Assembly: GCA_024648695.1 (NCBI GenBank)
Contig: JACAVV010000008.1
Coordinates: 124,001-188,000 of the forward strand
Direction: 5' to 3'
DNA: 64,000 nt
Source: Nitrospina sp.
Lineage (GTDB): Bacteria > Nitrospinota > Nitrospinia > Nitrospinales > JACRGP01
In this document: piece after piece, positions 1-64,000 of the stretch
Layout: every line of letters begins with the position of its first letter
How positions within the stretch are numbered: the stretch's first letter is position 1
Notes under the pieces: model-generated
What the model was told of the DNA's origin: nothing
Seen by the model: only the letters and a program-made list of their open reading frames with translations
Database searches by the model: none
Position numbers and translations under genes: made by a program

Positions 1-281
1 ATGAATGCCGCGGGGCGCATTTCAAACCTGAATTCGCATTGGAACAACCAGACCGGTTCGATCCTCATGAATACATTGATTATATCGAAAAGTCGCATTA
101 CGAGGATGTCGCAGAAACCGATTTTGCGCCGGGTCATTTGACTTACATGAAACAATTCGAAGAGAAAGAAAATCATTGGAGAAAATCCACCATTGCGCAA
201 TTTAAGAATAACTGTCCGGATATATCCTTTGAAGAGGTTGATGCCTCATTGGTCACGCCCCGGCCCAGAAAATATGATTGA
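1..281 (+). CDS. sdhA: Succinate dehydrogenase flavoprotein subunit, C-terminal fragment
   Basis: Only the last 92 codons are in the window, in the frame that starts at base 3. The fragment opens with a RGAHFKPEF stretch, the conserved C-terminal region of Bacillus-type SdhA/FrdA flavoproteins, and ends with VDASLVTPRPRKYD, close to the usual DVxxSLIKPRxRxY ending. The subunit carries FAD and oxidises succinate to fumarate on the cytoplasmic face of the membrane. The gene for the iron-sulfur subunit follows at once, so this is the end of an sdh operon; a cytochrome b subunit gene would be expected upstream, outside the window. Confidence 0.88.
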   Translation, partial: ECRGAHFKPEFALEQPDRFDPHEYIDYIEKSHYEDVAETDFAPGHLTYMKQFEEKENHWRKSTIAQFKNNCPDISFEEVDASLVTPRPRKYD

Positions 282-290
282 GTGACTGCC

Positions 291-1040
291 ATGTCGAATA
301 ATGAAATTGAGTTAAAAATTAAACGCCAGGACGGACCCGAATCGTCCCCTTATTGGGAGCGGTTTAGTGTCCCTTATAAACCCCATTCCAATGTGATCTT
401 TTGCCTGCAGGAAATTCAGCGCAGGCCAATCAATGCAGATGGCAAGGATGTACGGCCGGTGGTGTGGGAATGCAATTGTCTGGAGGAGGTTTGTGGCTCC
501 TGCACTATGGTAATCAACGGCAAGGTACGGCAATCGTGTACGGCCCTCACGGATCAACTCAAGCAACCTATTGTTCTGGAGCCTATGTCGAAATTTCCGG
601 TCGTGCGCGATTTGCAGGTGGACCGAAGCCGGATGTTTGAAAACCTGAAGAAAGTCAAAGCCTGGGTGAAAATCGATGGAACCTATGATATCGGTGAAGG
701 ACCGGTGGTTTCGCAAACCGACCGCAACAAGGCCTACGATTTGTCCCAGTGCATGACATGCGGATGTTGCCTGGAAGCGTGTCCCCAGTTTCAATTGAAT
801 AATGACTTTTTGGGCGCCGCGTCGTTCAGTCAGGTGCGCTATTTCAATTTGCATCCGACCGGGGCTATGAATCGGGACGAACGGCTGGAATCGGTTATGG
901 GTGAAGGCGGTATCGCCGATTGTGGCAACGCACAGGTGTGCGTTGAGGTGTGTCCTAAAAATATCCCGCTTACCGAGTCGATTGCCGAAATTGGCCGCCA
1001 GACGACTTGGGAAATTTTTAAAAAGTTGTTTTTTAAGTAG
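291..1040 (+). CDS. sdhB: Succinate dehydrogenase iron-sulfur subunit
   Basis: About 250 residues, normal for SdhB. Numbered from an upstream GTG at 282, the N-terminal half has a [2Fe-2S] ferredoxin-type cluster motif (C64, C66, C71, C74, C86). The C-terminal half has a CxxCxxCxxxC motif at C157, C160, C163 and C167, plus a further Cys group with CGNAQVC and VCPKNIPL for the remaining clusters. It passes electrons from the SdhA flavin to the quinone site. The ATG at 291 was preferred; the GTG at 282, directly after the sdhA stop, is an alternative start. Neither has a strong Shine-Dalgarno, in keeping with coupling to sdhA. The Bacillus-like layout suggests the type with a single large cytochrome b anchor. 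Confidence 0.93.
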   Translation: MSNNEIELKIKRQDGPESSPYWERFSVPYKPHSNVIFCLQEIQRRPINADGKDVRPVVWECNCLEEVCGSCTMVINGKVRQSCTALTDQLKQPIVLEPMSKFPVVRDLQVDRSRMFENLKKVKAWVKIDGTYDIGEGPVVSQTDRNKAYDLSQCMTCGCCLEACPQFQLNNDFLGAASFSQVRYFNLHPTGAMNRDERLESVMGEGGIADCGNAQVCVEVCPKNIPLTESIAEIGRQTTWEIFKKLFFK

Positions 1041-1155
1041 GAATTGGGTCGCAATCCCCCCTTTTTTATTTGCAAGGCTTGTCCTATCTGTTAAGATTTA
1101 GCCTTGAAAAAAGAACGAAAATCAATATTAAATACTTGATAATAAAGGAAACCCA

Positions 1156-2043
1156 ATGAAAGTATCGTTGGCGAATGCCTTAGGCACCTGTTTTGGTGTG
1201 AAAGACGCGATCAATTTGGCTATGGACCCCAGTTTTCATGGCGATCTCACTATCGTGGGACAGTTGGTCCATAATAAACAAGTGAATGAATCTTTAAAAC
1301 AAAACGGTGTCTCTCTGGTGGACGGAATTCACGAGCTTGAAAAGATCAAGACCAAGAAAGTCATGATCACCGCACATGGGGCCGCTGAAAAAGTCAAAGA
1401 GAAACTCAATGAAGAGGGGTTTACTGTGTTTGATGCCAGTTGTCCCCTTGTGATGCGGGTTCATAAAACTATCAAGGGCATGGTCGACCAAAACTATTTC
1501 CCAGTGGTGATTGGGCAGGAAGATCACGTGGAAGTGAAAGGCATTGTTGGTGACCTCGAAGAATATGTTGTTATTAATAACGAAAACGACCTGGAAAAAC
1601 TGAAAAAGTTAGGAAAAACCAAATTCGGTATTGTGAGCCAGACCACTCAGCAAGTGGAAAAGGTGGAAGCCCTGGCCAAGAAAATCATGGAAATGGAATG
1701 TGTGGACGAGGTTAATTTTGTCAACACCATTTGCCAACCGACCCGGGACCGCCAAATCGCTGTTCATGAGTTGACGGACCGCGTGGATTTGATGATCGTT
1801 ATCGGGGGCTACAACTCATCAAATACCAAGAAGCTGGTGCAGGTGTGCGAGTCGAAAAATATTGAAACGTACCATATCGAATCGGCTTCTCAATTGGATC
1901 GGGCTTGGTTTGACAGCAAAACTCACGTGGGAATCACTGCAGGGACCAGCACACCGGAATATGTGATCAACGAGGTGCATGAGGCTATCTTGGTCATAGC
2001 TGAAAAAATGAATGAGTTGGAAAAAAGCGCCACGGCCAATTAA
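1156..2043 (+). CDS. ispH: 4-hydroxy-3-methylbut-2-enyl diphosphate reductase
   Basis: IspH (LytB) catalyses the last step of the MEP pathway, making IPP and DMAPP with a [4Fe-4S] cluster. The 295 residues contain the three cluster cysteines in their usual settings: C12 in GTCFGVKDAI, C96 in DASCPLV and C193 in TICQPTRDRQ. Substrate-site residues are also present: H39 (LVHN), H74 (AHGAA), H124 and E126 (DHVEV). The late motifs GGYNSSNT and ITAGTSTPE match the family. A GGAAA-type ribosome site lies just before the ATG. It is followed by an intrinsic terminator and then a prenyl-condensing enzyme, so isoprenoid precursor supply and use are adjacent here. Confidence 0.95.
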   Translation: MKVSLANALGTCFGVKDAINLAMDPSFHGDLTIVGQLVHNKQVNESLKQNGVSLVDGIHELEKIKTKKVMITAHGAAEKVKEKLNEEGFTVFDASCPLVMRVHKTIKGMVDQNYFPVVIGQEDHVEVKGIVGDLEEYVVINNENDLEKLKKLGKTKFGIVSQTTQQVEKVEALAKKIMEMECVDEVNFVNTICQPTRDRQIAVHELTDRVDLMIVIGGYNSSNTKKLVQVCESKNIETYHIESASQLDRAWFDSKTHVGITAGTSTPEYVINEVHEAILVIAEKMNELEKSATAN

Positions 2044-2069
2044 GGTTATTTGGAACCAAAAGCGTTTCG

Positions 2070-2111
2070 CCCTGGTTCCTGGGACCTCAATAGGGGACTC
2101 CAGGGTTTTTT
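2070..2111 (+). terminator. Rho-independent terminator after ispH
   Basis: CCCTGG (2070-2075) pairs with CCAGGG (2100-2105), with additional partial pairing inside the loop, and is followed by six T (2106-2111). It lies 27 bases after the ispH stop. Confidence 0.7.
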
Positions 2112-2159
2112 AGCTCACCTGGCAAATTTCAAAACAACAACATTGACTTTTTTGGAAAA

Positions 2160-3284
2160 ATGAATCCGGATTTGGATGACTGGGACTATTGTGTAGCGAC
2201 CTTGCCAAAGGTCAGTCGGACCTTTGCGCTGAATATTTCCGTTTTGCGCGGTCAATTACACCGGAGTATTTTAACGGCCTATCTGTTTTGCAGGATCGTT
2301 GACACGGTCGAGGATGCCGCCGAACTGGAAGCCAGGAATAAAATTGACCTGCTCCTGGATTTTTCCCGACTGATTAAAGATTCGCAGTACCGCAAAACCA
2401 GTCTGGAGGATTGGATCGAAAAGTGCCGGGTTGTTGATGGTTCGGTCAATGATCTTGAGCTTCTATCCAGCACGGCTAGGGTGTTCCGGGTGTTTGATAC
2501 TCTGCCGGAAGTCTACCAAAACCAGATCATTCCTTCTGTTTCGGAAATGGCCCGTGGCATGGCGTATTTCCAGACCAAGTTCGAGTCGGAGGGGGTTACC
2601 TGCCTGGAGAACCAGAATGAACTGGAGGAGTATTGTTACTTCGTCGCAGGTTTGGTGGGCGAGATGTTGTGTAACCTGTTCCTGGTTGAAATGCCTTCCA
2701 TCGATGAAGAATCAAAAACGATTTTGAAAAGCACGGCGGTTTCCTTTGGCCTCGGATTACAAATGACCAATATTTCGAAGGATATGGTGGTGGATCGAAG
2801 TCGTGGGTGGTCCTATATTCCGAAGAGTTTCATCACTGACAATGGCATGACCCTGGAAGAGTTTAGTTCTGGAGAATCCCTGGACCGCTGTCTGGTTATC
2901 CTGGAAAAATTATTGCATAAAACCACCGGGCATTTACACGATGCCTTGAAATTCACGTTGGCCATTCCCCGGCGTCACTACTCGATTCGCCTGTTTTGTA
3001 TTTTGCCCTTGTGGATGGCGATGGAAACAGTCGCTGTTTTGCATAACAACCGGGCCTTATTGAGTTCCGATGATCCCGTTAAAATTTCCCGCCAAACAGT
3101 GAGACGGATAATGCGCAGAAGTCCATTGATATGCGGATCGAATTTTTTTCTCAAGCAGTCCTTTTTTAATATATTGCAGGCCGATGAATTGAAAAACCCA
3201 CCGGAATTTGACCTTGAGCACCTCAAAAAAAGGCTGAACCAGATTTCTCTCGATACTCTTACTGATAATTCTCTAACGGTTTAA
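2160..3284 (+). CDS. Squalene/phytoene synthase family protein (squalene synthase-like)
   Basis: A head-to-head prenyl transferase of 374 residues. The first aspartate-rich motif is DTVED (residues 48-52, in CRIVDTVEDA) and the second is KDMVVD (D208 and D212, in TNISKDMVVDRSRGW). The surrounding FCRIVDT and GWSYIP context looks more like squalene synthase (farnesyl-diphosphate farnesyltransferase) than phytoene synthase, so condensation of two farnesyl diphosphates to squalene is the likely reaction. A hydrophobic stretch near residues 280-300 may associate with the membrane. No hopanoid cyclase or carotenoid genes are nearby, so the end product cannot be read from this window. The start at 2160 has a GGAAAAA stretch just before it. 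Confidence 0.8.
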   Translation: MNPDLDDWDYCVATLPKVSRTFALNISVLRGQLHRSILTAYLFCRIVDTVEDAAELEARNKIDLLLDFSRLIKDSQYRKTSLEDWIEKCRVVDGSVNDLELLSSTARVFRVFDTLPEVYQNQIIPSVSEMARGMAYFQTKFESEGVTCLENQNELEEYCYFVAGLVGEMLCNLFLVEMPSIDEESKTILKSTAVSFGLGLQMTNISKDMVVDRSRGWSYIPKSFITDNGMTLEEFSSGESLDRCLVILEKLLHKTTGHLHDALKFTLAIPRRHYSIRLFCILPLWMAMETVAVLHNNRALLSSDDPVKISRQTVRRIMRRSPLICGSNFFLKQSFFNILQADELKNPPEFDLEHLKKRLNQISLDTLTDNSLTV

Positions 3285-3295
3285 AAATACTCATT

Positions 3296-3724
3296 ATGGA
3301 AAACAGATTCATCGACAATCAGGATGGTACCATTACCGACACCTTGACCACTTTGATGTGGACCCGGGAAGATCTTTGGCAACGCGATGCGAAATGGGTC
3401 ACCTGGGATGAGGCCATGGATTATGCCCGCGATTTGGCTGGCGACAAGTTTGCCCGTTATCAGGATTGGCGGCTTCCAACGATTAAAGAAGCCATGAGCC
3501 TTTATCAGGCAGGTGTGGTCAACAAGGATAAATACGAAAAAGAGATTCATATAAACCCCGTTTTTCCGGAAGGACCGCAAGCTTGTATCTGGTGCGACGA
3601 ACCTCAGGCAGGACACGATGGATTTATCGTGGATTACCGCAATGGCGAGGTGCGAACCTTGTATAAAAGCAAATGTCCGCGAATGTCGGCACGGGGTGTG
3701 CGTGGCGAAATGGTAGAAGATTAA
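3296..3724 (+). CDS. DUF1566 (Lcl C-terminal-like) domain protein
   Basis: 142 residues that are essentially one DUF1566 domain. The signature pieces are FIDNQDGTITD near the N-terminus, TLMWTRED, a WDEAMDYARDLA helix and DWRLPTIKEA. The family has a C-type-lectin-like fold, is often extracellular, and is of unknown function. This copy has no signal peptide, so it may be cytoplasmic. It starts 11 bases after the squalene-synthase-like gene, so it is probably co-transcribed with it, although no functional link is obvious. Confidence 0.75.
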   Translation: MENRFIDNQDGTITDTLTTLMWTREDLWQRDAKWVTWDEAMDYARDLAGDKFARYQDWRLPTIKEAMSLYQAGVVNKDKYEKEIHINPVFPEGPQACIWCDEPQAGHDGFIVDYRNGEVRTLYKSKCPRMSARGVRGEMVED

Positions 3725-3809
3725 TGGGACTTTATAGATTCGTAAACCGTTTTCTTTCTTTATACCATCTAATCAGGAAACCCTTACAAGCCATTGAGGA
3801 GAAATCAAA

Positions 3810-4247
3810 GTGGATAAAAAGCAGTTAATTACCATTGCGGGAAGCGTGTGGTGTGCAGTGGGCGCGTTTTTAATCATCCGTGGATACTTTTTGTATCAGC
3901 TGGCGGACTCCTCTAAAAACACCATAATCATTTCTCTCATCGTGGCTCTTGTAATCGGTGGAGCCAAGGGCAAATTTGTTTTAAGTAAAACGGCCCGAAA
4001 AAATAAAAACCGGATAGAAGGTCTGGAACATTCTCCCCTTAAAATTCATGATGTATTTTCAAAAGTATTTTATTTTTTGATTATTGGCATGATTGGATTG
4101 GGTGTGGCGTTACGAACCTATCCTCACCTTGTAGGTGGCTATGTTGTGGTGGCCGCTATTTACTGTGGTATCGGTATGGCCTTGATCATGGGTAGCCTGG
4201 TGTACTGGAAATCTGACGTCAAACCCGTACTGGAAGAGGCGTCCTGA
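3810..4247 (+). CDS. Small four-helix membrane protein of unknown function
   Basis: 145 residues with a GTG start placed by a clear GAGGAG ribosome site at 3795-3800. There are about four hydrophobic helices (near residues 7-27, 38-52, 84-103 and 108-129). A basic cytoplasmic-looking loop (KTARKNKNR) lies between helices 2 and 3, and the C-terminal tail is soluble. I do not recognise the family. The neighbours on both sides are other small genes of the same strand. Confidence 0.6.
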   Translation: MDKKQLITIAGSVWCAVGAFLIIRGYFLYQLADSSKNTIIISLIVALVIGGAKGKFVLSKTARKNKNRIEGLEHSPLKIHDVFSKVFYFLIIGMIGLGVALRTYPHLVGGYVVVAAIYCGIGMALIMGSLVYWKSDVKPVLEEAS

Positions 4248-4288
4248 TTATTTTGATTCCCATCAACCTTTCTGAATTTTCCTGAAAT

Positions 4289-4699
4289 ATGAAAAACTTT
4301 TTTTTAACGCTTCATATGATTTCTATGTGCCTGGTCGTGGGTACATTGTTTGTCCAGTCTCTCATGGTAGTGTTTCGGTTGCGACTGAAGTCGAATGACG
4401 AGGTGGTGGGACTTCGCAAAATTCAAAACCGGATTCACAAGTTTATTTATTATCCAATTTTGTTCGTGACACTATTCTCGGGAGCCTATCTCGCTTTTTC
4501 GACCGGACTCTTTTCTCAGGGTGAAAACTGGATTTACTTCAAACTGCTCCTGCTTGCAGTCCTGATCACTTTGGGTGTTTTGAACGGTAAACAGATCAAA
4601 ACCGACCTGCTCCCCAAAAAATATGCCATGATGGTTCACATTGCCATCTTCCTCATTGGCGCTGGAATGATTTATCTGGCAACGATCAAGCCCTTTTAG
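4289..4699 (+). CDS. Four-helix membrane protein, CopD/HemJ-like topology
   Basis: 136 residues with four predicted membrane segments. The first begins with FFLTLHMISMCLVVGTLF and the third has WIYFKLLLLAVLITLGVLNG. A histidine in helix 1 (LHM), one in the loop before helix 2 (RIHKFIYYP) and one in helix 4 (MMVHIAIF) are placed like possible haem ligands in small CopD/HemJ-type membrane proteins. The pattern is suggestive only; no family is claimed firmly. Confidence 0.55.
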   Translation: MKNFFLTLHMISMCLVVGTLFVQSLMVVFRLRLKSNDEVVGLRKIQNRIHKFIYYPILFVTLFSGAYLAFSTGLFSQGENWIYFKLLLLAVLITLGVLNGKQIKTDLLPKKYAMMVHIAIFLIGAGMIYLATIKPF

Positions 4700-4709
4700 G
4701 TTCTTTTGC

Positions 4710-4832
4710 ATGGACATGATTTTGGCCATCGTAGCCGTGATTTTTTTAACCATTGGTTTCCTCGTGATTTGCCGCGTCAGTGACGACGAGGAAGAAGAGG
4801 AAGAGGAAGAGGAAGAAGAAAAAAACTCCTAG
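4710..4832 (+). CDS. 40-residue single-pass membrane peptide with polyglutamate tail
   Basis: A short reading frame beginning ATG GAC ATG ATT. It gives an N-terminal hydrophobic helix (MILAIVAVIFLTIGFLVIC), then RVSDD, a run of eleven glutamates and KNS. It starts 10 bases after the preceding membrane-protein gene and stops 20 bases before the ATG of the glycosylase gene. The clean split into a membrane helix and an acidic tail looks like a real tail-anchored or inner-membrane micropeptide. The glutamate run comes from GAA/GAG repeats that could also arise by slippage. Function unknown. Confidence 0.45.
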   Translation: MDMILAIVAVIFLTIGFLVICRVSDDEEEEEEEEEEEKNS

Positions 4833-4851
4833 CATCCTCTCTCCCTTCAAA

Positions 4852-5448
4852 ATGCCCACCGCAAAGCAAAAACAATTTAAGTCTTTAATTCAGCGGGCCG
4901 CTGAGTGCCTTACCTGCCCGCGCATGGCTAATTCCTCTGCTGTTCTGGGAACTGGAAACGGATCGATTTGTGCTAAGGTGGTTTTCGTGTCGGAAGCTCC
5001 GAGTCAGGAAGGGGGCGGCCGAACGGGAATCCCTTTTTATGGTGATGCTTCCGGAAGAAACCTGGATTTGCTACTCAATCACATCGGTCTGGACCGGCAA
5101 TCTATTTTTATCACCAACGCAGTGTTGTGTAACCCGGTGGAAGAAGGAGCCAACCAGAAGCCGACCGCACAAGAGATGAAAAATTGCTCCACCTATCTGA
5201 AGTCCGTCCTTGATTTGATTCAGCCGAAACTGATCGTCACACTGGGTGGGGTGGGGCTGACGGCAATCAATAAACTGTTTGGTACCCGTTTTCTCCTAAA
5301 GGAAGTGGTGACACAAAATCAGTCCATTCCGCCCTTTTGCTTGCTTCCTTTGTACCATCCCAGTCCCCGTGTGGTGAACACGCGTCGGTCCCTGGTTCAA
5401 CAAAAAAGGGATTTCGAAAAAATTTCGACGATTCTCCAAAAGCTCTAA
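4852..5448 (+). CDS. Uracil-DNA glycosylase family 4/5 (iron-sulfur)
   Basis: A DNA-repair glycosylase removing uracil from DNA. From the ATG at 4852 it has 198 residues. An N-terminal CLTCPRM, a Cys in TNAVLCNP and a Cys in MKNCSTYL give the four cysteines of the [4Fe-4S] cluster of family 4/5 enzymes. The active-site region SEAPSQEGGGRTGIPFYGD plus ASGRNL resembles family 5 (UDGb) more than family 4, and motif 2 is YHPSPRVVNTRR. The frame is open back to a GTG at 4780, but that extension is a Lys/Arg run produced by reading the GAA/GAG repeat of the upstream micropeptide gene in another frame. I therefore place the start at 4852, although no good Shine-Dalgarno is visible there. Confidence 0.78.
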   Translation: MPTAKQKQFKSLIQRAAECLTCPRMANSSAVLGTGNGSICAKVVFVSEAPSQEGGGRTGIPFYGDASGRNLDLLLNHIGLDRQSIFITNAVLCNPVEEGANQKPTAQEMKNCSTYLKSVLDLIQPKLIVTLGGVGLTAINKLFGTRFLLKEVVTQNQSIPPFCLLPLYHPSPRVVNTRRSLVQQKRDFEKISTILQKL

Positions 5449-5463
5449 AGCGCTCCACTGGCC

Positions 5464-5492
5464 TTGACAAGGAGGAAGGGCCATCTTATTAA
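5464..5492 (+). promoter_or_regulatory. Candidate sigma70 promoter for the 5566-7168 genes
   Basis: TTGACA at 5464-5469 and TATTAA at 5487-5492 are separated by exactly 17 bases. They lie about 75 bases upstream of the ATG at 5566. Confidence 0.45.
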
Positions 5493-5565
5493 AAAGATAG
5501 CCTGTATACGAGATAGGCAAGGTTTTTAAAAGTACACCTAACTTAGTTGAAAGGATACAACGACT

Positions 5566-5877
5566 ATGCGAAACTTCAATCGATCCTTTGGAGCCTGGTT
5601 TGATGATTGGACCGATTCCCTGATGAAGGCGGGTTTTGTTTTGGGAGGTCTCATGATTTTGTTGGCCGTTTCCATTTGGGTGTTCCCGGCAATCCTGGCA
5701 TTTTTATTTGGTTCCGCTTTCTTGTTTTTCGGTGCCCTTGCACTGATGGCAGGGTTTCGTATTCGCCAGTTTAAAAATGATCCGGCGAGTCTCGGTTTTC
5801 AACCTGTACCGGTACTTGACGATTTTGCCTGGCGTAAACCTATAAGACAATCCAATACTATTTGGGTATTTAAATAG
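5566..5877 (+). CDS. Small two-helix membrane protein
   Basis: 103 residues. A short aromatic N-terminus (FGAWFDDWTDSL) is followed by two closely spaced hydrophobic helices (about 21-43 and 45-66) and a soluble tail ending in NTIWVFK. An AAAGGA ribosome site precedes the ATG. The stop codon is directly followed by the ATG of the aldo/keto reductase, so the two are translated together. No family recognised. Confidence 0.55.
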   Translation: MRNFNRSFGAWFDDWTDSLMKAGFVLGGLMILLAVSIWVFPAILAFLFGSAFLFFGALALMAGFRIRQFKNDPASLGFQPVPVLDDFAWRKPIRQSNTIWVFK

Positions 5878-6825
5878 ATGCGATTCAATAATTCAACGGT
5901 ACTGGATAAAAACTGGAGCGCCATCACCCTCGGTTGCTGGCAAATTGCCCCCAGTGGCGGATGGGGGGATGTTTGTAGCCTGGAAGAAGCTGACCGGGTG
6001 GTTAAAACCGCTCTGGATATCGGCATCACTGCCTTCGATACGGCTGAAGGTTACGGGGAGGGTGAATCGGAACGTCGCTTGGGAAAAGCTCTGGCAAATA
6101 AAATAGACGATGTGGTGATCATCTCCAAAATCTGGCCCGATGCCGAGTTGACCCATTCAGCTTTCCAGGAACGCTTGGATGGAACCTTGAAAGCATTGGG
6201 CCGGGATTATGTGGACATTTATCTCATCCATTGGCCAGGGCAATTCTTCGATACTCAAGAAAAGAACGAAAAGCTGGCTGAGATAATGTTTCGCTTGAAA
6301 GCTAGCGGAAAAGTGAAAGCTATTGGGCTCTCCAATTTTCGAGCCCCTGATTTGAAACTTTTGGGGGAGGGTTTGATGCGCTTTGCGGTCAACCAGGTGC
6401 CGTACAGTTTGTTGGAAAGGGATTTTGAAGGGGAGGCGCGGGATCTGTGCGAGCAGTCCGATGTGCCTTTCATGGCCTATTCCCCGACGGCTGTGGGATT
6501 TCTTGCACGGGAAATGAGTTCTGACGACAAAAACTTTCCAGCCCGTGCTCACGAGGCCTTTTTTCACGAGCCTCAGCTTAAACATTCGATCAAAGTGTTT
6601 CAAGCCACCAGACAAATAGCCGATGAGGTGGGGCATAAACCCATTCATGTTGCATTGGCCTGGGTATTGGCGCAAAGGAATATACTCACCGCCATCGTCG
6701 GTTCCCGCAAACATGAACAGGTTCGCGATCTGGAAATCGCTGGCGATATCCAATTGAGCGAAGAGCAGTTGAGCCGCCTTACGCAAGCCAGCGACACCTT
6801 TATGGCGCAAGTGGCGAGGCTTTGA
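5878..6825 (+). CDS. Aldo/keto reductase
   Basis: 315 residues, typical of NAD(P)H-dependent aldo/keto reductases. The catalytic tetrad can be followed: the Asp and Tyr in FDTAEGYG, the Lys in IISKIW and the His in IYLIHWPG. The later GLSNF motif and the C-terminal cofactor-binding ITAIVGSRKHEQ with LSEEQLSRL also fit. The fold is a TIM barrel; the substrate cannot be told. It directly abuts the upstream small membrane protein gene (stop then ATG) and is followed 7 bases later by a coiled-coil gene. Confidence 0.88.
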   Translation: MRFNNSTVLDKNWSAITLGCWQIAPSGGWGDVCSLEEADRVVKTALDIGITAFDTAEGYGEGESERRLGKALANKIDDVVIISKIWPDAELTHSAFQERLDGTLKALGRDYVDIYLIHWPGQFFDTQEKNEKLAEIMFRLKASGKVKAIGLSNFRAPDLKLLGEGLMRFAVNQVPYSLLERDFEGEARDLCEQSDVPFMAYSPTAVGFLAREMSSDDKNFPARAHEAFFHEPQLKHSIKVFQATRQIADEVGHKPIHVALAWVLAQRNILTAIVGSRKHEQVRDLEIAGDIQLSEEQLSRLTQASDTFMAQVARL

Positions 6826-6832
6826 GGTCGTC

Positions 6833-7168
6833 ATGCCAAACTGGGATCCGCCTTTGGAAGATGATGGCGTTACTTTGGGGCCGGAGGAATCGCTTCAACG
6901 CGAAATAGAAAAATCCAAATCTCTCAAAGTGGAGCGTTTGCAATTGCGCAATGAAATTGAATCCCTTCGGTCAAAAAATGTTCAATTGTTGAATGAAAAT
7001 GAAGTTTTGAAGCAGGCATTGGCGAACGTGAAAATGAACGCTCCAGGAAGTTCGCCCCGGGTTTCCAGTTCAGCGTTTCCCCGAATCACCACCCAAACCA
7101 TTTATTTTCTATTAATTTTCAATCTGGGCGCTGTTGCGTTTCTATTACATTACTTTTTCAACCGTTAA
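6833..7168 (+). CDS. Coiled-coil protein with C-terminal membrane anchor
   Basis: 111 residues. Residues about 20-65 form a leucine-rich coiled coil (REIEKSKSLKVERLQLRNEI and following). A Ser/Pro linker follows, and then one hydrophobic helix near the end (IYFLLIFNLGAVAFLLHYFF), giving a tail-anchored topology. It belongs to the same transcription unit as the aldo/keto reductase. Function unknown. Confidence 0.5.
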   Translation: MPNWDPPLEDDGVTLGPEESLQREIEKSKSLKVERLQLRNEIESLRSKNVQLLNENEVLKQALANVKMNAPGSSPRVSSSAFPRITTQTIYFLLIFNLGAVAFLLHYFFNR

Positions 7169-7252
7169 GCGGCCCGGACGGTTTCTTTCGGTTTGTCATT
7201 GTTGGGCTTTTTATTGTAATATACACACAATTTCCAAAAATGATGAATCTTC

Positions 7253-7274
7253 ATTGGATGAAATGCCATCCAAT
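7253..7274. repeat. Perfect inverted repeat in the 7169-7386 gap
   Basis: ATTGGATG (7253-7260) and CATCCAAT (7267-7274) form an 8-bp stem with a 6-base loop. A T run follows only after a further ten or so bases, so it is not a textbook terminator. The rest of the 218-bp gap shows nothing clear. Confidence 0.5.
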
Positions 7275-7386
7275 TAGGACAGGATTTTTTAATAAATCTT
7301 CCCCCTTGCTTTAAAGTTCGCATTTATGCGTTTTTCTACAGATAAATAAACGGTTTAAATTTTGAGAAAGGAGAAAAGAAAAAACC

Positions 7387-7851
7387 ATGTGGATATTTGA
7401 ATTTGCGCACGTATTGGTTGGAATTCTTTGGATCGGCATACTGTATTTTTTCAATCTGATCCAGGTACAATCCATGCCTAAAATGACGGAAGAAGGCGCC
7501 GCCAAAGCTTATACCCAAATCATTCTTCCCAAAGCCCTGTTCTATTTCAGGCACGCAGCACTTTGGACCGTGATCACCGGAATTGTTTATTACATGGTGG
7601 GAAGAGGCACGGTACAAGGGATTCCCAGTGGAACGATCATGGTGGGAATGCTCCTCGGAATCATCATGGCATTCAACGTTTGGGTGATCATTTGGCCGAA
7701 CCAGAAAAAAATTATCGCTGGGGAACTGGAAGGTGACGCGTTGGCAAAAGCAAAGCGTACCGCATTTTTAGCCAGCCGCACTAACGCCTGGTTATCTCTG
7801 CCCATGCTGGTATGTATGATTGCCGCAAACCATGGTGGCTTTTCGTTCTAG
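7387..7851 (+). CDS. Urate oxidase N-terminal-like (PuuD-type) membrane protein
   Basis: 154 residues with four hydrophobic segments. The helix-1 pattern HVLVGILWIGILYFFNLIQV, the conserved FRHAALWTVITGI helix and the C-terminal NAWLSLPMLVCMIAANHGG agree with the membrane part of the urate hydroxylase PuuD family (urate_ox_N). Stand-alone copies without the cytochrome c domain are common and probably do not oxidise urate. Conserved histidines suggest haem binding, which is inference. It has a strong GAGAAAGGAGAAAAG ribosome site and its own terminator. Confidence 0.65.
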   Translation: MWIFEFAHVLVGILWIGILYFFNLIQVQSMPKMTEEGAAKAYTQIILPKALFYFRHAALWTVITGIVYYMVGRGTVQGIPSGTIMVGMLLGIIMAFNVWVIIWPNQKKIIAGELEGDALAKAKRTAFLASRTNAWLSLPMLVCMIAANHGGFSF

Positions 7852-7877
7852 AAGTAACTAAAACTGACAGTATTTTT

Positions 7878-7921
7878 AAGGGGCAGGTGCTCGCTCTATG
7901 CGATGTGCCAGCCCCTTTTTT
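7878..7921 (+). terminator. Intrinsic terminator after the urate_ox_N-like gene
   Basis: GGGGC (7880-7884) pairs with GCCCC (7911-7915) around further partial pairing and is followed by six T. The last Ts overlap the stop codon of the convergent permease gene. Confidence 0.65.
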
Positions 7922-9140
7922 ATTCGATCCGCAAGGCTTCCATCGGGTCCATGCGAGACGCCTTGACTGCTGGAAAAACGCCAAAAACGATGCCGATTGC
8001 AACACAGACCCCGGTAGCGATTTGTATGGAAGCGGGTTCCACGATCAAAGTCCAGGGCCCCCATTGGTCCAGGCTAAAGGACAAGCCTGTTCCAATGGCA
8101 ATTCCCACCCCGCCACCTAAAAAACCTATCAGCAAAGATTCCGTCAAAAACTGAAAAACGATATCCCTCTGAGAGGCCCCCACGGCCCGGCGTAATCCGA
8201 TTTCACGGGTGCGCTCTTTCACCGAAGTCAGCATGACGGCCAGAATGCCCACTCCACCGACGATCAATGATATCGCGGCCACTCCGACAATCAGTGTCGT
8301 GAATGTTTCGGATGTTTCCTTTTTGAGTTTTTCCAGTTCCAACTGACTCTGTACTTCGAAATCGTTTTCCTGATCGTCTTTCAGGCGATGCCGACTCCTG
8401 AGCAGGATGTTCAAGTTTTCCACTGCCCGATCCATGCTTTCCTTGGAGACGGCTTGAAAGTAAATGGTTCGAATAAAAGTTTGATTCATTACACGCCGCA
8501 GTAAGGTGGTCAGGGGGGTCAACAGGATGTCATCCTGATCGACTCCATCGGCGTCCATTCCCTTGGATTCGAAAACCCCGATCACGGTAAAAGGAACACT
8601 TTCGATGCGAATGACCTGTCCCAGTGGATCTTCTTCGCCAAAAATATTTTTGACCGTCGTTTTTCCCAAAACAGCTACCCGTTTGGCCAGGTTTAAATCA
8701 CGATAGTCAAAAAAGCTTCCATCCGCCACACTATACTTTCTCACTTCAAGAAACTCCGGAGTGGAGCCTGCAACTGTGACAGGTGCTAAAAAATTCCTGT
8801 ACTTAACCTTGGTTTCTTTATACTCATAGGGTGCCACCCGCTTAAGCTCATCAATTTCTTCGAGAAGCAGGTTGGCTTCCTTAACCGTTAAATTGGTCAC
8901 ATTGCCTTCGAGCTTTAATTTGCCGCCCCGGCGCTTGACTTCACCAGCAGTTAAGGTGATGAGGTTTTCTCCCATTCGAGAAATGACATCAAGAACTTCT
9001 TTCTGCGAACCTTTACCGATAGCCACCATGACAATGACAGATGCGATTCCGATCATGATGCCAACCGATGCCAAAAAGCTTCGGGTTTTATTAGAGATCA
9101 AGGCGCTAACGGCCAGTAAACTGTTTTCCCAAATTCTCAT
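7920..9140 (-). CDS. MacB-type ABC transporter permease (second of two)
   Basis: 406 residues with the FtsX/MacB layout. An N-terminal membrane helix (SFLASVGIMIGIASVIVMVA) is followed by a large periplasmic MacB core domain (about 45-270) and then three C-terminal helices with KERTREIGLRRAVGAS between them. This Glu-Arg-Glu-Ile-Gly-Leu-Arg-Arg loop couples to the ATPase. It is the last gene of the operon 12973 to 7920. With its neighbour permease it probably forms a heterodimer working with the separate ATPase and the MacA-like adaptor. Confidence 0.88.
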   Translation of the reverse strand: MRIWENSLLAVSALISNKTRSFLASVGIMIGIASVIVMVAIGKGSQKEVLDVISRMGENLITLTAGEVKRRGGKLKLEGNVTNLTVKEANLLLEEIDELKRVAPYEYKETKVKYRNFLAPVTVAGSTPEFLEVRKYSVADGSFFDYRDLNLAKRVAVLGKTTVKNIFGEEDPLGQVIRIESVPFTVIGVFESKGMDADGVDQDDILLTPLTTLLRRVMNQTFIRTIYFQAVSKESMDRAVENLNILLRSRHRLKDDQENDFEVQSQLELEKLKKETSETFTTLIVGVAAISLIVGGVGILAVMLTSVKERTREIGLRRAVGASQRDIVFQFLTESLLIGFLGGGVGIAIGTGLSFSLDQWGPWTLIVEPASIQIATGVCVAIGIVFGVFPAVKASRMDPMEALRIE

Positions 9141-9160
9141 AGGTGGATCATTGGTTCAGG

Positions 9161-10369
9161 CTAACGTAAGGTTTCTTCTGGAGTCAAAAAGGCCGCTTTA
9201 CGGGCAGGTTGAATCCCGAACAACAATCCGATCAAAGTGGAAAACACAAAGGACAGCGCGAAGGGTTGCCAATCAATTTGAGTGGGTATCCAGTCCATGT
9301 ATTTCAAACCCGCAGAAATTCCCCAACCTAGACCCACCCCCAATATTCCGCCAAAGAGCGAAACCACCACGGACTCGCATAAAAACTGTTGTGTGATGTC
9401 CATACGACTCGCACCGAAACAGCGCCGGATGCCAATTTCCCGGATGCGTTCCCGCACCGACACCAGCATGATATTCATGATAACGATTCCACCAACAAGC
9501 AGGGATATGGTTGAAATCAGAAGTAGCATCCGGTTCATCGCCAGTTTTTGTTTGTTGACCCATTCCATAATCCCCTGCGGGGTCACGAATCGAAAATCAT
9601 CAGCCGCCAAAGATGACAGATTGTGATTTTGCCTTAAAAGCGCGGTCACGTCTTCCATTGCTTTGGATACCTGGCCGGGATCGAGCACCTGGATACGAAT
9701 GCTGTGAAGGTAGGTTTGATGCAACATACGCGACATGGAGGTCGACAACGGAATCAGTATTCGATTGTCCGGGTCGTACCCGCTTTCAGTCACACCTTTT
9801 TCCTCAAGGATTCCGATCACTTTAAAAAATACGGTTCCCAGCCGGACCGATTTTCCAAGGGGGTCTATACCCTGGAACAAATTCCGCGCCGGGGTCGCGC
9901 CCAACACGGCCACTTTGCTTTTGCGTTCCATGTCCTGGTCTGAAAGAAAACGTCCATCGGCAACGTTCCAGGCGCGAGCTTCCTGCCAGGGGGGCGTGAC
10001 TCCATAAACGCGGGTAGATGTGTTGTTCCGGCTGTAAATGGCCCGCAGTCGCTTACGTTGCCTGGGTACGACTATACGTACGCTGGGAAGGGCGGCAATG
10101 TCATCGGCATCCTGGAGAGTTAAATTGGTGGGCATTTGGGCTTTGCGAAAAAACAACCGCCCGGCTCCCGCATACACGGAAAAGGCATCCGGACCAAACC
10201 CAAGATTGGCAATCCGGTTGAGCACGGACTTTTTAGTCCCTTCTCCAATGGCCACAATCACCGTTAGGGAGGCGATGCCGATGATGATCCCCAGGGTCAT
10301 TAAAGCCGTATTGGTTTTATTCAGCCGCAGGCCCCGAAATGCCTGCTTCATGTTTCTGAACAGTCTCAT
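9161..10369 (-). CDS. MacB-type ABC transporter permease (first of two)
   Basis: About 402 residues from the ATG at 10369. The layout matches the following gene: helix near the N-terminus (TALMTLGIIIGIASLTVIVA), periplasmic MacB core, and three C-terminal helices around RERIREIGIRRCFGAS. The reading frame is open to another ATG at 10396 and also has an ATG at 10351; 10369 gives the usual [19 protein letters not shown] beginning. The start overlaps the end of the ATPase gene by about 50 bases, a sign of tight coupling. Two different permeases imply a heterodimeric translocator, unlike E. coli MacB, where ATPase and permease are fused. Confidence 0.86.
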   Translation of the reverse strand: MRLFRNMKQAFRGLRLNKTNTALMTLGIIIGIASLTVIVAIGEGTKKSVLNRIANLGFGPDAFSVYAGAGRLFFRKAQMPTNLTLQDADDIAALPSVRIVVPRQRKRLRAIYSRNNTSTRVYGVTPPWQEARAWNVADGRFLSDQDMERKSKVAVLGATPARNLFQGIDPLGKSVRLGTVFFKVIGILEEKGVTESGYDPDNRILIPLSTSMSRMLHQTYLHSIRIQVLDPGQVSKAMEDVTALLRQNHNLSSLAADDFRFVTPQGIMEWVNKQKLAMNRMLLLISTISLLVGGIVIMNIMLVSVRERIREIGIRRCFGASRMDITQQFLCESVVVSLFGGILGVGLGWGISAGLKYMDWIPTQIDWQPFALSFVFSTLIGLLFGIQPARKAAFLTPEETLR

Positions 10370-11045
10370 GATAACGGTCTTCTTCCACCAACCCATCTTT
10401 AAGGCGAATGGTGCGGTTACTGTGCTCGGCCACTTTGGGATCGTGAGTGATTAATATGATGGTCCGTCCCTCGCTCACCAATTGATCAAACACCTTCATG
10501 ATCTCGGCACCATTTTTTGAATCGAGGTTACCGGTTGGTTCGTCGGCCAGGATGATTTTGGGATTATTGATCAAAGCTCGCGCAATGGTCACGCGCTGTT
10601 GTTCACCGCCAGACATCTGGCCGGGAGTGTGGTGCAGGCGGTGGCCAAGCCCCACCTTTTGTAAAGCCGCTTTGGCCCTTTCGGTGGCATCCTTTGGGAT
10701 TTCTGAACAATACATCAAAGGCATCATCACATTGTCCAGAGCGGTCACACCGGGAAGGAGATGAAAGGCCTGAAACACGAATCCGATTTTTTCATTGCGG
10801 ATGCGCGACAACTGTTTGTCATTCATACTTTCCACTTCCTCACCATCTAGGGAATACATCCCGGAAGTGGGCCGCCCCAAACAGCCCATGATGGCCATCA
10901 AGGTGCTTTTCCCAGCACCCGAGGGACCAATGATGCTGACGTACTCTCCCCCCTCAATGCTGATGGAAATGCCTTTCAATACCTGAGTTTCGAATCCGAT
11001 GTTCTTGAAACTCTTGATGATAGATTGCATTTCAATCAAGCTCAT
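10317..11045 (-). CDS. ABC transporter ATP-binding protein, MacB/LolD type
   Basis: 242 residues. Walker A is [10 protein letters not shown], the Q-loop is [20 protein letters not shown], the signature is [15 protein letters not shown], Walker B is [12 protein letters not shown] and the switch is ILITHD. The FHLLP...T..NV pattern is typical of the LolD/MacB/FtsE branch. It powers the two permeases encoded downstream. It lies 36 bases after the gene for a small membrane protein. Confidence 0.93.
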
Positions 11046-11081
11046 CGCTTAGGCTCCGGGAAGGGTTTCAACGTCATACTG

Positions 11082-11609
11082 TTACTCAGTGGAAGCAGTT
11101 GGACTTTTTTGAAGAACGACTTTGTAAAATAAAAGCGCGAACAGTCCGGCCCCTGCGATAAAAAACGACCCTCCGGATATTTGTGCGATCAGGCCCACCG
11201 ATTCCTTGGCGGCGCTTGTGGATCCCAGTCCCGGAGCGCGCATTCCTGCAAAGAGCCAAAACAGGCCATAGCCCAAACTTCCCAACCCGCTTAAAATGGA
11301 GATTCCTTTTTGAAAAATCGGCTTGAAATTCAGCCACACCACCAGGAGGGAAAACACGATCGCCATCACGCCCATAGTTTGGGAATGCAGGTGCGCCCGT
11401 TTGTAATAGACCCAGGATTTTTTAATGACTTTATTGGCCTTTTCCAGGTCATCACCATATTTTTGTTTCAAGACATCATAGGCGCTGGACCGTAATCCCC
11501 CTTTTAAAGAATCTTCACAGCAACCAAAAGACAAGCCCAGACCGCCACCCAAAAGAATTGCGAGAAAGGCAAGGATGATTCCTATTTTGACGTGAGTGAA
11601 ATCTGGCAT
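11082..11609 (-). CDS. Four-helix membrane protein inside the MacAB-like operon
   Basis: 175 residues with four hydrophobic segments: an N-terminal one (IGIILAFLAILLGGGLGLSFG), two in the middle and one near the C-terminus. After the first helix there is a CC pair and a charged soluble stretch, then RAHLHSQTMG, whose His-x-His at a helix start resembles haem or metal ligands. I do not recognise the family. Its position between adaptor and ATPase genes suggests co-expression with the exporter, but it is not a standard component of one. A GAGGAA ribosome site precedes the ATG. Confidence 0.6.
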   Translation of the reverse strand: MPDFTHVKIGIILAFLAILLGGGLGLSFGCCEDSLKGGLRSSAYDVLKQKYGDDLEKANKVIKKSWVYYKRAHLHSQTMGVMAIVFSLLVVWLNFKPIFQKGISILSGLGSLGYGLFWLFAGMRAPGLGSTSAAKESVGLIAQISGGSFFIAGAGLFALLFYKVVLQKSPTASTE

Positions 11610-11677
11610 GAAATTCCTCCATTGATTGAGCTGATCCGGTTAATCCGTCTTCAGCGAAATTTATTGTTATCTTTATT

Positions 11678-12973
11678 TTATCGCCTTCGGCGTCTTCTGG
11701 GTTTATTTTTATCTTGAGAAGATTTTTTGGGAATGCCCACTTCGTCAGAAGCCTTTAAACCGGACAAAATTTCTACAGTCTTGCCTTCACGCCAACCCAA
11801 TTCAATCGATTGCTCATTCAAACCGTTGAGAGAACGAACGACGGCAAAGGTTTTCTTTCCAGACCTTTTCACTGCGGTCTTTGAAATGGTCAGTACATTT
11901 TTATGAACGCCAGTAGTAATGGAAACATTGGCCGTCATTTCAGGGCGCAATAATTTGATGTCCTCTTTAGCGATAGCCAAAATCACCTCATAATTCACCA
12001 CATTGTCCTTGATAACCGCCTTCGGATGTATATCCTCTACCTTACCATGAAAGAATTTCCTGGGAAAACTGTCGACGGTGAACACGGATTCCTGTCCAAC
12101 TTTGACACGACCGATATCGGTCTCATCGACAAAAACGGTGACTTCCAGTTTTTTCAAATTGATTAAAGTCACAAACACCGGCGCGCTCATGCTCGCGACT
12201 ACCGTTTCGCCTTCCTGTGTGGAAATGAAAGCCACCACCCCATCGATAGGAGCTTTGATGGTCGCATAGGTCAGCCGGGTTTCCTCTTCCATCAGGTTGG
12301 CTTCCGCCTTGGCTACGTTGGCTTCGCCCAGATTGATGTCATGAATCAGCCGGGCTTTGATCAGATTGAGTTCTTCCTGAGCGACCTTGATTTTAGCTTG
12401 CAGGACTTGAAGGTCCTCCACCGCTTTATCCAGCAAAGCCGTGGCAACCACCCCTTCGCGGTTCAACTCTTCGTTTCTCCGGACCGTTTTTTGTGAAAGC
12501 TCGATTTGTACCTGAAGTTCGGCAATTTCTGCTTCGGCCTTACTGATCTCAAGAGGACCTTCTTCTTTAACTTTTGCCAGTTGAGCCTTTTCGGATCGCA
12601 ACTCCGCTTTCCTTTGTGCCACACGGGCCAGGAGATCATCGTTTTCAATTTCGGCGATTACTTTACCCGCGCGTACAAAGTCGCCCACCTTGACATTGAG
12701 TTTTTCCAATTGGCCTGAGATGCGGGCACCGATTTTAACCTCTGCGCCGGTTTTTAAAGTTATCGTTCCAGTGGCGAGCACTTTTTGATGAATATCCTGG
12801 CGTTTGACTTTTTCAAATTTGAAATTTTCCGAGTCGAGTTTCGTTTGCTCAGGCGCTCCTAAAAAACTTAATACCGATTGTGGCAGAAAGCCAAGGTACC
12901 CACTTTTAAAAGCCCAGAATCCCAACCCCAACAGGAGGGCAATGGCAATTACAACCTTTAAGAACTTGAACAT
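11678..12973 (-). CDS. MacA-like periplasmic adaptor (HlyD/membrane fusion family)
   Basis: 431 residues. An N-terminal membrane anchor (residues 4-24) is followed by a beta-barrel/lipoyl half (KIGARISGQLEKLNVKVGD), a long coiled-coil hairpin (about 115-230) and the second lipoyl half (ATIKAPIDGVVAFISTQEGE). Beta-barrel and membrane-proximal domains complete it, with a basic RRRRRR tail. This is the order seen in MacA. It links the inner-membrane permeases to a TolC-type channel, none of which is encoded in this operon. It is the first gene of the operon. The upstream gap 12974-13128 is shared with a divergent gene. Confidence 0.86.
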   Translation of the reverse strand: MFKFLKVVIAIALLLGLGFWAFKSGYLGFLPQSVLSFLGAPEQTKLDSENFKFEKVKRQDIHQKVLATGTITLKTGAEVKIGARISGQLEKLNVKVGDFVRAGKVIAEIENDDLLARVAQRKAELRSEKAQLAKVKEEGPLEISKAEAEIAELQVQIELSQKTVRRNEELNREGVVATALLDKAVEDLQVLQAKIKVAQEELNLIKARLIHDINLGEANVAKAEANLMEEETRLTYATIKAPIDGVVAFISTQEGETVVASMSAPVFVTLINLKKLEVTVFVDETDIGRVKVGQESVFTVDSFPRKFFHGKVEDIHPKAVIKDNVVNYEVILAIAKEDIKLLRPEMTANVSITTGVHKNVLTISKTAVKRSGKKTFAVVRSLNGLNEQSIELGWREGKTVEILSGLKASDEVGIPKKSSQDKNKPRRRRRR

Positions 12974-13110
12974 GTACTCTCTTTAGTCATTGATTAATTT
13001 ATACTTACCTCACAGAATATAACACAGGCAGGGTTCTTGTACTAAAAATTAGAAATCAAAAAATGATAGTATATGCAAGAAATACTTCATTATTGGGTAT
13101 GGAAGGTTAA

Positions 13111-13116
13111 TATAAT
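13111..13116 (+). promoter_or_regulatory. Candidate -10 box ahead of the AsmA-like gene
   Basis: A perfect TATAAT at 13111-13116 lies 18 bases before the GTG at 13135, with a weak upstream partner (CATTAT, 17 bases away). The leader would be very short. Confidence 0.3.
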
Positions 13117-13134
13117 TTTTCTTTCTTTTTGGGA

Positions 13135-14391
13135 GTGAACTTTATTTTACAGTCTAATTTTCAAATTAAAATTGCCGTTTTTTTTATAAGCCTAACTGCT
13201 CTGATTGATTTCCCTGTTTGGGCTCAAGGTTCTAAAAACTCAGTCTTGAAGCAAAATAGTAGATTGGAATCATTTTTCGTCCAAAGGCCTTCATTCGGTG
13301 GCAAGGTTATATATAAAGAACGCCTTCCCTCCCGGAAAACTCCTGAAGGTAAAAAATATTCTTCAACCTTAAAATCCCAAATTCTTATTAACAATCTGTC
13401 CATGGAAGAGTTGAGTCCTTTTTTAAACGAAATATGGGTTCCTTCCTACGGTATGTCCTCCGGAGTTTTAAATTTCAACGATTCTTCGTTTTCGTTAAAA
13501 ATATTAAACTTCTGGGGCCAGTTGGATTTTAATGACCTTGTGTTCAAGCGTTTTGGAGGAACTCTTCCTTTGTTGAAGCAAGGTAGAGTTGTATTGAACC
13601 CTGCGAAGCAAGGATTTTCAAAAGGGGAATTAAAAGGATTGAATCTGAGTTTTAATGAGATTCGATTTCCGCATTTGCAGGGAGCCTTTCATATTTCAAA
13701 AGACCAACTGGTTATGGAGGATCTTTTTGTTTATCCGGGTCATGGAGATATATTGATTCGTGGAAATTACTGGTTAAAAGAGAAACATGTAGCTTCCGAT
13801 TTCCTGGCAAAGGGTTTGAGGTTAGAAGATTTTATTCCCGATCTCGCAACAGGAAATTTGGCTGTGGAGGGAAAGCTGGAGACTGACCTGAATGATAAAA
13901 AACCGGTTCGAACGATCAAAGGAAACGCAAAGATATTGGCCAATGATGGAACCCTGAAAAAACTGGGGCCTACTCTGGAGTATCTGCTAGGGATTTTTTA
14001 TCCGGACAAGTTTGGAAAGGGTCGTAAAAAGGGAATCGAATTTACTTCATTAATGGGAGATGTGGAAATTCTGAACGGAGTCGCGTTTACAGATAATATC
14101 CATTTGCTTTCTCCACTTTCTGATTTGAGGTTGATTGCGAAAAGCGATTTATCCACCAAAAAGATCCTTGGAGAACTACGATTCCAACCCCTGCAACTGT
14201 GGAATGACCTCACAAAGAAAATTCCTTTGCTGGGCTCTTTTTTCAAAAAGGGAGTTAAAAGTAAGCCGCCTAAATCGTATTTCAGGATCAAGGGTCGCCA
14301 GTCAAAACCAAAGGTAGAGCTTCTGAGAGGAAAAACTTACTTCGGAAAAAGCCGCGAGGAGTTGAGAAGAATCATAATTTTGAAAGAATGA
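13135..14391 (+). CDS. Secreted AsmA-like C-terminal domain protein
   Basis: About 418 residues. The N-terminus (ILQSNFQIKIAVFFISLTALI then VWAQG) is a signal peptide or anchor. Residues about 170-400 follow the AsmA/YhdP C-terminal pattern: GAFHISKDQLVMEDLFV, GNYWLKEKHVASDFLAKGL, a GNLAVEGKLETDL strand, and a final GRQSKPKVE. Such proteins sit in the inner membrane and periplasm and are linked to phospholipid transport and outer-membrane integrity. The GTG at 13135 was chosen; a TTG at 13129 is also in frame. Its base composition looks more AT-rich than its neighbours. It stands alone, divergent from the export operon. Confidence 0.6.
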   Translation: MNFILQSNFQIKIAVFFISLTALIDFPVWAQGSKNSVLKQNSRLESFFVQRPSFGGKVIYKERLPSRKTPEGKKYSSTLKSQILINNLSMEELSPFLNEIWVPSYGMSSGVLNFNDSSFSLKILNFWGQLDFNDLVFKRFGGTLPLLKQGRVVLNPAKQGFSKGELKGLNLSFNEIRFPHLQGAFHISKDQLVMEDLFVYPGHGDILIRGNYWLKEKHVASDFLAKGLRLEDFIPDLATGNLAVEGKLETDLNDKKPVRTIKGNAKILANDGTLKKLGPTLEYLLGIFYPDKFGKGRKKGIEFTSLMGDVEILNGVAFTDNIHLLSPLSDLRLIAKSDLSTKKILGELRFQPLQLWNDLTKKIPLLGSFFKKGVKSKPPKSYFRIKGRQSKPKVELLRGKTYFGKSREELRRIIILKE

Positions 14392-14477
14392 TTCTGGTGG
14401 CTTATTGAAAGTTTCTTTAATCCTTCATCATATCTATTATCCCGTATGACTGGATTTTACGAGCGCAAAAGAGATGT

Positions 14478-15167
14478 CTAAACAGATTTAACCACCAGGT
14501 TTTTGTCCAGTTGGCGTTGGACCTGGCTTTCGATCTGTTTCAGTGTGCCGGTGGTTGAAGTCGGGCAACTGCCGCAGGCGCCCTGGTAGCGTATCAACAC
14601 CTCATTCTCGAACAAGCCTTTCAACTCCACTCCGCCACCATCCCGCGCCAGGGCAGAACGTATGGATCGATTCAAAACCAGTTCAATAGCCTTCAATTTA
14701 TCCTCATGGGAGAGAGTACTAAACTTACCGGTATCGATATCGGCAAACTCCTCTTTTTCTCCGGTCTTATAATAATCAATATGTGTGTCGATTTCTTTCC
14801 AAACCTTGTCGACCAATGGGTCCCAGGAAACCGCCTCACTTTTGGTAACGGTGACAAAGTTTTCCGTGACGAAAACAGTCACTACTCCATTGTGTTCGAA
14901 AACGGCGGAGGCCATCTTATCGTCTTTGGCCGACTCTTTTGAAGGATATGAAAGTTTCCCAAATTCCATGACCTGGTTATTGAGCATGAACTGCAGTGAA
15001 TTGGGATTGGGTGTTTCGCGGGTTCTCAATACCTTCAAAGCCCTTTTTGGAGCTATTTTAGAGGGCTGTTGCCCCCCGCTTTTTGGTTTGGGTTTTGGGG
15101 CGTTTCCACCAGACTTGGTATTTTCTTTGACTTTTTCGCGTTGGGCCAGAATTTCCGAAAGTTTCAC
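14478..15167 (-). CDS. nfu: Nfu-type iron-sulfur cluster carrier
   Basis: 229 residues. After a Lys/Pro-rich N-terminal extension (about 1-45) comes an Nfu_N domain (ETPNPNSLQFMLN). A NifU C-terminal domain (about 145-229) follows, with the cluster-binding CGSCPTSTTGTLKQIE. Two such proteins bridge a [4Fe-4S] cluster through the CxxC and pass it to apo-targets. The extended N-terminus is unusual and looks unstructured. The gene is convergent with the AsmA-like gene and has no obvious partner next to it. Confidence 0.85.
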   Translation of the reverse strand: MKLSEILAQREKVKENTKSGGNAPKPKPKSGGQQPSKIAPKRALKVLRTRETPNPNSLQFMLNNQVMEFGKLSYPSKESAKDDKMASAVFEHNGVVTVFVTENFVTVTKSEAVSWDPLVDKVWKEIDTHIDYYKTGEKEEFADIDTGKFSTLSHEDKLKAIELVLNRSIRSALARDGGGVELKGLFENEVLIRYQGACGSCPTSTTGTLKQIESQVQRQLDKNLVVKSV

Positions 15168-15272
15168 GGAGCATTATCCTTAATTCAGGTTTGTCAGGAC
15201 TTCTAAAATCATAATATATCTCCACCAAAAATCAAGCCTGCGTAGGGATGTATTTGATTTTCTTTAAATGCA

Positions 15273-16487
15273 TCAGGTCCCGTAATATTTATTCCACCAT
15301 TGCTTGATCAGGCGGTTGGAAAAATCGTATTTTCTCCCGCCCATATCTTCCACGTAAAAATCGGTTTGCAGAAGCAGGAGGAGTCTGCTGAAAGCACTCG
15401 TCAGGGTGCGCTCGTCTCGTGGAGAGGGTTTTTCTTCTTCCAGTTTAGCGTAACGGGCGAACAGGTTTTTCAGATGCATGCCTTCCGTTGAAGAGAGTTC
15501 GTCCAGCAAGGTATACACAGCGGTGCGCTCCTCTTCGGGATAATAAAAATCGATCCTCGACCGAAAATGTTGCAGGTGGCTGAGGGCGCGATTGCCTAAC
15601 AATCCCTTTTCAAAAACGGATTTCACCATAGCCTTGTCGATGGGGTCGCCTCCATTGGATTTCCAATGGAGGATCAACTCTTTGGTCAATAATTGCAGGA
15701 AAAAGGGGATGGCGTTTCCAAGTAACTCCTGCATGACGACAATGACTTTGGGATCGTAGTCGACCATATGCTCTTCGAAGGCTTTGGTCACAAATAATTC
15801 GACCTCTTGCGCACTGAAGGGAGGCAGGTCGAGATGAAAGAAATCATTGATCAGGCGTGCATGGCCCAATTGGTCCAGCGAACCGATGAGGTTGGTGGAC
15901 CCGGCGACCAGCCAGCGCAGGGGACTGTTCGGAGATTGCCGAACGATTCGAAACCAATGTAAAAAGGTTTCGAAGGTTTCCGGTGATTTCTTTTGCATGC
16001 GGATGAACATATCCGGCAGTTCGTCAATCATCAACAATATCGGCTGGTTGATCTTCTGCATGCCGTTGATCAACTGGCTTGCCTGGTCCTGCCAGTGGCG
16101 GTCCCAATCCAGTTCTTTGCGAAGGCTTTCTTTCAACTCAAAAAATTCGGGACTGCGGGTGTTGCGAATAATGTTTTTGTACAGTCCCCAGATCATTCCA
16201 AGTCGCTCGAAAAAGTAGTCGGGCTGGGATTCGCGTAGGGCAAATATCAATTGGATAATGAATTCGGAGGGGGTTTCCAGAGCTTCCACATTCAGGTAGA
16301 CCACCAGAAACTCTTCCCGGGGCTCGTCCAGGAGGTTGAACATGATACTGGTTTTACCCATGCGCCGAGGGGCTACCAGCAAAACATTATTTTTGTTCAA
16401 GCTTTGCCAGAGGTCGCTCAGGAACATCTTGCGAAAATAAAAGTCTTCTCCGCGGGCGGGTCCCCCTAGAATAAAGTCCATGCTCAT
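15273..16487 (-). CDS. AAA ATPase (ATPase_2/AAA_16 type) with C-terminal extension
   Basis: 404 residues. Walker A is APRRMGKTSI (about 39-48) and Walker B is PILLMIDELPDMF (about 149). A sensor-like WLVAGSTNLIG and a DFFHLDLPPFS patch follow, typical of the archaeal-type ATPase_2/NACHT-like STAND family. The C-terminal third may be a winged-helix region (YTLLDELSSTEGMHLKNLFA). The conserved FILGGPARGEDFYFR start is also characteristic. The role is unknown; such ATPases are often signalling or defence related, but nothing next to it supports that here. Confidence 0.7.
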   Translation of the reverse strand: MSMDFILGGPARGEDFYFRKMFLSDLWQSLNKNNVLLVAPRRMGKTSIMFNLLDEPREEFLVVYLNVEALETPSEFIIQLIFALRESQPDYFFERLGMIWGLYKNIIRNTRSPEFFELKESLRKELDWDRHWQDQASQLINGMQKINQPILLMIDELPDMFIRMQKKSPETFETFLHWFRIVRQSPNSPLRWLVAGSTNLIGSLDQLGHARLINDFFHLDLPPFSAQEVELFVTKAFEEHMVDYDPKVIVVMQELLGNAIPFFLQLLTKELILHWKSNGGDPIDKAMVKSVFEKGLLGNRALSHLQHFRSRIDFYYPEEERTAVYTLLDELSSTEGMHLKNLFARYAKLEEEKPSPRDERTLTSAFSRLLLLLQTDFYVEDMGGRKYDFSNRLIKQWWNKYYGT

Positions 16488-16550
16488 AAACCAGTTTCCT
16501 CATTTAATTGATCTTAAGGAATACCAAGGTAAAAGAACGAAATTCTTCTT

Positions 16551-16632
16551 GTCATTCTGAGGAGCTATTAAAATGATTCAGATTCTCTGGATATACATTG
16601 ACCAGAGATCCTTCGCATACGCTCAGGATGAC
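16551..16632. repeat. Nested-palindrome intergenic repeat (MITE- or REP-like)
   Basis: Outer arms GTCATTCTGAG (16551-16561) and CTCAGGATGAC (16622-16632) match with one mismatch. Inner arms GATTCTCTGG (16581-16590) and CCAGAGATC (16602-16610) form a second stem. The GTCATTCTGAG...GATCCTTCGC...CTCAGGATGAC wording is that of a dispersed palindromic repeat common in many environmental bacterial genomes. It contains no reading frame. The rest of the gap 16488-16769 shows nothing else. Confidence 0.6.
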
Positions 16633-16769
16633 GTGCTATTCGCAAGGTAAGAATCGATAAGACATCTTTCGCTCATTTGGATTCCTTTACAACGGCACGA
16701 TTCTAACTGATAAGAAAGCAATCGCAAAACGATTTATAAGAAACCGGAAATTCGATGGTAGGGTTGGAA

Positions 16770-18476
16770 TCAGGCTCTCGACGAAGCGGTTTTCATGGAA
16801 CCCATTCCCTGGGATCGAATGGCGGTTAAACCTTCATTGCCGACAAAAAGGGCCAATGCGATCAGAAGCAGAGATGTGATTCCCAAAAACCAGTTGGGTT
16901 CCGGTGCTGAAAAGAATCGGTAAGCCTGCCAGGACAACGCACCTATTGTAGTGATCACCATAAACACTGCCGGAAATAAAGTATATTTGGTCGGACGTTT
17001 GATCCCTATCAGGTAAGCTGAAATGACAAACAAGGCGACTGCCGCGATCAGTTGGTTAGTGGCGCCAAATATCGGCCAGATTTTTTGCCATCCGCCGGTC
17101 ACTCCAATGATATAAGCGAGAACGCTGATGACAACGGTGCAAATGTATTTGTTGTCAAAGATGGGAAACTTCTCGCCGGCGACCTCCTGAATGATGAAGC
17201 GGGTGATGCGCACAGCAGTGTCCAGCGTCGTCAGTACAAAGGTATTTAAAGCGAGTACGGCGATCATGTAGGCAAAGGTGAATCCCAGGGAAGGAATCAT
17301 TTGCGCAACCACATGGCCGTATCCACTGCCAAAGGCATGAATCCATCCCTGCTTTAAGGTTTCGCGGAATCCCAATACGGACATGTCGACACCTCCTGTT
17401 GCAGGCAATGCCCAGTACAATCCCCCCCCCACCAGTAAAACGGTGACGACGGACACCACACCCTCGGTCAACATGCCGCCATAACTGATGAAGCGCCCTT
17501 GTGATTCCTGAGCCAATTGTTTGGAAACCGTACCGCCCGCAACCAGGGAATGAAATCCCGAAACCGCTCCACAGGCAACCAATACAAAAAGCATTGGCCA
17601 GACGGGCCCCTTTTCCTCGGAAAACCCTCCAAGGAAAACAGGAGTGTTGATTTCCGGATGCACCCAAAGCAAGGCCACCATCCCCAGAGCCATGGAAACG
17701 AAAAGAATATAAGTCGAAATATAGTCACGCGGTTGCAACAGCAGGTTCACAGGCAAAACAGAGGCGATGCCTGCATAAATGATCAGGATCACAAACCAGA
17801 ATCTGAGAGGGGACAGGCCAAGGATTCCTTGTTCGCTTATTTCAACCGGTAGTTTGTAACCGATATAAATATTGAACAGAACAACCGCAAAAGCGATGCC
17901 GGATGCGGCCACCAGATTAAAACTCTTCTTGTAGATACACCATCCCAGAACCATAGCGACCGGGATAAGGGCGAAAGTAGGGAATACCATGCCCGGTTGG
18001 GCGATGAGGGTTTTGGCCGCCACAACACCAAAAACAGCGATCACTAACAGCATAGCCAATATTAAAAAAACGGCAAACACCAGTTTGGCTCGGCGTCCCA
18101 TAGTGGTTTCAGCGATATCTGCAATGGAGCTTCCCCGGTTGCGGACAGAGACCATCAAGGTGATGTAATCGTGCACCGCTCCGATAAACACGTTGCCAAT
18201 CAAAATCCATATCAAAGTGACCGCCCAGCCAAAATGGTGCATCGCCACTATGGGGCCTATGATGGGTCCAGCACCGGCAATCGAGGCGAAATTGTGACCG
18301 AATAAAACGAGGGGCTTGCTGGGAACATAATCCACACCATCGTTTTGAATTACTGCAGGCGTGGTTTTTACATTATCGGGTTGAATAACTTCCGCATCGA
18401 TTCGGCCCGCATAATAGCGGTAACCGACGAAGTAGAAGAAAGAACATGCGGAAACCAGGATGAAAATAGTAAGCAT
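16770..18476 (-). CDS. cstA: Carbon starvation protein CstA family transporter
   Basis: 568 residues, nearly all hydrophobic helices. Family landmarks are the N-terminal FVGYRYYAGRID, the VLFGHNFASIAGAGPIIGP stretch, VHDYITLMVSVRNRGSSIAD, and the CGAVSGFHSLVAGGTVSKQL helix. CstA/BtsT transporters import peptides or pyruvate. The protein is shorter than E. coli CstA (about 700), as in many related versions. The upstream gap to 18536 is short and a promoter was not recognised. It may be read from the purA side. Confidence 0.9.
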   Translation of the reverse strand: MLTIFILVSACSFFYFVGYRYYAGRIDAEVIQPDNVKTTPAVIQNDGVDYVPSKPLVLFGHNFASIAGAGPIIGPIVAMHHFGWAVTLIWILIGNVFIGAVHDYITLMVSVRNRGSSIADIAETTMGRRAKLVFAVFLILAMLLVIAVFGVVAAKTLIAQPGMVFPTFALIPVAMVLGWCIYKKSFNLVAASGIAFAVVLFNIYIGYKLPVEISEQGILGLSPLRFWFVILIIYAGIASVLPVNLLLQPRDYISTYILFVSMALGMVALLWVHPEINTPVFLGGFSEEKGPVWPMLFVLVACGAVSGFHSLVAGGTVSKQLAQESQGRFISYGGMLTEGVVSVVTVLLVGGGLYWALPATGGVDMSVLGFRETLKQGWIHAFGSGYGHVVAQMIPSLGFTFAYMIAVLALNTFVLTTLDTAVRITRFIIQEVAGEKFPIFDNKYICTVVISVLAYIIGVTGGWQKIWPIFGATNQLIAAVALFVISAYLIGIKRPTKYTLFPAVFMVITTIGALSWQAYRFFSAPEPNWFLGITSLLLIALALFVGNEGLTAIRSQGMGSMKTASSRA

Positions 18477-18535
18477 CTTGTTTTTTACTAAACCTCAGCG
18501 CAAAACGAAAATCGCGACCAATGAAATCGTTCGTT

Positions 18536-20121
<1,586 letters not shown>

Positions 20122-20340
20122 CTAAATACTGAATCTGAATTTCAAGGCTACAGGCTCACTCTTTCTTTGCTCACAGGCGATCCACCGGCCTTCGGCCACG
20201 AACGATCTTGAAGAGTTGTCCGTCAGGAACCTGGAAGAAAATTGGTGGACTGATAAAGAGGGATCGAATTCGAATAAGCCCGGGGAGATATTATCCTTGT
20301 GGAAATACCCCTTGTCAACCGCTTTTGGAGGGTAGGAGGA

Positions 20341-20742
20341 TCAACCGTCGGTCAGGAAAGTCTTGATTTGACTCGAAGAAATTTGAGGTCCGGAGCCAAT
20401 CCCCGGGCAATCCTCTGCTGTTTTTTCCCATAGGGAAACGGATTGCAGGTTTTCGGGCCAAAAGGGGTAGGTCTGACATTGTTTGGGTTTGGCCGAATGG
20501 ATGCGACAACCGCGACTGTCTAAAAACGGGCAGGGCCGGGACGAGGTTACTTCAATCACTCCAATATCGTTCACCGGAGTCAAATAAGAGGTCTGAAATG
20601 TCTCACGCGTGATTTTGAGAAACCCCGAGGCCCTGTCGACATCCTCAGAATCCATGAACACATAACCCGGTTTCTCGCAACAGTTAAAGCAATCGGATTT
20701 GCACTTGAACCGGAGTGATGTCTCTTCCCACCATGTGGTCAT
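20341..20742 (-). CDS. YkgJ-family cysteine cluster protein
   Basis: 133 residues. Cysteines in CKSDCFNCCEKPG near the N-terminus, then CPFLDSRGCRIHSAKPKQCQTYPFWP, are the YkgJ (CxxCxxCC) signature of a putative zinc or iron-sulfur chelating protein of unknown function. The ATG overlaps the proB stop (TAATG), so the two are co-translated. Confidence 0.82.
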   Translation of the reverse strand: MTTWWEETSLRFKCKSDCFNCCEKPGYVFMDSEDVDRASGFLKITRETFQTSYLTPVNDIGVIEVTSSRPCPFLDSRGCRIHSAKPKQCQTYPFWPENLQSVSLWEKTAEDCPGIGSGPQISSSQIKTFLTDG

Positions 20743-21914
20743 TATGGGGATAACACCAAATCGTCACGATGAATCACTTCCTGGTAAAAACCTTCGGCCA
20801 TCAAATTTTTTATAGCCTCGGTTTTTTTGCCCTTGATCCGGTCCAGGTCCCGGGCACTGTAATTCACCAGGCCACGGGCGATTTCGTTTTGATTTTCGTC
20901 CTGAATCACCACCGCATTTCCAAAAACGAAGTTTCCCGAATAGCCGATCACACCAGCGGGCAGTAAACTTTTACCTTTATCCGCAATGGCTCTAACCGCG
21001 CCGGCATCAATGACAATGGTTCCGGTCGGTTTTAAAGTGTGGGCAATCCAATGCTTGCGGTCCTTGATTTTATCTTCCTGGGACCAAAACAGAGTTCCTA
21101 CCGATTCACCGGAAAACACTTTTTCCAAAACCTTTTTGTCCATACCGTTGACGATCAAGGTAGGAATTCCAAAACTCATGGTTTTTTTGGCCGCCCGGAC
21201 TTTTGTGTACATCCCCCCAACGGTTAGATGGCTGTTGCTCTTGCCCGCTTTCTTTTCAATTTCCGCATTCACCCGAGTGACGAGGGGAATGAGCTCCGCC
21301 GGGTCTTCATCTTTCTGTGAAGGCTTTCCTGGATCGCGAGTAAACAAACCTTCAACATCGGAAAGAATGATCAACAATTGCGCATTGGCCAGACATGCCA
21401 CTGTTGCTGACAGGGTATCGTTGTCGCCGATTTTAATCTCATCAACCGTCACACTGTCGTTTTCGTTGATGATGGGTATGACCCCATACGAGATGAGGGC
21501 GTCGATGGTGTGTTTTGCATTGAGGTAGCGCTTGCGGTTCTCAAGATCGTCATTTCCCAGGAGAATCTGCGCGGTTTTGAGTTCCTGCTTATCGAACTTT
21601 TTTTCATAGGTGTGCATCAAAAAACTTTGGCCGATGGCGGCGCAAGCCTGTTTTTCCGGAATAGAAAGTTGAGTGCGACCCAGGTGAAGTCGCTTTCGGC
21701 CCGCCATGACGGCACCTGAAGAAACCAGAACCACTTCATATCCGCGGTCCACCAGCTTTTTGATCTCGCGGGCATAATGCAAAACCATCTTTTCGCTGAG
21801 CCCTAAAACCAGCGAACTGCCATCCCCTTCTTTGTGCGAAATGACACTGCTACCAATTTTAATGACGACACGTTTTAAATTTTTTAGGAGGTCTTTTCTG
21901 ACTTTACTGTTCAC
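20742..21914 (-). CDS. proB: Glutamate 5-kinase
   Basis: 390 residues. The N-terminal amino-acid-kinase domain (1-265) has VVIKIGSSVI, VLVSSGAVMAGR, INENDSVTVDEIKIGDND and ILSDVEGLFT. The C-terminal PUA domain (about 285-380) includes GTIVIDAGAVRAI and GKSLLPAGV. It phosphorylates glutamate as the first step of proline synthesis and is normally inhibited by proline. No proA lies next to it. It is followed by the overlapping YkgJ-type gene. Confidence 0.95.
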   Translation of the reverse strand: MNSKVRKDLLKNLKRVVIKIGSSVISHKEGDGSSLVLGLSEKMVLHYAREIKKLVDRGYEVVLVSSGAVMAGRKRLHLGRTQLSIPEKQACAAIGQSFLMHTYEKKFDKQELKTAQILLGNDDLENRKRYLNAKHTIDALISYGVIPIINENDSVTVDEIKIGDNDTLSATVACLANAQLLIILSDVEGLFTRDPGKPSQKDEDPAELIPLVTRVNAEIEKKAGKSNSHLTVGGMYTKVRAAKKTMSFGIPTLIVNGMDKKVLEKVFSGESVGTLFWSQEDKIKDRKHWIAHTLKPTGTIVIDAGAVRAIADKGKSLLPAGVIGYSGNFVFGNAVVIQDENQNEIARGLVNYSARDLDRIKGKKTEAIKNLMAEGFYQEVIHRDDLVLSP

Positions 21915-21983
21915 AGGAAACTTTGTTTGCTTTGTAGATTTGTTGAGGAGGGAGCGAAATATTCTAGATCATTTCCCACAGAT

Positions 21984-22406
21984 TTATTCGTTCTTTCCAC
22001 CCAGGTCGCGGATCATTTGTTCCCGTTCCAGCCTTATTTTTTCTTTAAACGCTTCGATGCCCCCATGCTTTTTTTCGTAGCGGCGGCGAATTTTGTCGAC
22101 ATGCTTGATTTTATCCGCTTGTTCGCCCACCAGGCAATTGCCTTCTTTATCGCAGGCCCAGATAGGGTAATCTTTTTCCACATGATCCCACAGGTCTTTG
22201 GGCAGATTGTCGTGGTGCGGCAGGCTGGCGTAATTGGCATCAATGGTTTCTTCTATCCGGTCCAGTTCGTCTATAAGATCCTGTATCTTTTCACCGTCCC
22301 ATTGACCTACTTCTTCGTCGCCGTCGGCGGACATGATTCTATTGGCAATTTTTGGATCTAATTCGACCTTGTCCAGGGAAAATCGTCTTTTCGGTTGCAA
22401 TGACAT
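21984..22406 (-). CDS. Charged soluble protein of unknown function
   Basis: 140 residues, rich in acidic and basic residues, probably mostly helical, with no signal peptide. A WACDKEGNCLVGEQADKI segment has two Cys. The rest is charged helix (RRRYEKKHGGIEAFKEKIRL). It reads in the same direction as proB, 70 bases upstream of it. A GGAG ribosome site precedes the ATG. No family recognised. Confidence 0.55.
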   Translation of the reverse strand: MSLQPKRRFSLDKVELDPKIANRIMSADGDEEVGQWDGEKIQDLIDELDRIEETIDANYASLPHHDNLPKDLWDHVEKDYPIWACDKEGNCLVGEQADKIKHVDKIRRRYEKKHGGIEAFKEKIRLEREQMIRDLGGKNE

Positions 22407-22538
22407 TCTGGTTCTCCAATTATTGAGGAGGATTTTACTAATAAAATCCCAAACTTCGATTCATTCTTCTTTGGTCCGATTAGTGTGAAGAGAAGGCCTT
22501 ATTCTACCTGAAATCGTAAAGATTGTAAAAAGCAGGCC

Positions 22539-22569
22539 TTGACAGGTGGACGTCCAAATTATACATTAA
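22539..22569 (+). promoter_or_regulatory. Candidate cus operon promoter with palindromic operator
   Basis: TTGACA at 22539-22544 is followed by a perfect 10-base palindrome TGGACGTCCA (22548-22557) and AT-rich TATACATTAAAT from 22560. A palindrome between the -35 and -10 boxes is the arrangement used by MerR-type metal regulators, but spacing to a good -10 is uncertain. A second TTGACAGG lies at 22582, just before the ATG at 22597. Confidence 0.4.
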
Positions 22570-22596
22570 ATACATAATCTGTTGACAGGGTGATCC

Positions 22597-22863
22597 ATGT
22601 TTAACCGACTTCAAAAGTACAAAACCGTATTTTTAGCCTTAGCCATAATCACATTGTTATGTGGGACCCAGGCAATCGCTATGGATTTAAGTATGGCAAA
22701 TATGGATTGTTCCAACAGTGATTCCTGCAAAGTGTGTTCTGTTTCTCTCGATGAAAACACACCTGAAACCTTTATTCAATTAATAATTCAAGGCTTTTCC
22801 GAAAATCCCCCCTTTCCCCCCTTTCAGAACGCCGTTTCCATTTTTCATCCCCCAAAACACTAA
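22597..22863 (+). CDS. Small secreted Met/Cys-rich protein leading the cus operon
   Basis: 88 residues. Signal peptide to about residue 28 (VFLALAIITLLCGTQAIA). The mature protein starts with MDLSMANMDCSNSDSCKVCS, a group of methionines and three cysteines suited to soft-metal binding, and ends in a Pro/Phe-rich tail. It resembles in type the small secreted Cys proteins found beside copper efflux genes, but I cannot name a family. It lies 108 bases upstream of the outer-membrane channel gene. Confidence 0.55.
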   Translation: MFNRLQKYKTVFLALAIITLLCGTQAIAMDLSMANMDCSNSDSCKVCSVSLDENTPETFIQLIIQGFSENPPFPPFQNAVSIFHPPKH

Positions 22864-22971
22864 ATCCCTACAATAGAATTAAACGCGCAGGGTTGTATGC
22901 CTATTTGGGCTAAAATTGCGAATTGATCTCCTTTCCCCTGTGTTTTGTTTCAATTTAACCGGAGGGTAACC

Positions 22972-24249
22972 ATGCACTGGTTTATACTCTGGGCCTGTCT
23001 TGCTTTGGTTGCCGGGTTGGGTTCTACGGCGGTGGCTGAGCCGTCGACTGCTTTTCGCAATAATCTGAACCAGTTTGTTGCTGAAGCTTTAGAGAACAAT
23101 CCGCAATTGCAGGAGGCTCAAGAAAATATTCATCTGCTCCAGCAAATTCCGGATCAGGCAGGTTCTTTAGAGGATCCACAGCTTCAACTCGGATTGATGA
23201 ATGTACCTGTCGACAGTTTTTCATTCAGCGATCAGCCAATGACTCAAAAGCAACTGACGCTTTCACAGAAGCTTCCTTTTCCCGGTAAGCGCCAGCTAAG
23301 AACCGGCTTGGCCCAAAAGGATGTCCTGGTTGCAAAAAAGGACCGGGAGGAGCTCCGATTACTGGTTATCCGGGATGTCAAATGGTCCTTCTATGAACTT
23401 TGTTTCGTTTTAGCGTCCATTGAAATCACCCAACAAAACAAAAGTCTTCTTAAACAGTTAGTCGCTATTGCCGAAACAAAATATGGCGTTGGTAAAGGCA
23501 TTCAGCAGGATGTGTTGAAGGCCCAGGTGGAACTATCAAAGATCATTGATGAACTGATATTGCTGGAGGAAAAAAAGAATGGGGAACAGGCCAGGCTCAA
23601 TTTCTTGATGAACCGCTTGCCGCAAGCTCCCTTGACGATTCTCCACGGGATTCACAAAACGCCGTTTGGTTTTACGATTGAGGAATTGCAAGCGAAAGCT
23701 GAAAAGCATCGCCCCCTCTTAAATGAAATTTCCACCCTTATCGATAAAGCGCACCTTAGTAAAAAGCTGGCGAAGAAGGAACTGTATCCCGATTTTAATG
23801 TGGGGTTACGTTACGGACGCAGAGAGTCTTTGGATCGACCGCAATCCAACCCGGATTTTGTTTCGGCTTTTGTCAGCTTTAATATTCCTGTCTGGCGAAA
23901 ATCCCGTCAGGACCGCAAGGTCATTGAGGAAAATCACCGCATATTGAAAATGGAGAAGAAGTACCAGCATATGAGAAACCGGATTTTTCTTGAACTCAAA
24001 CGGGCGGTTGATTCAGAACGGAAAGAAAGTGACCTCATCGAGTTGATCCAAAGCGGGATCATCCCGCAGGCGGAGCAATCTTTGAAATCGGCCATCGCCG
24101 CTTATAGCGTAGACAAGGTCGACTTTCTGACTTTATTGGACAATCAGGTCACATTGTTTAAATGGAAGATAAAACATCATCGGGAATTAGCCGACCATGA
24201 AAAAACACTGGCAAACATTGAATATCTGGTGGGGAAGAAGCTTTTCTAA
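22972..24249 (+). CDS. TolC-family outer-membrane channel (CusC/CzcC-like)
   Basis: 425 residues. A clear GGAGGG ribosome site decides the ATG at 22972 over the longer open frame from 22945. Signal peptide about 1-24. Two outer-membrane-factor repeats follow, with long helices (NNPQLQEAQENIHLLQQI; ELKRAVDSERKESDLIEL) and the conserved LTLSQKLPFPGKRQLR patch of heavy-metal-efflux OMFs. It provides the outer-membrane duct for the adaptor and RND pump that follow. Confidence 0.85.
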   Translation: MHWFILWACLALVAGLGSTAVAEPSTAFRNNLNQFVAEALENNPQLQEAQENIHLLQQIPDQAGSLEDPQLQLGLMNVPVDSFSFSDQPMTQKQLTLSQKLPFPGKRQLRTGLAQKDVLVAKKDREELRLLVIRDVKWSFYELCFVLASIEITQQNKSLLKQLVAIAETKYGVGKGIQQDVLKAQVELSKIIDELILLEEKKNGEQARLNFLMNRLPQAPLTILHGIHKTPFGFTIEELQAKAEKHRPLLNEISTLIDKAHLSKKLAKKELYPDFNVGLRYGRRESLDRPQSNPDFVSAFVSFNIPVWRKSRQDRKVIEENHRILKMEKKYQHMRNRIFLELKRAVDSERKESDLIELIQSGIIPQAEQSLKSAIAAYSVDKVDFLTLLDNQVTLFKWKIKHHRELADHEKTLANIEYLVGKKLF

Positions 24250-24253
24250 AAAG

Positions 24254-25732
24254 ATGACCAAGAAGAACCTGGCTCAAGAGACTTTTAAAGAACCGGAAAG
24301 CGCCGAACCCGAGGTTATTTTCCCTTTGACTTCTGAAGATACTGATCCTGGAAAAGGCTTTTCGACAATGTTTCAAATTTTAATAATTTTGCTTGTTGGC
24401 GGTGCAGGCTATTTTTTCGGTCTCATGTCTAACCCCGATTCGATGGAGACGGCTGAAAAAACCGTCCAAAAATGGTCAGGTACTTTGAAAGAAAAGGGCC
24501 AGCCACTGATGAATCAGTTGGAGAAAAGGATCACTGGCAAGAACACGACCTCTACCACAGAACCAATGGAAAAGATGCAAACCGGGTCGTCTGGCAAAAA
24601 GGGGAAGATCAAGTTTTGGAGGGCACCCATGGACCCCGGTTTTATTTCAGACAAGCCGGGAAAGAGTCCGATGGGAATGGATTTGGTTCCTGTTTATGAA
24701 GATGAAGACATGGGGAAGGGTGTACGGATCAATCCCACGGTGGCCCATAATATTGGTGTGAAAACAGTAAAGGCCAAGAGGCGTCAACTCACTCGGGAAA
24801 TCAGGACGGTGGGACGCCTGACTTATGATGAGCGTCTACTAACCCACGTGCACACTAAATACGAGGGCTGGATTGAAAAACTCTATGTTGATTTCACCGG
24901 CCAGGAAGTTCGTAAAGGGGACACTTTGGTAGAGATTTATAGTCCGGACCTTGTTTCCACCCAGGAAGAATTGCTTTTGGGAATAAAGTATCGGGAGACC
25001 CTGGAGGAGAGCCCTTTTATCGATATTAAAAAAGGGGCAGACAGCCTTTTGCAATCCACCATCCAACGCTTGAAGTTGTTTGACGTACCGCAACATCAAA
25101 TCGAAGAACTGATAAGTGAAAAGCGAATCAAAAAGACGATTCATATTCATTCCCATCATCACGGATTCGTAGCGAAAAAAAATGCGACTCATGGAATGCA
25201 TGTTTTACCAGGTATGCCCTTATATAGCATTGTGGATCTCTCCAACATCTGGGTGATGGCGGACATATACGAATACGAATTGCCTTGGATCAAACTGGGT
25301 CAGGCTGTGGAGATGAGTTTGTCTTATTTTCCGAGTAAGAAATTCAAAGGCAAAGTGACCTTCATTGATCCTTTTCTCGATCCTAAAACGAGGACTGTCA
25401 AAGTTCGCATGGAGTTTGATAATCCCGGATGGGATCTGAAGCCGGAAATGTATGCCAATGTCGTATTTGAATCCGAAGTTAAACAACCTACAGTGGTGGT
25501 TCCCGAACAAGCGGTGATCCATTCCGGTGAACAAAATGTGGTGGTCGTGCAAAATCGAAAAGGAGAATTCAATTCGAGACGTGTGGAGTTGGGCGTTCAG
25601 GCAGAAGGGTTTTACCAGGTTTTGAAGGGGATTCGTTCGGGAGAAAAAGTGGTGGTCTCCTCCAATTTCCTCATTGATTCGGAAAGCAAGCTCACAGAGG
25701 CACTGCATAAAATGGACTCAGGCCCCAAATAA
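24254..25732 (+). CDS. cusB: CusB-like periplasmic adaptor
   Basis: About 492 residues from the ATG at 24254; an ATG at 24197 inside the preceding gene is also in frame. A membrane helix (about 45-65) is followed by a linker and a heavy-metal-binding-like module. That module reads FWRAPMDPGFISDKPGKSPM then GMDLVPVYEDED, the CusB form in which the Cys of related CPMHP motifs are replaced and methionines remain. Barrel-sandwich, helical-hairpin and beta-barrel domains complete it, with the typical YAEYEGW-like TKYEGWIEKLYVDFTGQEV and PEQAVIHSGEQNVVVV. It delivers Cu(I)/Ag(I) to the pump. Confidence 0.86.
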   Translation: MTKKNLAQETFKEPESAEPEVIFPLTSEDTDPGKGFSTMFQILIILLVGGAGYFFGLMSNPDSMETAEKTVQKWSGTLKEKGQPLMNQLEKRITGKNTTSTTEPMEKMQTGSSGKKGKIKFWRAPMDPGFISDKPGKSPMGMDLVPVYEDEDMGKGVRINPTVAHNIGVKTVKAKRRQLTREIRTVGRLTYDERLLTHVHTKYEGWIEKLYVDFTGQEVRKGDTLVEIYSPDLVSTQEELLLGIKYRETLEESPFIDIKKGADSLLQSTIQRLKLFDVPQHQIEELISEKRIKKTIHIHSHHHGFVAKKNATHGMHVLPGMPLYSIVDLSNIWVMADIYEYELPWIKLGQAVEMSLSYFPSKKFKGKVTFIDPFLDPKTRTVKVRMEFDNPGWDLKPEMYANVVFESEVKQPTVVVPEQAVIHSGEQNVVVVQNRKGEFNSRRVELGVQAEGFYQVLKGIRSGEKVVVSSNFLIDSESKLTEALHKMDSGPK

Positions 25733-25743
25733 GGAATTTGCTC

Positions 25744-28700
25744 ATGATAAGCAAAATCATCGCGCTGTCTTTGAAAAACCGAATGGTTGTGCTCTTAGGT
25801 GCTCTTTTTATAATCGGGACGGGTGTCTTTGTGATTCATAACACGTCTCTGGATGCTATCCCCGATCTCAGTGACGTGCAGGTCATTATATTTACTGAGT
25901 ATCCGGGGCAGGCACCACAAATCATTGAGGATCAGGTGACCTATCCATTGAGTACCGCGATGCTTTCCGTACCTTTTGCCAAAACAGTGAGGGCCTATTC
26001 CTTTTTCGGCACATCATTTGTTTATATTATTTTTGAAGAGGGAACCGATTTGTATTGGGCACGGAGCAGGGTGCTGGAACAACTAAACTTTGTGTCCAGC
26101 AGACTGCCGCAAGGGGTGGTGCCTACGTTAGGGCCTGATGCCACGGGAGTGGGATGGATTTATGAATATGCATTGATCGATAAAACCGGCCGCCATGACC
26201 TTTCGGAATTGAGATCTATTCAGGATTGGTACCTGCGCTATGAGTTGCAAACCGTGCCGGGAGTTGCGGAAGTTGCAAGCCTGGGTGGCTATGTCAAGCA
26301 ATATCAGGTGGAGGTGGACCCTAACAAATTGGCCGCATTCAATATTCCTTTGCACAAAATAGTCCATGCTATCAAGCGAAGCAACAATGACGTGGGAGGT
26401 CGATTGTTGGAAATGTCCGAAACCGAATACATGATCCGCGGCCGGGGTTATATTCAGGGAGTCGAAGATATCCGGGGGATTCCCGTGGATGTGGACTCCA
26501 AAGGCACTCCCATTTTAATCAGGGATATCGCGCGTGTGAGCCTGGGACCGGAACTCAGGCGCGGAATTGCGGAATTAAATGGGGAAGGAGAAGTCGTTGG
26601 CGGCATAGTCATTCAGCGTTTTGGAGAGAATGCCCTGGAAGTGATACGCAAGGTGAAATCCAGAATTGACGAGCTTCGCCCCGGCTTGCCCGAGGGAGTG
26701 GAGATAGTCCCTGTTTATGACCGGTCCCAGTTGATTCAGAAAGCGGTGAATAACCTTGAAGAAAAACTTATAGAAGAAGGTGTGGTCGTATCGGTCATTT
26801 GCATTTTATTCCTGCTTCATTTTCGGTCCGCTTTGGTAGCCATTATCAGCATTCCCATGAGTATACTGATAGCATTCATCATCATGTATTTTCAGGGCCT
26901 GAACGCCAATATCATGTCCCTTGGCGGAATCGCGATCGCGATAGGGGCCATGATCGACGGTTCCATTGTGATGATCGAAAACACGCATCGTCGCATGGAA
27001 AAATATCGGGGATTGAAAAACCATTGGCAGATCATTTATGAATCGGCCAGCGAAGTGGGGCCCTCCTTGTTCTTTAGTTTGTTGATCATCACCGTATCGT
27101 TTTTACCGGTGTTTACTTTAGAGGCCCAGGAGGGACGCCTGTTTTCGCCTCTGGCATTTACAAAGACCTGGTCCATGGCGGCTTCTGCCTTTCTGGCTAT
27201 CACTTTGGTCCCTGTGTTGATGGGTTACCTGATTCGCGGCCGAACCCTGCCCGAGCGATGGAATCCATTCAACCAATTGCTCACCTGGGTATTCAGGCCT
27301 TTAATATGGATCTCTCTTAGGCTTAAACTCCTGGTGTTGGTATTGGCCCTGTGTATCCTGGCAATTACCTGGGTTCCTCTAATGCAATTGGGGTCCGAAT
27401 TCATGCCACCCTTGAATGAAGGCGATATCCTTTATATGCCGACCACGCTTCCGGGTATATCCATTACCAAGGCTAAAGAGCTGTTACAACAGACTGATAA
27501 AATAATAAAAACCTTCCCGGAAGTGGAGATCGTATTTGGAAAAATTGGACGCGCCGATACCGCCACCGATCCGGCCCCCTTGAGCATGATAGAAACCACC
27601 ATCACCCTGAAACCTGTTGAACAATGGAGAAGTGGCTTGACTCTTGAAGGACTCATTCAGAAAATGGATGACGCCATCCGGATCCCGGGTTTGACCAATA
27701 CCTGGACCCTGCCTATCAAAAACCGCATCGACATGTTATCTACGGGAATCAAAACACCGGTGGGAATCAAGATTGCCGGAGAGGATCTAAATGTTCTGGA
27801 GAATTTAGGTAAGCAAGTGGAAAGTATTATCAGGAAGGTTCCTGGCACCCAAAGCGTATTTTCCGAACGTGTTGTGGGAGGCAACTACTTCGATTTTGAA
27901 ATCGACCGGCGGGAAGCGGCAAGGTATGGATTGACCACAGGTGACGTTCAGGATGTCATTCAGACTGCTATTGGAGGAATGAATATTTCCCAAACGGTGG
28001 AAGGGCTGGAACGCTATCCTATAAACCTTCGTTACAGCCGCGACTGGCGGGACAATATCAATCACTTGCGACGCGTCCTGATTTCCACACCAAGAGGCGA
28101 ACATATTCCCTTGGCTCAGGTGGCCAGCATTGTGATTAAAAAAGGTCCCCCTGTTATTAAAAGTGAAAATTCGCGGCTCAATGCCTGGATATATATCGAT
28201 ATCCGGGATATAGATGTGGGAAGCTACGTTGAACGCGCCAGGCGGGTTCTCGCAGAAAAGTTACAGTTGCCAGCGGGATACAGCCTTACCTGGAGCGGGC
28301 AATACGAGTATATGGAACGGGCACGGGAGAAATTGAAAGTGGTTGCTCCGGTTACATTGCTGTTAATAATTTTATTATTGTATTTCAATTTTAAAAGTAC
28401 TACCGAATGCCTGCTTGTGATGCTGTCATTGCCCTTCGCCCTGGTTGGCGGTGTCTGGGTTTTGTATTATCTCGAGTATGAGTTGAGTGTTGCAGTGGCG
28501 GTAGGGTTTATCGCGTTGGCAGGTGTGGCGTCGGAAATTGGTGTTCTGGTGTTGTTGTATATCAAGCAAGAGTACCAGAAAGATCTTCGTGAAGGCAGGT
28601 TAGCGAATGGCAAAGACGTCCTTCGTGCGGTTTTGAATGGAGCGTCAGGAAGAATTCGTCCGGTAATGATGACGGTGATCTCGACTGTAGGGGGTTTATA

Positions 28701-28929
28701 TCCCATCATGGCAGGGGGAGGCACCGGATCCGAGGTGATGAAACGTATTGCGGCTCCCATGTTTGGAGGCATGATTTCCGCTACAATATTATGCCTTATA
28801 GTACTCCCAGCGGTTTATGCAATGGTTTTACAATATCGATGGAGATTAACTCATCGGATGTCCTTTCGAAAGCTGAAAGAACTAAATGATAAACATCAAT
28901 TGATAGGAAAGGAAAAAGCGCACGTATGA
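25744..28929 (+). CDS. cusA: Copper/silver RND efflux pump CusA-like
   Basis: 1061 residues from the ATG at 25744, which has an AAGGA site. The heavy-metal RND family is shown by DAIPDLSDVQVIIFTEYPGQ, the twelve membrane segments and the two large periplasmic loops. The three methionine positions of CusA are present in their contexts: EGDILYMPTTLPG, DPAPLSMIETT and NRIDMLSTGIKTPVGIKI. This argues for monovalent copper/silver over zinc, cobalt or cadmium. The last four bases overlap the next gene. Confidence 0.92.
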   Translation: MISKIIALSLKNRMVVLLGALFIIGTGVFVIHNTSLDAIPDLSDVQVIIFTEYPGQAPQIIEDQVTYPLSTAMLSVPFAKTVRAYSFFGTSFVYIIFEEGTDLYWARSRVLEQLNFVSSRLPQGVVPTLGPDATGVGWIYEYALIDKTGRHDLSELRSIQDWYLRYELQTVPGVAEVASLGGYVKQYQVEVDPNKLAAFNIPLHKIVHAIKRSNNDVGGRLLEMSETEYMIRGRGYIQGVEDIRGIPVDVDSKGTPILIRDIARVSLGPELRRGIAELNGEGEVVGGIVIQRFGENALEVIRKVKSRIDELRPGLPEGVEIVPVYDRSQLIQKAVNNLEEKLIEEGVVVSVICILFLLHFRSALVAIISIPMSILIAFIIMYFQGLNANIMSLGGIAIAIGAMIDGSIVMIENTHRRMEKYRGLKNHWQIIYESASEVGPSLFFSLLIITVSFLPVFTLEAQEGRLFSPLAFTKTWSMAASAFLAITLVPVLMGYLIRGRTLPERWNPFNQLLTWVFRPLIWISLRLKLLVLVLALCILAITWVPLMQLGSEFMPPLNEGDILYMPTTLPGISITKAKELLQQTDKIIKTFPEVEIVFGKIGRADTATDPAPLSMIETTITLKPVEQWRSGLTLEGLIQKMDDAIRIPGLTNTWTLPIKNRIDMLSTGIKTPVGIKIAGEDLNVLENLGKQVESIIRKVPGTQSVFSERVVGGNYFDFEIDRREAARYGLTTGDVQDVIQTAIGGMNISQTVEGLERYPINLRYSRDWRDNINHLRRVLISTPRGEHIPLAQVASIVIKKGPPVIKSENSRLNAWIYIDIRDIDVGSYVERARRVLAEKLQLPAGYSLTWSGQYEYMERAREKLKVVAPVTLLLIILLLYFNFKSTTECLLVMLSLPFALVGGVWVLYYLEYELSVAVAVGFIALAGVASEIGVLVLLYIKQEYQKDLREGRLANGKDVLRAVLNGASGRIRPVMMTVISTVGGLYPIMAGGGTGSEVMKRIAAPMFGGMISATILCLIVLPAVYAMVLQYRWRLTHRMSFRKLKELNDKHQLIGKEKAHV

Positions 28930-29525
28930 TATCCCCTCCAACTAAAGTTTTCCGTTTTCTGGTCTGTTTGGTTTTATTTTTTGGAGTATTTATATGGGGA
29001 CTCCCCATGGGTGATGCCCATATTCTCCAGGAAGAAGAGGTGCGTAGCAAAGTATATTTAACAGAAGACCAGGCATTGCAGAAGGTTTTTTCAGATTACG
29101 ATCAGGTTGTTGTTGAAAATAAATGGCTCAGCAGGCAACAAAAAAAGGCCATTCAGCAATCCACCGGAATGGCGGTTCAAAAAAAGCGTTTGAAATTTTA
29201 TGTTGGCGTGAAAAACGGAAATAAAAAGCACTGGGCGTTGTTTGATGAAATTTCTCAACCGGCTCATCATCCGATCAAGATCCATTACATGGTGGTTTTT
29301 GAAAACGATGGACGTGTAAGAGAGGTCCGTATCCTTGAGTTTTTGGGTTTGCAAAGGACTGAGATAGTTTCGGATTCATTTTTAAAACAATTTCAGGGCT
29401 TGAGTATGGATACGGGGTTTTCAACCGTTCAATCCCGACAGGGGAAAACCGCCTCCGTCCAGGCGCTGGTTCAGGGGGTCCATCAATTGGCGGCTGTCTA
29501 TAACGCCGTCTATAAAAATCCTTGA
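28926..29525 (+). CDS. Secreted FMN-binding-like domain protein in the cus operon
   Basis: 199 residues. A signal peptide (about 10-32) is followed by a domain with YMVVFENDGRVREVRILEFL and a C-terminal SRQGKTASVQALVQGVHQLA. These have the shape of the FMN-binding domain of RnfG/NqrC-like proteins, where the Thr of an SGAT-like motif carries FMN. Here the motif is degenerate (GKTAS). The ATG overlaps the cusA stop (ATGA). A redox role at the cus system, for example on copper or cysteine thiols, is inference. Confidence 0.55.
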   Translation: MISPPTKVFRFLVCLVLFFGVFIWGLPMGDAHILQEEEVRSKVYLTEDQALQKVFSDYDQVVVENKWLSRQQKKAIQQSTGMAVQKKRLKFYVGVKNGNKKHWALFDEISQPAHHPIKIHYMVVFENDGRVREVRILEFLGLQRTEIVSDSFLKQFQGLSMDTGFSTVQSRQGKTASVQALVQGVHQLAAVYNAVYKNP

Positions 29526-29534
29526 AATGGAATT

Positions 29535-29556
29535 TTAATCCCACCAGTGGGTTTAA
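29535..29556. repeat. Hairpin after the cus operon
   Basis: TTAATCCCAC (29535-29544) and GTGGGTTTAA (29547-29556) pair with one mismatch around a two-base loop. There is no T run after it, so it may stabilise the 3' end or act as a weak terminator between the convergent units. Confidence 0.4.
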
Positions 29557-29626
29557 TTCCCAGAGGCCTGCCACGTGGTTTCAATATTTGTTCTAAGGAT
29601 ACACCGTCCGCTTGCGGCAGTGTCGT

Positions 29627-30463
29627 TCATTCAGCTTTAACAACTCTGCGTATAAACCGATCCAAAGCCTGAAAGTAGGAAGGGCCTCCAACATTATAGG
29701 TGTCGTTGTGATCGGCGCTTTTGATGTCGTAAAAGGATTTGGGTTCTCTGGCGGAATGGAACAGCTTCCTTCCCAGTTCATAGGGAACGATAGTGTCCTG
29801 AGTCCCGTGCAAAAACAGTTTTGGGACGGTTACGTTTTTGATGGCTTCAAGCGAGTCGAATTTGCTTCTTATCAATTTACCCACGGGCAAAAAGGGAAAC
29901 ATGATTCCTGCCATGTCCTGGGCGGATGTAAAGGTGGATTCCAGGATCAGTCCCGCGGCTTCATTTTTGGCGGCTACTTGAATAGCAAACACGCCTCCCA
30001 GAGACCTGCCGAACAGGACCAGCGTTTTGGGGTCGATGTTTTTCTCCTTAACGATCACCTCATACGCCGCTTGCGAATCCAGGGACAGGCCTTGTTCTCC
30101 AGGCCGACCCTCACTTCTTCCGTAACCACGGTAATCGAAGATGAAAATATTTATTGAAAGCTTTTGCAGTCTGGCGATGTTATCTATCCGGTGAGTAATA
30201 TTCCCCGCATTGCCGTGAAACCAGAGCAGGGTGGCCACGGCTTTGTTGTGAGGTATCCACCAGCCATGCAGGCGGACACCGTCTTTTGCTTTAAAGTAGA
30301 CATCCTCAGCAGACAGTCCGTATTCATTGGAATGCCAATATCCTTCCGGATATTTTAAAGGAAAATATATAAGCTTACGCTCGCAGGCGGCCACCAGAAG
30401 AAGAAATAAAAGGACCGCCAGCAATCCATATCCCAAGATGCTTAAAATGGGTTTCCCTTTCAC
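29627..30463 (-). CDS. Membrane-anchored alpha/beta hydrolase
   Basis: 278 residues. An N-terminal helix (LAVLLFLLLVAACERK) is a membrane anchor or, given VAAC, a possible lipoprotein signal. The hydrolase core has the oxyanion HGNAGN, nucleophile GRSLGG, the Asp in HGTQDTIVP and the His in ADHNDT, a full Ser-Asp-His triad. The DYRGYGRSEGRPGE run is typical of the ABHD17/BEM46-like group. The substrate is unknown. It follows slipin by 33 bases on the same strand. Confidence 0.82.
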   Translation of the reverse strand: MKGKPILSILGYGLLAVLLFLLLVAACERKLIYFPLKYPEGYWHSNEYGLSAEDVYFKAKDGVRLHGWWIPHNKAVATLLWFHGNAGNITHRIDNIARLQKLSINIFIFDYRGYGRSEGRPGEQGLSLDSQAAYEVIVKEKNIDPKTLVLFGRSLGGVFAIQVAAKNEAAGLILESTFTSAQDMAGIMFPFLPVGKLIRSKFDSLEAIKNVTVPKLFLHGTQDTIVPYELGRKLFHSAREPKSFYDIKSADHNDTYNVGGPSYFQALDRFIRRVVKAE

Positions 30464-30496
30464 TGAGGCTTGGAAATTATTGAATATCGTTTAAAA

Positions 30497-31258
30497 TCAG
30501 CTTTCACCTGATTGCTTCTTCTTCAATCCATCCATAAATGGAGTGAACAATTCGATGGGGACCGGAAAGAAGGTGGTGGTGTTTTTGTCCACCGAAATAT
30601 CCTGTAATGTTTGCAGGAAGCGAAGTTGCAGAGCCGGTGGATGAGCGCCGATGACATCTGCCGCTTCCCCTATTTTTTCCGACGCTTCGAATTCTCCCAA
30701 GGCGTGAATGATTTTGGCGCGCCGTTCCCTTTCCGCTTCCGCCTGTTTGGCAAGGGCACGTTGCATTTCCTGTGGCAGGTCGACGTTTTTCACTTCCACG
30801 TTCGCGACCTTGACGCCCCAGGGTTCGGTTTGTTCGTCGATGACCCGTTGCAGATGATTGTTGATTTCTTCACGGTTCGAAAGCAGGTCGTCAAGTTGGC
30901 TTTGACCCAGAATACTGCGAAGCGTGGTTTGAGAAAGTTGCGACGTTGCGTAGAGGTAATCCTCGACCTCCAATATCGCTTTTTGGGGATCCAGAACTCG
31001 GAAATAAAGCACGGCATTTACTTTTACCGTGACGTTATCCCTGGTCACAATATCCTGCGGAGGCACGTCCATGACGACGGTTCGTAAACTCACCTTTACC
31101 ATCTTCTGAAATCCGGGGACCACGATAATGAGTCCGGGCCCCTTGATCTTGTAAAACTTCCCTAATAAAAAGATGACGCCCCGTTCGTATTCCCGCAGAA
31201 CCTTGAATGCACTAAAAATCAGACCCAGTAAAATTATAATAATTCCTATGAGTTCCAT
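30497..31258 (-). CDS. Slipin (stomatin-like SPFH protein)
   Basis: 253 residues. An N-terminal membrane hairpin (about 3-18) and [14 protein letters not shown] lead into the SPFH domain ([37 protein letters not shown]). A coiled coil ([20 protein letters not shown]) and a C-terminal hydrophobic-rich tail follow. It matches the p-stomatin/PH1511 type that pairs with NfeD. The gene starts 4 bases after the nfeD stop. Confidence 0.93.
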
Positions 31259-31262
31259 GGGA

Positions 31263-32561
31263 TCACTCCTTTTCAGCTTGTTTAACGGTTACCGTTAACC
31301 CGTTTATTTTTTCGATAACCACTTTGGTGCCACTGGGGAGAACGTTATCGCTTTGAGCCCTCCAAAGTTCTCCGTGAACAAGGACCGTGCCTTCCGGATC
31401 GAGGTCCGATTTGACCACTCCCGAAGCGCCGATCATGGCGTCCTCTCCTGTGACTGGTTTTTGCTGTTTCATTTTCCCGGCAAAATAGATTCCGCCAACC
31501 GCCACGAGGGCGGACATGAAAACGGTTGGAAACACCACCAGTTTGGATAACTGCATGGCGGGGTCTTCACTGTCGATCAGCATCAACGATCCCAGCAAAA
31601 GTGAAATGGCCGCTCCCACGGAGAGCAGGCCGTAACTCATCACATTGATTTCTGCGATGAACAGAATGGTTCCCAAAACGATCAGCAGAAGCCCTGCATA
31701 ATTAATGGGTAATGCCTGCATGGCGTAAAGGGCTAATATGAGACTGATGCCACCCACCACGCCCGGTAGGATCAGGCCCGGATTGGACAGCTCAAAATAG
31801 AGACCCACCAGACCGATCATGAGAAGCAGGTAAGCCACATTGGGATTGGAAATGAGATCCAGAATTTCCTGACGCGGGTTCATTGGATGCACAACCACAG
31901 GCTTGCCGGCAGTTTTTAAAGTGAGGGTGCGTTGATTGAACTGAATTTTTCTGCCATCCACAGCGAGAATGAGTGCATCCAGATTGGCGGCGATCAAATC
32001 GATCACTCCAAGATTTTTCGCTTCTTGGGCAGAAATGGAATAACTTTTGCGGACGGACATCTCCGCCCAGTGGGCATTGCGCCCCCGCATTTCCGCCAGT
32101 GAACGGATATAGGCGGAAGCATCGTTGAGCACCTTTTCTTCCATGGTGCTGGGACCCTCTTTTTCTCCTTCGCCGGGAGATAACATGTTGACCGGATGCG
32201 CCGCGCCGATATTGGTGCCGGGTGCCATGGCGGCGATGTGTGAGGCGATGGTTATAAAGGTACCTGCAGAAGCGGCGCGTGATCCGCTTGGGTTGACAAA
32301 GCTTGCGACCGGGATGTCCGAGCTTTGAATGGCTTTGATGATCTGTCGCATCGAGGTGTCCAGTCCGCCCGGTGTGTCCATGGAAATAATGACCATAGTT
32401 TCCCGGTTGAGGTTGGCTTGCTGGATTTCTTCTTCAACGTATTCCGCAACGATGGGGTTTATGGCGCCATTGATATTCAGGACCACAATGTTTTCCTGTG
32501 CCGCGCTGGAAAGCGGAATACAATAGAGCAGTGAAATTACAGCGGTAATAAAAATTTTCAT
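31263..32561 (-). CDS. NfeD membrane protease (ClpP-class)
   Basis: About 432 residues from the ATG at 32561; the open frame extends to a TTG at 32585. Signal peptide first. A ClpP-like serine protease domain follows, with [14 protein letters not shown] (nucleophile Ser) and [20 protein letters not shown] (Lys side of a Ser-Lys dyad). Several membrane helices come next, and then a C-terminal OB-fold NfeD domain ([20 protein letters not shown]). In archaea this protease cleaves the C-terminal region of its partner stomatin; the same pairing is present here. Confidence 0.9.
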
Positions 32562-32689
32562 GGATTCAAAGACCGGAAGATTCAATAACTCATAATATCA
32601 TAGTCAAAGACATGAAATTCAGACCATTTTATTTGAGGGCATGACCCTAATTTTGATTCAAAAGAAATTGGTGGTTTTACCATTTGGGT

Positions 32690-33496
32690 TTAACCCGTGA
32701 TGGAAGCGGCCCAACCTCTCACACGCCATTTATAAAACCCGAACAGGGCGAGGGAAAGCGCGAGTATCCCGATTATGTGATTTTTAAGGTTCTTCTCCGA
32801 CCACAAAGCGCCAAACTCAATCCTTCCCTTTACGTCGCTGACATAGTGTTTCATCAACTCGCCATACTCAATGAGTAAATGCACGGGGTATTCTCCATCG
32901 GGCGCTTTATCTTCTCGCGTTACGGGAATCTCGAAAGACTTTTCCTCTCCGCCGCGAATGGTGAATCCCATCATCCCGCGAAATTGTTCGGATAATAATC
33001 CGGGGGGCAATAACAGCATCATCTGAATGTTTTTGAAGGACGATGAATTGTTACGCAGGAGGACTTTTAATATCGATTGCCCACCTTCCATCCGTGTTTC
33101 AATACGACCATCAATCAGGGAATCGACCGGCTCTTTATAGAAGAAGGAATCGGTGTGCAATTGTGTCAGAGTTTCACCCTCTGCACGGTATTGGACCATC
33201 GCAACAATGGGGTAACGCCCGATTCGCAGGACGGGTGGGTGGTCTTTGTTGACCAGGGTCACGCTTTGACCGGGCTTTAATATTGTTGTCGATTTCATCA
33301 TTGCCATGGAATGATGAAAGTGGAACATGGGATGGATATCATTCAGGATTTGTGAGGAATTGTTTTTTATTTGTAGTGCGATCTTCGCCTGGCCTTTGCT
33401 GGAAACCTCGGTTTTCGTAGTAATCGACAGTAACTCATCGGCATTGGCAGGCACTGCCAGTAAAAATACTCCTAAAACAAAGAAAATGGATTTCAC
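32690..33496 (-). CDS. Secreted protein with His/Met-rich patch and C-terminal anchor
   Basis: 268 residues. Signal peptide to about residue 19 (VFLLAVPANA). Two beta-rich, CARDB-like segments follow: IALQIKNNSSQILNDIHPMF and later LKVLLRNNSSSFKNIQMMLL. One membrane helix lies near the C-terminus (IIGILALSLALFGFY). The patch HPMFHFHHSMAMMKST is unusually rich in His and Met and could bind copper. Probably a periplasm-facing protein on the inner membrane. No family recognised. It is upstream of nfeD on the same strand, 128 bases away. Confidence 0.55.
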   Translation of the reverse strand: MKSIFFVLGVFLLAVPANADELLSITTKTEVSSKGQAKIALQIKNNSSQILNDIHPMFHFHHSMAMMKSTTILKPGQSVTLVNKDHPPVLRIGRYPIVAMVQYRAEGETLTQLHTDSFFYKEPVDSLIDGRIETRMEGGQSILKVLLRNNSSSFKNIQMMLLLPPGLLSEQFRGMMGFTIRGGEEKSFEIPVTREDKAPDGEYPVHLLIEYGELMKHYVSDVKGRIEFGALWSEKNLKNHIIGILALSLALFGFYKWRVRGWAASITG

Positions 33497-33716
33497 TTGA
33501 ATTGAACCTTCCCTTGGCGAATGGGTCTTCTGGAGCTTTGTTCATTTTAAATTTTCTCACAATCCCTTGACCGAAACAAGCGCTCTGCAAATCAAGCCAT
33601 TGCCCGATTCAAATAAAGCGAGAATTTGATAGCAGTTGTGCTAAAATCCAGCTTGATTTTTGTTACGCACTAAAAATTATCCATTCACCCTGCCTCATTT
33701 TAACTCCTTCCATTCC

Positions 33717-34610
33717 ATGCCAGATTTTTTTATTGCTCATCGTTCAAAAATAGTAATCGCCTTAAAAATCATTATTGCCATTGATGTGTTCGCCATAGTT
33801 TTGAATTACCTGCACGGCTACCTTCAAATCGATTTGATCATCCCTGCGCCGGGGAAACGCCTCAACAATCCGATTGCTATTTGGATGATTTGCCTTCTCT
33901 TGTTGGGTGTTTTCGATGAAACGTTTCGACAGCGTTGGACCGGCCGCCTGAAACGATGGTTGACCCTGGCTCCTCCGCGTTACTATTTATTCGCGTCATT
34001 GATCGCGTTTGAAATTTTTTTAGAGGCAATGCACCTTATCTTCAAGCATTCCAAACAACATATGTATTGGGATTTGAATCTGGAGCGAGGATACGGGACG
34101 TATTTCTCAACATTTCAACTGTTCCTTTTAACGGTGGTTTTGATCATCATTTATCTGGAGGAAAAGAAAAAAATAACCAATATCGGGGAGCGTGCCGAAT
34201 GGTACATCGCGATCAGCAGTTTTTTCTATTTGGCACTGGATGAAGTGATGGGTATCCATGATCGGGCTGGACGTTACTTTAATCATTGGGTCGACCACAA
34301 TACCTTCCTGTATCATACCGTTCATGTATGGTTGTGGTTTTATGCCCCTTTCATTTTGGCAGCGGTTTACTTTTTATTAAAACTGTTTTTGCGTCTGACC
34401 AAGGACTATGCATTTGCGCGTTGGTCCTTGTTTTCCGGACTGGGCTTATGGGTGTTCAGTATTTTGCTGGAAGCGATTGCCAAAAAGCGCCCCTTGCCGG
34501 GACATATCCTGCAAAGCCTGGAAGAAGGTTCCGAAATGCTGGGAGCCACTCTTTTAATTTTCGGCCTGAGCCTGTATTTAAAGAAAAACTATCCCGTTCA
34601 GAAACCCTGA
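33717..34610 (+). CDS. Multi-pass membrane protein with LDE...H motif
   Basis: About 297 residues from the ATG at 33717; a TTG at 33660 is also in frame. Seven or so hydrophobic helices. Conserved-looking polar residues sit inside or at helix ends: FYLALDEVMGIHDRAG, FLYHTVHVWLWFY and EEGSEMLGATL. The Asp-Glu/His pattern is reminiscent of CREST-type membrane hydrolases such as ceramidases, but this is weak and I do not name a family. It is transcribed alone, divergent from the preceding gene. Confidence 0.55.
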   Translation: MPDFFIAHRSKIVIALKIIIAIDVFAIVLNYLHGYLQIDLIIPAPGKRLNNPIAIWMICLLLLGVFDETFRQRWTGRLKRWLTLAPPRYYLFASLIAFEIFLEAMHLIFKHSKQHMYWDLNLERGYGTYFSTFQLFLLTVVLIIIYLEEKKKITNIGERAEWYIAISSFFYLALDEVMGIHDRAGRYFNHWVDHNTFLYHTVHVWLWFYAPFILAAVYFLLKLFLRLTKDYAFARWSLFSGLGLWVFSILLEAIAKKRPLPGHILQSLEEGSEMLGATLLIFGLSLYLKKNYPVQKP

Positions 34611-34879
34611 ATGTTGTTTCCTGACAGGGTTCTGTTTGCCCCGCATTCACATTTTGTTTAGGTAGTGTTTAACGGCTCAATATGTAATACTATTATTAAA
34701 AGCCTTTGGAGTGAAACCCGACTGCCTGAAACAAACAACCGTTGGGTCGCCTGGTGAAGAATAATGTAGAAAGCCCCTGTAAGTTTTAAATATTTATTCT
34801 TATGGCGGTAGTTAGCTAAACTGATTTGTGAGTCGAGAAATTAGTAATTGTTGACGACCGTTATTTTGATTTCCTTGTC
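34611..34879. other. 269-bp gap with possible RNA structure
   Basis: No reading frame of note. CCCGAC (34717-34722) can pair with GTTGGG (34741-34746) using one G-U pair, and the surrounding 34690-34800 is richer in paired-looking stretches than its flanks. It does not match any riboswitch I know. It could be the leader of the large operon that follows. Confidence 0.3.
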
Positions 34880-37800
34880 ATGAATCCATCCACCCAAATC
34901 GAAAACTTTCTGGAATCCGTTAGAAAAAAACGGTTTCGTTTTTTTTGCTTGAACGGCGTTTATCTGCTGTTCATTGTTCTTGGTTTGTGTGCCGTTGTGG
35001 GAAATGGGTTGTTATACCTGTTTGCTTCCGCCCGGGATTACTGGATTCCCTTCGTCCTGCTGTGTTCTCTGCCTTTGGTATACATTTTTTTTACTTATTT
35101 TATTCGCGGAAGCTTTGCAAGCTTTGGTCAGGACGATGCGGCCCTATTGGTGGAACAGCATTATCCGAGTCTGAATAACAGTCTTATCAACTCCTCTCAA
35201 TTGAAGGGGGCTCTGGAAAACCCTGAAATCCATTCAGGAACATCGATCGAATTTGTTGAAGAATTACTGCGGCGAACGGAACAACAGATTAAAACTATTT
35301 CTATAGATACGCTATGGAACTTTAAGTCCCTCGCCAAAACCAGAAATACGTTGTTGACCCTGATCGCAACCATTGCCTTGGTTTCCTTTACGGTTCCCAA
35401 CTTTTGGGGCGAGGGTTTTAAAAACCTTACCGCGCCTCCTGCGGGGGAACTAATGGCCCAGGGAGAATCTGCCGGTACCGCCCTTCAACCCGGGACTGCG
35501 CAGGAGATGGATTTTGTAATAAGTTCTATTGATTTAACCTTTCATTATCCCGCTTATACTGGGCTTCCGAGTCAAACCGTTTCCGATTCCGATGGCAGGG
35601 TGAACGTTCTTCCCGGGACTCAGGTGAAGGTGCAGGCCCAAATTGATCCCCCTGTTGATCTGGCACGCCTGGTGTTCAATAAGGAATACCGATTGGCTAT
35701 GGACTCCCTGCGTCCCTCCTTGATGGCCGGGGAATTTATCGCGCGGCAACCGGGGGTGTACCAGTTCGAGGTGGAAACCCGTGGCGAAACGATTTTGCTG
35801 GAAAAAGAGTATCCCGTTACTCTAAGCCAGGATGGAGTTCCCCGGGTAGTGTTGTTCGTGGCCAATCCCAAACCGGTTTATTATGAAAGTGACACCATCA
35901 ATTTCTCCTACGAGAGCCACGACGACTTTGGCGTGTCCTCTATCTCTCTGGTGGCTTATGTGAATGGGCAGGAATCGCGCATTCCCATCAAAAAAGTCAA
36001 GAACCGGGAAACGGAAATCAAAGATAGTTATAAATGGTCACTGGCCACCATGAATCTTGGGCCCGGCGACCAGGTGGAATATTTTCTGGAAATAAAAGAC
36101 AACGACAATATTCTGGGTCCCAACACAGGACAGTCCGAAACTTTCACCTTCACCATTTTTGATACCCAGCAGGAACGGGAAGATTTGATCGCCTTGCAGG
36201 ACGATATGATAGAAAAAATGATCACACTGCTCTCGAAAAGCCTGTTGGGAACACGTTTGTATGAGACGGATGAAACGCCGAACATCATTCGTGTTCGAAG
36301 GTTTCTTTCGGAGAGTACCGATCAATTGATCGAGATCATTGGCTTGGCTCAGCATATTCAGGACCGCGCGAAATCGATTCCTACCTTTCCCACTTCGTAT
36401 TTGAATCTGCTGAAAAATATTATCAATGGTTTGAACCAGATTCGCGAACAGCAAATCAAATCGATGAAAACGTTGTCCGGTCCCAGTGGCCAGTCGACCC
36501 GTATCAGTGTTCGCTATCCATCTATCGGACCGGTCAACGATAAATTGATCCGGCATTTGGAACAAGATCTGCTGTTTTTGATCAAGATCACCAATCGGCA
36601 AAAGATGGATCAGGTGATGGATTTAAAATCGGATTTGATGGAGATGGCAGAATCCTTAAAAGAACAGTTTGAGAAAATGAAGGAACAAAAGGAAGCCGGA
36701 GTGACTCCCGAGTTTCAGGCTCAGATTGAAATGCTCAAACAAACTCTTCAAAAACTGATGGAACAGTTGGCCAGTCAAACGCAGTCGCTTCCGGATGAAT
36801 TCCTCAATTCGCAAGCTGTTAAAAATCTCGATCTGGAAAAATTCAACCCTGCTTTCGATAAACTGATGGAGTTGGCTAAAAACGGTAAAATCGATGAGGC
36901 TTTGGAAGAACTGCAACGCATGATGGATGATTTGCAGACCCTGGCCAACGAGCTCAATCAGGCTAACGAGAATATGGAGGATTTGATAGACACCAAATTG
37001 ATGGAGATGATCGATGACACCCTGGAGGATTTGGATAAGCTTGAATCAGGCCAATCCGAGTTGTTAAACGAAACGTCTGAAATCAATCAATCCTTGCGCA
37101 AAGCTCAATCCGAGATGTTTGAAGATCCTCTTGAAAAATTCTTTGAGGAATTGATTGCCGATGTCAAAGAAGTTGAAGACATTCTGGATGGGGACAAGAG
37201 TTTTATTGAATCGCATATGATCATCGAAAAGTTCGATAAGCTGTTGGAGCAGGAAGCCGAAATCAGCCGCGAAGTCCAGGAACTCAGCCAGAAGTCGATC
37301 GACTCTGAAGAGGAGGTTAGCCGGCAAGCGCGATTTCAGGAATTGAATGAGGCCCGAAAAAAATTATCGCATATTCATTCTGCGAAAGATGCTCTCAGGG
37401 TAAACACGGTGGATCGTTTTCGAAAAGGCATGCCGCAATTGTTTGAAAAATACGAAAGGCTGGAGGAGTTGGCCGAGTTGAACGATTTACTTGAGTTTAA
37501 CGTTTTGTTCAAAAACACCTTTCCCGATATTTTGAGGTGGAGCAACAATCTCAGGATGTCACCGGATGTTCGTGAAGATATTGGAGAGCGACTGGAAAAA
37601 GACCTGCTCGATATCACTGCAATCAATAGCAGGATTTCTTCCAAACTTGGAAGCCTGAACCAGAAAATGCAAAAAGATTTTCAGGCACTGATTGATCAGA
37701 AAACCGGTGAAAAGCTTGATCAAATGGCGGAGCAACAACAACAATTGCGGCAAAAGTCGGATGAGGTTGCGCAAATGCTTTCTGAAATGAATCAAAGAAA

Positions 37801-38215
37801 CCCGATGATAAGCCCCGGTCTGGGTTCCCAAATGAGAGGGACGGGCCGGACGATGGGGAATGCCCGGCATCACCTGAAAAAGCACGATGTACCCAATAGC
37901 GTTCAATCGGAAAACAGGGCGCTCAAGCAAATAAAGGATATGAAAGATCAGTTGAACCAACTCAAGAATTCCAATAATGCCGAAGGCCAGCAAAAAGGGC
38001 AGAAAAATGTTCTTAAGCTCGGTACGGGTGGTTCGCGTGATCCCCGCCGTGGCGGCTCGCTCAGGATGCAGAGGGAGCGGGTGAATCTTCCTTCCGAAGA
38101 CCAGTTCAAAGTTCCCGGCGAATTCCGCGAAGAAATTCTGGAAGCTATGAAGAATCAGTACCCGTCCAAATACAAACGCTTCATTTCTGAATATTACAAG
38201 GAACTGGTTAAATGA
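34880..38215 (+). CDS. Large DUF4175-like membrane and coiled-coil protein
   Basis: 1111 residues. Two membrane helices near the N-terminus (about 22-47 and 52-75) and a third near 155-172. A beta-rich extracytoplasmic region follows (about 200-420, including VYQFEVETRGETILLEKEYP), and then about 600 residues of charged helix and coiled coil (LEQLQRMMDDLQ-like repeats). The C-terminus ends YPSKYKRFISEYYKELV. This is the DUF4175 arrangement, of unknown function. The stop overlaps the next gene by 4 bases, and MoxR follows, so it is probably part of a MoxR-associated membrane complex. Confidence 0.7.
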   Translation: MNPSTQIENFLESVRKKRFRFFCLNGVYLLFIVLGLCAVVGNGLLYLFASARDYWIPFVLLCSLPLVYIFFTYFIRGSFASFGQDDAALLVEQHYPSLNNSLINSSQLKGALENPEIHSGTSIEFVEELLRRTEQQIKTISIDTLWNFKSLAKTRNTLLTLIATIALVSFTVPNFWGEGFKNLTAPPAGELMAQGESAGTALQPGTAQEMDFVISSIDLTFHYPAYTGLPSQTVSDSDGRVNVLPGTQVKVQAQIDPPVDLARLVFNKEYRLAMDSLRPSLMAGEFIARQPGVYQFEVETRGETILLEKEYPVTLSQDGVPRVVLFVANPKPVYYESDTINFSYESHDDFGVSSISLVAYVNGQESRIPIKKVKNRETEIKDSYKWSLATMNLGPGDQVEYFLEIKDNDNILGPNTGQSETFTFTIFDTQQEREDLIALQDDMIEKMITLLSKSLLGTRLYETDETPNIIRVRRFLSESTDQLIEIIGLAQHIQDRAKSIPTFPTSYLNLLKNIINGLNQIREQQIKSMKTLSGPSGQSTRISVRYPSIGPVNDKLIRHLEQDLLFLIKITNRQKMDQVMDLKSDLMEMAESLKEQFEKMKEQKEAGVTPEFQAQIEMLKQTLQKLMEQLASQTQSLPDEFLNSQAVKNLDLEKFNPAFDKLMELAKNGKIDEALEELQRMMDDLQTLANELNQANENMEDLIDTKLMEMIDDTLEDLDKLESGQSELLNETSEINQSLRKAQSEMFEDPLEKFFEELIADVKEVEDILDGDKSFIESHMIIEKFDKLLEQEAEISREVQELSQKSIDSEEEVSRQARFQELNEARKKLSHIHSAKDALRVNTVDRFRKGMPQLFEKYERLEELAELNDLLEFNVLFKNTFPDILRWSNNLRMSPDVREDIGERLEKDLLDITAINSRISSKLGSLNQKMQKDFQALIDQKTGEKLDQMAEQQQQLRQKSDEVAQMLSEMNQRNPMISPGLGSQMRGTGRTMGNARHHLKKHDVPNSVQSENRALKQIKDMKDQLNQLKNSNNAEGQQKGQKNVLKLGTGGSRDPRRGGSLRMQRERVNLPSEDQFKVPGEFREEILEAMKNQYPSKYKRFISEYYKELVK

Positions 38216-39768
38216 TTCGGATTTTGAATTTTCTTATTTTCCTGGTTTTGGTTTTCCCACCGGCGATCCATGCACAATCGGAATCCTTGCAAAAGCAGAT
38301 CCTTGAAGTCCACTCGCTCCTGGATCAATGGCAAATAGAAGACGCCGAGCGTTTGACATCTACCCTCATGGAAAAACATTCCGATATGGGGGATGTGCAT
38401 TTTCTCAATGGGAAAGTGGCCTTCTTTAAAGGCAATTATGAATTTGCCTCGGAAACTTTCAAGCGAATCGATGCCGGTCCGCAATGGATCAAGGACTTTG
38501 TTCATTTGGTTGAAGAAACCAGGGAGGCTACTTCCGGTTTTGTCCAGCAGGAGTCGGAACACTTTGTGTTTCGTTTTCGTGAAGGTCCCGATGAAATTCT
38601 GGTTCATTATGCGAAGGAAGTTTTGGAGCGGTCCTATAAGGTGTTGGGAGAACTGTTCGAGTATTTTCCAAAAGAAAAAGTAATCGTGGAGTTTTACCCC
38701 GACCGCGAGCCTTTTTCCCGTATATCTCCACTGACCTTGAAAGACATCGTTACCTCCGGAACTGTTGCCCTGTGTAAATACAATCGCTTGATGATGATTT
38801 CACCGGCCTCTCTGGTTCGTGGTTACAACTGGATGGACACCCTGAGCCATGAGTACATTCATTATCTGTTGGCGAGGAAAAGCCGCAACAACGTTCCCTT
38901 ATGGATCAATGAAGGCATTGCCAAATATTTTGAGTCACGCTGGCGAGAGGATAAGGAGTTTCTGGAACCGATTGGAAAAACCGTATTGACCCGCGGGCTG
39001 GACAATGATTATCTGATTGCTCTCGAAGACATGATGCCGTCACTGGCCAAACTGAAAACCGCTGAGGATGTGCAACTCGCTTATGCCCAGGTAGCGACCA
39101 TGGTGGATTTTCTGGTCACAACCAAAGGGGAGTCGGTCATTGCAGAGATGTTGTCAGGTCTGGCAGAGAACCCCGAGTTTCAGCCGGTGTTTGAGGAGGT
39201 GTCTGGACTCGATTTGAAGTCGTTTCAAAAAGAATGGAAACCTTTTATCAAGGAAAAAAAATGGGATACCATTCCCGGATTGAAGGTGCTTCAGTTTCAA
39301 TTTAAAAAGGATCGTTCTGAGGATGGTGAAGAAAAAGATTACAGCGAACTGGACACTCAAAAGGCCCAGGACCATGCGCTGTTGGGGGATATTTTAAAGT
39401 CTCGGAATTATGTGGATGCCGCGATCATGGAGTACCAAAAGGCTCTGAAATCCACTCCCAGCTTTTCACCCATCCTTCACAACAAGCTGGCAGGAACCTT
39501 GATAATGACGAAGGAGTATTCCAAGGCTGAGACCTTTTTAAATGAAAGCTTGAAATATTATCCACAGTTTCACACCACTCTCACCAATTTGGGTGAAGTT
39601 CATTTATTGAAAGGGAACCACGAAACCGCCGCAGATTATTTTGAAAAGGCGATCCGGGTCAACCCCTTCAATCCTTTTGTGCACCAAAGGCTGATAACGA
39701 TTCGCAGTAAACTCGGTCAAAAAAACAGGGAGAAACTGCAAGTGCGGTTGTATCAAAAATTGGGATAG
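38212..39768 (+). CDS. Secreted gluzincin (peptidase MA-like) with TPR repeats
   Basis: 518 residues. Signal peptide (about 1-22). Helical N-terminal repeats come first, then a zinc protease domain with HEYIH (His213, Glu214, His217) and the third ligand Glu234 in WINEGIAKYF. That is the gluzincin pattern of the peptidase_MA_2 family. The C-terminal 150 residues are TPR-like helices (YVDAAIMEYQKALKSTPSFS; YSKAETFLNESLKYYP; ETAADYFEKAIRVNP). It overlaps the preceding gene (ATGA) and is followed by moxR. It probably acts in the periplasm on proteins handled by the complex. Confidence 0.82.
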   Translation: MIRILNFLIFLVLVFPPAIHAQSESLQKQILEVHSLLDQWQIEDAERLTSTLMEKHSDMGDVHFLNGKVAFFKGNYEFASETFKRIDAGPQWIKDFVHLVEETREATSGFVQQESEHFVFRFREGPDEILVHYAKEVLERSYKVLGELFEYFPKEKVIVEFYPDREPFSRISPLTLKDIVTSGTVALCKYNRLMMISPASLVRGYNWMDTLSHEYIHYLLARKSRNNVPLWINEGIAKYFESRWREDKEFLEPIGKTVLTRGLDNDYLIALEDMMPSLAKLKTAEDVQLAYAQVATMVDFLVTTKGESVIAEMLSGLAENPEFQPVFEEVSGLDLKSFQKEWKPFIKEKKWDTIPGLKVLQFQFKKDRSEDGEEKDYSELDTQKAQDHALLGDILKSRNYVDAAIMEYQKALKSTPSFSPILHNKLAGTLIMTKEYSKAETFLNESLKYYPQFHTTLTNLGEVHLLKGNHETAADYFEKAIRVNPFNPFVHQRLITIRSKLGQKNREKLQVRLYQKLG

Positions 39769-39842
39769 ATTACAATCGACAGTCGCGGCTCTTTCTTCAG
39801 CAGGATCAAAGCCCCCTTTCAATAATTTTATAGAGGTCATTG

Positions 39843-40829
39843 ATGGACGATTTGGATTTGGCCAGAGAATTTCTGGAAGCCAAAGAACAAGTGATTCGGG
39901 AAATTCGCAAAGTTATAGTTGGACAGGATGATGTGATCGAAAACCTGTTGATCGCCTTGTTTTCCAAAGGTCACTGCCTGTTTGTAGGTGTGCCCGGATT
40001 GGCAAAAACCTTGCTCGTAAGCACTCTTGCGGAAATTTTGCATTTGAAATTCAGCCGAATTCAATTCACTCCCGACTTGATGCCTTCGGATATCACCGGC
40101 ACCGATATTTTATACGAAGACCACTCGACGGGAAAGCGAGATTTCCAATTCATTCGCGGTCCCATTTTTGCCAATATCATTCTTGCTGATGAGATCAACC
40201 GGACTCCACCCAAAACCCAGGCGGCTTTGTTACAGGCCATGCAGGAGCATCAGGTAACGGTAGGGGGAAACACATACCAGGCCGATCAGCCTTTTCTGGT
40301 TTTTGCCACGCAAAATCCTATCGAGCACGAAGGAACCTATCCTTTGCCGGAAGCTCAGTTAGACCGGTTCATGTTCATGATCAATGTGGAGTACCCGTCC
40401 AAAGAAGAGGAAGTGAAGATCGCTTTGTCCACTACCTCGGGAGTCAAACCCGATTTGAATATTGTAATGCGTTCCGAGAAGGTGATTGAGCTTCAACAAT
40501 TGGTTCCAAAAGTTCCCGTTTCCGAGCATATTGCGAAATATGCCGTGGAATTGGTACAGTCCACCCGCCCGCAAAACGGGGGGACGCCGGATTTTATCAA
40601 TGAATGGATTCATTGGGGAGCGGGACCGCGTGCATCGCAATATCTTATCCTTGCTGCAAAAACTCGAGCACTTTTAAACAATCGGGTCAGTGCCACCATA
40701 GAAGATATTAAAAGTGTTGCCCGGCAAGTCCTGGAACATCGGCTAATACTGAATTTCAAGGCAGAAGCGGAAAATGTCAAAGCCCTCGACATTATTGACA
40801 AGCTGATCGAAACGGTGAAGGTTCAATAA
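39843..40829 (+). CDS. MoxR-family AAA ATPase
   Basis: 328 residues from the ATG at 39843 (AGAGGT upstream). Walker A is GVPGLAKTLL, Walker B is ILADEINRTPPKTQAALLQAMQ, sensor 1 is FATQNPIEHEGTYPLPEAQL, and the C-terminal lid has GAGPRASQYLILAAK. MoxR proteins act as chaperone-like ATPases, usually with von Willebrand factor A or DUF58 partners. None is present in this window downstream; instead the partners encoded upstream are a DUF4175-like giant and a protease. Confidence 0.93.
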   Translation: MDDLDLAREFLEAKEQVIREIRKVIVGQDDVIENLLIALFSKGHCLFVGVPGLAKTLLVSTLAEILHLKFSRIQFTPDLMPSDITGTDILYEDHSTGKRDFQFIRGPIFANIILADEINRTPPKTQAALLQAMQEHQVTVGGNTYQADQPFLVFATQNPIEHEGTYPLPEAQLDRFMFMINVEYPSKEEEVKIALSTTSGVKPDLNIVMRSEKVIELQQLVPKVPVSEHIAKYAVELVQSTRPQNGGTPDFINEWIHWGAGPRASQYLILAAKTRALLNNRVSATIEDIKSVARQVLEHRLILNFKAEAENVKALDIIDKLIETVKVQ

Positions 40830-40857
40830 AAAATGGACAGGCCCAACGGACCTGCCC
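40827..40857 (-). terminator. Terminator of the 315-residue repeat protein gene
   Basis: On the minus strand GGGCAGG (40857-40851) pairs with CCTGTCC (40841-40835), one G-U pair, followed by ATTTTTTAT. Confidence 0.65.
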
Positions 40858-40883
40858 GAATTTAAACGATCAAAATAAGCGGA

Positions 40884-41831
40884 TTACTGTCCGGAAATAT
40901 GTCCCGTACTACCACCGGACGATCCTGAAATATGACCCGAACCGGAGTCCACAGTCACTCCGGATACGTGTGATGAAACCGGTTCCTCATAGCCTCCGGT
41001 TTCTCGGGTTTCTTCCGGAGGACTGATGATTCCGCTGATTCCTGAAACATGTTGGCTTTCCGAACCGCTTGAGCCGGAAATATGGCCCGAACCTGGGTTC
41101 ACATGCCTGCCAGAAACGTGGGTTTCAGGGATTCTTTCGAGGCCACCGGTTTCACGGTGTTCTTCCTGACCACCTGTTTCTCCGCGGTTTCCTCTTCGGG
41201 CTCTTCGTTTTTCACGCCTTTCGCCTCGTTCTTCCCTTCGTTCATTTCTTCTTTCTTTAAATTCTTCTCGCCGGTTGCTTCTTCTCTCACCATATTCCTC
41301 GCGGCGATTTTTTCTTCTTTCACCGAATTCTTCACGACGATTACTTCGCCTTTCTTTCCTTTTTCCGCGGAATTCTTCACGGTTGGAGCGCATTTTTTCA
41401 CGAAACTCTTCTCTGGCTTCACCCACTTTACCCCTGTATTCTCTCCGGGCTTCCCGTTTGTTTTCTCTGTATTCGCCTCTTCCTTCCCGTCCTTCTTCCC
41501 GATACCTGTCTTTAGCATCTCGCTTTTTTTCACGAAACCTGTCCTTGGCATCTCGCTTCTTTTCCCGGAACTTGTCTTTGGCGTCCCGCTTTTTCTCTCT
41601 AAATTTATCTCGACCCTTCCTTCTTTTTTCACGATCATTATCAGCCAAAATAAGTTTATCTGGATTCAAATCATGAATTTGCACATAGCTATTAGGCAGG
41701 GAACTGCTGGGGAAGGCGTTACCTGCTGAGAAAGTGTCAATTCCCTTGGCAAACATGGGGACCGCAAATAAAATAATTCCGGTAAGACATAGTCCGAAAA
41801 TCAATACTGATTTAATTTTTTGACTCATCAA
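40884..41831 (-). CDS. Secreted hendecad-helix and HISG-repeat protein, larger paralogue
   Basis: 315 residues, no known family. Signal peptide about 1-29 (FGLCLTGIILFAVPMFAKG). A linker ends in LILADNDREKRRK, and residues about 65-216 are one uninterrupted Arg/Lys/Glu/Asp helix. Aromatics recur every 11 residues (77, 88, 99, 110, 121, 132, 143, 154; then, after a phase slip, 169, 180, 191), and three near-perfect 11-residue copies of KFREKKRDAKD lie at 76-108. The C-terminal part is two copies of an ETGG...HVSG...GSGHISGSSG unit (227-256 and 277-315) ending GHISGQ. It looks like a long stiff rod with a Gly/Ser/His-rich tip, exported to the periplasm or surface. The smaller paralogue lies immediately upstream. 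Confidence 0.75.
   Translation of the reverse strand: MMSQKIKSVLIFGLCLTGIILFAVPMFAKGIDTFSAGNAFPSSSLPNSYVQIHDLNPDKLILADNDREKRRKGRDKFREKKRDAKDKFREKKRDAKDRFREKKRDAKDRYREEGREGRGEYRENKREARREYRGKVGEAREEFREKMRSNREEFRGKRKERRSNRREEFGERRKNRREEYGERRSNRREEFKERRNERREERGERREKRRARRGNRGETGGQEEHRETGGLERIPETHVSGRHVNPGSGHISGSSGSESQHVSGISGIISPPEETRETGGYEEPVSSHVSGVTVDSGSGHISGSSGGSTGHISGQ
41508..41606 (-). repeat. Three 33-bp tandem repeats within the larger paralogue
   Basis: Codons 76-108 are three nearly identical 11-codon units (FREKKRDAKD plus one Lys/Arg). More diverged units continue towards the 3' end. Confidence 0.7.
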
Positions 41832-41886
41832 ATTTTCTCCTGAAATAAAAGATGGAAAAAAGACCTTCTTTTAAGTATAGCCACAA
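41832..41886 (-). promoter_or_regulatory. Conserved leader and -10 of the larger HISG-repeat gene
   Basis: On the minus strand there is TATACT (complement of AGTATA 41874-41879), then GAAGGTCT (41868-41861), CCATC and TTTCAGGAGAA just before the ATG. The same blocks occur in the same order ahead of the paralogue at 42515, supporting a shared promoter and leader. Confidence 0.5.
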
Positions 41887-41912
41887 TCCATTGTTGTTTC
41901 AGATAATTATAT

Positions 41913-41948
41913 AAAAAAAGGGCAAGCCCTAAAAAAAAAGGCTTGCCC
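41913..41948 (-). terminator. Terminator of the 177-residue repeat protein gene
   Basis: On the minus strand GGGCAAGCC (41948-41940) pairs with GGCTTGCCC (41928-41920) across a T-rich loop and is followed by seven T. The flank TTTAAATTCGGGCA matches that of the neighbouring paralogue's terminator. Confidence 0.8.
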
Positions 41949-41981
41949 GAATTTAAAATTTGAGAAAACTCAAAGAGTGTC

Positions 41982-42515
41982 TTATTGACCGGAAATATGG
42001 CCTGTAGTGCTACCTCCGGAGGACCCCGAAATATGACCCGAACCAGGGCTCACCTGCGCTCCCGAAACATGGGGAGATGGAGGAGTTTCTTCTGTACCTC
42101 CCGTTTCCACGGGTCCCACTTCACCGGACCCTTTTCTTCTTTCACGGAGTTGTTTTCTCTTTTCCATCATATCCTTTCGCCTACTTTCGCGTCTTTCATT
42201 TCTTTTTAGTCTGCGTTCTTCACGAATCGATTTCATATCATCTCGATATTCTTCCCTCGCTTCTCGCTTTTTATCGCGAAATTCTTTTATTGCATCTTTT
42301 CTTCGATCACGATGATCATTGTCAGCTAATATAAGCGGATGCGAATTAATTTCCTGCCTCTCTACCTGGCCAAAAGTTTCTGCCTTTGAGGGCGAAACCA
42401 ACACACCTTCATCACTAAAAGACCCTGACCCTTTAGCAAATGAAGGTCCTGCTAAAAACACCGATCCGGAAACCAAAAGTCCCAAAACCAAAGCTTTATT
42501 CTTTTTCTGGCACAT
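41982..42515 (-). CDS. Secreted hendecad-helix and HISG-repeat protein, smaller paralogue
   Basis: 177 residues with the same architecture as its neighbour. Signal peptide about 1-28 (VLGLLVSGSVFLAGPSFAKG). The shared LILADNDHRDRRK motif follows, then a short charged helix (about 65-130) with aromatics at 79 and 90 (11 apart). One C-terminal unit, ETGGTEETPPSPHVSG then PGSGHISGSSGG, ends GHISGQ. It has its own terminator, so the two genes are separate units that arose by duplication. No function can be assigned; shared expression is suggested by the matching leaders. Confidence 0.72.
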   Translation of the reverse strand: MCQKKNKALVLGLLVSGSVFLAGPSFAKGSGSFSDEGVLVSPSKAETFGQVERQEINSHPLILADNDHRDRRKDAIKEFRDKKREAREEYRDDMKSIREERRLKRNERRESRRKDMMEKRKQLRERRKGSGEVGPVETGGTEETPPSPHVSGAQVSPGSGHISGSSGGSTTGHISGQ

Positions 42516-42576
42516 CTACAATTCTCCTGAAAGGATGGATGGGTAAACTAAGACCTTCGATTTAGTATATCTACAA
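42516..42576 (-). promoter_or_regulatory. Conserved leader and -10 of the smaller HISG-repeat gene
   Basis: On the minus strand there is ATTGTAGATATACTAAATC with TATACT (complement of 42564-42569), then GAAGGTCT (42558-42551), CCATC and TTTCAGGAGAA before the ATG. The order is the same as at 41832-41886. Confidence 0.5.
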
Positions 42577-42657
42577 TTAATTCTAAATGCAGAAAAATTT
42601 CCACTAAAAAGTGAATATTTAAACATTCTCAAAAAACAGTCCATTGAAAATTCTATC

Positions 42658-44358
42658 TCAGTTCGTTCCACTCACTGCGGCAGTTTTTACTGCCCTGGAA
42701 TCCTGCATATCCCCCACAAATTCCATAGCAAATCCAGTAGAAGTGCCCTGAACTACGACTGCGCCCCACATGCTTAAAAAGGTGATGTCGGGAAAGCCTC
42801 TTCCTGTACTCTGGTTATTGCCGGGGAAAGAAAGGGGAGCCCTGGATTGCGGCTTAAAAACCAATTGCCCGAAACTGGAACCGGAGGTGCCGAGAATAAA
42901 CTCGGCATCCGGCACGTTGGTTGGATTGATCACGGGATTGTTTTCGCCAACAATAAATATCCGACGGTTGGAATTGGAATTTATAGTGAACTCAATTTCG
43001 CCGAATAGATCGGATCCATTTTCTTTGACCGCCTGAACGACCAGTCCAATTTGAGAATTCATCCCGGAAAGGGAAGGGTGGCTCACATTTAAAAACGTAT
43101 AGGTTTGAGTGTCCGATTGCCAATAAGGTGAAATCACATTGTTTCGGCTACTGCGATCAAAGGGAGTTCCGGAAACATTCGTTTGTCGTATTCGGTAAAT
43201 GGCCCCGTTGGATTGCACATCGGCGACATACAATTCCCCATTTTCATCTTCACCAAAAGCACTGATGGAGATAGAACTGTCCAGCAGGTCGCGAGTATCC
43301 CAGGTATTGGTCGAATTTAAAGTAGCCCCACGAATGATTCCGGTACAAAAGTCACCATAAAAATACACGCCATTCATTTTCGGGTAACGTTTGCCCCGAT
43401 AGCGATATCCACCGGTAACTGAACAATCACCACCATCATGGTTGTATTCCAGAACAGGAAGTACCAAACTTCCATCGTTACAATTTGAGGAAGGATTGAA
43501 ACAATTGGACCCTTCCATCAATCGCCAACCATAATTTTCTCCACCAGAACTGGAAGCCGATTGGAAATCAATCTCTTCGATATCACCTTGTCCGACATCA
43601 CCGATAAACATATCGTGCGTCTCACGGTCAAAAGAAAAACGCCAGGGATTGCGCAAACCATAGGCCCAAATTTCTTCGCGGGCTCCGGCGGTTCCTACAA
43701 AAGGGTTTGAAGAAGGAATGGCAAAAGGCGAACCGCTGTCCACATCAATTCTTAAAATTTTACCGAGCAGATCTCCCAGATCCTGCCCACGATTATTCGG
43801 ATCGTTGGAGGACCCCCCATCGCCGGTGGAAATATATAAAAACCCGTCATTGCCAAATTGCAACTGACCTCCATTATGATTTGAAAAGGGCTGATCTATT
43901 GTCAATAGAATCGATTCGGAACTGCTGTCTGCCAATTGCGGATTGCTGGATACAGAGAACCTCGAGACCACAGTATTTCCATTTGAATCTGTATAATCGA
44001 CATAGAAAAAACCATTGCTTGAATAATTGGGATGGAAAGCTACGCTGAACAAACCTCTCTCAAATCCGGATGTGATTTGAGAACTGATATCCAAAAAAGG
44101 CTGGGGAAGGCTTTGGTTGCCGTCAAATATCAATATTTGCCCCCCCTGGGTTGTGATGAACAGCCGGCCCGATTTGTCGCCAGCGTGAGTGATGGCTATT
44201 GGACTGTTAATGTTATTTGCAACCAATTCGATCTCAATTCCAAGGTCGGATAAAGGAGTGAGCGCTTGTGATGAAGATACTGTTCCAAGTAAAACTATTA
44301 AAGCTATCCAATATTTAAAAATATTGAGCGCTCTGGTTTTTATTGATTTGGTTTCCAT
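42658..44358 (-). CDS. PQQ-dependent sugar dehydrogenase with extra C-terminal domain
   Basis: 566 residues. Signal peptide about 1-32. Residues 40-395 are a soluble glucose/sorbosone dehydrogenase beta-propeller (GSDH). Landmarks are RGLFSVAFHPNY, the catalytic His161 in SNHNGGQLQFGNDG plus LYISTGDGG, WAYGLRNPWRFSFD, and GGYRYRGKRYP. Such enzymes oxidise sugars or aldehydes with PQQ in the periplasm or outside the cell. Residues 406-553 are an additional domain not part of the family (ISPYWQSDTQTYTFL to GFAMEFVGD). It recurs at the N-terminus of the giant YD protein at 58979. The gene stands alone. Confidence 0.85.
   Translation of the reverse strand: METKSIKTRALNIFKYWIALIVLLGTVSSSQALTPLSDLGIEIELVANNINSPIAITHAGDKSGRLFITTQGGQILIFDGNQSLPQPFLDISSQITSGFERGLFSVAFHPNYSSNGFFYVDYTDSNGNTVVSRFSVSSNPQLADSSSESILLTIDQPFSNHNGGQLQFGNDGFLYISTGDGGSSNDPNNRGQDLGDLLGKILRIDVDSGSPFAIPSSNPFVGTAGAREEIWAYGLRNPWRFSFDRETHDMFIGDVGQGDIEEIDFQSASSSGGENYGWRLMEGSNCFNPSSNCNDGSLVLPVLEYNHDGGDCSVTGGYRYRGKRYPKMNGVYFYGDFCTGIIRGATLNSTNTWDTRDLLDSSISISAFGEDENGELYVADVQSNGAIYRIRQTNVSGTPFDRSSRNNVISPYWQSDTQTYTFLNVSHPSLSGMNSQIGLVVQAVKENGSDLFGEIEFTINSNSNRRIFIVGENNPVINPTNVPDAEFILGTSGSSFGQLVFKPQSRAPLSFPGNNQSTGRGFPDITFLSMWGAVVVQGTSTGFAMEFVGDMQDSRAVKTAAVSGTN
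42700..43143 (-). other. Shared unknown domain, copy 1 (C-terminal in the sugar dehydrogenase)
   Basis: Residues 406-553. Landmarks are VISPYWQSDTQTYTFLNVSH, MNSQIGLVVQA, FIVGENNPVINP, FGQLVFKP, GRGFPDITFLSMWGAVVVQG and STGFAMEFVGD. Copy 2 is at 58434-58898. Confidence 0.7.
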
Positions 44359-44604
44359 GAAATGAATCCTTGTAATATGTGGGGTATTTATTAAAAAAGC
44401 TAAATGAAATATTTTTAAATTTTACATCTAATACCTTTGTATTGCAGTAATTGAAATAAGAAAAGATGTTTTAAAGCTACGAATGCTTTATAATAAAAAA
44501 CAGGAAATACACCAACTTAAAACCAATCATTTTTATATAAATAGAGGAATTTGAATTGCACCCAAAAAGGATGTTTTTTAAAAATTTCCTCTAAAGAACC
44601 CTAA
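44359..44604. other. AT-rich intergenic region upstream of the sugar dehydrogenase and rnr
   Basis: No reading frame or convincing promoter seen. It is the divergent start region; the structured hairpin at 44605-44677 follows. Confidence 0.4.
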
Positions 44605-44677
44605 GGCGGATCCCGCCCACCAGGCTCTTTCAACAAATACTTTTCTCTCCTGGTGGCCGGTTTCCGCCGGTTTTTTT
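44605..44677 (+). terminator. Large hairpin with T run ahead of rnr
   Basis: Outer arms GGCGGA (44605-44610) and TCCGCC (44663-44668) enclose inner arms CCACCAGG (44617-44624) and CCTGGTGG (44649-44656). Seven T follow at 44671-44677. There is no plus-strand gene upstream, so this would end a small RNA or act as an attenuator in the rnr leader. Confidence 0.5.
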
Positions 44678-44772
44678 AAAGGGGTTAAACTATTTTCCTT
44701 TTCTATTTATTTTATCGGCAATATTTGGGCCAATCATAGCTCTTTCCAGCCTCTCCATGCTTCAGACCATTT

Positions 44773-46896
44773 ATGATACTCAGCGAATCCACCATACTTG
44801 ACGCCATTCGAAAAAAGGCCAATCGGCCTTTGAAGGTTTCTGAACTGGCTAAATGCCTTTCTATAGAAGACGATCAGAAACGTGATTTCAGAAACTGGAT
44901 CAAGCATTTGAGCCAGGAGGGACGATTGATCCGCCTGAAGGGTGGGCGCTACGGTCTGGCGGAGGAGATGAACCTGGTGACGGGAAAGTTTCAGGGGCAT
45001 TCCGAAGGTTATGGTTTTCTCATTCCGGAGAACTCGGAACCGGATATATTCATCAGCCGGAAAAACGTGAAGGGAGCGATGCATGGTGACAAGGTGGTCG
45101 TGCGAGTCGATTCAAAAGGTCGAGGGGATTCTCCGGAAGGCAGGATTGTTCGTATCCTCGACCGTAATACGGAGCAATTGGTCGGCTTGTTCGAAAAGTT
45201 CGGACGCGAAGGTTGGGTGATTCCCTCCGAGCCAAAATATTTTCAGGACATCTTCATTCCCCTCAAGGAACGGAACCGTGCCAAGGATGGGCAACTGGTG
45301 GTGTGCCAAATCAGTGAATACCCGACACCTCACCATCCTCCCATCGGAAAAATATTTGAAGTCCTGGGGGACCCTGATGACCCACAGGTTGAAATCCGTG
45401 GAATTCTGAAAAAGCACAATGTGCGTATCGATTTTCCTCCTGCCGTTCTTAAAGAAGCGCGTAAAATAAGTCAAACTATTGAAGAGGAGGAAATCTGGAA
45501 GCGTGAAGATCTAAGAAGCCGAATGATCTTTACAATCGACGGGGCAATGGCCAAAGATTTTGATGACGCGGTGTCTATCGAAAAAAAAGAAGATGCCTAT
45601 TTGCTGGGAGTTCATATTGCCGATGTCAGCCACTACATTTATGAAAACTCACCTCTGGATCAGGAAGCGTATGAGCGGGGTACCAGCATCTATTATCCTA
45701 ATAGCGTTATTCCCATGCTTCCGGAAGAATTATCAAATGAAATTTGCAGTTTAAAACCAAATGTACCCCGCCTCACTTTGAGCGTTGAAATGAAATTTGA
45801 TACCAGCGGCCAATTGCTGGAGCACCGTTTATTCAATTCTGTGATTCAAAGCAAATTTCGTTTTACCTACGAGGAGGTCGCGGACATCATCGCTTCGGGG
45901 ATCGCCCCTGTGTCATCGGAGGAGGCCCTGGAGTCCCTGATGCTGATGAAGGACCTGAGCCAAAAGTTGCGCAAGCGTCGGTTTAAGAATGGAAGTGTCG
46001 ATTTCCAGATTCCCGAAGCCGAAATCATTCTTTCCGGTTCGGGGCAGGTGGAACGGATACAAAAGGCCGAACACAATCCGGCGCATGAACTTATAGAAGA
46101 GTTCATGCTGGCGGCCAACCAGGCGGTTGCCCAGGACCTCAGAAAGAAGAACATTCCGTTCATCAGTCGAACCCATGCCCCTCCCAATCCGGAGAAAATT
46201 TCCAGCTTCAATGATTTCATAAAAAGCTTTGGCATGCGTTTAAATAATGCGAACAGTCCCACACCCAAAGATTTGCAAAACCTGTTGAAACGAATCCAAG
46301 GCCATCCGGAAGAACGTGTGATCAATACGCTCATGTTGAGGTCGTTGAAAAAAGCCCTGTATTCCAGTAAAGACTCGGGCCATTATTGCCTGGCCTTTGA
46401 TGAATACGCTCATTTCACTTCACCTATTCGGCGTTACCCGGATTTGGTAGTGCATCGGTTGGTGAAGCGGTTTATGAACCACAAATGCCTGGTCAAGGAA
46501 CGCAAGCGGCTGTTTCCCCTGATGTCCGATTACGCCGACCAATCGACGGCTCGCGAAATAAAGGCCATGGAGGTTGAGCGCGAAATGGTCGATTTGCGTC
46601 GTGCACAGTTCATGGCGAATAAAGTTGGTGAACACTATTCCGGTTTGATTACCGGAGTTACCGCATTCGGTTTTTTTGTTGAACTGGAATCGGTTTTTGT
46701 GGAAGGACTGGTTCATGTTTCTTCCCTTCACGACGATTATTATCTATATATGGAAGACGAGCACCGATTGATTGGAAAACATACTGGTAAATCATATAGA
46801 ATTGGAAACACAGTTCAGGTCCGGGTTCAGGAAGTTGACATCAAAAAGCGAAGGATCGATTTAAGCCTTTCCAGAAAGTCGGGAAAGAAGTCATAA
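44773..46896 (+). CDS. rnr: Ribonuclease R
   Basis: 707 residues. An N-terminal winged helix (about 1-60, PLKVSELAKCLSIEDDQKRD) is followed by cold-shock domains and the RNB catalytic domain (about 235-560). The RNB domain has DGAMAKDFDDAVSIEK (metal-binding Asp residues), GVHIADVSHYI and SNEICSLKPNVPRLTLS. A C-terminal S1 domain (about 625-700, GLITGVTAFGFFVELES) ends in a short basic tail. It degrades structured RNA 3' to 5'. It is followed by comEC 66 bases later. Confidence 0.94.
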   Translation: MILSESTILDAIRKKANRPLKVSELAKCLSIEDDQKRDFRNWIKHLSQEGRLIRLKGGRYGLAEEMNLVTGKFQGHSEGYGFLIPENSEPDIFISRKNVKGAMHGDKVVVRVDSKGRGDSPEGRIVRILDRNTEQLVGLFEKFGREGWVIPSEPKYFQDIFIPLKERNRAKDGQLVVCQISEYPTPHHPPIGKIFEVLGDPDDPQVEIRGILKKHNVRIDFPPAVLKEARKISQTIEEEEIWKREDLRSRMIFTIDGAMAKDFDDAVSIEKKEDAYLLGVHIADVSHYIYENSPLDQEAYERGTSIYYPNSVIPMLPEELSNEICSLKPNVPRLTLSVEMKFDTSGQLLEHRLFNSVIQSKFRFTYEEVADIIASGIAPVSSEEALESLMLMKDLSQKLRKRRFKNGSVDFQIPEAEIILSGSGQVERIQKAEHNPAHELIEEFMLAANQAVAQDLRKKNIPFISRTHAPPNPEKISSFNDFIKSFGMRLNNANSPTPKDLQNLLKRIQGHPEERVINTLMLRSLKKALYSSKDSGHYCLAFDEYAHFTSPIRRYPDLVVHRLVKRFMNHKCLVKERKRLFPLMSDYADQSTAREIKAMEVEREMVDLRRAQFMANKVGEHYSGLITGVTAFGFFVELESVFVEGLVHVSSLHDDYYLYMEDEHRLIGKHTGKSYRIGNTVQVRVQEVDIKKRRIDLSLSRKSGKKS

Positions 46897-46962
46897 GCTC
46901 TTTGCTTTTCCTTTTGGATTCGTTGGCCCATCTTTTAACAGAATATTGGGTTCCCGAAGAGG

Positions 46963-49461
46963 ATGTATCCTCTACTCCCTTACTTTTTAGCCTATTCAGG
47001 CGGAGTCCTTTTTGCAGTTCAAGGACCCATCGGTTTGTTCTTTTCTTATATTCTCCCGTCGGTGTTGACAGGTACAGCGTGCTGGGTCTTTATTCGAAAC
47101 AAAAAACCGCGGCCTTGGCAGTGGGTCGCGCTGGGGTTAGTTTTTACTATTGGAATCCTTTCCCTGTTTCGCGTATCTCCGGAACTTCCGAAAAATCATA
47201 TTCGAAAAAATATTCAGGCCGGACGCCTTGCTGAGCTTACAGGAAAGCTACTGATTCCACCTGAAGTGTTAATTGATAAAACCCGCTATATCGTTGAAGC
47301 TGAAACCCTGCGCTATGGCCAGGTCCGGATCAATATAACGGGTAAAGTACAAATCAATGTTTATCGTCCCGGAAACACTTTGAAAGTGGGAGATAGGGTT
47401 CGGTTCCAAAAGGTCCGCTTAAAGCTCCCCCGAAACTTTAAAAACCCGGGTCGATTCGACTATCAAAGGTTTCTGGCCAGAAAAGGCATTAATGTAATTG
47501 GGAGCCTTTCCAGTAAGGGATCGGTTGAAAGTATTGGATACTTTCCACTTCCCTTTTTAGTATCCAAACGGGAACAGATACGAGGCAAAATCCTTCATGC
47601 CATTGATACTCATTGGCCAGGGGATGAGGGAGCCCTGTTAAAGGCCTTGTTGCTTGGAGATAAAAGTTCTCTGGATGAAACCACCAGGGAAGCCTATCGC
47701 AATACCGGAATGGCGCATTTAATGGCGGTTTCGGGATTGCATATGGGCTTTGTGGCCACAGCATTTTTCTTTATTGGCTATCCCGTCCTGTTTTATGGTT
47801 TTTATAAATGGTATCGTCGTGGAGCCCTGGCCGGTTGGCCCCCAAAGCTCATTGCCGTGATGACCGTGTTTCCAGTTTTGTTTTACCTGCTGTTGGTAGG
47901 AGACAAGGTTTCCGCCCTTCGGGCAACGATTATGGTTTTGCTGTTTCTGTTTTCGATTTTGCTGAACCGGGAAAACACGGTCATCAACACAATGATTGCC
48001 GCCGCCTTCCTGATCTTGTTATGGAATCCGGCAAGCATCGCCTCCTTAAGCCTGCAATTATCGTTCACTGCCGTATTCAGTATCCTGTTTGTAGTCCAGT
48101 TATTAAATAGTGCGGAAAGAGACCCTCTGGACAAACTGATGCCGACAGGCAAATGGTGGCAGTATGGTAAAAATCTTTTTTATTGCAACTGTGCGGCCTA
48201 TTTGAGCACCTTGCCCATTTTGGCGTATCACTTTAATCAAATTAGTGTTGCGGGCTGGCTCCTGAATTTTTTGATGATACCCGTAGCGACTCTATTGATT
48301 CCTCTGGCCTTGTTTGTCCTTGTCGTGAATCTCGCCTGGATCGGCTTCGCGGGAGTGTTTGCCCCTCTTATTTCCTTACTTGTTCGAATCATTGATTTCG
48401 GACCCGCAAAACTGGGAAACCTGGATTTTATTTCGATACACTTGCCGACGCCTTCACCCTTAAGCCTGGTCGCCTACTACTTTTTACTGTTCGCAGGGCC
48501 CTGCTGGTGGGTGAACAGAAGAAACACTGCTCTTGATGATCCCCTGAAAAAAACCAGTTGGGGCAATATTAAACTTTTTAGAGCCTTAACCACCGCAGGG
48601 ATCCTTCTGATGATTGGATTGGTCTGGCCCCGTTTGCCCTGGGGATTTTCCAAACCGCTGTCGGTCTGGTTTCTGGATGTGGGGCAGGGGGAATCCACTT
48701 TCATCGAGTTTCCGGACAATACCACTTTACTGTTGGATGGCGGTGGGTTTTACAAAAACGCGCTGGATGTAGGTGGTAAAGTGGTGGCTCCGTTTTTGTG
48801 GGGACAAGGAATCCGAAAGCTGGACTACGTAGTGGCTTCGCATTCGGATAACGATCATATCAGTGGCCTGGAGTCAATTCTGGACCTGTTTCCCGTTAAG
48901 CATTATCTTGATTTTGGAGTCAGCCAAAAAGATGATCGGCTCCGTCGCCTGCGAATGAAGGCCGAGCGGCAGGGTGCTAAAGTTTATACCCTATGGCCGG
49001 GACGTTCTTTTTTTATAGGGGGGGCAATACTCAGTCCGATCCATCCTGACAAGCGCTATATCGAGGACACCTGGAAGGAATCACAAACCCGGGGAGGCAA
49101 CAACCTTTCCCTGGTGCTTAGGATAGATTATCAGGACTTCGGCCTATTGATGTCTGGCGATATTGCTAATGAGGCGGAAACCCATTTGCTGGAATCCGAT
49201 GCTGGTATACAGGCTGAGTTTCTGAAAGGACCCCACCACGGGAGCCGGTTTTCCAGCACTTGGGATTTTATCGATAAAGTTCAACCCAGGCATGTGTTTT
49301 TCTCGTCCGGATACTTAAATCCATTTTGGCATCCTCACCAGGAAACCTTGTCCAGGTATCGAAAACAAGGGACTCGGATCTGGAGAACCGATCGGAACGG
49401 GGCTATCCATGTCGCTACAGACGGTTTTAAACATCAAATTGAAACGCATGAATTGTATTGA
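46963..49461 (+). CDS. comEC: DNA uptake channel ComEC/Rec2
   Basis: 832 residues with all three parts. The N-terminal DUF4131 region includes LPRNFKNPGRFDYQRFLARK. The multi-helix Competence domain includes MAHLMAVSGLHMGFVATAFF and DKVSALRATIMVLLFLFS. The C-terminal metallo-beta-lactamase-like domain has WFLDVGQGESTFIEFPDN, the HxxxDH motif in ASHSDNDHISG, and GPHHGSRFSS. It forms the inner-membrane channel for transforming DNA. No other competence genes are in the window. The ATG lies in a GAGGATG context. Confidence 0.93.
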   Translation: MYPLLPYFLAYSGGVLFAVQGPIGLFFSYILPSVLTGTACWVFIRNKKPRPWQWVALGLVFTIGILSLFRVSPELPKNHIRKNIQAGRLAELTGKLLIPPEVLIDKTRYIVEAETLRYGQVRINITGKVQINVYRPGNTLKVGDRVRFQKVRLKLPRNFKNPGRFDYQRFLARKGINVIGSLSSKGSVESIGYFPLPFLVSKREQIRGKILHAIDTHWPGDEGALLKALLLGDKSSLDETTREAYRNTGMAHLMAVSGLHMGFVATAFFFIGYPVLFYGFYKWYRRGALAGWPPKLIAVMTVFPVLFYLLLVGDKVSALRATIMVLLFLFSILLNRENTVINTMIAAAFLILLWNPASIASLSLQLSFTAVFSILFVVQLLNSAERDPLDKLMPTGKWWQYGKNLFYCNCAAYLSTLPILAYHFNQISVAGWLLNFLMIPVATLLIPLALFVLVVNLAWIGFAGVFAPLISLLVRIIDFGPAKLGNLDFISIHLPTPSPLSLVAYYFLLFAGPCWWVNRRNTALDDPLKKTSWGNIKLFRALTTAGILLMIGLVWPRLPWGFSKPLSVWFLDVGQGESTFIEFPDNTTLLLDGGGFYKNALDVGGKVVAPFLWGQGIRKLDYVVASHSDNDHISGLESILDLFPVKHYLDFGVSQKDDRLRRLRMKAERQGAKVYTLWPGRSFFIGGAILSPIHPDKRYIEDTWKESQTRGGNNLSLVLRIDYQDFGLLMSGDIANEAETHLLESDAGIQAEFLKGPHHGSRFSSTWDFIDKVQPRHVFFSSGYLNPFWHPHQETLSRYRKQGTRIWRTDRNGAIHVATDGFKHQIETHELY

Positions 49462-49634
49462 TTCAATAGTTTGCTATTTTTGTTCAGGACGTTCGCCGAC
49501 CATTTTAAAAATATATAGAGAATCCTCAAGGGAATTCGCTATAATTTTGATTAAAAAATTTTGATCCAGTTATACAAGCACTCTTTAGATAGTTTCATTT
49601 ATCGAATTAACCGTATCTAAATAAGGGATGGGAT

Positions 49635-50648
49635 ATGGAACCTTCCAATAAAGAAGGAAAAAAGAATCCAAAAGCCGAGTTCACTGAACGAACCACCCGG
49701 CTACTTGTAGCTTTTTCAGATGGGGTTTTCAAGCTTTTGGGAGAACAGGACATTCTGGCTAAAAAACTGAATGATCTGCAAAAGGTTCTGAAAAAATCGA
49801 TCCGGTACAAGCCGCCAGCGGGTCTGGCAAAGGAAATCCAGGATTATTTCGTGCGGGCGAAATTAGAAAAGATTTTCCTCATTACTGAAAAAACCGAATT
49901 GAAACAGATCATCATTGACTTAACGCTCTCCCTTAAAAAAATGATTGGTTCCTCGGGTGGATACAGTGACTCCATGGACAACCATATCGGGAAGATTCAA
50001 AAAACCGACAGTATTTCCGAAATTAAAGCCATCAAGGACCGCTTGATTGTGGAATTAAGGGCTATCAAACACGAAACCACTGAACTCAACAAAGAGTTGG
50101 AGGCTTATCGTAAATCCACCCAGGAGTTAAAGCTTCGATTGGAACAACTAGAAAGTGATGCCCTGATAGACCCCTTGACAAACTCTTACAATCGCAATGC
50201 CTTCAACATGAAAATTCGCCAAACGCTGAATGAATTCAATAGGCACAAAGATCCTATGGCATTGATGTTTATTGATATCGACCATTTTAAAAAGTTCAAT
50301 GACAATTATGGCCATACCATCGGTGACAGGGTATTGGAGTCGGTCGCCAGTTCCATCGAGAGTTCGATACGAAACTCAGATTCGCTTTATCGTTTTGGAG
50401 GTGAAGAGTTTGTCGTTCTGCTTCATAAATGTGACGAAACGCAATCACAAAGGGTAGCCGAAAAAGTTCGAATGCAGGTTGAGAAAGATTATTATATTGA
50501 TGGAGACCGGCAATTGAAGGTGACCATCAGTGTGGGAGTGGCTAATTTTAAGGAAGGCGAAAGCATGGATCAATTAGTTGATCGTGCGGACCAGGCAATG
50601 TATGCGTCCAAAAATGGAGGTCGCAACAGGGTGACTCTTGCGCCCTGA
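49635..50648 (+). CDS. Diguanylate cyclase (GGDEF) with helical N-terminal region
   Basis: 337 residues. Residues 1-165 are helical, ending in a coiled coil (HETTELNKELEAYRKSTQEL), with no membrane helix. The C-terminal GGDEF domain has DPLTNSYNRNAF, FIDIDHFKKFNDNYGH and the active site RFGGEEFVVLL. An RNSD I-site lies five residues before it, so product inhibition is possible. It makes cyclic di-GMP in the cytoplasm. The gene is convergent with the giant RHS gene, 19 bases away. Confidence 0.92.
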   Translation: MEPSNKEGKKNPKAEFTERTTRLLVAFSDGVFKLLGEQDILAKKLNDLQKVLKKSIRYKPPAGLAKEIQDYFVRAKLEKIFLITEKTELKQIIIDLTLSLKKMIGSSGGYSDSMDNHIGKIQKTDSISEIKAIKDRLIVELRAIKHETTELNKELEAYRKSTQELKLRLEQLESDALIDPLTNSYNRNAFNMKIRQTLNEFNRHKDPMALMFIDIDHFKKFNDNYGHTIGDRVLESVASSIESSIRNSDSLYRFGGEEFVVLLHKCDETQSQRVAEKVRMQVEKDYYIDGDRQLKVTISVGVANFKEGESMDQLVDRADQAMYASKNGGRNRVTLAP

Positions 50649-50667
50649 TATTATTTGGGTTTTTTAT

Positions 50668-53600
50668 TCAACAGCCGCATTTTTTTCCTAATTGACCCGC
50701 CGAACTATTGATTGTTCTTTGAGCCACTCTTCTTTGGGTGTCGGACCAGGCACTGAAATTTATGCCCCTGTTGGGAATAAGCTTGGTGGTGAACCGATTG
50801 CCAAAGCCACCTTTTACGCCAGCCTTCAATAATTCTTTGAACCGGGTTTTTCTTCCTCTCAATAAATTCCCCATATATTTAGAGGTGGCTGAAGAAACCG
50901 CTCCTGCGGCAAAGGGATTGCCTCCTGATAAAGATCCCGTAACCAAACCCGCAACCGCACCTACCGCACCGCTAAGAAATCCTTTTCCAAAGGCGGCAAA
51001 TTTTTCCAACACATTGCCCTTGCATTGAGAAGCATCGCCCCAGCCATTGATGAGTCCTCCCGCCAGGGGAACCGCAAGTGCGGCGGGAATAGTTCCATCC
51101 GGATCTTTCAGATTGATCGGACTGTTATAAACATAACGGTAGAGGTTGATATCCTCACCTTCAAACCCCAGCGGGTCTTCCGAAACAAATCGGCCGGTAA
51201 ACGGATCGTAATACCGAGCGCGATAATAGAAAAAGCCCGTTCCCGTATCAAATTCCCTTCCTGTAAAGGTGTAGGGGTTGGCAATCCCGGAAGAGTTTGA
51301 TATTGCAGAGCCATTACCATCGAACAATGAAAAATTTCCGTAACTGTCGTAGAGATAGGATTGCTGAACTGCTCCCTGATTGTTGGTAAGGTCGATGATA
51401 TTACCCAATCCGTCTACGATATAAAAATATTCCGTTCCGTCCCGGTCCATGACATGGGGTTCGTCCCGGTCGATGCCGTGAGTGTACCGCGCTCTTGGGT
51501 TGTTTTGATTTTCATCATATTCCCAAAGGATATCTTCATTATCGTAAATATAAATAGTTTCTGAACTACCTGAATTGATTCCAATCCGGCGGTCCATAGG
51601 ATCATAAATGAAAAATATGGTATCCGTGGGAGAGCTGTTTTCATCGGGTCTTTTTTCTACTGTGATCAAGCGGTCGTAACCATCATAGGTCATGGTATCG
51701 ATTTCCCCGGTATCCTTGTCTTCGCGCCGGGTCGCGTTGCCATTGACATCGTATTCGTATTCGAACTTATCATCTTCCTGCAGGCGGTTGGCGTCATCGA
51801 ATATCGAGTCGAGGGTCTGGTTGTCTTCACTCAATCGGTTTCCAACAGGATCGTAATCGAATGTTTGATCGTCATTTCCAGAAACAGGGTCGGTTGCCAA
51901 AACCAGGCGTCCGAGGTCATCGTACAGATAGATCAAACTGGTCTGAGCCGAATTGACCGGGCGCTGAGTATTCAATCCCGTCCTCTGATTTCCTGCGTCA
52001 TAGGGATAACTGACTGAAGAAACCGTTGAATTATTAAGGGTATGGGTCAGACTGGTGAGGTTATTGTTGGCGTCATATACATAGGTCCCGACCACTCCGT
52101 TGGAAAAGGTGGTTTTGGTCTGGCGGTTGAGCGGATCGAACTCGTAATTTACCGATTGTCCGGTAGGGTTCGTGATAGAGGTCAACCGGTTTAAACCGTC
52201 GTAAGTGTAATTGGTGACACCCTCAATGCCATCATTCATCGTTAAACGGTTTCCATAAGCATCGTAGGTGTATGTGATCTGTACTGATGGTTGATTGGAA
52301 GAGCCGGTGGTCGAGGTCGAAAGAATCCTTCCCTGCTGATCGTAAGTTAAAGTCAATTTGCTGTTTTCATCTTCTGCAGTGATCAGATTTCCAACTGAAT
52401 CGAATTCATAAGTAGTGACTGTTTCCTCCGTGATGCTATAGGTATGGGTAGCAATCGCTCCAATGGTAACGTTGGTTGGATTCGAGAGATTGACATTGAT
52501 TTTTTCAACTGGTTCAGGAAGGTTGTCATTCACAATAACCAGGTTAATGGTTTTTTCGGTTTCTCCCGGATTGAAAGTAAGTGTGCTATTGGGTAAAGTG
52601 AAATCCACTCCGCCTCCTGTAGCTGTGCCACTTGCCGAATAATCCACCGTTATCGTGTTAGCGGCGGCTGGAGTCAAAACAACGGTCAGGGGCACCGAAG
52701 GAACCTCTTCTTTACCCTTGGTTTGCGCAGTTTGAAAAGAGACGTTGCGCACGGTTACGGCAAAAGGTTCGTCTGTCAAAAATGGATCATAATCGATAAA
52801 ATCGCTCACCGGACTGCCTTGTCCGTTGGGATTGAATAGACCTCCCGTTCCCGTATCATCAGAATTGTCCAGAGGCCCGGTAGAATGACCCCAGTAATTA
52901 TTTTCTGCTGAAATGGTATTTGCATTTGAATCCATTATGGTCCCAAAGCCCTGGTTGCCCAAAATAATGTTATTGCTTATATTCGGGAATCCCGATTGAA
53001 TGTGAATTCCATCCCCTCCGTTTTGGGTGATCACATTATCCTGTATTGTTGGGGACGCATTATTATGGACATAAATTCCGTGGTTATTGTTTTCCCAAAT
53101 GGTGTTGCCCTGAATTGTTGGAAACGATTTGGGAGGATTGGACCCCGGATCAAAACGCGTGACATATATGGCGGCAGTGGCTTCGACCGTAATCGGTGGG
53201 TTCCCCGCTCCGGTGTCATCGATATTCTGAATGATGTTATTCATTATCGTTGGTGACGCATCGGAAATGCTGATTCCAAAATCGTTAAATTGCAACGTGC
53301 TGTTTTGTATCGTGGTGCTATCTGAATTGATCACCAGAAAATGGTGGCTGTATCTTAAAACGATATGATCCAGAACGCTGTTGGAGCTTGAGGACTGGAA
53401 GAACAAGGATCCCCAGTCGCCTTTAGCGGGCGTTGTGGTATTGCCGTCACCATTCGTATCGCCACCTACGACATCATCCAGAATAGATGTGAAAAATACG
53501 GGATCGTTTTCAGTACCGTTTGCCAAAAAGGTCCCGTTTACGTTGATGTCACTGAAGTTTTGTGTCGGTGGTAATTCCGCTTTGATAATAACTCCGGCAT

Positions 53601-54552
53601 CAATAGTCAGGGTTGTCGAGCCGCCAATATCCAGGCTGGGGCCCGAAGTGTTTGGAGACTTGGCCTTTAAAATATAGGGAAGGTTAGGATCCTTTGTCAA
53701 CGTTGCGTTCTGGGTTAGAAAACCCGAAAGCCCGATGCCATTGAAACCATTTCCGGTGAGGGTATTTGTGGATGTAAAATTACCCAGGGTGCTTGCGATC
53801 CCGTTACCATCCAACGAAAGGGGTTCATTTGTATTATTTTGAATCGCGTTGTTATTGATTGACGATAAATTCGAGGAATCGTGAACCTGTATACCACAGT
53901 CATTGTTTTGAATGGTGTTTCCCGTTAAAACCGGAGTACCGCCACTAATGAGGATCCCGCAAACGGTATTATTCTCCATAGTAAAATTGGTGATGGTGGG
54001 CGAAGCCGACTGAATATCGATGGCGTATTGATTGTTAAACGCAGAAACGCCATCGTTGAGGCTCACGGAGTTTGAAAGGATTTGAATACCAAAGTCACTA
54101 AACCGATATTCAACCTCCTCCAATTGCGAGTTCAGACTGGACGCTCCGAATTTTATAAAGTCCCAATCTCCTGGAGCGGGAGCGGTTGCTCCTCCATTGC
54201 CATTGGTGTCGCCTCCCACGGTATCGTCCTTAATGGATGTGAATACTATTTTATTTAAGTCCGTTCCAATTGCGCTTAACGTTCCATTGATGGTCAAAGA
54301 CCGGTCCACTTCAAATTTTACCACCACACCGGGATCGATGGTCAAGGTAATCCCTGTGTTGATACTGATATTTCCGTCCACAACGTAGGGACTTCCTGCC
54401 GTATCCCAGGTGGTGCCGGTGGTAATATTTTGGGTGATCGTAGTTTGTGCATGACTCCACCCGGAAAATCCTAGTACCAATAGCAGGGATAGGACTCCCA
54501 GGAAAATCCGGTTATTCATTTTTATGGATCGTTTCGGCTCATTCATAATCAT
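50668..54552 (-). CDS. Giant surface protein: beta-helix, Calx-beta, YD repeats and RHS core
   Basis: 1294 residues. Signal peptide MNNRIFLGVLSLLLVLGFSG after 11 extra residues. Residues about 30-600 are a parallel beta-helix (NNDCGIQVHDSSNLSSINNN-type repeats) with two copies of a module marked by DDTVGGDTNGNG...PAPGDW. A Calx-beta domain follows (TGGGVDFTLPNSTLTFNPGE), then about twenty YD repeats (YEYDVNGNATRR) and the RHS core (RYYDPFTGRFVSEDPLGFEG; NLYRYVYNSPINLKDPDG). The last 141 residues are unlike known toxin tips and end KKCGC. The ATG overlaps the upstream stop (ATGA). A surface or extracellular role is likely. Confidence 0.82.
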   Translation of the reverse strand: MIMNEPKRSIKMNNRIFLGVLSLLLVLGFSGWSHAQTTITQNITTGTTWDTAGSPYVVDGNISINTGITLTIDPGVVVKFEVDRSLTINGTLSAIGTDLNKIVFTSIKDDTVGGDTNGNGGATAPAPGDWDFIKFGASSLNSQLEEVEYRFSDFGIQILSNSVSLNDGVSAFNNQYAIDIQSASPTITNFTMENNTVCGILISGGTPVLTGNTIQNNDCGIQVHDSSNLSSINNNAIQNNTNEPLSLDGNGIASTLGNFTSTNTLTGNGFNGIGLSGFLTQNATLTKDPNLPYILKAKSPNTSGPSLDIGGSTTLTIDAGVIIKAELPPTQNFSDINVNGTFLANGTENDPVFFTSILDDVVGGDTNGDGNTTTPAKGDWGSLFFQSSSSNSVLDHIVLRYSHHFLVINSDSTTIQNSTLQFNDFGISISDASPTIMNNIIQNIDDTGAGNPPITVEATAAIYVTRFDPGSNPPKSFPTIQGNTIWENNNHGIYVHNNASPTIQDNVITQNGGDGIHIQSGFPNISNNIILGNQGFGTIMDSNANTISAENNYWGHSTGPLDNSDDTGTGGLFNPNGQGSPVSDFIDYDPFLTDEPFAVTVRNVSFQTAQTKGKEEVPSVPLTVVLTPAAANTITVDYSASGTATGGGVDFTLPNSTLTFNPGETEKTINLVIVNDNLPEPVEKINVNLSNPTNVTIGAIATHTYSITEETVTTYEFDSVGNLITAEDENSKLTLTYDQQGRILSTSTTGSSNQPSVQITYTYDAYGNRLTMNDGIEGVTNYTYDGLNRLTSITNPTGQSVNYEFDPLNRQTKTTFSNGVVGTYVYDANNNLTSLTHTLNNSTVSSVSYPYDAGNQRTGLNTQRPVNSAQTSLIYLYDDLGRLVLATDPVSGNDDQTFDYDPVGNRLSEDNQTLDSIFDDANRLQEDDKFEYEYDVNGNATRREDKDTGEIDTMTYDGYDRLITVEKRPDENSSPTDTIFFIYDPMDRRIGINSGSSETIYIYDNEDILWEYDENQNNPRARYTHGIDRDEPHVMDRDGTEYFYIVDGLGNIIDLTNNQGAVQQSYLYDSYGNFSLFDGNGSAISNSSGIANPYTFTGREFDTGTGFFYYRARYYDPFTGRFVSEDPLGFEGEDINLYRYVYNSPINLKDPDGTIPAALAVPLAGGLINGWGDASQCKGNVLEKFAAFGKGFLSGAVGAVAGLVTGSLSGGNPFAAGAVSSATSKYMGNLLRGRKTRFKELLKAGVKGGFGNRFTTKLIPNRGINFSAWSDTQRRVAQRTINSSAGQLGKKCGC
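50671..51093 (-). other. Variable C-terminal tip after the RHS core
   Basis: The 141 residues after DPDG are Gly/Ala-rich at first (GFLSGAVGAVAGLVTGSLSG) and then basic (KELLKAGVKGGFGNRFTTKL). I recognise no nuclease or deaminase motif. No small gene that could be an immunity partner lies downstream. Confidence 0.45.
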
Positions 54553-57500
54553 TGAATCGTAAAAGTGTGCACAATATTGGGTCCCAGGTCAGAATTTGTG
54601 GGATTGGATAATGTGATTTCTATCGTTTCATTCGGATCGTTCACTCCATCGTCGACAACGGCAATGTCAATGGTTTTGGAGATCTCACCCGGTGAGAAAG
54701 TGAGGGCTCCATTGGCAAGAGTAAAGTCGACGCCTCCGCCCGTCGCAGTTCCACCGCTAACGATATAATCGACCGTGATGGTTTGAGGGAGGACTGCTGA
54801 AAGTGTTACCGAAATGGAAGCGGGAGTTTCATCTTCGGCCCCTTCCGATTGGGTCGCGTTGAATTCCACGAGAGGATTGGCTTTGGACAAAATTGTCTTT
54901 CGTATTAAACGATCAAGCCCGTCGTATTCCAAAAAGATGGGTTGACCGTCTCTTTTAACCTTAAAGGTAATATTTCCATTAGCATCGTATTGATAAGTTT
55001 CCTGATTGCCCACCGGGTCGGTCCTGGATACCAAAAAGTCCCGCTCATCGTAAGCGTATTGCGTCGTGTTCCCTCGTCCATCAGTGATTACCGTTTCATT
55101 ACCGTTGGCATCGTATTCGAAACAGGTGACGCCGGAGGTGCCGCATGGTGGATCGGTATCCGAATTGGTATCATCAATGGCTTTAGTCACCCGGTTCAAG
55201 GCATCGTATTGATAGCGGACCGACCTTCCAAGGGCGTCTGTGGTTTTGGAAACATTTCCGGTCGAATCGTATTCCTGCTGAATCGTGTTTCCCAGAGGAT
55301 CGGTGATCTTTTTCAAATTGCAACAATCATCATATTCGCTTATCAAGCGGGATTCTTGCGAAAGCCCAACCGCGGACGTTATTTTGGTTACCAGGCCGGG
55401 ACAATCGGGATCTTCGTATTTAAACTCGGTTTGGGTTCCCATTGCATCGGTGCTTCGAATGAGGTTTCCTGATGCATCGTATTCGAACGTTTCCTCGTTA
55501 CCATTGGGATCTGAAAATGATGTTTCTTTGTTAAAGGTGGATTCGTATGTAAACGTGTTTGTCGAATCCCCGTTCGTATTCGACTCCGTGGCTGTTAAAA
55601 CATTGCCCGAGGAATCGTAAGTAAACGTGGTGATGGACCCGTCCGGAAGCGTGATTAAAGTGGGAAGACCATTTTCATCCCTCACGGTTGTCGTGACATT
55701 ACCCAAAGGATCTGTTTTCGAGGTGGTTGCGCCAAAACTGTCCACCTCATAAATTGTTTGGTTCCCGTTGCCATCGGTGTAGGTGGATTTAACCTTTCCA
55801 AAAAATACCAGGGGAGCGGGATTCCCTTCAGTTCCAAAACCCGAATCCGGATCGACCAGGCCCACAACCTGAATCGGTTCCACGGTTGCCGTAGAATTAT
55901 CAGGTCGAGTGACCTTGGTGTTTCTTCCGGCAAAGTTGTAATCGTAATTGGTTACAAATCCGTTTTTGGATGTTTGCGAAGTCATACGATGATTGGAATC
56001 GTATCCGAATTGCCTGATGGATCCATCGGGATCTGTTATTTTTGTGAGATTGTCATTCCCGTCATATTGAAATGAAGTGGTTCGGTTTGCAGGATCGACC
56101 ACTGAGCTTAAAAGATCATTCGTGTAAGATAAACGAAACGCTTTGCCCACAGGATCCAGTATCACGGCGAGTTTCCCCGTCCCATCATAAATGTAGCTTT
56201 TCGTATTTCCGTTACGGTCCACCGTTTTAAAATGCCGGCCTTGCGTATCAAAGAACACTTCCGTTCCGTCTTTAAACCTTAAAATTGCGGACCCATCCCC
56301 TTTCCTGGTAAGTGTGGTGAAGCTTCCCGGAGGACCGGACAGCTCGTTTTCCCCAAGGGTGCATTGTGAGCACCGGTAGGCCTGTATACTTCCATCCCCC
56401 TGGGAGATAGCCAGATCAAAACTGATCCACCTGATCGCACCGTTGGGAAAGATGCCCGGGACCACATTGGAGGTGGTCATTTTAAAGGTGTCCGACAGGC
56501 CCCATCCCGCACCAAACGGACTTTGGTTCCGATTGTGAACCAGTACACGGCCCGATTTGATTGCAGCAATAGAACTGGAAAGAAAGTTGTTTTTAATAAG
56601 CATCCTGTAAAGATGGACACCCGTGGCAAGGCTATTGGCATCGAATTGTCTCGCCTGACGATAGACCTCTTCAACGTCTTCATTCAGGACCGAGGTGTCC
56701 GTGAATACCTCTGCATCCTGAATAACCCCATCTATTTCCAGATTCGTAGAAACGGTAAGAGGAACGGCGCTTACCACCGGATTGGTCACCTTGGAAACAA
56801 TAATGGGTCGGGGGTCCGCCGTCAGGCTGTTGTAGATGAGGGCCATTTCCTGGATCTGGTTGAATGACTTGTAGGACGCTAAAGGATGAATGATGGTCAA
56901 ATGGCCCGCGCAAAGGGTGGTTTGAGAGCCCGTGCATTCTTTCTCTTCTTTTTTTCTATCATCATTTTCCTCATTATTTTCACCTTCATCCGTTTCCGGT
57001 TCCGGCGGCATCATGGTGTGCCAGCTGGCTAAAGACAATCCTCCTGAAATGGTTTCAATGATGCCATCGTCATTGACCTGTGCCTGGCCAACGATTGAAA
57101 ATGTTCCTGTATCCGGATTCACAGACCAAATATCGAGAAGCGTTCCGGAGGGCAAATCATCTACATTTGGAAAAGTGATTGGTACCGGATTCGTAAAAAT
57201 CAAGCCCGCAGGTTGCACGGTGATCAATAATCCAGGATTGATATTTTCCGGTAAAGCCACAGGCGCCAGGTTTTCGGGCACCTCGGATATGGATACCTCG
57301 CCGGTGAAATCCGAATTATCTTCATTCTTCGCATTTCCAGCTGAAATGGAAATACTCACTCCCAGATTGGAATTATTGACTTCCGTGGTGGCCATCGGGT
57401 TGACGGTAGTAAGACTATTACCGTCAATACGAGGCAGATAAAAGGGACGTTGGATTGTATTCTTTGCGTCCTCTATCATTAACCCTTCCCGGAAACTGGC

Positions 57501-58979
57501 GTATTCCGATTCATCCGGAGCCGGGTCCGCGGTGGTCGCATCAATATCCAAAACCTGCTCCCCCGTGGGGATATTGGTCAGAACAAAATTTCCATTAGAA
57601 TCCGTGGTAGTAGATATCCCGGTTCCCTTTAAAGAAACCGTGGCTCCCACTATGGGCAACTCACCGTCGGTGTTCACGGCCACGTTGGTGTCCAACACCT
57701 GGCCGCTTAATTCTACGGTAATGATGGAATAAGTATGTGTGGTGTTCGTTCCCAATGATGCGTTTGAGGCATTGGACAAAGTGATTTCCAAAGTTTCATC
57801 GGACTCTGATTGTCCATCGTCTACGACGGACAGGATGATATCTTTGGATATTTCTCCCGGAGTAAAACTCAATGTGCCGCCATCGGTATTAGCGATGCTG
57901 TAGTCGGTGTTTAAAACGGCTGTCCCGCCGGTTACTGCATATTGAACCGAAACCGAGGCACCCGATGCCGCGGATAAAGACACGGCGATGGGAACATCGC
58001 TTGTCTCTTCTGATGCACCGGCGGTGGTTTGATCAAAAGCGACGCTGGGTGTCGATTCATCATCCAGAATGGTATAGGTAAATGAAGAGGTCCCAAGGTT
58101 TGCATTGCTGGCATCGGATAAATTCAGGCTGATAGTTTCATTGCTTTCAGCCAGGGCATCATCCACAATCAGAACGTTAATATTTTTACTGGTTTCCCCT
58201 GGGGCGAAGGACAGAGAGCCATTGGACAAAACATAATCGGCACCCGACCCCGATGCCGTTCCGCCACTTACCGAGTAATTCACGTTAACCGTTGATGGGG
58301 AGGCCTGGTTTAGCACAACCGGGACATTCACATCAAATGAGGACTCGGAACCACTGGATGAAATCGTATTGAATCCCACAGTTACATCACCCGAAGGCGC
58401 GATGCCTCCACGGGGCTGGGCTACCGAATCATGATGGTCCCCAACAAATTCCATGGCAAATCCGGTGCTGGTACTTTGTACCACCACCGCACCCCATAAA
58501 CTCAACATGGTGATATCAGGGTGTCCCCGGCCTTCAGAGTTAGTATTGCCAGCGTAGCTCTCTGGGTCACTTGCGATGGGGCTGAAGGCTAATTGCCCTT
58601 GAGCTCCAGAACCGGTTTTTACAATGAGAAGTTCGGAGGGAAAATTGCCGGGATTAAAAATCGGATCGTTGGTGGTGACAATAAAAACTTTTTTCGTTTG
58701 ATTACGTGAAATGGTAAATTCATAAATTCCATTCGGATTTGGAGATTCAAAAACTCCACTTTTCGAACCATCTTTTAATTGCGCCTGTATTCGAACCCCA
58801 ATTTGGGAGTTCATAAAAGTCAATGAAGGGTGGCTAATGGCCAGGAAAGTATAGGAGCCTGAATCGGTTTGCCAGTAAGGTGAAACTATGGAGGATTTGT
58901 TTTCAACGGCGTTCACGGATCCCTGTAAAAACAGGGTCAAAGCCAGTAAGCAGAAAAGAATTGTTTTTAACCGCAACAT
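54549..58979 (-). CDS. Giant secreted Calx-beta and YD-repeat protein
   Basis: 1476 residues. Signal peptide about 1-24. The shared unknown domain (28-182) is followed by two Calx-beta domains (about 198-307 and 311-420) and a carboxypeptidase-regulatory-like domain (about 424-515, VGATVSLKGTGISTTTDSNG). A ZU5-like beta region (about 538-660, VQPAGLIFTNPVPITFPNVD) and an acidic linker come next, then the HNRNQSPFGAGWGLSD motif that often opens YD arrays. About twenty YD repeats (900-1370) and a final Calx-beta domain end abruptly at VHTFTIQ. The stop overlaps the next giant gene by four bases. Probably an extracellular calcium-binding adhesin or scaffold acting with its neighbour. Confidence 0.8.
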   Translation of the reverse strand: MLRLKTILFCLLALTLFLQGSVNAVENKSSIVSPYWQTDSGSYTFLAISHPSLTFMNSQIGVRIQAQLKDGSKSGVFESPNPNGIYEFTISRNQTKKVFIVTTNDPIFNPGNFPSELLIVKTGSGAQGQLAFSPIASDPESYAGNTNSEGRGHPDITMLSLWGAVVVQSTSTGFAMEFVGDHHDSVAQPRGGIAPSGDVTVGFNTISSSGSESSFDVNVPVVLNQASPSTVNVNYSVSGGTASGSGADYVLSNGSLSFAPGETSKNINVLIVDDALAESNETISLNLSDASNANLGTSSFTYTILDDESTPSVAFDQTTAGASEETSDVPIAVSLSAASGASVSVQYAVTGGTAVLNTDYSIANTDGGTLSFTPGEISKDIILSVVDDGQSESDETLEITLSNASNASLGTNTTHTYSIITVELSGQVLDTNVAVNTDGELPIVGATVSLKGTGISTTTDSNGNFVLTNIPTGEQVLDIDATTADPAPDESEYASFREGLMIEDAKNTIQRPFYLPRIDGNSLTTVNPMATTEVNNSNLGVSISISAGNAKNEDNSDFTGEVSISEVPENLAPVALPENINPGLLITVQPAGLIFTNPVPITFPNVDDLPSGTLLDIWSVNPDTGTFSIVGQAQVNDDGIIETISGGLSLASWHTMMPPEPETDEGENNEENDDRKKEEKECTGSQTTLCAGHLTIIHPLASYKSFNQIQEMALIYNSLTADPRPIIVSKVTNPVVSAVPLTVSTNLEIDGVIQDAEVFTDTSVLNEDVEEVYRQARQFDANSLATGVHLYRMLIKNNFLSSSIAAIKSGRVLVHNRNQSPFGAGWGLSDTFKMTTSNVVPGIFPNGAIRWISFDLAISQGDGSIQAYRCSQCTLGENELSGPPGSFTTLTRKGDGSAILRFKDGTEVFFDTQGRHFKTVDRNGNTKSYIYDGTGKLAVILDPVGKAFRLSYTNDLLSSVVDPANRTTSFQYDGNDNLTKITDPDGSIRQFGYDSNHRMTSQTSKNGFVTNYDYNFAGRNTKVTRPDNSTATVEPIQVVGLVDPDSGFGTEGNPAPLVFFGKVKSTYTDGNGNQTIYEVDSFGATTSKTDPLGNVTTTVRDENGLPTLITLPDGSITTFTYDSSGNVLTATESNTNGDSTNTFTYESTFNKETSFSDPNGNEETFEYDASGNLIRSTDAMGTQTEFKYEDPDCPGLVTKITSAVGLSQESRLISEYDDCCNLKKITDPLGNTIQQEYDSTGNVSKTTDALGRSVRYQYDALNRVTKAIDDTNSDTDPPCGTSGVTCFEYDANGNETVITDGRGNTTQYAYDERDFLVSRTDPVGNQETYQYDANGNITFKVKRDGQPIFLEYDGLDRLIRKTILSKANPLVEFNATQSEGAEDETPASISVTLSAVLPQTITVDYIVSGGTATGGGVDFTLANGALTFSPGEISKTIDIAVVDDGVNDPNETIEITLSNPTNSDLGPNIVHTFTIQ
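58434..58898 (-). other. Shared unknown domain, copy 2 (N-terminal in the giant YD protein)
   Basis: Residues 28-182. Landmarks are IVSPYWQTDSGSYTFLAISH, MNSQIGVRIQA, FIVTTNDPIFNP, GQLAFSP, GRGHPDITMLSLWGAVVVQS and STGFAMEFVGD. These match copy 1 at 42700-43143 in order and spacing. Confidence 0.72.
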
Positions 58980-59637
58980 TGAAATGCCATGGTTTAAATA
59001 GACATCGGGAGCAGTCGGGATACTGGACCTGAAAACAGGGTCAGGTGCTTGTGGGAAATTTTTAGCTGGAAAAGCTCAAATGAAAAAAAATTTATTTTTC
59101 CTGTCCAGCCAACCGCGTTACTTTTTTGGATATAATGAAAGGTATAAAAAACAAAATTTTATTTCAATAGAAAACTTGATGTATGTGCATCTGATATTAT
59201 GAGGGTATTCAAAATCAGTGTTATTTAATAAGTATTTTCTATTGATTTAGTTCAGAGAGCTGAACTTTTATTGTGTGTTTGCGTACCGAAATTGAACTAG
59301 ATTCCAGAAATGAGATTCCCATATCGGGAAATTCCATCTCAAATTGAAATTTTTTAGCAGTCAAACATTTTATGTAATACGCGATGGAATTCCAGAAAGC
59401 CCGTCTAAAACCCTTTAAAGTCAAGGGTTAAGCATTTAGAATCAAAGCCCGCTTAAAAAATGGCACAGGCCTTGCTATTTAACTGGGTGACATAGACCTT
59501 CGATTCCCATTGAAGCCCTCGATAATCTTCTCTCCCCTTGGGGGGAGAGAAGAGAGGGTGACAAACTTTCTGGAACTGAAAAAACCAGTACTTAAGGAAT
59601 AAGGTCCAGGCAATGGTTTATTTGGGAGGCTAAGACC
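58980..59637. other. 658-bp AT-rich intergenic region
   Basis: Divergent start region of the giant YD gene and the TPR gene. Apart from the palindrome at 59530-59549 I see no gene. The only sizeable reading frame (61 codons, minus strand, 59239-59424) has no convincing start or family. TATAAT at 59131 has no good -35 partner. Confidence 0.45.
59530..59549. repeat. Perfect palindrome, dispersed-repeat type
   Basis: CTCTCCCC (59530-59537) and GGGGAGAG (59542-59549) around TTGG form an 8-bp stem. The wording resembles REP-like intergenic hairpins. Confidence 0.5.
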
Positions 59638-59994
59638 ATGAAGAAATTTCAAGCTTTAGTTGTTGCAACTATTTTTTTTCTAATACCCCTTACCGTGTCG
59701 GCTCAGGGAGGCCTTCTTCAGTTACCTGCGGGAACTCATGAAGATGCCATCAAACACAATCAGGAAGGAATTGCCCACTTCAAAATGGGGAATTTACCGC
59801 TGGCATTGAAACATTTCGAACTGGCAGAAAAAAACGCCAAAGATTGTGGAGAGGTTCATTATAACCAGGCGGTGACCCTGGACAAACTCGGCAACCATGG
59901 AGAGGCCAGGAATCATTTCAGGATCGCTCTTCATCAGGCAAAGGGCAATCAGATCATATTGACTTCACCCATCCTTCATGCACACATTCGCTAG
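59638..59994 (+). CDS. Secreted TPR protein
   Basis: 118 residues. Signal peptide about 1-22 (VVATIFFLIPLTVSAQG). Two TPR units follow: AIKHNQEGIAHFKMGNLPLA and EVHYNQAVTLDKLGNHGEAR. A GGGAGG ribosome site lies just upstream of the ATG. Probably a periplasmic binding helper. It stands alone. Confidence 0.7.
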   Translation: MKKFQALVVATIFFLIPLTVSAQGGLLQLPAGTHEDAIKHNQEGIAHFKMGNLPLALKHFELAEKNAKDCGEVHYNQAVTLDKLGNHGEARNHFRIALHQAKGNQIILTSPILHAHIR

Positions 59995-60205
59995 TCGAGA
60001 ATTCTTCCGGTCGAAAAATTTAAAGGTCTCAGGCGGTTTTCCGGTTCGGAAAGGAATGTAATCTGCAGTTTTTATACCCGCCAATTAAACAGACTACATT
60101 TGCCGGGAGTGAAGGTGAATATTCTTCATAATCCCAAAAATCGTTGGTGACATTTTGGGCTGATTACCCACAGGTTCTTACGCGTGAAGAAGGAAAGGAA
60201 AAACG

Positions 60206-61057
60206 TTAACCTTTTTCGAACCGGATTCGCAAGGCATCCAACTCCCGGATTTGCTCTAATAGATGAGGCAGGGTATCCATTTTAACCATGTTGGGTCCGT
60301 CCGAAGGAGCTTCATCGGGATTGGGGTGGGCTTCCATGAACAAGGCATCGCATCCGATTCCCAGAGCGCCCCGCGCCAAATGCGGGACCCAGTCGCGGTT
60401 TCCGCCGGAGGAGGATCCCTGGCCTCCGGGTTGTTGCACGCTATGAGTGGCATCGAAAACTACGGGATAACCCAACTCCCGCATGATCACCAGCGAACGC
60501 ATGTCTACCACAAGGTTATTGTATCCGAACATAAATCCACGTTCGGTGAGCAGAATTTTCCTGTTACCTGCATCTTCTAATTTCTTAATGACGTGCTTCA
60601 TGTCCCAGGGAGCCAAAAACTGACCCTTTTTGACATTAATCATTTTTCCGGTTTTTGCCGCTTTCACCAGCAAGTCCGTTTGTCTGCAAAGAAAGGCGGG
60701 GATTTGCAATATATCGAGAACCTCAGCGGCAGGTTCGATTTCCTCTTCTTTGTGAATGTCGGATAAAACCGGGACGTCGATCTCCCGTTTCACCTTATTC
60801 AAAATCCTCAACCCTTCCGCCAAACCGGGGCCGCGAAACGATTGTATGGAGGTGCGATTGGCTTTGTCGTATGAGGATTTATAAATAAATGGAATGCCCG
60901 CCTTGGAGGTGATACTTTTCAACTGTTGTGCTGTGTCCAGGGCGTGTTTTTCAGATTCGATGACACAAGGTCCGGCAATAAGTACTACAGGATGACCCCT
61001 GCCAATTTGGATAGGCCCCAGAGTCAATTCCACGGTCGGCGAGTGAGGTTTGTCCAT
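60206..61057 (-). CDS. kdsA: 3-deoxy-D-manno-octulosonate 8-phosphate synthase
   Basis: 283 residues. It condenses arabinose 5-phosphate and phosphoenolpyruvate to Kdo 8-phosphate for LPS. Landmarks are [14 protein letters not shown], the [13 protein letters not shown] substrate motif, [13 protein letters not shown] and [15 protein letters not shown]. The Cys in AGPCVIES, with the later His, Glu and Asp, is the metal-binding set of the metal-dependent class (Aquifex type); the E. coli enzyme has Asn in that place. It begins 16 bases after a receiver-like gene. It shows the cell makes an LPS-type outer membrane. Confidence 0.95.
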
Positions 61058-61073
61058 ATTTTACGCCTGGATT

Positions 61074-61484
61074 TCAGGTGATGGGGACAGGGTGGGGGGT
61101 TTCGGGTCGTGGAACCAATCCATCGGGGGCTAAAATTTCATAAGCGATTTCACGGACCTTATCCGAATTGCCAGCTTTGTAAATCTGGCTGAACCCATTT
61201 TCCTCCAAAGACGTAAGGCTGATCTGGCCAGGATCCGAATCGGTTAAAATGATGAGAGGGATTTTCTTGTATTTATCCTTGATCTTAAGGATGGGGTCCA
61301 AATCCGCCTTACCAGGTCGATATACATAAACAATCAGGTCGCCTGTCAACTGCTTGCCTTTTTTGAAACAATCGGCAATGGTCAAAAAGGCCATGACCGT
61401 GAACTTGTCATGTTTGATAAATTTGGAGAGTTGAATCCGTTCGTTTTTTACCGGATCAACAACAAAGATGGTCTTGTAATCCAT
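61074..61484 (-). CDS. Receiver-like protein lacking the phosphoacceptor
   Basis: 136 residues, one CheY-like fold with a Pro-rich tail. Strand 1 ends in FVVDP (acidic Asp10). Strand 3 reads GDLIVYVYRP, where the phosphoacceptor position (residue 54) is Val, not Asp. Later IILTDSD and YKAGNSDK keep the switch Thr/Ser and Lys regions. It therefore cannot be phosphorylated in the usual way and is a pseudo-receiver. A histidine-kinase remnant lies upstream, suggesting a decaying two-component locus. Confidence 0.6.
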   Translation of the reverse strand: MDYKTIFVVDPVKNERIQLSKFIKHDKFTVMAFLTIADCFKKGKQLTGDLIVYVYRPGKADLDPILKIKDKYKKIPLIILTDSDPGQISLTSLEENGFSQIYKAGNSDKVREIAYEILAPDGLVPRPETPHPVPIT

Positions 61485-61696
61485 GCGATCTCTTGGAAAA
61501 AGGATCAGGTGTGACCCCTGTCAATCAGAGTCTTTTAAAGTGTTATAATCTATTTACGAAAAAAACTCAAATGAAGAAAAAGTTTGTGAAATGACCGAAG
61601 GGGAATTTAGTCCCTGACAGAAGACCTCATTTCGCCAGGGCTATTATTGGAATCAATTCCCGACTCGGCTCTTTTCAACTTGATAGTAAAACGGCT

Positions 61697-61913
61697 TCAG
61701 TGTCCAAAATCACTTTCTACGTTGATAGCGCCCCCCATAAGATCGAGAAACCGTTTAGTGATGGATAAGCCGATTCCTGTCCCTTTGGTTTATTGTATTT
61801 GATGGCGTTTGACAGCAGATTAGTAATGACTTGCCTTAAACGCGTACGATCCGCCCAAACCGAATTTTCAAACTGAGCCTCAAGGATGGTGTCTCTTTCA
61901 GAACAGGTTATCT
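61697..61913 (-). pseudogene. Histidine kinase ATPase-domain remnant
   Basis: Reading the minus strand gives the N box RLRQVITNLLSNAIKYNKP (about 61845-61786). After a frame change it gives GTGIGLSITKRFLDLMGG (from about 61783) and AINVESDFGH before a stop at 61699-61697. The G1 box (DxGxG) and the stretch between N and G2 boxes are missing, and the two halves are out of frame. An internal deletion in a hybrid or PAS-type kinase explains this. Upstream kinase sequence is absent; the remnant meets the end of the DUF423 gene at 61908. Confidence 0.75.
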
Positions 61914-62282
61914 TTTCAAAAAATTAATGGCTAAAGAGAACCAGGCGATTATGAAGCATAAGCCGCCCAAAGGGGTGATGGGACCAAAAAACCTGGGGCC
62001 GTCAAAGGCGAGGGCGTACAGGCTACCGGAAAACAGCACGATGCCTGCGGCAAATAAACGACCGGGAAGTTTTAACTTTTTATTGGCGGGTTCTCCCAAT
62101 TGTAGAGATAATATTCCGACCAGAATGAGCGCAATACTGTGGTAGAACATGTACTGAGTCGCCGTTTGAAAGGTGGCAAGCTTTTGCTCGGTCAATCGGG
62201 CTTTTAAGGAGTGTGCGGCGAAAGCTCCAAGGATGACGCTCAAACCGCCGAAAATGGATCCTAAGGGTATCCAGCCTTTCAT
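61908..62282 (-). CDS. DUF423 (YgdD) family membrane protein
   Basis: 124 residues. Four hydrophobic helices with GGLSVILGAFAAHSLK near the N-terminus, FQTATQYMFYHSIALIL, LFSGSLYALAF and ITPLGGLCFIIAWFSLA, all typical of DUF423. Function unknown. The last few codons overlap the histidine-kinase remnant. The gene starts 3 bases after the TatD-fusion gene. Confidence 0.88.
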   Translation of the reverse strand: MKGWIPLGSIFGGLSVILGAFAAHSLKARLTEQKLATFQTATQYMFYHSIALILVGILSLQLGEPANKKLKLPGRLFAAGIVLFSGSLYALAFDGPRFFGPITPLGGLCFIIAWFSLAINFLKR

Positions 62283-62285
62283 GGT

Positions 62286-63674
62286 TCAACCCACCATATT
62301 GTATCTGCGTTCACGGTAATTAACCTCAAACTCATTTTCGGAAATTTCTTTGCAACGGTCTTCATCGACCGAATCCTGTTGGGTGACAATGGTCGCCTGG
62401 ACATCGGGAATATACTTTCGCGATTCGGCGATGAACTCTTTTATCATACCATAAGCCCGGTTACGAAACATGGGTAGCGGCTGGCAGATTTCGTCATATT
62501 TTTCTGAGGAGTCAGCGTTTAGGCTTACTGAAACTTCATCTATCAGACCTTTCAGTTCCGGCAGAATATTGCGTTTATGGATCATGTTTCCGTGACCGTT
62601 GGTGTTTAACCGTACCCGTCCACCGGCGTCTTTGATTTTTTTTGCCACCTCCTTCACCACATCCAGACGGAGGGTGGGTTCACCGTAACCGCAAAACACG
62701 ACCTCCTTGTATTTTGCCGGGTCGTCAATGGCGTCCCAGATTTCTTCAGAAGTCGGCTCTCGTTTCAAGGCCAGATTGTAACCCTGCACGATAGGCCGTG
62801 TGAGCCGTGTGCAGAACACGCAATTGTCGGTGCATCGATTGGTCAGGTTGATGTAAAGCGAATCCCGGATCTGGTACACAATGGTGCCCGAAGGGGCCGC
62901 TTCGCCGATGCCGAACAATTCGAAAAAGTTGAGGGTTGAAGCGCGTTGCAAATCCTCAAGTTTCAATCCGCGTACCTCCGCCAGCAATTCTGCGGTATGG
63001 TTTACATAGGCAGGCTCGTTGCGCTTTCCCCGTTTGGGAACCGGCGCTAAAAACGGACAATCGGTTTCCACAAATAATTTGTCGGCAGGAATGGTTTTCG
63101 CAACCTCGCGCAAATGGTCCAGCTTTTTAAAGGTAACCGAGCCGGAAAAGGAAATGTAAAATCCCATTTCCAAAGCTTTATCGGCCAAATTTTGGTCTCC
63201 GGAAAAGCAATGAAAGATTCCAGACGGGCTATCAGCACTGGGATAGTATTCCGACAAAATGGAGACCATATCTTCATTCGCATCTCGGCAATGGATGATG
63301 AGTGGTTTTTTCAATTCCAATGCCAATTCGATGTGCTTTCGAAAGTGGATTCTCTGCAAGTCTTGTGGCGAATAATTTTTGAAATAGTCTAGTCCGGTTT
63401 CTCCAACCGCCACCATTTTGGGATGCGCCAACATCTCCCGCAAATTCGAATAGGTATAATCGTTGATGTTTTTAACATCATGCGGATGCACCCCTGCCGT
63501 TGCGTAAATCATGGCATATTGTTCTGCAAGGACCAGCGATTGATAACTGCTTTCGACATCGCATCCGATATTCAAAATATATTGCACTCCACTATCGACG
63601 GCGCGTTGAATCACTTCTTCGCGGTCTTCATCGAAATCGGGCCCATCAATGTGGGCATGGGTATCTATTATCAT
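62286..63674 (-). CDS. TatD hydrolase fused to a radical SAM domain
   Basis: 462 residues. Residues 1-258 are a TatD metal-dependent nuclease: THAH (His6, His8), Glu92 in GETGLDYF, His128 in IIHCRDA, His155 in FHCFSG and Asp205 in ETDCPFL. Residues 265-455 are a radical SAM domain with C281, C285 and C288 in TNRCTDNCVFC and a GYGEPTLR glycine motif. In many genomes the two are separate neighbouring genes (TatD-associated radical SAM proteins); here they are one protein. The ATG overlaps the end of metG by 4 bases. Confidence 0.9.
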   Translation of the reverse strand: MIIDTHAHIDGPDFDEDREEVIQRAVDSGVQYILNIGCDVESSYQSLVLAEQYAMIYATAGVHPHDVKNINDYTYSNLREMLAHPKMVAVGETGLDYFKNYSPQDLQRIHFRKHIELALELKKPLIIHCRDANEDMVSILSEYYPSADSPSGIFHCFSGDQNLADKALEMGFYISFSGSVTFKKLDHLREVAKTIPADKLFVETDCPFLAPVPKRGKRNEPAYVNHTAELLAEVRGLKLEDLQRASTLNFFELFGIGEAAPSGTIVYQIRDSLYINLTNRCTDNCVFCTRLTRPIVQGYNLALKREPTSEEIWDAIDDPAKYKEVVFCGYGEPTLRLDVVKEVAKKIKDAGGRVRLNTNGHGNMIHKRNILPELKGLIDEVSVSLNADSSEKYDEICQPLPMFRNRAYGMIKEFIAESRKYIPDVQATIVTQQDSVDEDRCKEISENEFEVNYRERRYNMVG

Positions 63675-64000
63675 TTAACACGAACTCCAGGTTTTAAAGT
63701 GTCATCGAATCCGGCTAACAAAATTTTGCCTTCGTCGCTTCCTGCCAGGATCATCCCTTGCGATTCAATGCCCATCAGCTTGGCCGGTTTCAGGTTCGCG
63801 ACCAAAATGACCGTTTTCCCGACCAGGGTTTCCGGTTCATGGGCCTCCGCAATTCCCGCAACCACCTGGCGGGTTTCGCATCCGATATCCACTTTTAATT
63901 TTATCAATTTTTTGGATTTTTTTACTTTTTCAGCTTCCAGTATTTTAGCCGTCCGCAAATCCATCTTGAAAAAGTCGTCGATGGTCACCTGATCCAGCAC
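63671..64000 (-). CDS. metG: Methionyl-tRNA synthetase C-terminal tRNA-binding domain (partial)
   Basis: The last 109 codons of a gene that continues past the window end. The fragment is a Trbp111/EMAP-type OB fold with FFKMDLRTAKILEAEKV, VDIGCETRQVVAGIAEAHEP, VILVANLKPAKLMGIESQGM and LAGFDDTLKPGVRVK. It is the usual C-terminal dimerisation and tRNA-binding domain of MetG. A stand-alone CsaA-type protein is possible but the frame is open to the edge. The downstream tatD neighbour is a classic metG partner. Confidence 0.85.
   Translation of the reverse strand: MLDQVTIDDFFKMDLRTAKILEAEKVKKSKKLIKLKVDIGCETRQVVAGIAEAHEPETLVGKTVILVANLKPAKLMGIESQGMILAGSDEGKILLAGFDDTLKPGVRVK

Follow-up and report, generated by a model that had tools for sequence, protein, structure and literature searches.

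A repeated HΦSG tail common to exported proteins and type II secretion components of Nitrospinota suggests a docking tag

How the type II secretion system (T2SS) chooses its cargo is an old open question. A rhomboid protease cleaves one known tag, GlyGly-CTERM, which comprises a membrane segment. In Vibrio, GlyGly-CTERM and rhombosortase provide a C-terminal tag that works with the T2SS, as in VesB (PMC13393428). Published work attributes the recognition of T2SS substrates to flexible or disordered segments that contact GspC and GspD, and no linear sequence common to them is known (PMC7949064).

Here we analyse two adjacent genes in a 64,000-nucleotide stretch of a Nitrospina sp. genome (the window), whose products end in repeats of H-[I/V/L]-S-G, written HΦSG, with ΦSG as its core. 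The same tail is common to parts of the secretion machine and to unrelated envelope proteins of Nitrospinota, a phylum that includes the main marine nitrite oxidisers, and this suggests an undescribed address or docking tag. Like GlyGly-CTERM, HΦSG is a short motif placed past an unstructured linker on unrelated exported proteins, with a presumptive part in T2SS traffic; unlike GlyGly-CTERM, the HΦSG tail lacks a membrane segment, comes in repeats, is sometimes internal and occurs also on T2SS parts. The tails of the window proteins are hydrophilic and end GHISGQ, in place of the C-terminal membrane segment and basic residues of GlyGly- and PEP-CTERM proteins. They resemble the PelI and Pel3 loops that bind GspC and GspD in being disordered segments of exported proteins, and differ in a strict four-residue motif common to exported proteins, GspC and GspI, none being known for those loops (PMC7949064). 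A four-residue motif borne by both machine parts and exported proteins makes cargo choice testable by mutation and peptide binding, and it provides a handle for finding envelope proteins in Nitrospinota, where their function is largely unexplored.

The two window proteins follow one order: a signal peptide, a variable stretch ending in LILADND, a charged segment (71-73% charged in the two) and the tail (Table 1). The tail unit, ETGG...HVSG...GSGHISGSSG...GHISGQ, occurs twice in the larger protein and once in the smaller. Signal peptides were judged from inspection and hydrophobicity, not with a dedicated predictor, and by that judgement both proteins carry the Sec signal peptide expected of T2SS substrates. 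A preliminary description of this DNA had recognised two adjacent paralogues with this layout (signal peptide, LILADND, charged helix and a GHISGQ tail of two units or one), and had read them as an exported rod with a repeated H(V/I)SG tail. Our analysis bears this out: both reading frames lie at the positions described, on the minus strand, the larger and smaller proteins align with a BLASTP E value of 3e-19, and export is supported by inspection and hydrophobicity.

Table 1. Coordinates of the two rod genes, their products and flanking elements, as positions in the window.
Feature	Position	Strand	Extent	Details
Larger rod protein	40884..41828	-	314 aa	ORF list; RBS AGGAGAA
Signal peptide, larger	41748..41828	-	residues 1-27	...VPMFA/KG, by eye; hydrophobic stretch
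Rod, larger protein	41184..41639	-	residues 64-215 (152 residues)	11-residue repeats; 73% charged, net +31
Tail, larger	40887..41183	-	residues 216-314	six HΦSG: 237, 249, 260, 287, 299, 310
5' element TATACTNAANNGAAGGTCTT, larger gene	41860..41879	-		likely -10 and leader start
Terminator-like hairpin 3' of larger gene	40835..40857	-	10 pairs	T tail
Smaller rod protein	41982..42515	-	177 aa	ORF list; BLASTP to larger
Signal peptide, smaller	42435..42515	-	residues 1-27	...GPSFA/KG, by eye; hydrophobic stretch
Helix, smaller protein	42126..42338	-	residues 60-130	AlphaFold2, single sequence
Tail, smaller	41985..42125	-	residues 131-177	three HΦSG: 149, 161, 173; ends GHISGQ
5' element TATACTNAANNGAAGGTCTT, smaller gene	42550..42569	-		upstream alignment; genome search
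Terminator-like hairpin 3' of smaller gene	41920..41948	-	11 pairs	T tail

The rod of the larger protein is encoded by 33-bp tandem repeats; its identity autocorrelation at lag 11 is 0.60, and its aromatic residues are spaced 11, 11, 11, 11, 11, 11, 11, 15, 11 and 11 apart; the lag-11 autocorrelation and the regular aromatics point to an 11-residue helical repeat. AlphaFold2 modelled the charged segment of the smaller protein as one helix (pLDDT about 97-98 over most of its length) and left the tail disordered; as the input was a single sequence, we take the helix as no more than plausible. The notion of a 'tip' domain belonging to this family does not hold, the tail being disordered in the model and present on many unrelated envelope proteins. 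A long charged helix in an exported protein recalls TolA-type proteins and ER/K single alpha helices. However, the TolA match is weak and falls far below cut-off (NCBIfam TIGR02794, 18.1 bits against 59.45), and opposite-charge pairs at i/i+3 and i/i+4 are depleted (53, compared with 73.4 +/- 6.0 in shuffles), so the rod is not an ER/K single alpha helix. A Sec-exported, straight charged helix bearing a disordered HΦSG tail is the best explanation of both proteins.

Neither protein has a match above cut-off in Pfam, NCBIfam, PHROGs or PDB sequences, and the earlier statement that they belong to no known family stands for Pfam, NCBIfam and PDB sequences. Residues 2-108 of the larger protein match a PHROG of unknown function at E 1.6e-4. 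Genome contigs searched with the smaller protein as query yielded no relatives. We rejected an identity with GspC or GspI, with which the window proteins have only the tail in common and whose Pfam families they do not match; the rod genes lie outside the gsp operon and not near it. In related genomes, proteins of the rod group end HVSGN or HISGAR.

Each rod gene has a terminator hairpin of its own. The larger gene is best started at ATG 41828, which AGGAGAA precedes, in preference to TTG 41831, and the smaller starts at ATG 42515. About 65 bp 5' of both genes is conserved as well, with strong alignment over TATACT, GAAGGTCTT, CCATC and TTTCAGGAGAA; the putative -10 within the 5' element, TATACT, gives a 9/12 match. 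A search of the whole genome found no copy of this element without mismatch beyond these two genes, and we therefore rejected a regulon defined by it. An upstream element that is conserved and unique to both genes indicates that the pair arose by a duplication that carried the 5' region along.

Within the window's own genome, clustered motifs are confined to few proteins. Our sample of 0.86 Mb (20%) comprised the window, most of contigs C34 and C54, contig C6 and the starts of about 20 contigs, and in it at least three [VIL]SG within 45 residues occur in 4 of 793 open reading frames: GspC, GspI and the two rods. Nine look-alike three-residue patterns gave 0-2 clustered frames each, against these 4; C6 was included because of a profile match there, so the figure is a clean count, but from a sample not drawn at random. 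In a second genome (G022), of which 0.4 Mb was covered, GspI is the sole protein with clustered ΦSG. The motif is not proteome-wide: single HΦSG number 13 against about 6 expected in the window's genome, 9 of the 13 coming from the rods, and 4 against 2.9 expected in G022.

We then asked how widely the tail is found. An initial scan for members used the exact pattern HΦSG[NQ] followed by a stop, many of its matches being due to chance; a pattern search for H(V/I)SG, one C-terminal residue and a stop covered 77 Nitrospinota genomes, and the open reading frames were then read. With a tail profile (A3), 30 of the 77 genomes yielded a total of 44 matches at E<=0.01. Because A3 was built from tails of the same genomes that it searched, we ran the reversed profile over all 77 as a control, and it found nothing at E<0.01 (best E 0.017). 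The repeats are shared by unrelated proteins and are not private to one family.

Reading the matches revealed at least nine types of carrier, which belong to unrelated exported or membrane families. Besides the rods, GspC and the GspI-like pseudopilins, they comprise small lipoproteins of two lineages, M12-type peptidases, transglutaminase-like proteins, an exported protein rich in Cys, membrane proteins that have acidic linkers, and a small bitopic protein of the inner membrane (MWKNxFLESC). Pfam matches to T2SSC (E 1.8e-4), N_methyl, Reprolysin and Transglut_core support the corresponding assignments, and a hydrophobic export segment precedes the motifs in all 50 of the tabulated non-T2SS carrier frames. 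We propose an HΦSG-tail group defined by two or more HΦSG or xΦSG motifs in a disordered, extracytoplasmic segment and by an export signal ahead of them, features that the window proteins have, the export signal being a hydrophobic N-terminal segment. The conserved neighbours of the lipoprotein and MWKN carriers include no obvious common enzyme. The densest carrier seen, a lipoprotein of genome G007 (L095:542-961, minus strand), has eight HΦSG among its C-terminal 75 residues.

Triple HΦSG, with CATAT required for the first motif, were looked for in 84,980 species, and at least 119 stretches were listed. Among those listed, credible in-frame proteins came from Nitrospina or Nitrospinota records or from two further loci, L209 and L211, which encode the same MWKN protein; the remaining stretches read were low-complexity repeats. 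Given the CATAT requirement and a list of at least 119 stretches, rare carriers may still exist beyond the phylum. In 50 control genomes of other phyla, themselves selected for holding the DNA pattern, the matches among those read lay mainly at the repeats that had prompted their selection. Within what was searched, the tail is a short linear motif particular to Nitrospinota, whose genomes here are fragmented metagenome-assembled genomes. A literature search on the motif or on glycosylation in Nitrospina found nothing relevant.

The link to type II secretion appeared in the window's own genome, where A3 gave a single match below E=5 besides the rods (G000:C6, E 0.05). This match is GspC, with the tail RISG...AVSG...HISGR at its C-terminus. 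The gene adjoins gspE (T2SSE, E 2.5e-145), and the operon continues through gspF, pseudopilin genes and GspL-like and GspM-like genes to gspD. The pseudopilin at the GspI position of the same operon ends SNVSGSTTPSSNISGATTSGTSNISGS, following the pattern NVSG..NISG..NISGS up to the stop. Across Nitrospinota, ΦSG lies in the last 80 residues of 25 of the 27 GspC read, and none of the 20 GspI read is without it. Most GspC tails take the form RΦSGA...HΦSG[RKQN] at the very end, and the motifs stand as conserved islands in a variable Pro/Ala/Lys linker. Non-T2SS tails occur in 27 of 58 genomes with a T2SS and in 2 of 19 without, a modest association (Fisher p=0.006) that is confounded by kinship and completeness.

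The composition of the motif argues for selection on the protein. Of 153 distinct HΦSG contexts, 90 have I as Φ, 46 V, 14 L and 3 M; the motif is mostly followed by A, S, N, Q or T, and 28 of the motifs lie one residue from the C-terminus; copies are mostly spaced 8-13 residues apart. A peptide of the ΦSG tail type is, for example, GSGHISGSSGGSTGHISGQ. The motif serine is encoded by AGY in 87 cases and by TCN in 66, and at the third position of the xΦ?G tetrapeptides in the tails Ser is found in 150 of 152 and Thr never. That Ser is drawn from both codon families and never replaced by Thr indicates selection at the protein level. The first position is freer: the residues before ΦSG include N (22), H (5) and Y (4) in GspI, and H (23) and R (21) in GspC. 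As R, N and Y can replace His while Φ-S-G stays, His is not part of the core.

We tentatively favour, on sequence grounds, a docking tail that a T2SS-associated receptor recognises in the periplasm, a reading we hold to be quite possible and still short of probable. One common receptor in or at the T2SS would read ΦSG segments in the periplasm, and tagged proteins would thereby collect at the secretion machine, to be carried to the outer surface of the cell or retained there. On GspC and GspI, the ΦSG segments would help to assemble or gate the machine, and the rods would be surface or secreted spacers arriving by the T2SS route. The most concrete candidate for the receptor would be the SH3-like domain that the lipoprotein secretin GspD carries ahead of N0. 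In all 12 GspD tested from Nitrospinota (L267:207-2786 and L355-L373 are among the secretins of the phylum), the N-terminus is lipoprotein-like and a weak, recurrent SH3_3 match lies at this place, with E values from 1e-5 to 0.027; no match reaches the Pfam cut-off. SH3 domains of this kind may bind peptidoglycan instead, and a literature search for SH3 on GspD found no paper. The stricter proposal, that ΦSG is a linear T2SS address code with one periplasmic receptor, perhaps this GspD domain, is somewhat doubtful; if true, it would be the first simple sequence motif to mark T2SS-linked proteins. Docking at the T2SS has points against it: the rod genes lie away from its operon, and several carriers, among them the MWKN protein of the inner membrane and the acidic-linker membrane proteins, cannot be substrates of the ordinary kind.

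Other readings of the tail have to be weighed against docking at the T2SS. An envelope enzyme might add a glycan or another group to the ΦSG serine, and a short repeated Ser motif in disordered extracytoplasmic tails, often C-terminal and with a pseudopilin among its carriers, is what such a modification site would look like. The C-terminal Ser of pilins is glycosylated by TfpO-type enzymes elsewhere, and the present tails resemble the TfpO/PilO case in the C-terminal Ser of a pilin-like protein. They are unlike it in their broader, unrelated carriers and in the exclusion of Thr. An O-glycosylation sequon would take Ser and Thr interchangeably, whereas Thr never occupies this position and GspI occasionally has Cys there (NVCG, NICG); the exclusion of Thr favours a shape-specific contact over a generic glycan sequon. 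The Φ before the Ser and the Gly after it vary no more than the Ser does, and targets are few per genome, unlike in known general O-glycosylation systems, so that we regard modification as doubtful. It is unlikely that the tail docks instead to an envelope partner outside the T2SS, such as a peptidoglycan-associated or periplasmic scaffold, with GspC and GspI merely two of its clients. Inner-membrane, lipoprotein and soluble carriers would suit such a partner, as would genome G020 (96% complete), which has tagged lipoproteins and in which no GspC, GspI or GspD was detected, its congeners having them. Against this, no carriers are as widespread as GspC and GspI, which in the sample of the window's genome are also the sole ones besides the rods.

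Metal binding or polymerisation by the H(V/I)SG repeats, as first proposed for the window proteins, would fit the regularly spaced His of their tails, nine copies in all. We now consider it very improbable, and metal binding is disfavoured because His is dispensable in homologous tails: Arg and Asn take its place in GspC and GspI, in the proportions given above, while the ΦSG core is kept. The tails also present no pattern of Cys, Asp or Glu ligands, and their invariant part is Ser and Gly rather than His. Hardly credible, finally, is a neutral linker, in which disordered tails with much S, G, P and T would have come to look alike by chance. The empty reversed-tail control, the 0-2 clusters of look-alike patterns against 4, the islands of conserved motif in variable linkers and the use of both Ser codon families all speak against it, as does the third position, where other ΦxG tetrapeptides are not equally frequent and Ser takes 150 of 152.

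The remainder of the window holds several further genes for envelope or exported proteins. Directly upstream of the smaller rod gene and on the same strand is a glucose/sorbosone dehydrogenase-type exported protein (42658-44358, minus strand). On the other side, at 34880-40829 on the plus strand, adjacent genes for a DUF4175 protein, a Peptidase_MA/TPR protein and a MoxR-type AAA ATPase form a set resembling a MoxR-linked envelope operon. A ComEC-like protein (46939-49461, plus strand) has one HISG inside the DNDH region of its metallo-beta-lactamase domain, a chance match with no tail. At 50668-58979 on the minus strand, two adjoining very large proteins of 1294 and 1476 aa contain RHS repeats and Calx-beta domains, with a right-handed beta helix in one of them, and this pair is likely to be surface-exposed or secreted.

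Follow-up and report, generated by a model that had tools for sequence, protein, structure and literature searches.

A Nitrospinota-specific domain at the C-terminus of some forty exported proteins: a possible surface-sorting and attachment tag

Known C-terminal addresses and the two copies in the window

The C-terminal domains (CTDs) of type IX secretion, of which type A and type B are found in Bacteroidota, are secretion signals which are recognised by an outer-membrane translocon and may be cleaved after export (PMC9143113). They occur on exported proteins of many otherwise unrelated kinds that have signal peptides, among them proteases and giant repeat adhesins. PEP-CTERM, GlyGly-CTERM and LPXTG sequences also serve as a C-terminal address on many exported proteins, and in these the address is a motif followed by a transmembrane helix and a basic tail. 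The Nitrospinota are major marine nitrite oxidisers, and no surface-sorting system described for this phylum was found in the literature that we searched. The Nitrospinota domain considered here resembles the type IX CTDs in its position and in the kinds of protein that carry it. It differs from them in being larger (~160 residues), in lacking any match to CTD models, and in existing also as free-standing secreted paralogues, which we call A and B. In contrast to the motif-and-helix addresses, it is folded, ends in G-x-N and has no helix.

The window, by which we mean the whole 64,000-nucleotide stretch of a Nitrospina genome that was analysed, contains two copies of the domain, both on the minus strand. 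Copy 1 occupies residues 405-566, the extreme C-terminus, of a 566-aa exported protein (42658..44358, minus strand) in which a signal peptide, recognised by its hydrophobic N-terminus, is followed by a GSDH-type beta-propeller (Pfam match at residues 51-389, E 2.6e-44). The profile match extends to the last residue of this protein, so that copy 1 spans 42661..43146 and does not stop at 42700 as had been proposed, and its tail SGTN (42661..42672) is a G-x-N end. Copy 2 (~58419..58898; residues 28-187) lies directly after the predicted signal peptide (MLRLKTILFCLLALTLFLQGSVNA.., 58905..58979, from sequence and hydropathy) of a 1476-aa YD-repeat protein (54549..58979, minus strand). In N- to C-terminal order, the remainder of that protein comprises Calx-beta, a carboxypeptidase-regulatory-like domain, RHS/YD repeats and a further Calx-beta (Pfam RHS_repeat, Calx-beta and CarbopepD_reg_2). 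BLASTP aligned residues 405-556 of the first protein with residues 28-187 of the second at 53% identity and 69% positives over ~160 residues (167 bits, E 1e-47); the next-best segment between the two proteins scored just 18 bits. The homology along the length of the domain that a sequence-only reading of this DNA had put forward is therefore upheld, and all of the conserved blocks which it named were found in the same order.

Some features of the neighbourhood are recorded here for completeness. The YD-repeat gene carrying copy 2 overlaps a second, downstream YD-repeat gene (50668-54552, minus strand) by four bases. The downstream gene encodes its own signal peptide, a beta-helix and an RHS core and has no copy of the domain; the upstream gene has the domain and no RHS core. 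Beside the GSDH gene, two adjoining genes (40884-41831 and 41982-42515, minus strand) encode exported proteins without Pfam families, both with a long middle part in which Arg, Lys and Glu abound and with C-termini that resemble each other and contain many HISGSSGGSTGHISGQ-type repeats, and these look like paralogues.

A C-terminal family confined to Nitrospinota

A profile built from both window copies matched the host genome 47 times; 44 of these matches are substantial and three are short remnants. In the fetched regions 44 distinct domain-bearing ORFs were counted (one ORF seen twice, in overlapping regions, was counted once). In 40 of the 44, all multi-domain proteins of 484 to >3,000 residues with open frames of up to 5,370 codons, the domain stops at the C-terminus or a few residues short of it. 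That leaves four ORFs: the YD-repeat protein of the window, two adjacent free-standing proteins of ~200 residues each (L096: 5767-6372 and 6434-7042) and a 120-codon fragment. From the window pair alone it had seemed that the domain sits inherently at opposite ends of unrelated proteins. This does not hold: the two copies are a sample of a large family which follows a C-terminal rule, and copy 2 is the single exception, the sole N-terminal copy on a large protein in the host genome. Two copies are damaged, one of the 40 having lost its normal C-terminus (L109:6602-8053) and the 120-codon fragment being truncated at its N-terminus (L113:5969-6328).

The carboxyl end itself is strongly constrained. 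Gly at -3 and Asn at -1 are found in 42 of the 43 host-genome proteins whose domain reaches the C-terminus, and 39 of the 40 C-terminal multi-domain copies end in G-x-N, usually as (F/V)SG(V/L/I)N, with FSGVN, FSGLN, FSGIN and VSGVN the commonest forms. The residues just ahead of this end are variable and of low confidence in the AlphaFold model, and retention of G-x-N after such a stretch is unlikely unless something reads that end. Among relatives, the end differs by type, being SGVN or GPxAP in A-type proteins, RGIN in B-type proteins and SGxN in most fusions, with GPxAP in three; since several A proteins and a few fusions thus end in GPxAP, the SGxN end is not universal.

Upstream of the domain, the host proteins contain NHL propellers, FG-GAP with Calx-beta, SBBP with DUF7948, GSDH, reprolysin-like M12 peptidases, S8 subtilases, HYR and DUF5650 repeats. 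Most of those with an intact start have a hydrophobic, signal-like N-terminus by hydropathy. These architectures are of typical extracellular types, and the earlier expectation that the carriers are secreted fits proteins which look exported.

Of 387 genomes searched with a 60-row profile, 40 carry the domain; each belongs to the Nitrospinota, which contribute 77 genomes to the set, and the remaining 310 gave no match. The host genome is extreme with its 47 matches; 9 and 11 were counted in two genomes of another genus in its family, and between 1 and 6 in most of the rest. A scan of 84,980 species, which was seed-based and so limited in sensitivity by its seeds, returned Nitrospinota loci only, apart from two small contigs (L049 and L053; OFTM124 and OFTM50), 3.9 and 5.0 kb long, which bear the labels Alpha- and Gammaproteobacteria. 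We do not accept these as proteobacterial members: their copies fall among those of Nitrospinaceae MAGs from the sampling series to which the contigs themselves belong, and the contigs are probably misbinned. A mobile or viral origin was likewise rejected, no relative being present in IMG/VR, phage or plasmid records. Searches of Pfam and NCBIfam with both window copies and the 60 aligned members gave chance matches only, a PDB sequence search gave no match, and searches of the literature brought up no account of the domain. It is thus, as the sequence-only reading supposed, undescribed and confined to one phylum in everything searched: a real, unnamed, lineage-specific family that forms a C-terminal tag on about 40 exported proteins of the host genome.

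The same kind of placement might suggest that current models overlook an ordinary type IX CTD, PEP-CTERM, LPXTG or autotransporter domain. Even at E values up to 1, however, NCBIfam sorting-domain models matched neither the window copies nor any of the 60 aligned members, and the SprA/Sov translocon (TIGR04189) was found in 0 of 77 Nitrospinota genomes, with 122 of the 387 genomes overall serving as a working control. There is no C-terminal transmembrane helix or basic tail, the ends being polar (..DSRA..NFSGVN), and the modelled domain is a sandwich of ~160 residues and not the 12-strand outer-membrane barrel of an autotransporter. We regard this explanation as scarcely credible, and any tag function would be analogous to type IX secretion and not part of it. 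The host genome does encode a single EpsH-type exosortase (L129, G000:C21:7169-7948), so that a PEP-CTERM-like route may coexist with the domain.

A predicted fold resembling TM1070 and ASRT

AlphaFold models of copy 1 (pLDDT 80.6, pTM 0.77) and copy 2 (pLDDT 73.3, pTM 0.70) both show a beta sandwich of nine strands in identical order, in agreement with the compact beta domain that had been suggested from the sequence. For both models the best PDB match in VIA-align is TM1070 (1nc7), followed by ASRT entries. The 1nc7 alignments (Z 9.7, 2.5 A over 104 residues for copy 1; Z 10.1, 2.5 A over 105 residues for copy 2) stand clear of the unrelated rows. Best Z values of 7 to 8 are common in VIA-align without kinship; scores of 9.7 to 10.1, with one family filling the top rows for two models, are better than this chance level but not proof, and the two models are not fully independent because they share most of their alignment. 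Foldseek alone gave no match under E 0.001. On these models the domain probably has a fold of known type, a TM1070-like beta sandwich.

Proteins of the ASRT/ASRAH superfamily (PF07100), which includes secreted members, are marked by a Trp in strand 1 and an Asn at the end of strand 2 (PMC2739507). In the Nitrospinota domain a Trp is conserved late in strand 1 of A-type copies and replaced by Ala in most B types, and an invariant His, close to the end of strand 2, takes the place of the ASRAH Asn; both equivalences were judged by eye. PF07100 itself gave no match in hmmscans of the domain or in 21 related genomes (Thermotoga being the positive control), and hhalign of A2 against the ASRT alignment returned a probability of 0.15%, which is to say no sequence relation. 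Homology to ASRT at the sequence level was accordingly rejected, and we claim similarity of fold but not membership. The two share the sandwich, as the top structural match of both models, whereas the Nitrospinota domain adds long loops and a conserved free C-terminus.

This similarity bears on the possibility that the domain is a carbohydrate- or ligand-binding module, whose target might be a glycan of the cell's own capsule or LPS or a marine polysaccharide, and whose terminal position is incidental. The ASRT/ASRAH superfamily has been predicted to bind sugars (PMC2739507), and carbohydrate-binding modules appear lower in the VIA-align list for copy 1. Set against this, the ASRAH pocket signature SHEshChhN is not present in the domain and the profile comparison gives no ASRT relation, while the free carboxyl end is as conserved as the sandwich, for which plain binding would have no need. 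We consider a binding module of this kind unlikely; binding to the cell's own glycan, moreover, would merge with an attachment function.

The A-B locus and a possible attachment function

The most conserved form of the domain is a pair of secreted proteins of ~200 residues, A and B, whose genes adjoin that of a TPR lipoprotein and, in most cases, pilT/pilU. In three families (f1 to f3) the order is A-B, or A alone in some genera, and then in most genomes the TPR lipoprotein, the A-B locus being divergent from TPR protein-RodZ-PilT-PilU. A fourth family (f4) keeps A-B-TPR without the pil genes, and in a class-level outgroup (f5, G061) an A-like protein directly precedes a TPR gene; the product of this gene and its counterpart in the host genome share 37% identity. 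A TPR orthologue (338-460 bits) is present in 34 of 77 Nitrospinota genomes. Its occurrence follows that of the domain, with both present in 31 genomes, neither in 34, the domain only in 9 and the TPR protein only in 3 (Fisher p 4e-10, uncorrected for shared descent). Common ancestry bears on the synteny as well as on this co-occurrence. Two genomes that are 92-94% complete (G026 and G032) lack a TPR orthologue although they carry A'-B' pairs and a fused protein, and the TPR lipoprotein therefore cannot be a receptor that every fusion requires. There are TPR domains that bind free C-terminal peptides, and this property together with the synteny makes the lipoprotein a candidate, and perhaps the actual, docking partner of the domain. 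A second locus, A'-B'-C, is common in f2 (L055, L060, L063, L073 and L074); C, which follows this second free-standing pair, is an M12-like peptidase with the domain, and a nearby gene resembles, by eye, the iron-sulfur repair protein YtfE/Ric.

Free-standing A is found in 20 of the 21 genomes that carry fused copies. In the tree, whose root and deep branches are uncertain, most B-type proteins fall on one side and the A-type proteins with all fused copies on the other, and fused copies group near the A proteins of their own family. Judged by this tree, the fused copies are descendants of the A type. One B-type copy is apparently fused behind a Calx-beta-like stretch (G045, L136:1500-2243), which indicates that B-type domains can also form the C-terminal part of larger proteins. 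The N-terminal copy of the window groups with the A protein of the host genome and a few fusions with weak support (SH-aLRT 85). The layout of the YD-repeat protein, a signal peptide and then the domain, is also that of free-standing A, and this protein may be an extended form of A, to which a long stretch was added at the C-terminus.

An address or attachment tag is the best explanation of a domain which is spread over many exported proteins, is nearly always terminal and has a fixed carboxyl end. The sorting or attachment role that we infer would run as follows. Signal peptides would carry the exported host proteins across the inner membrane, after which the folded C-terminal sandwich and its free G-x-N end would dock each protein on a shared cell-surface partner. 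The tag would derive from free-standing secreted A, encoded with its paralogue B and the TPR lipoprotein, and fused copies would then probably use the docking partner or the assembly of A and B. Four elements of this scheme, namely export, location at the surface, docking and the partner itself, are inferred; on the whole, we give a C-terminal surface-sorting and attachment tag an even chance of being correct. More tentatively, and with rather less confidence, it is conceivable that the Nitrospinota possess a C-terminal sorting system of their own, unrelated to type IX, in which a dedicated envelope partner (possibly the TPR lipoprotein, acting in the manner of a carboxylate clamp) reads the TM1070-like sandwich and the free G-x-N end, and that the tag has been copied onto ~40 exported proteins in one lineage.

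Alternatively, the domain could be a secretion signal proper, recognised by an outer-membrane translocon, needed for export and perhaps cleaved in the type IX manner. Type IX CTDs act in this way (PMC9143113), and such a signal would be expected to sit, as the domain does, at the C-terminus of diverse proteins (40 in this case) and to have its free carboxyl end fixed. Free-standing A and B, however, are almost bare domain; this is more in keeping with a structural or binding role and leads us to favour attachment over a cleaved export signal. One copy, furthermore, is N-terminal, following a signal peptide, and in addition to the absence of SprA from the phylum there is no translocon beside the A-B locus, the nearest secretion-related genes being pilT/pilU. 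A secretion signal proper is, in our judgement, improbable. We think it less probable still that A, B and the fused copies are building blocks which polymerise into a surface fibre or lattice, with the fusions displayed by co-assembly. The tandem paralogues A and B do occur in most domain-bearing genomes beside genes for pilus retraction ATPases, and TM1070/ASRT proteins form tetramers (PMC2739507), but pilT/pilU are transcribed divergently and neither A nor B has a pilin match. Co-assembly could in any case be a sub-case of the attachment tag.

Since about 40 proteins of one genome are marked by it, the domain would allow the exported or surface proteins of this lineage to be read from sequence, and A, B and the TPR lipoprotein provide a concrete candidate locus for the sorting machinery. 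If an attachment and sorting function holds, it would mean that sorting by a C-terminal domain exists in a phylum without a type IX system.
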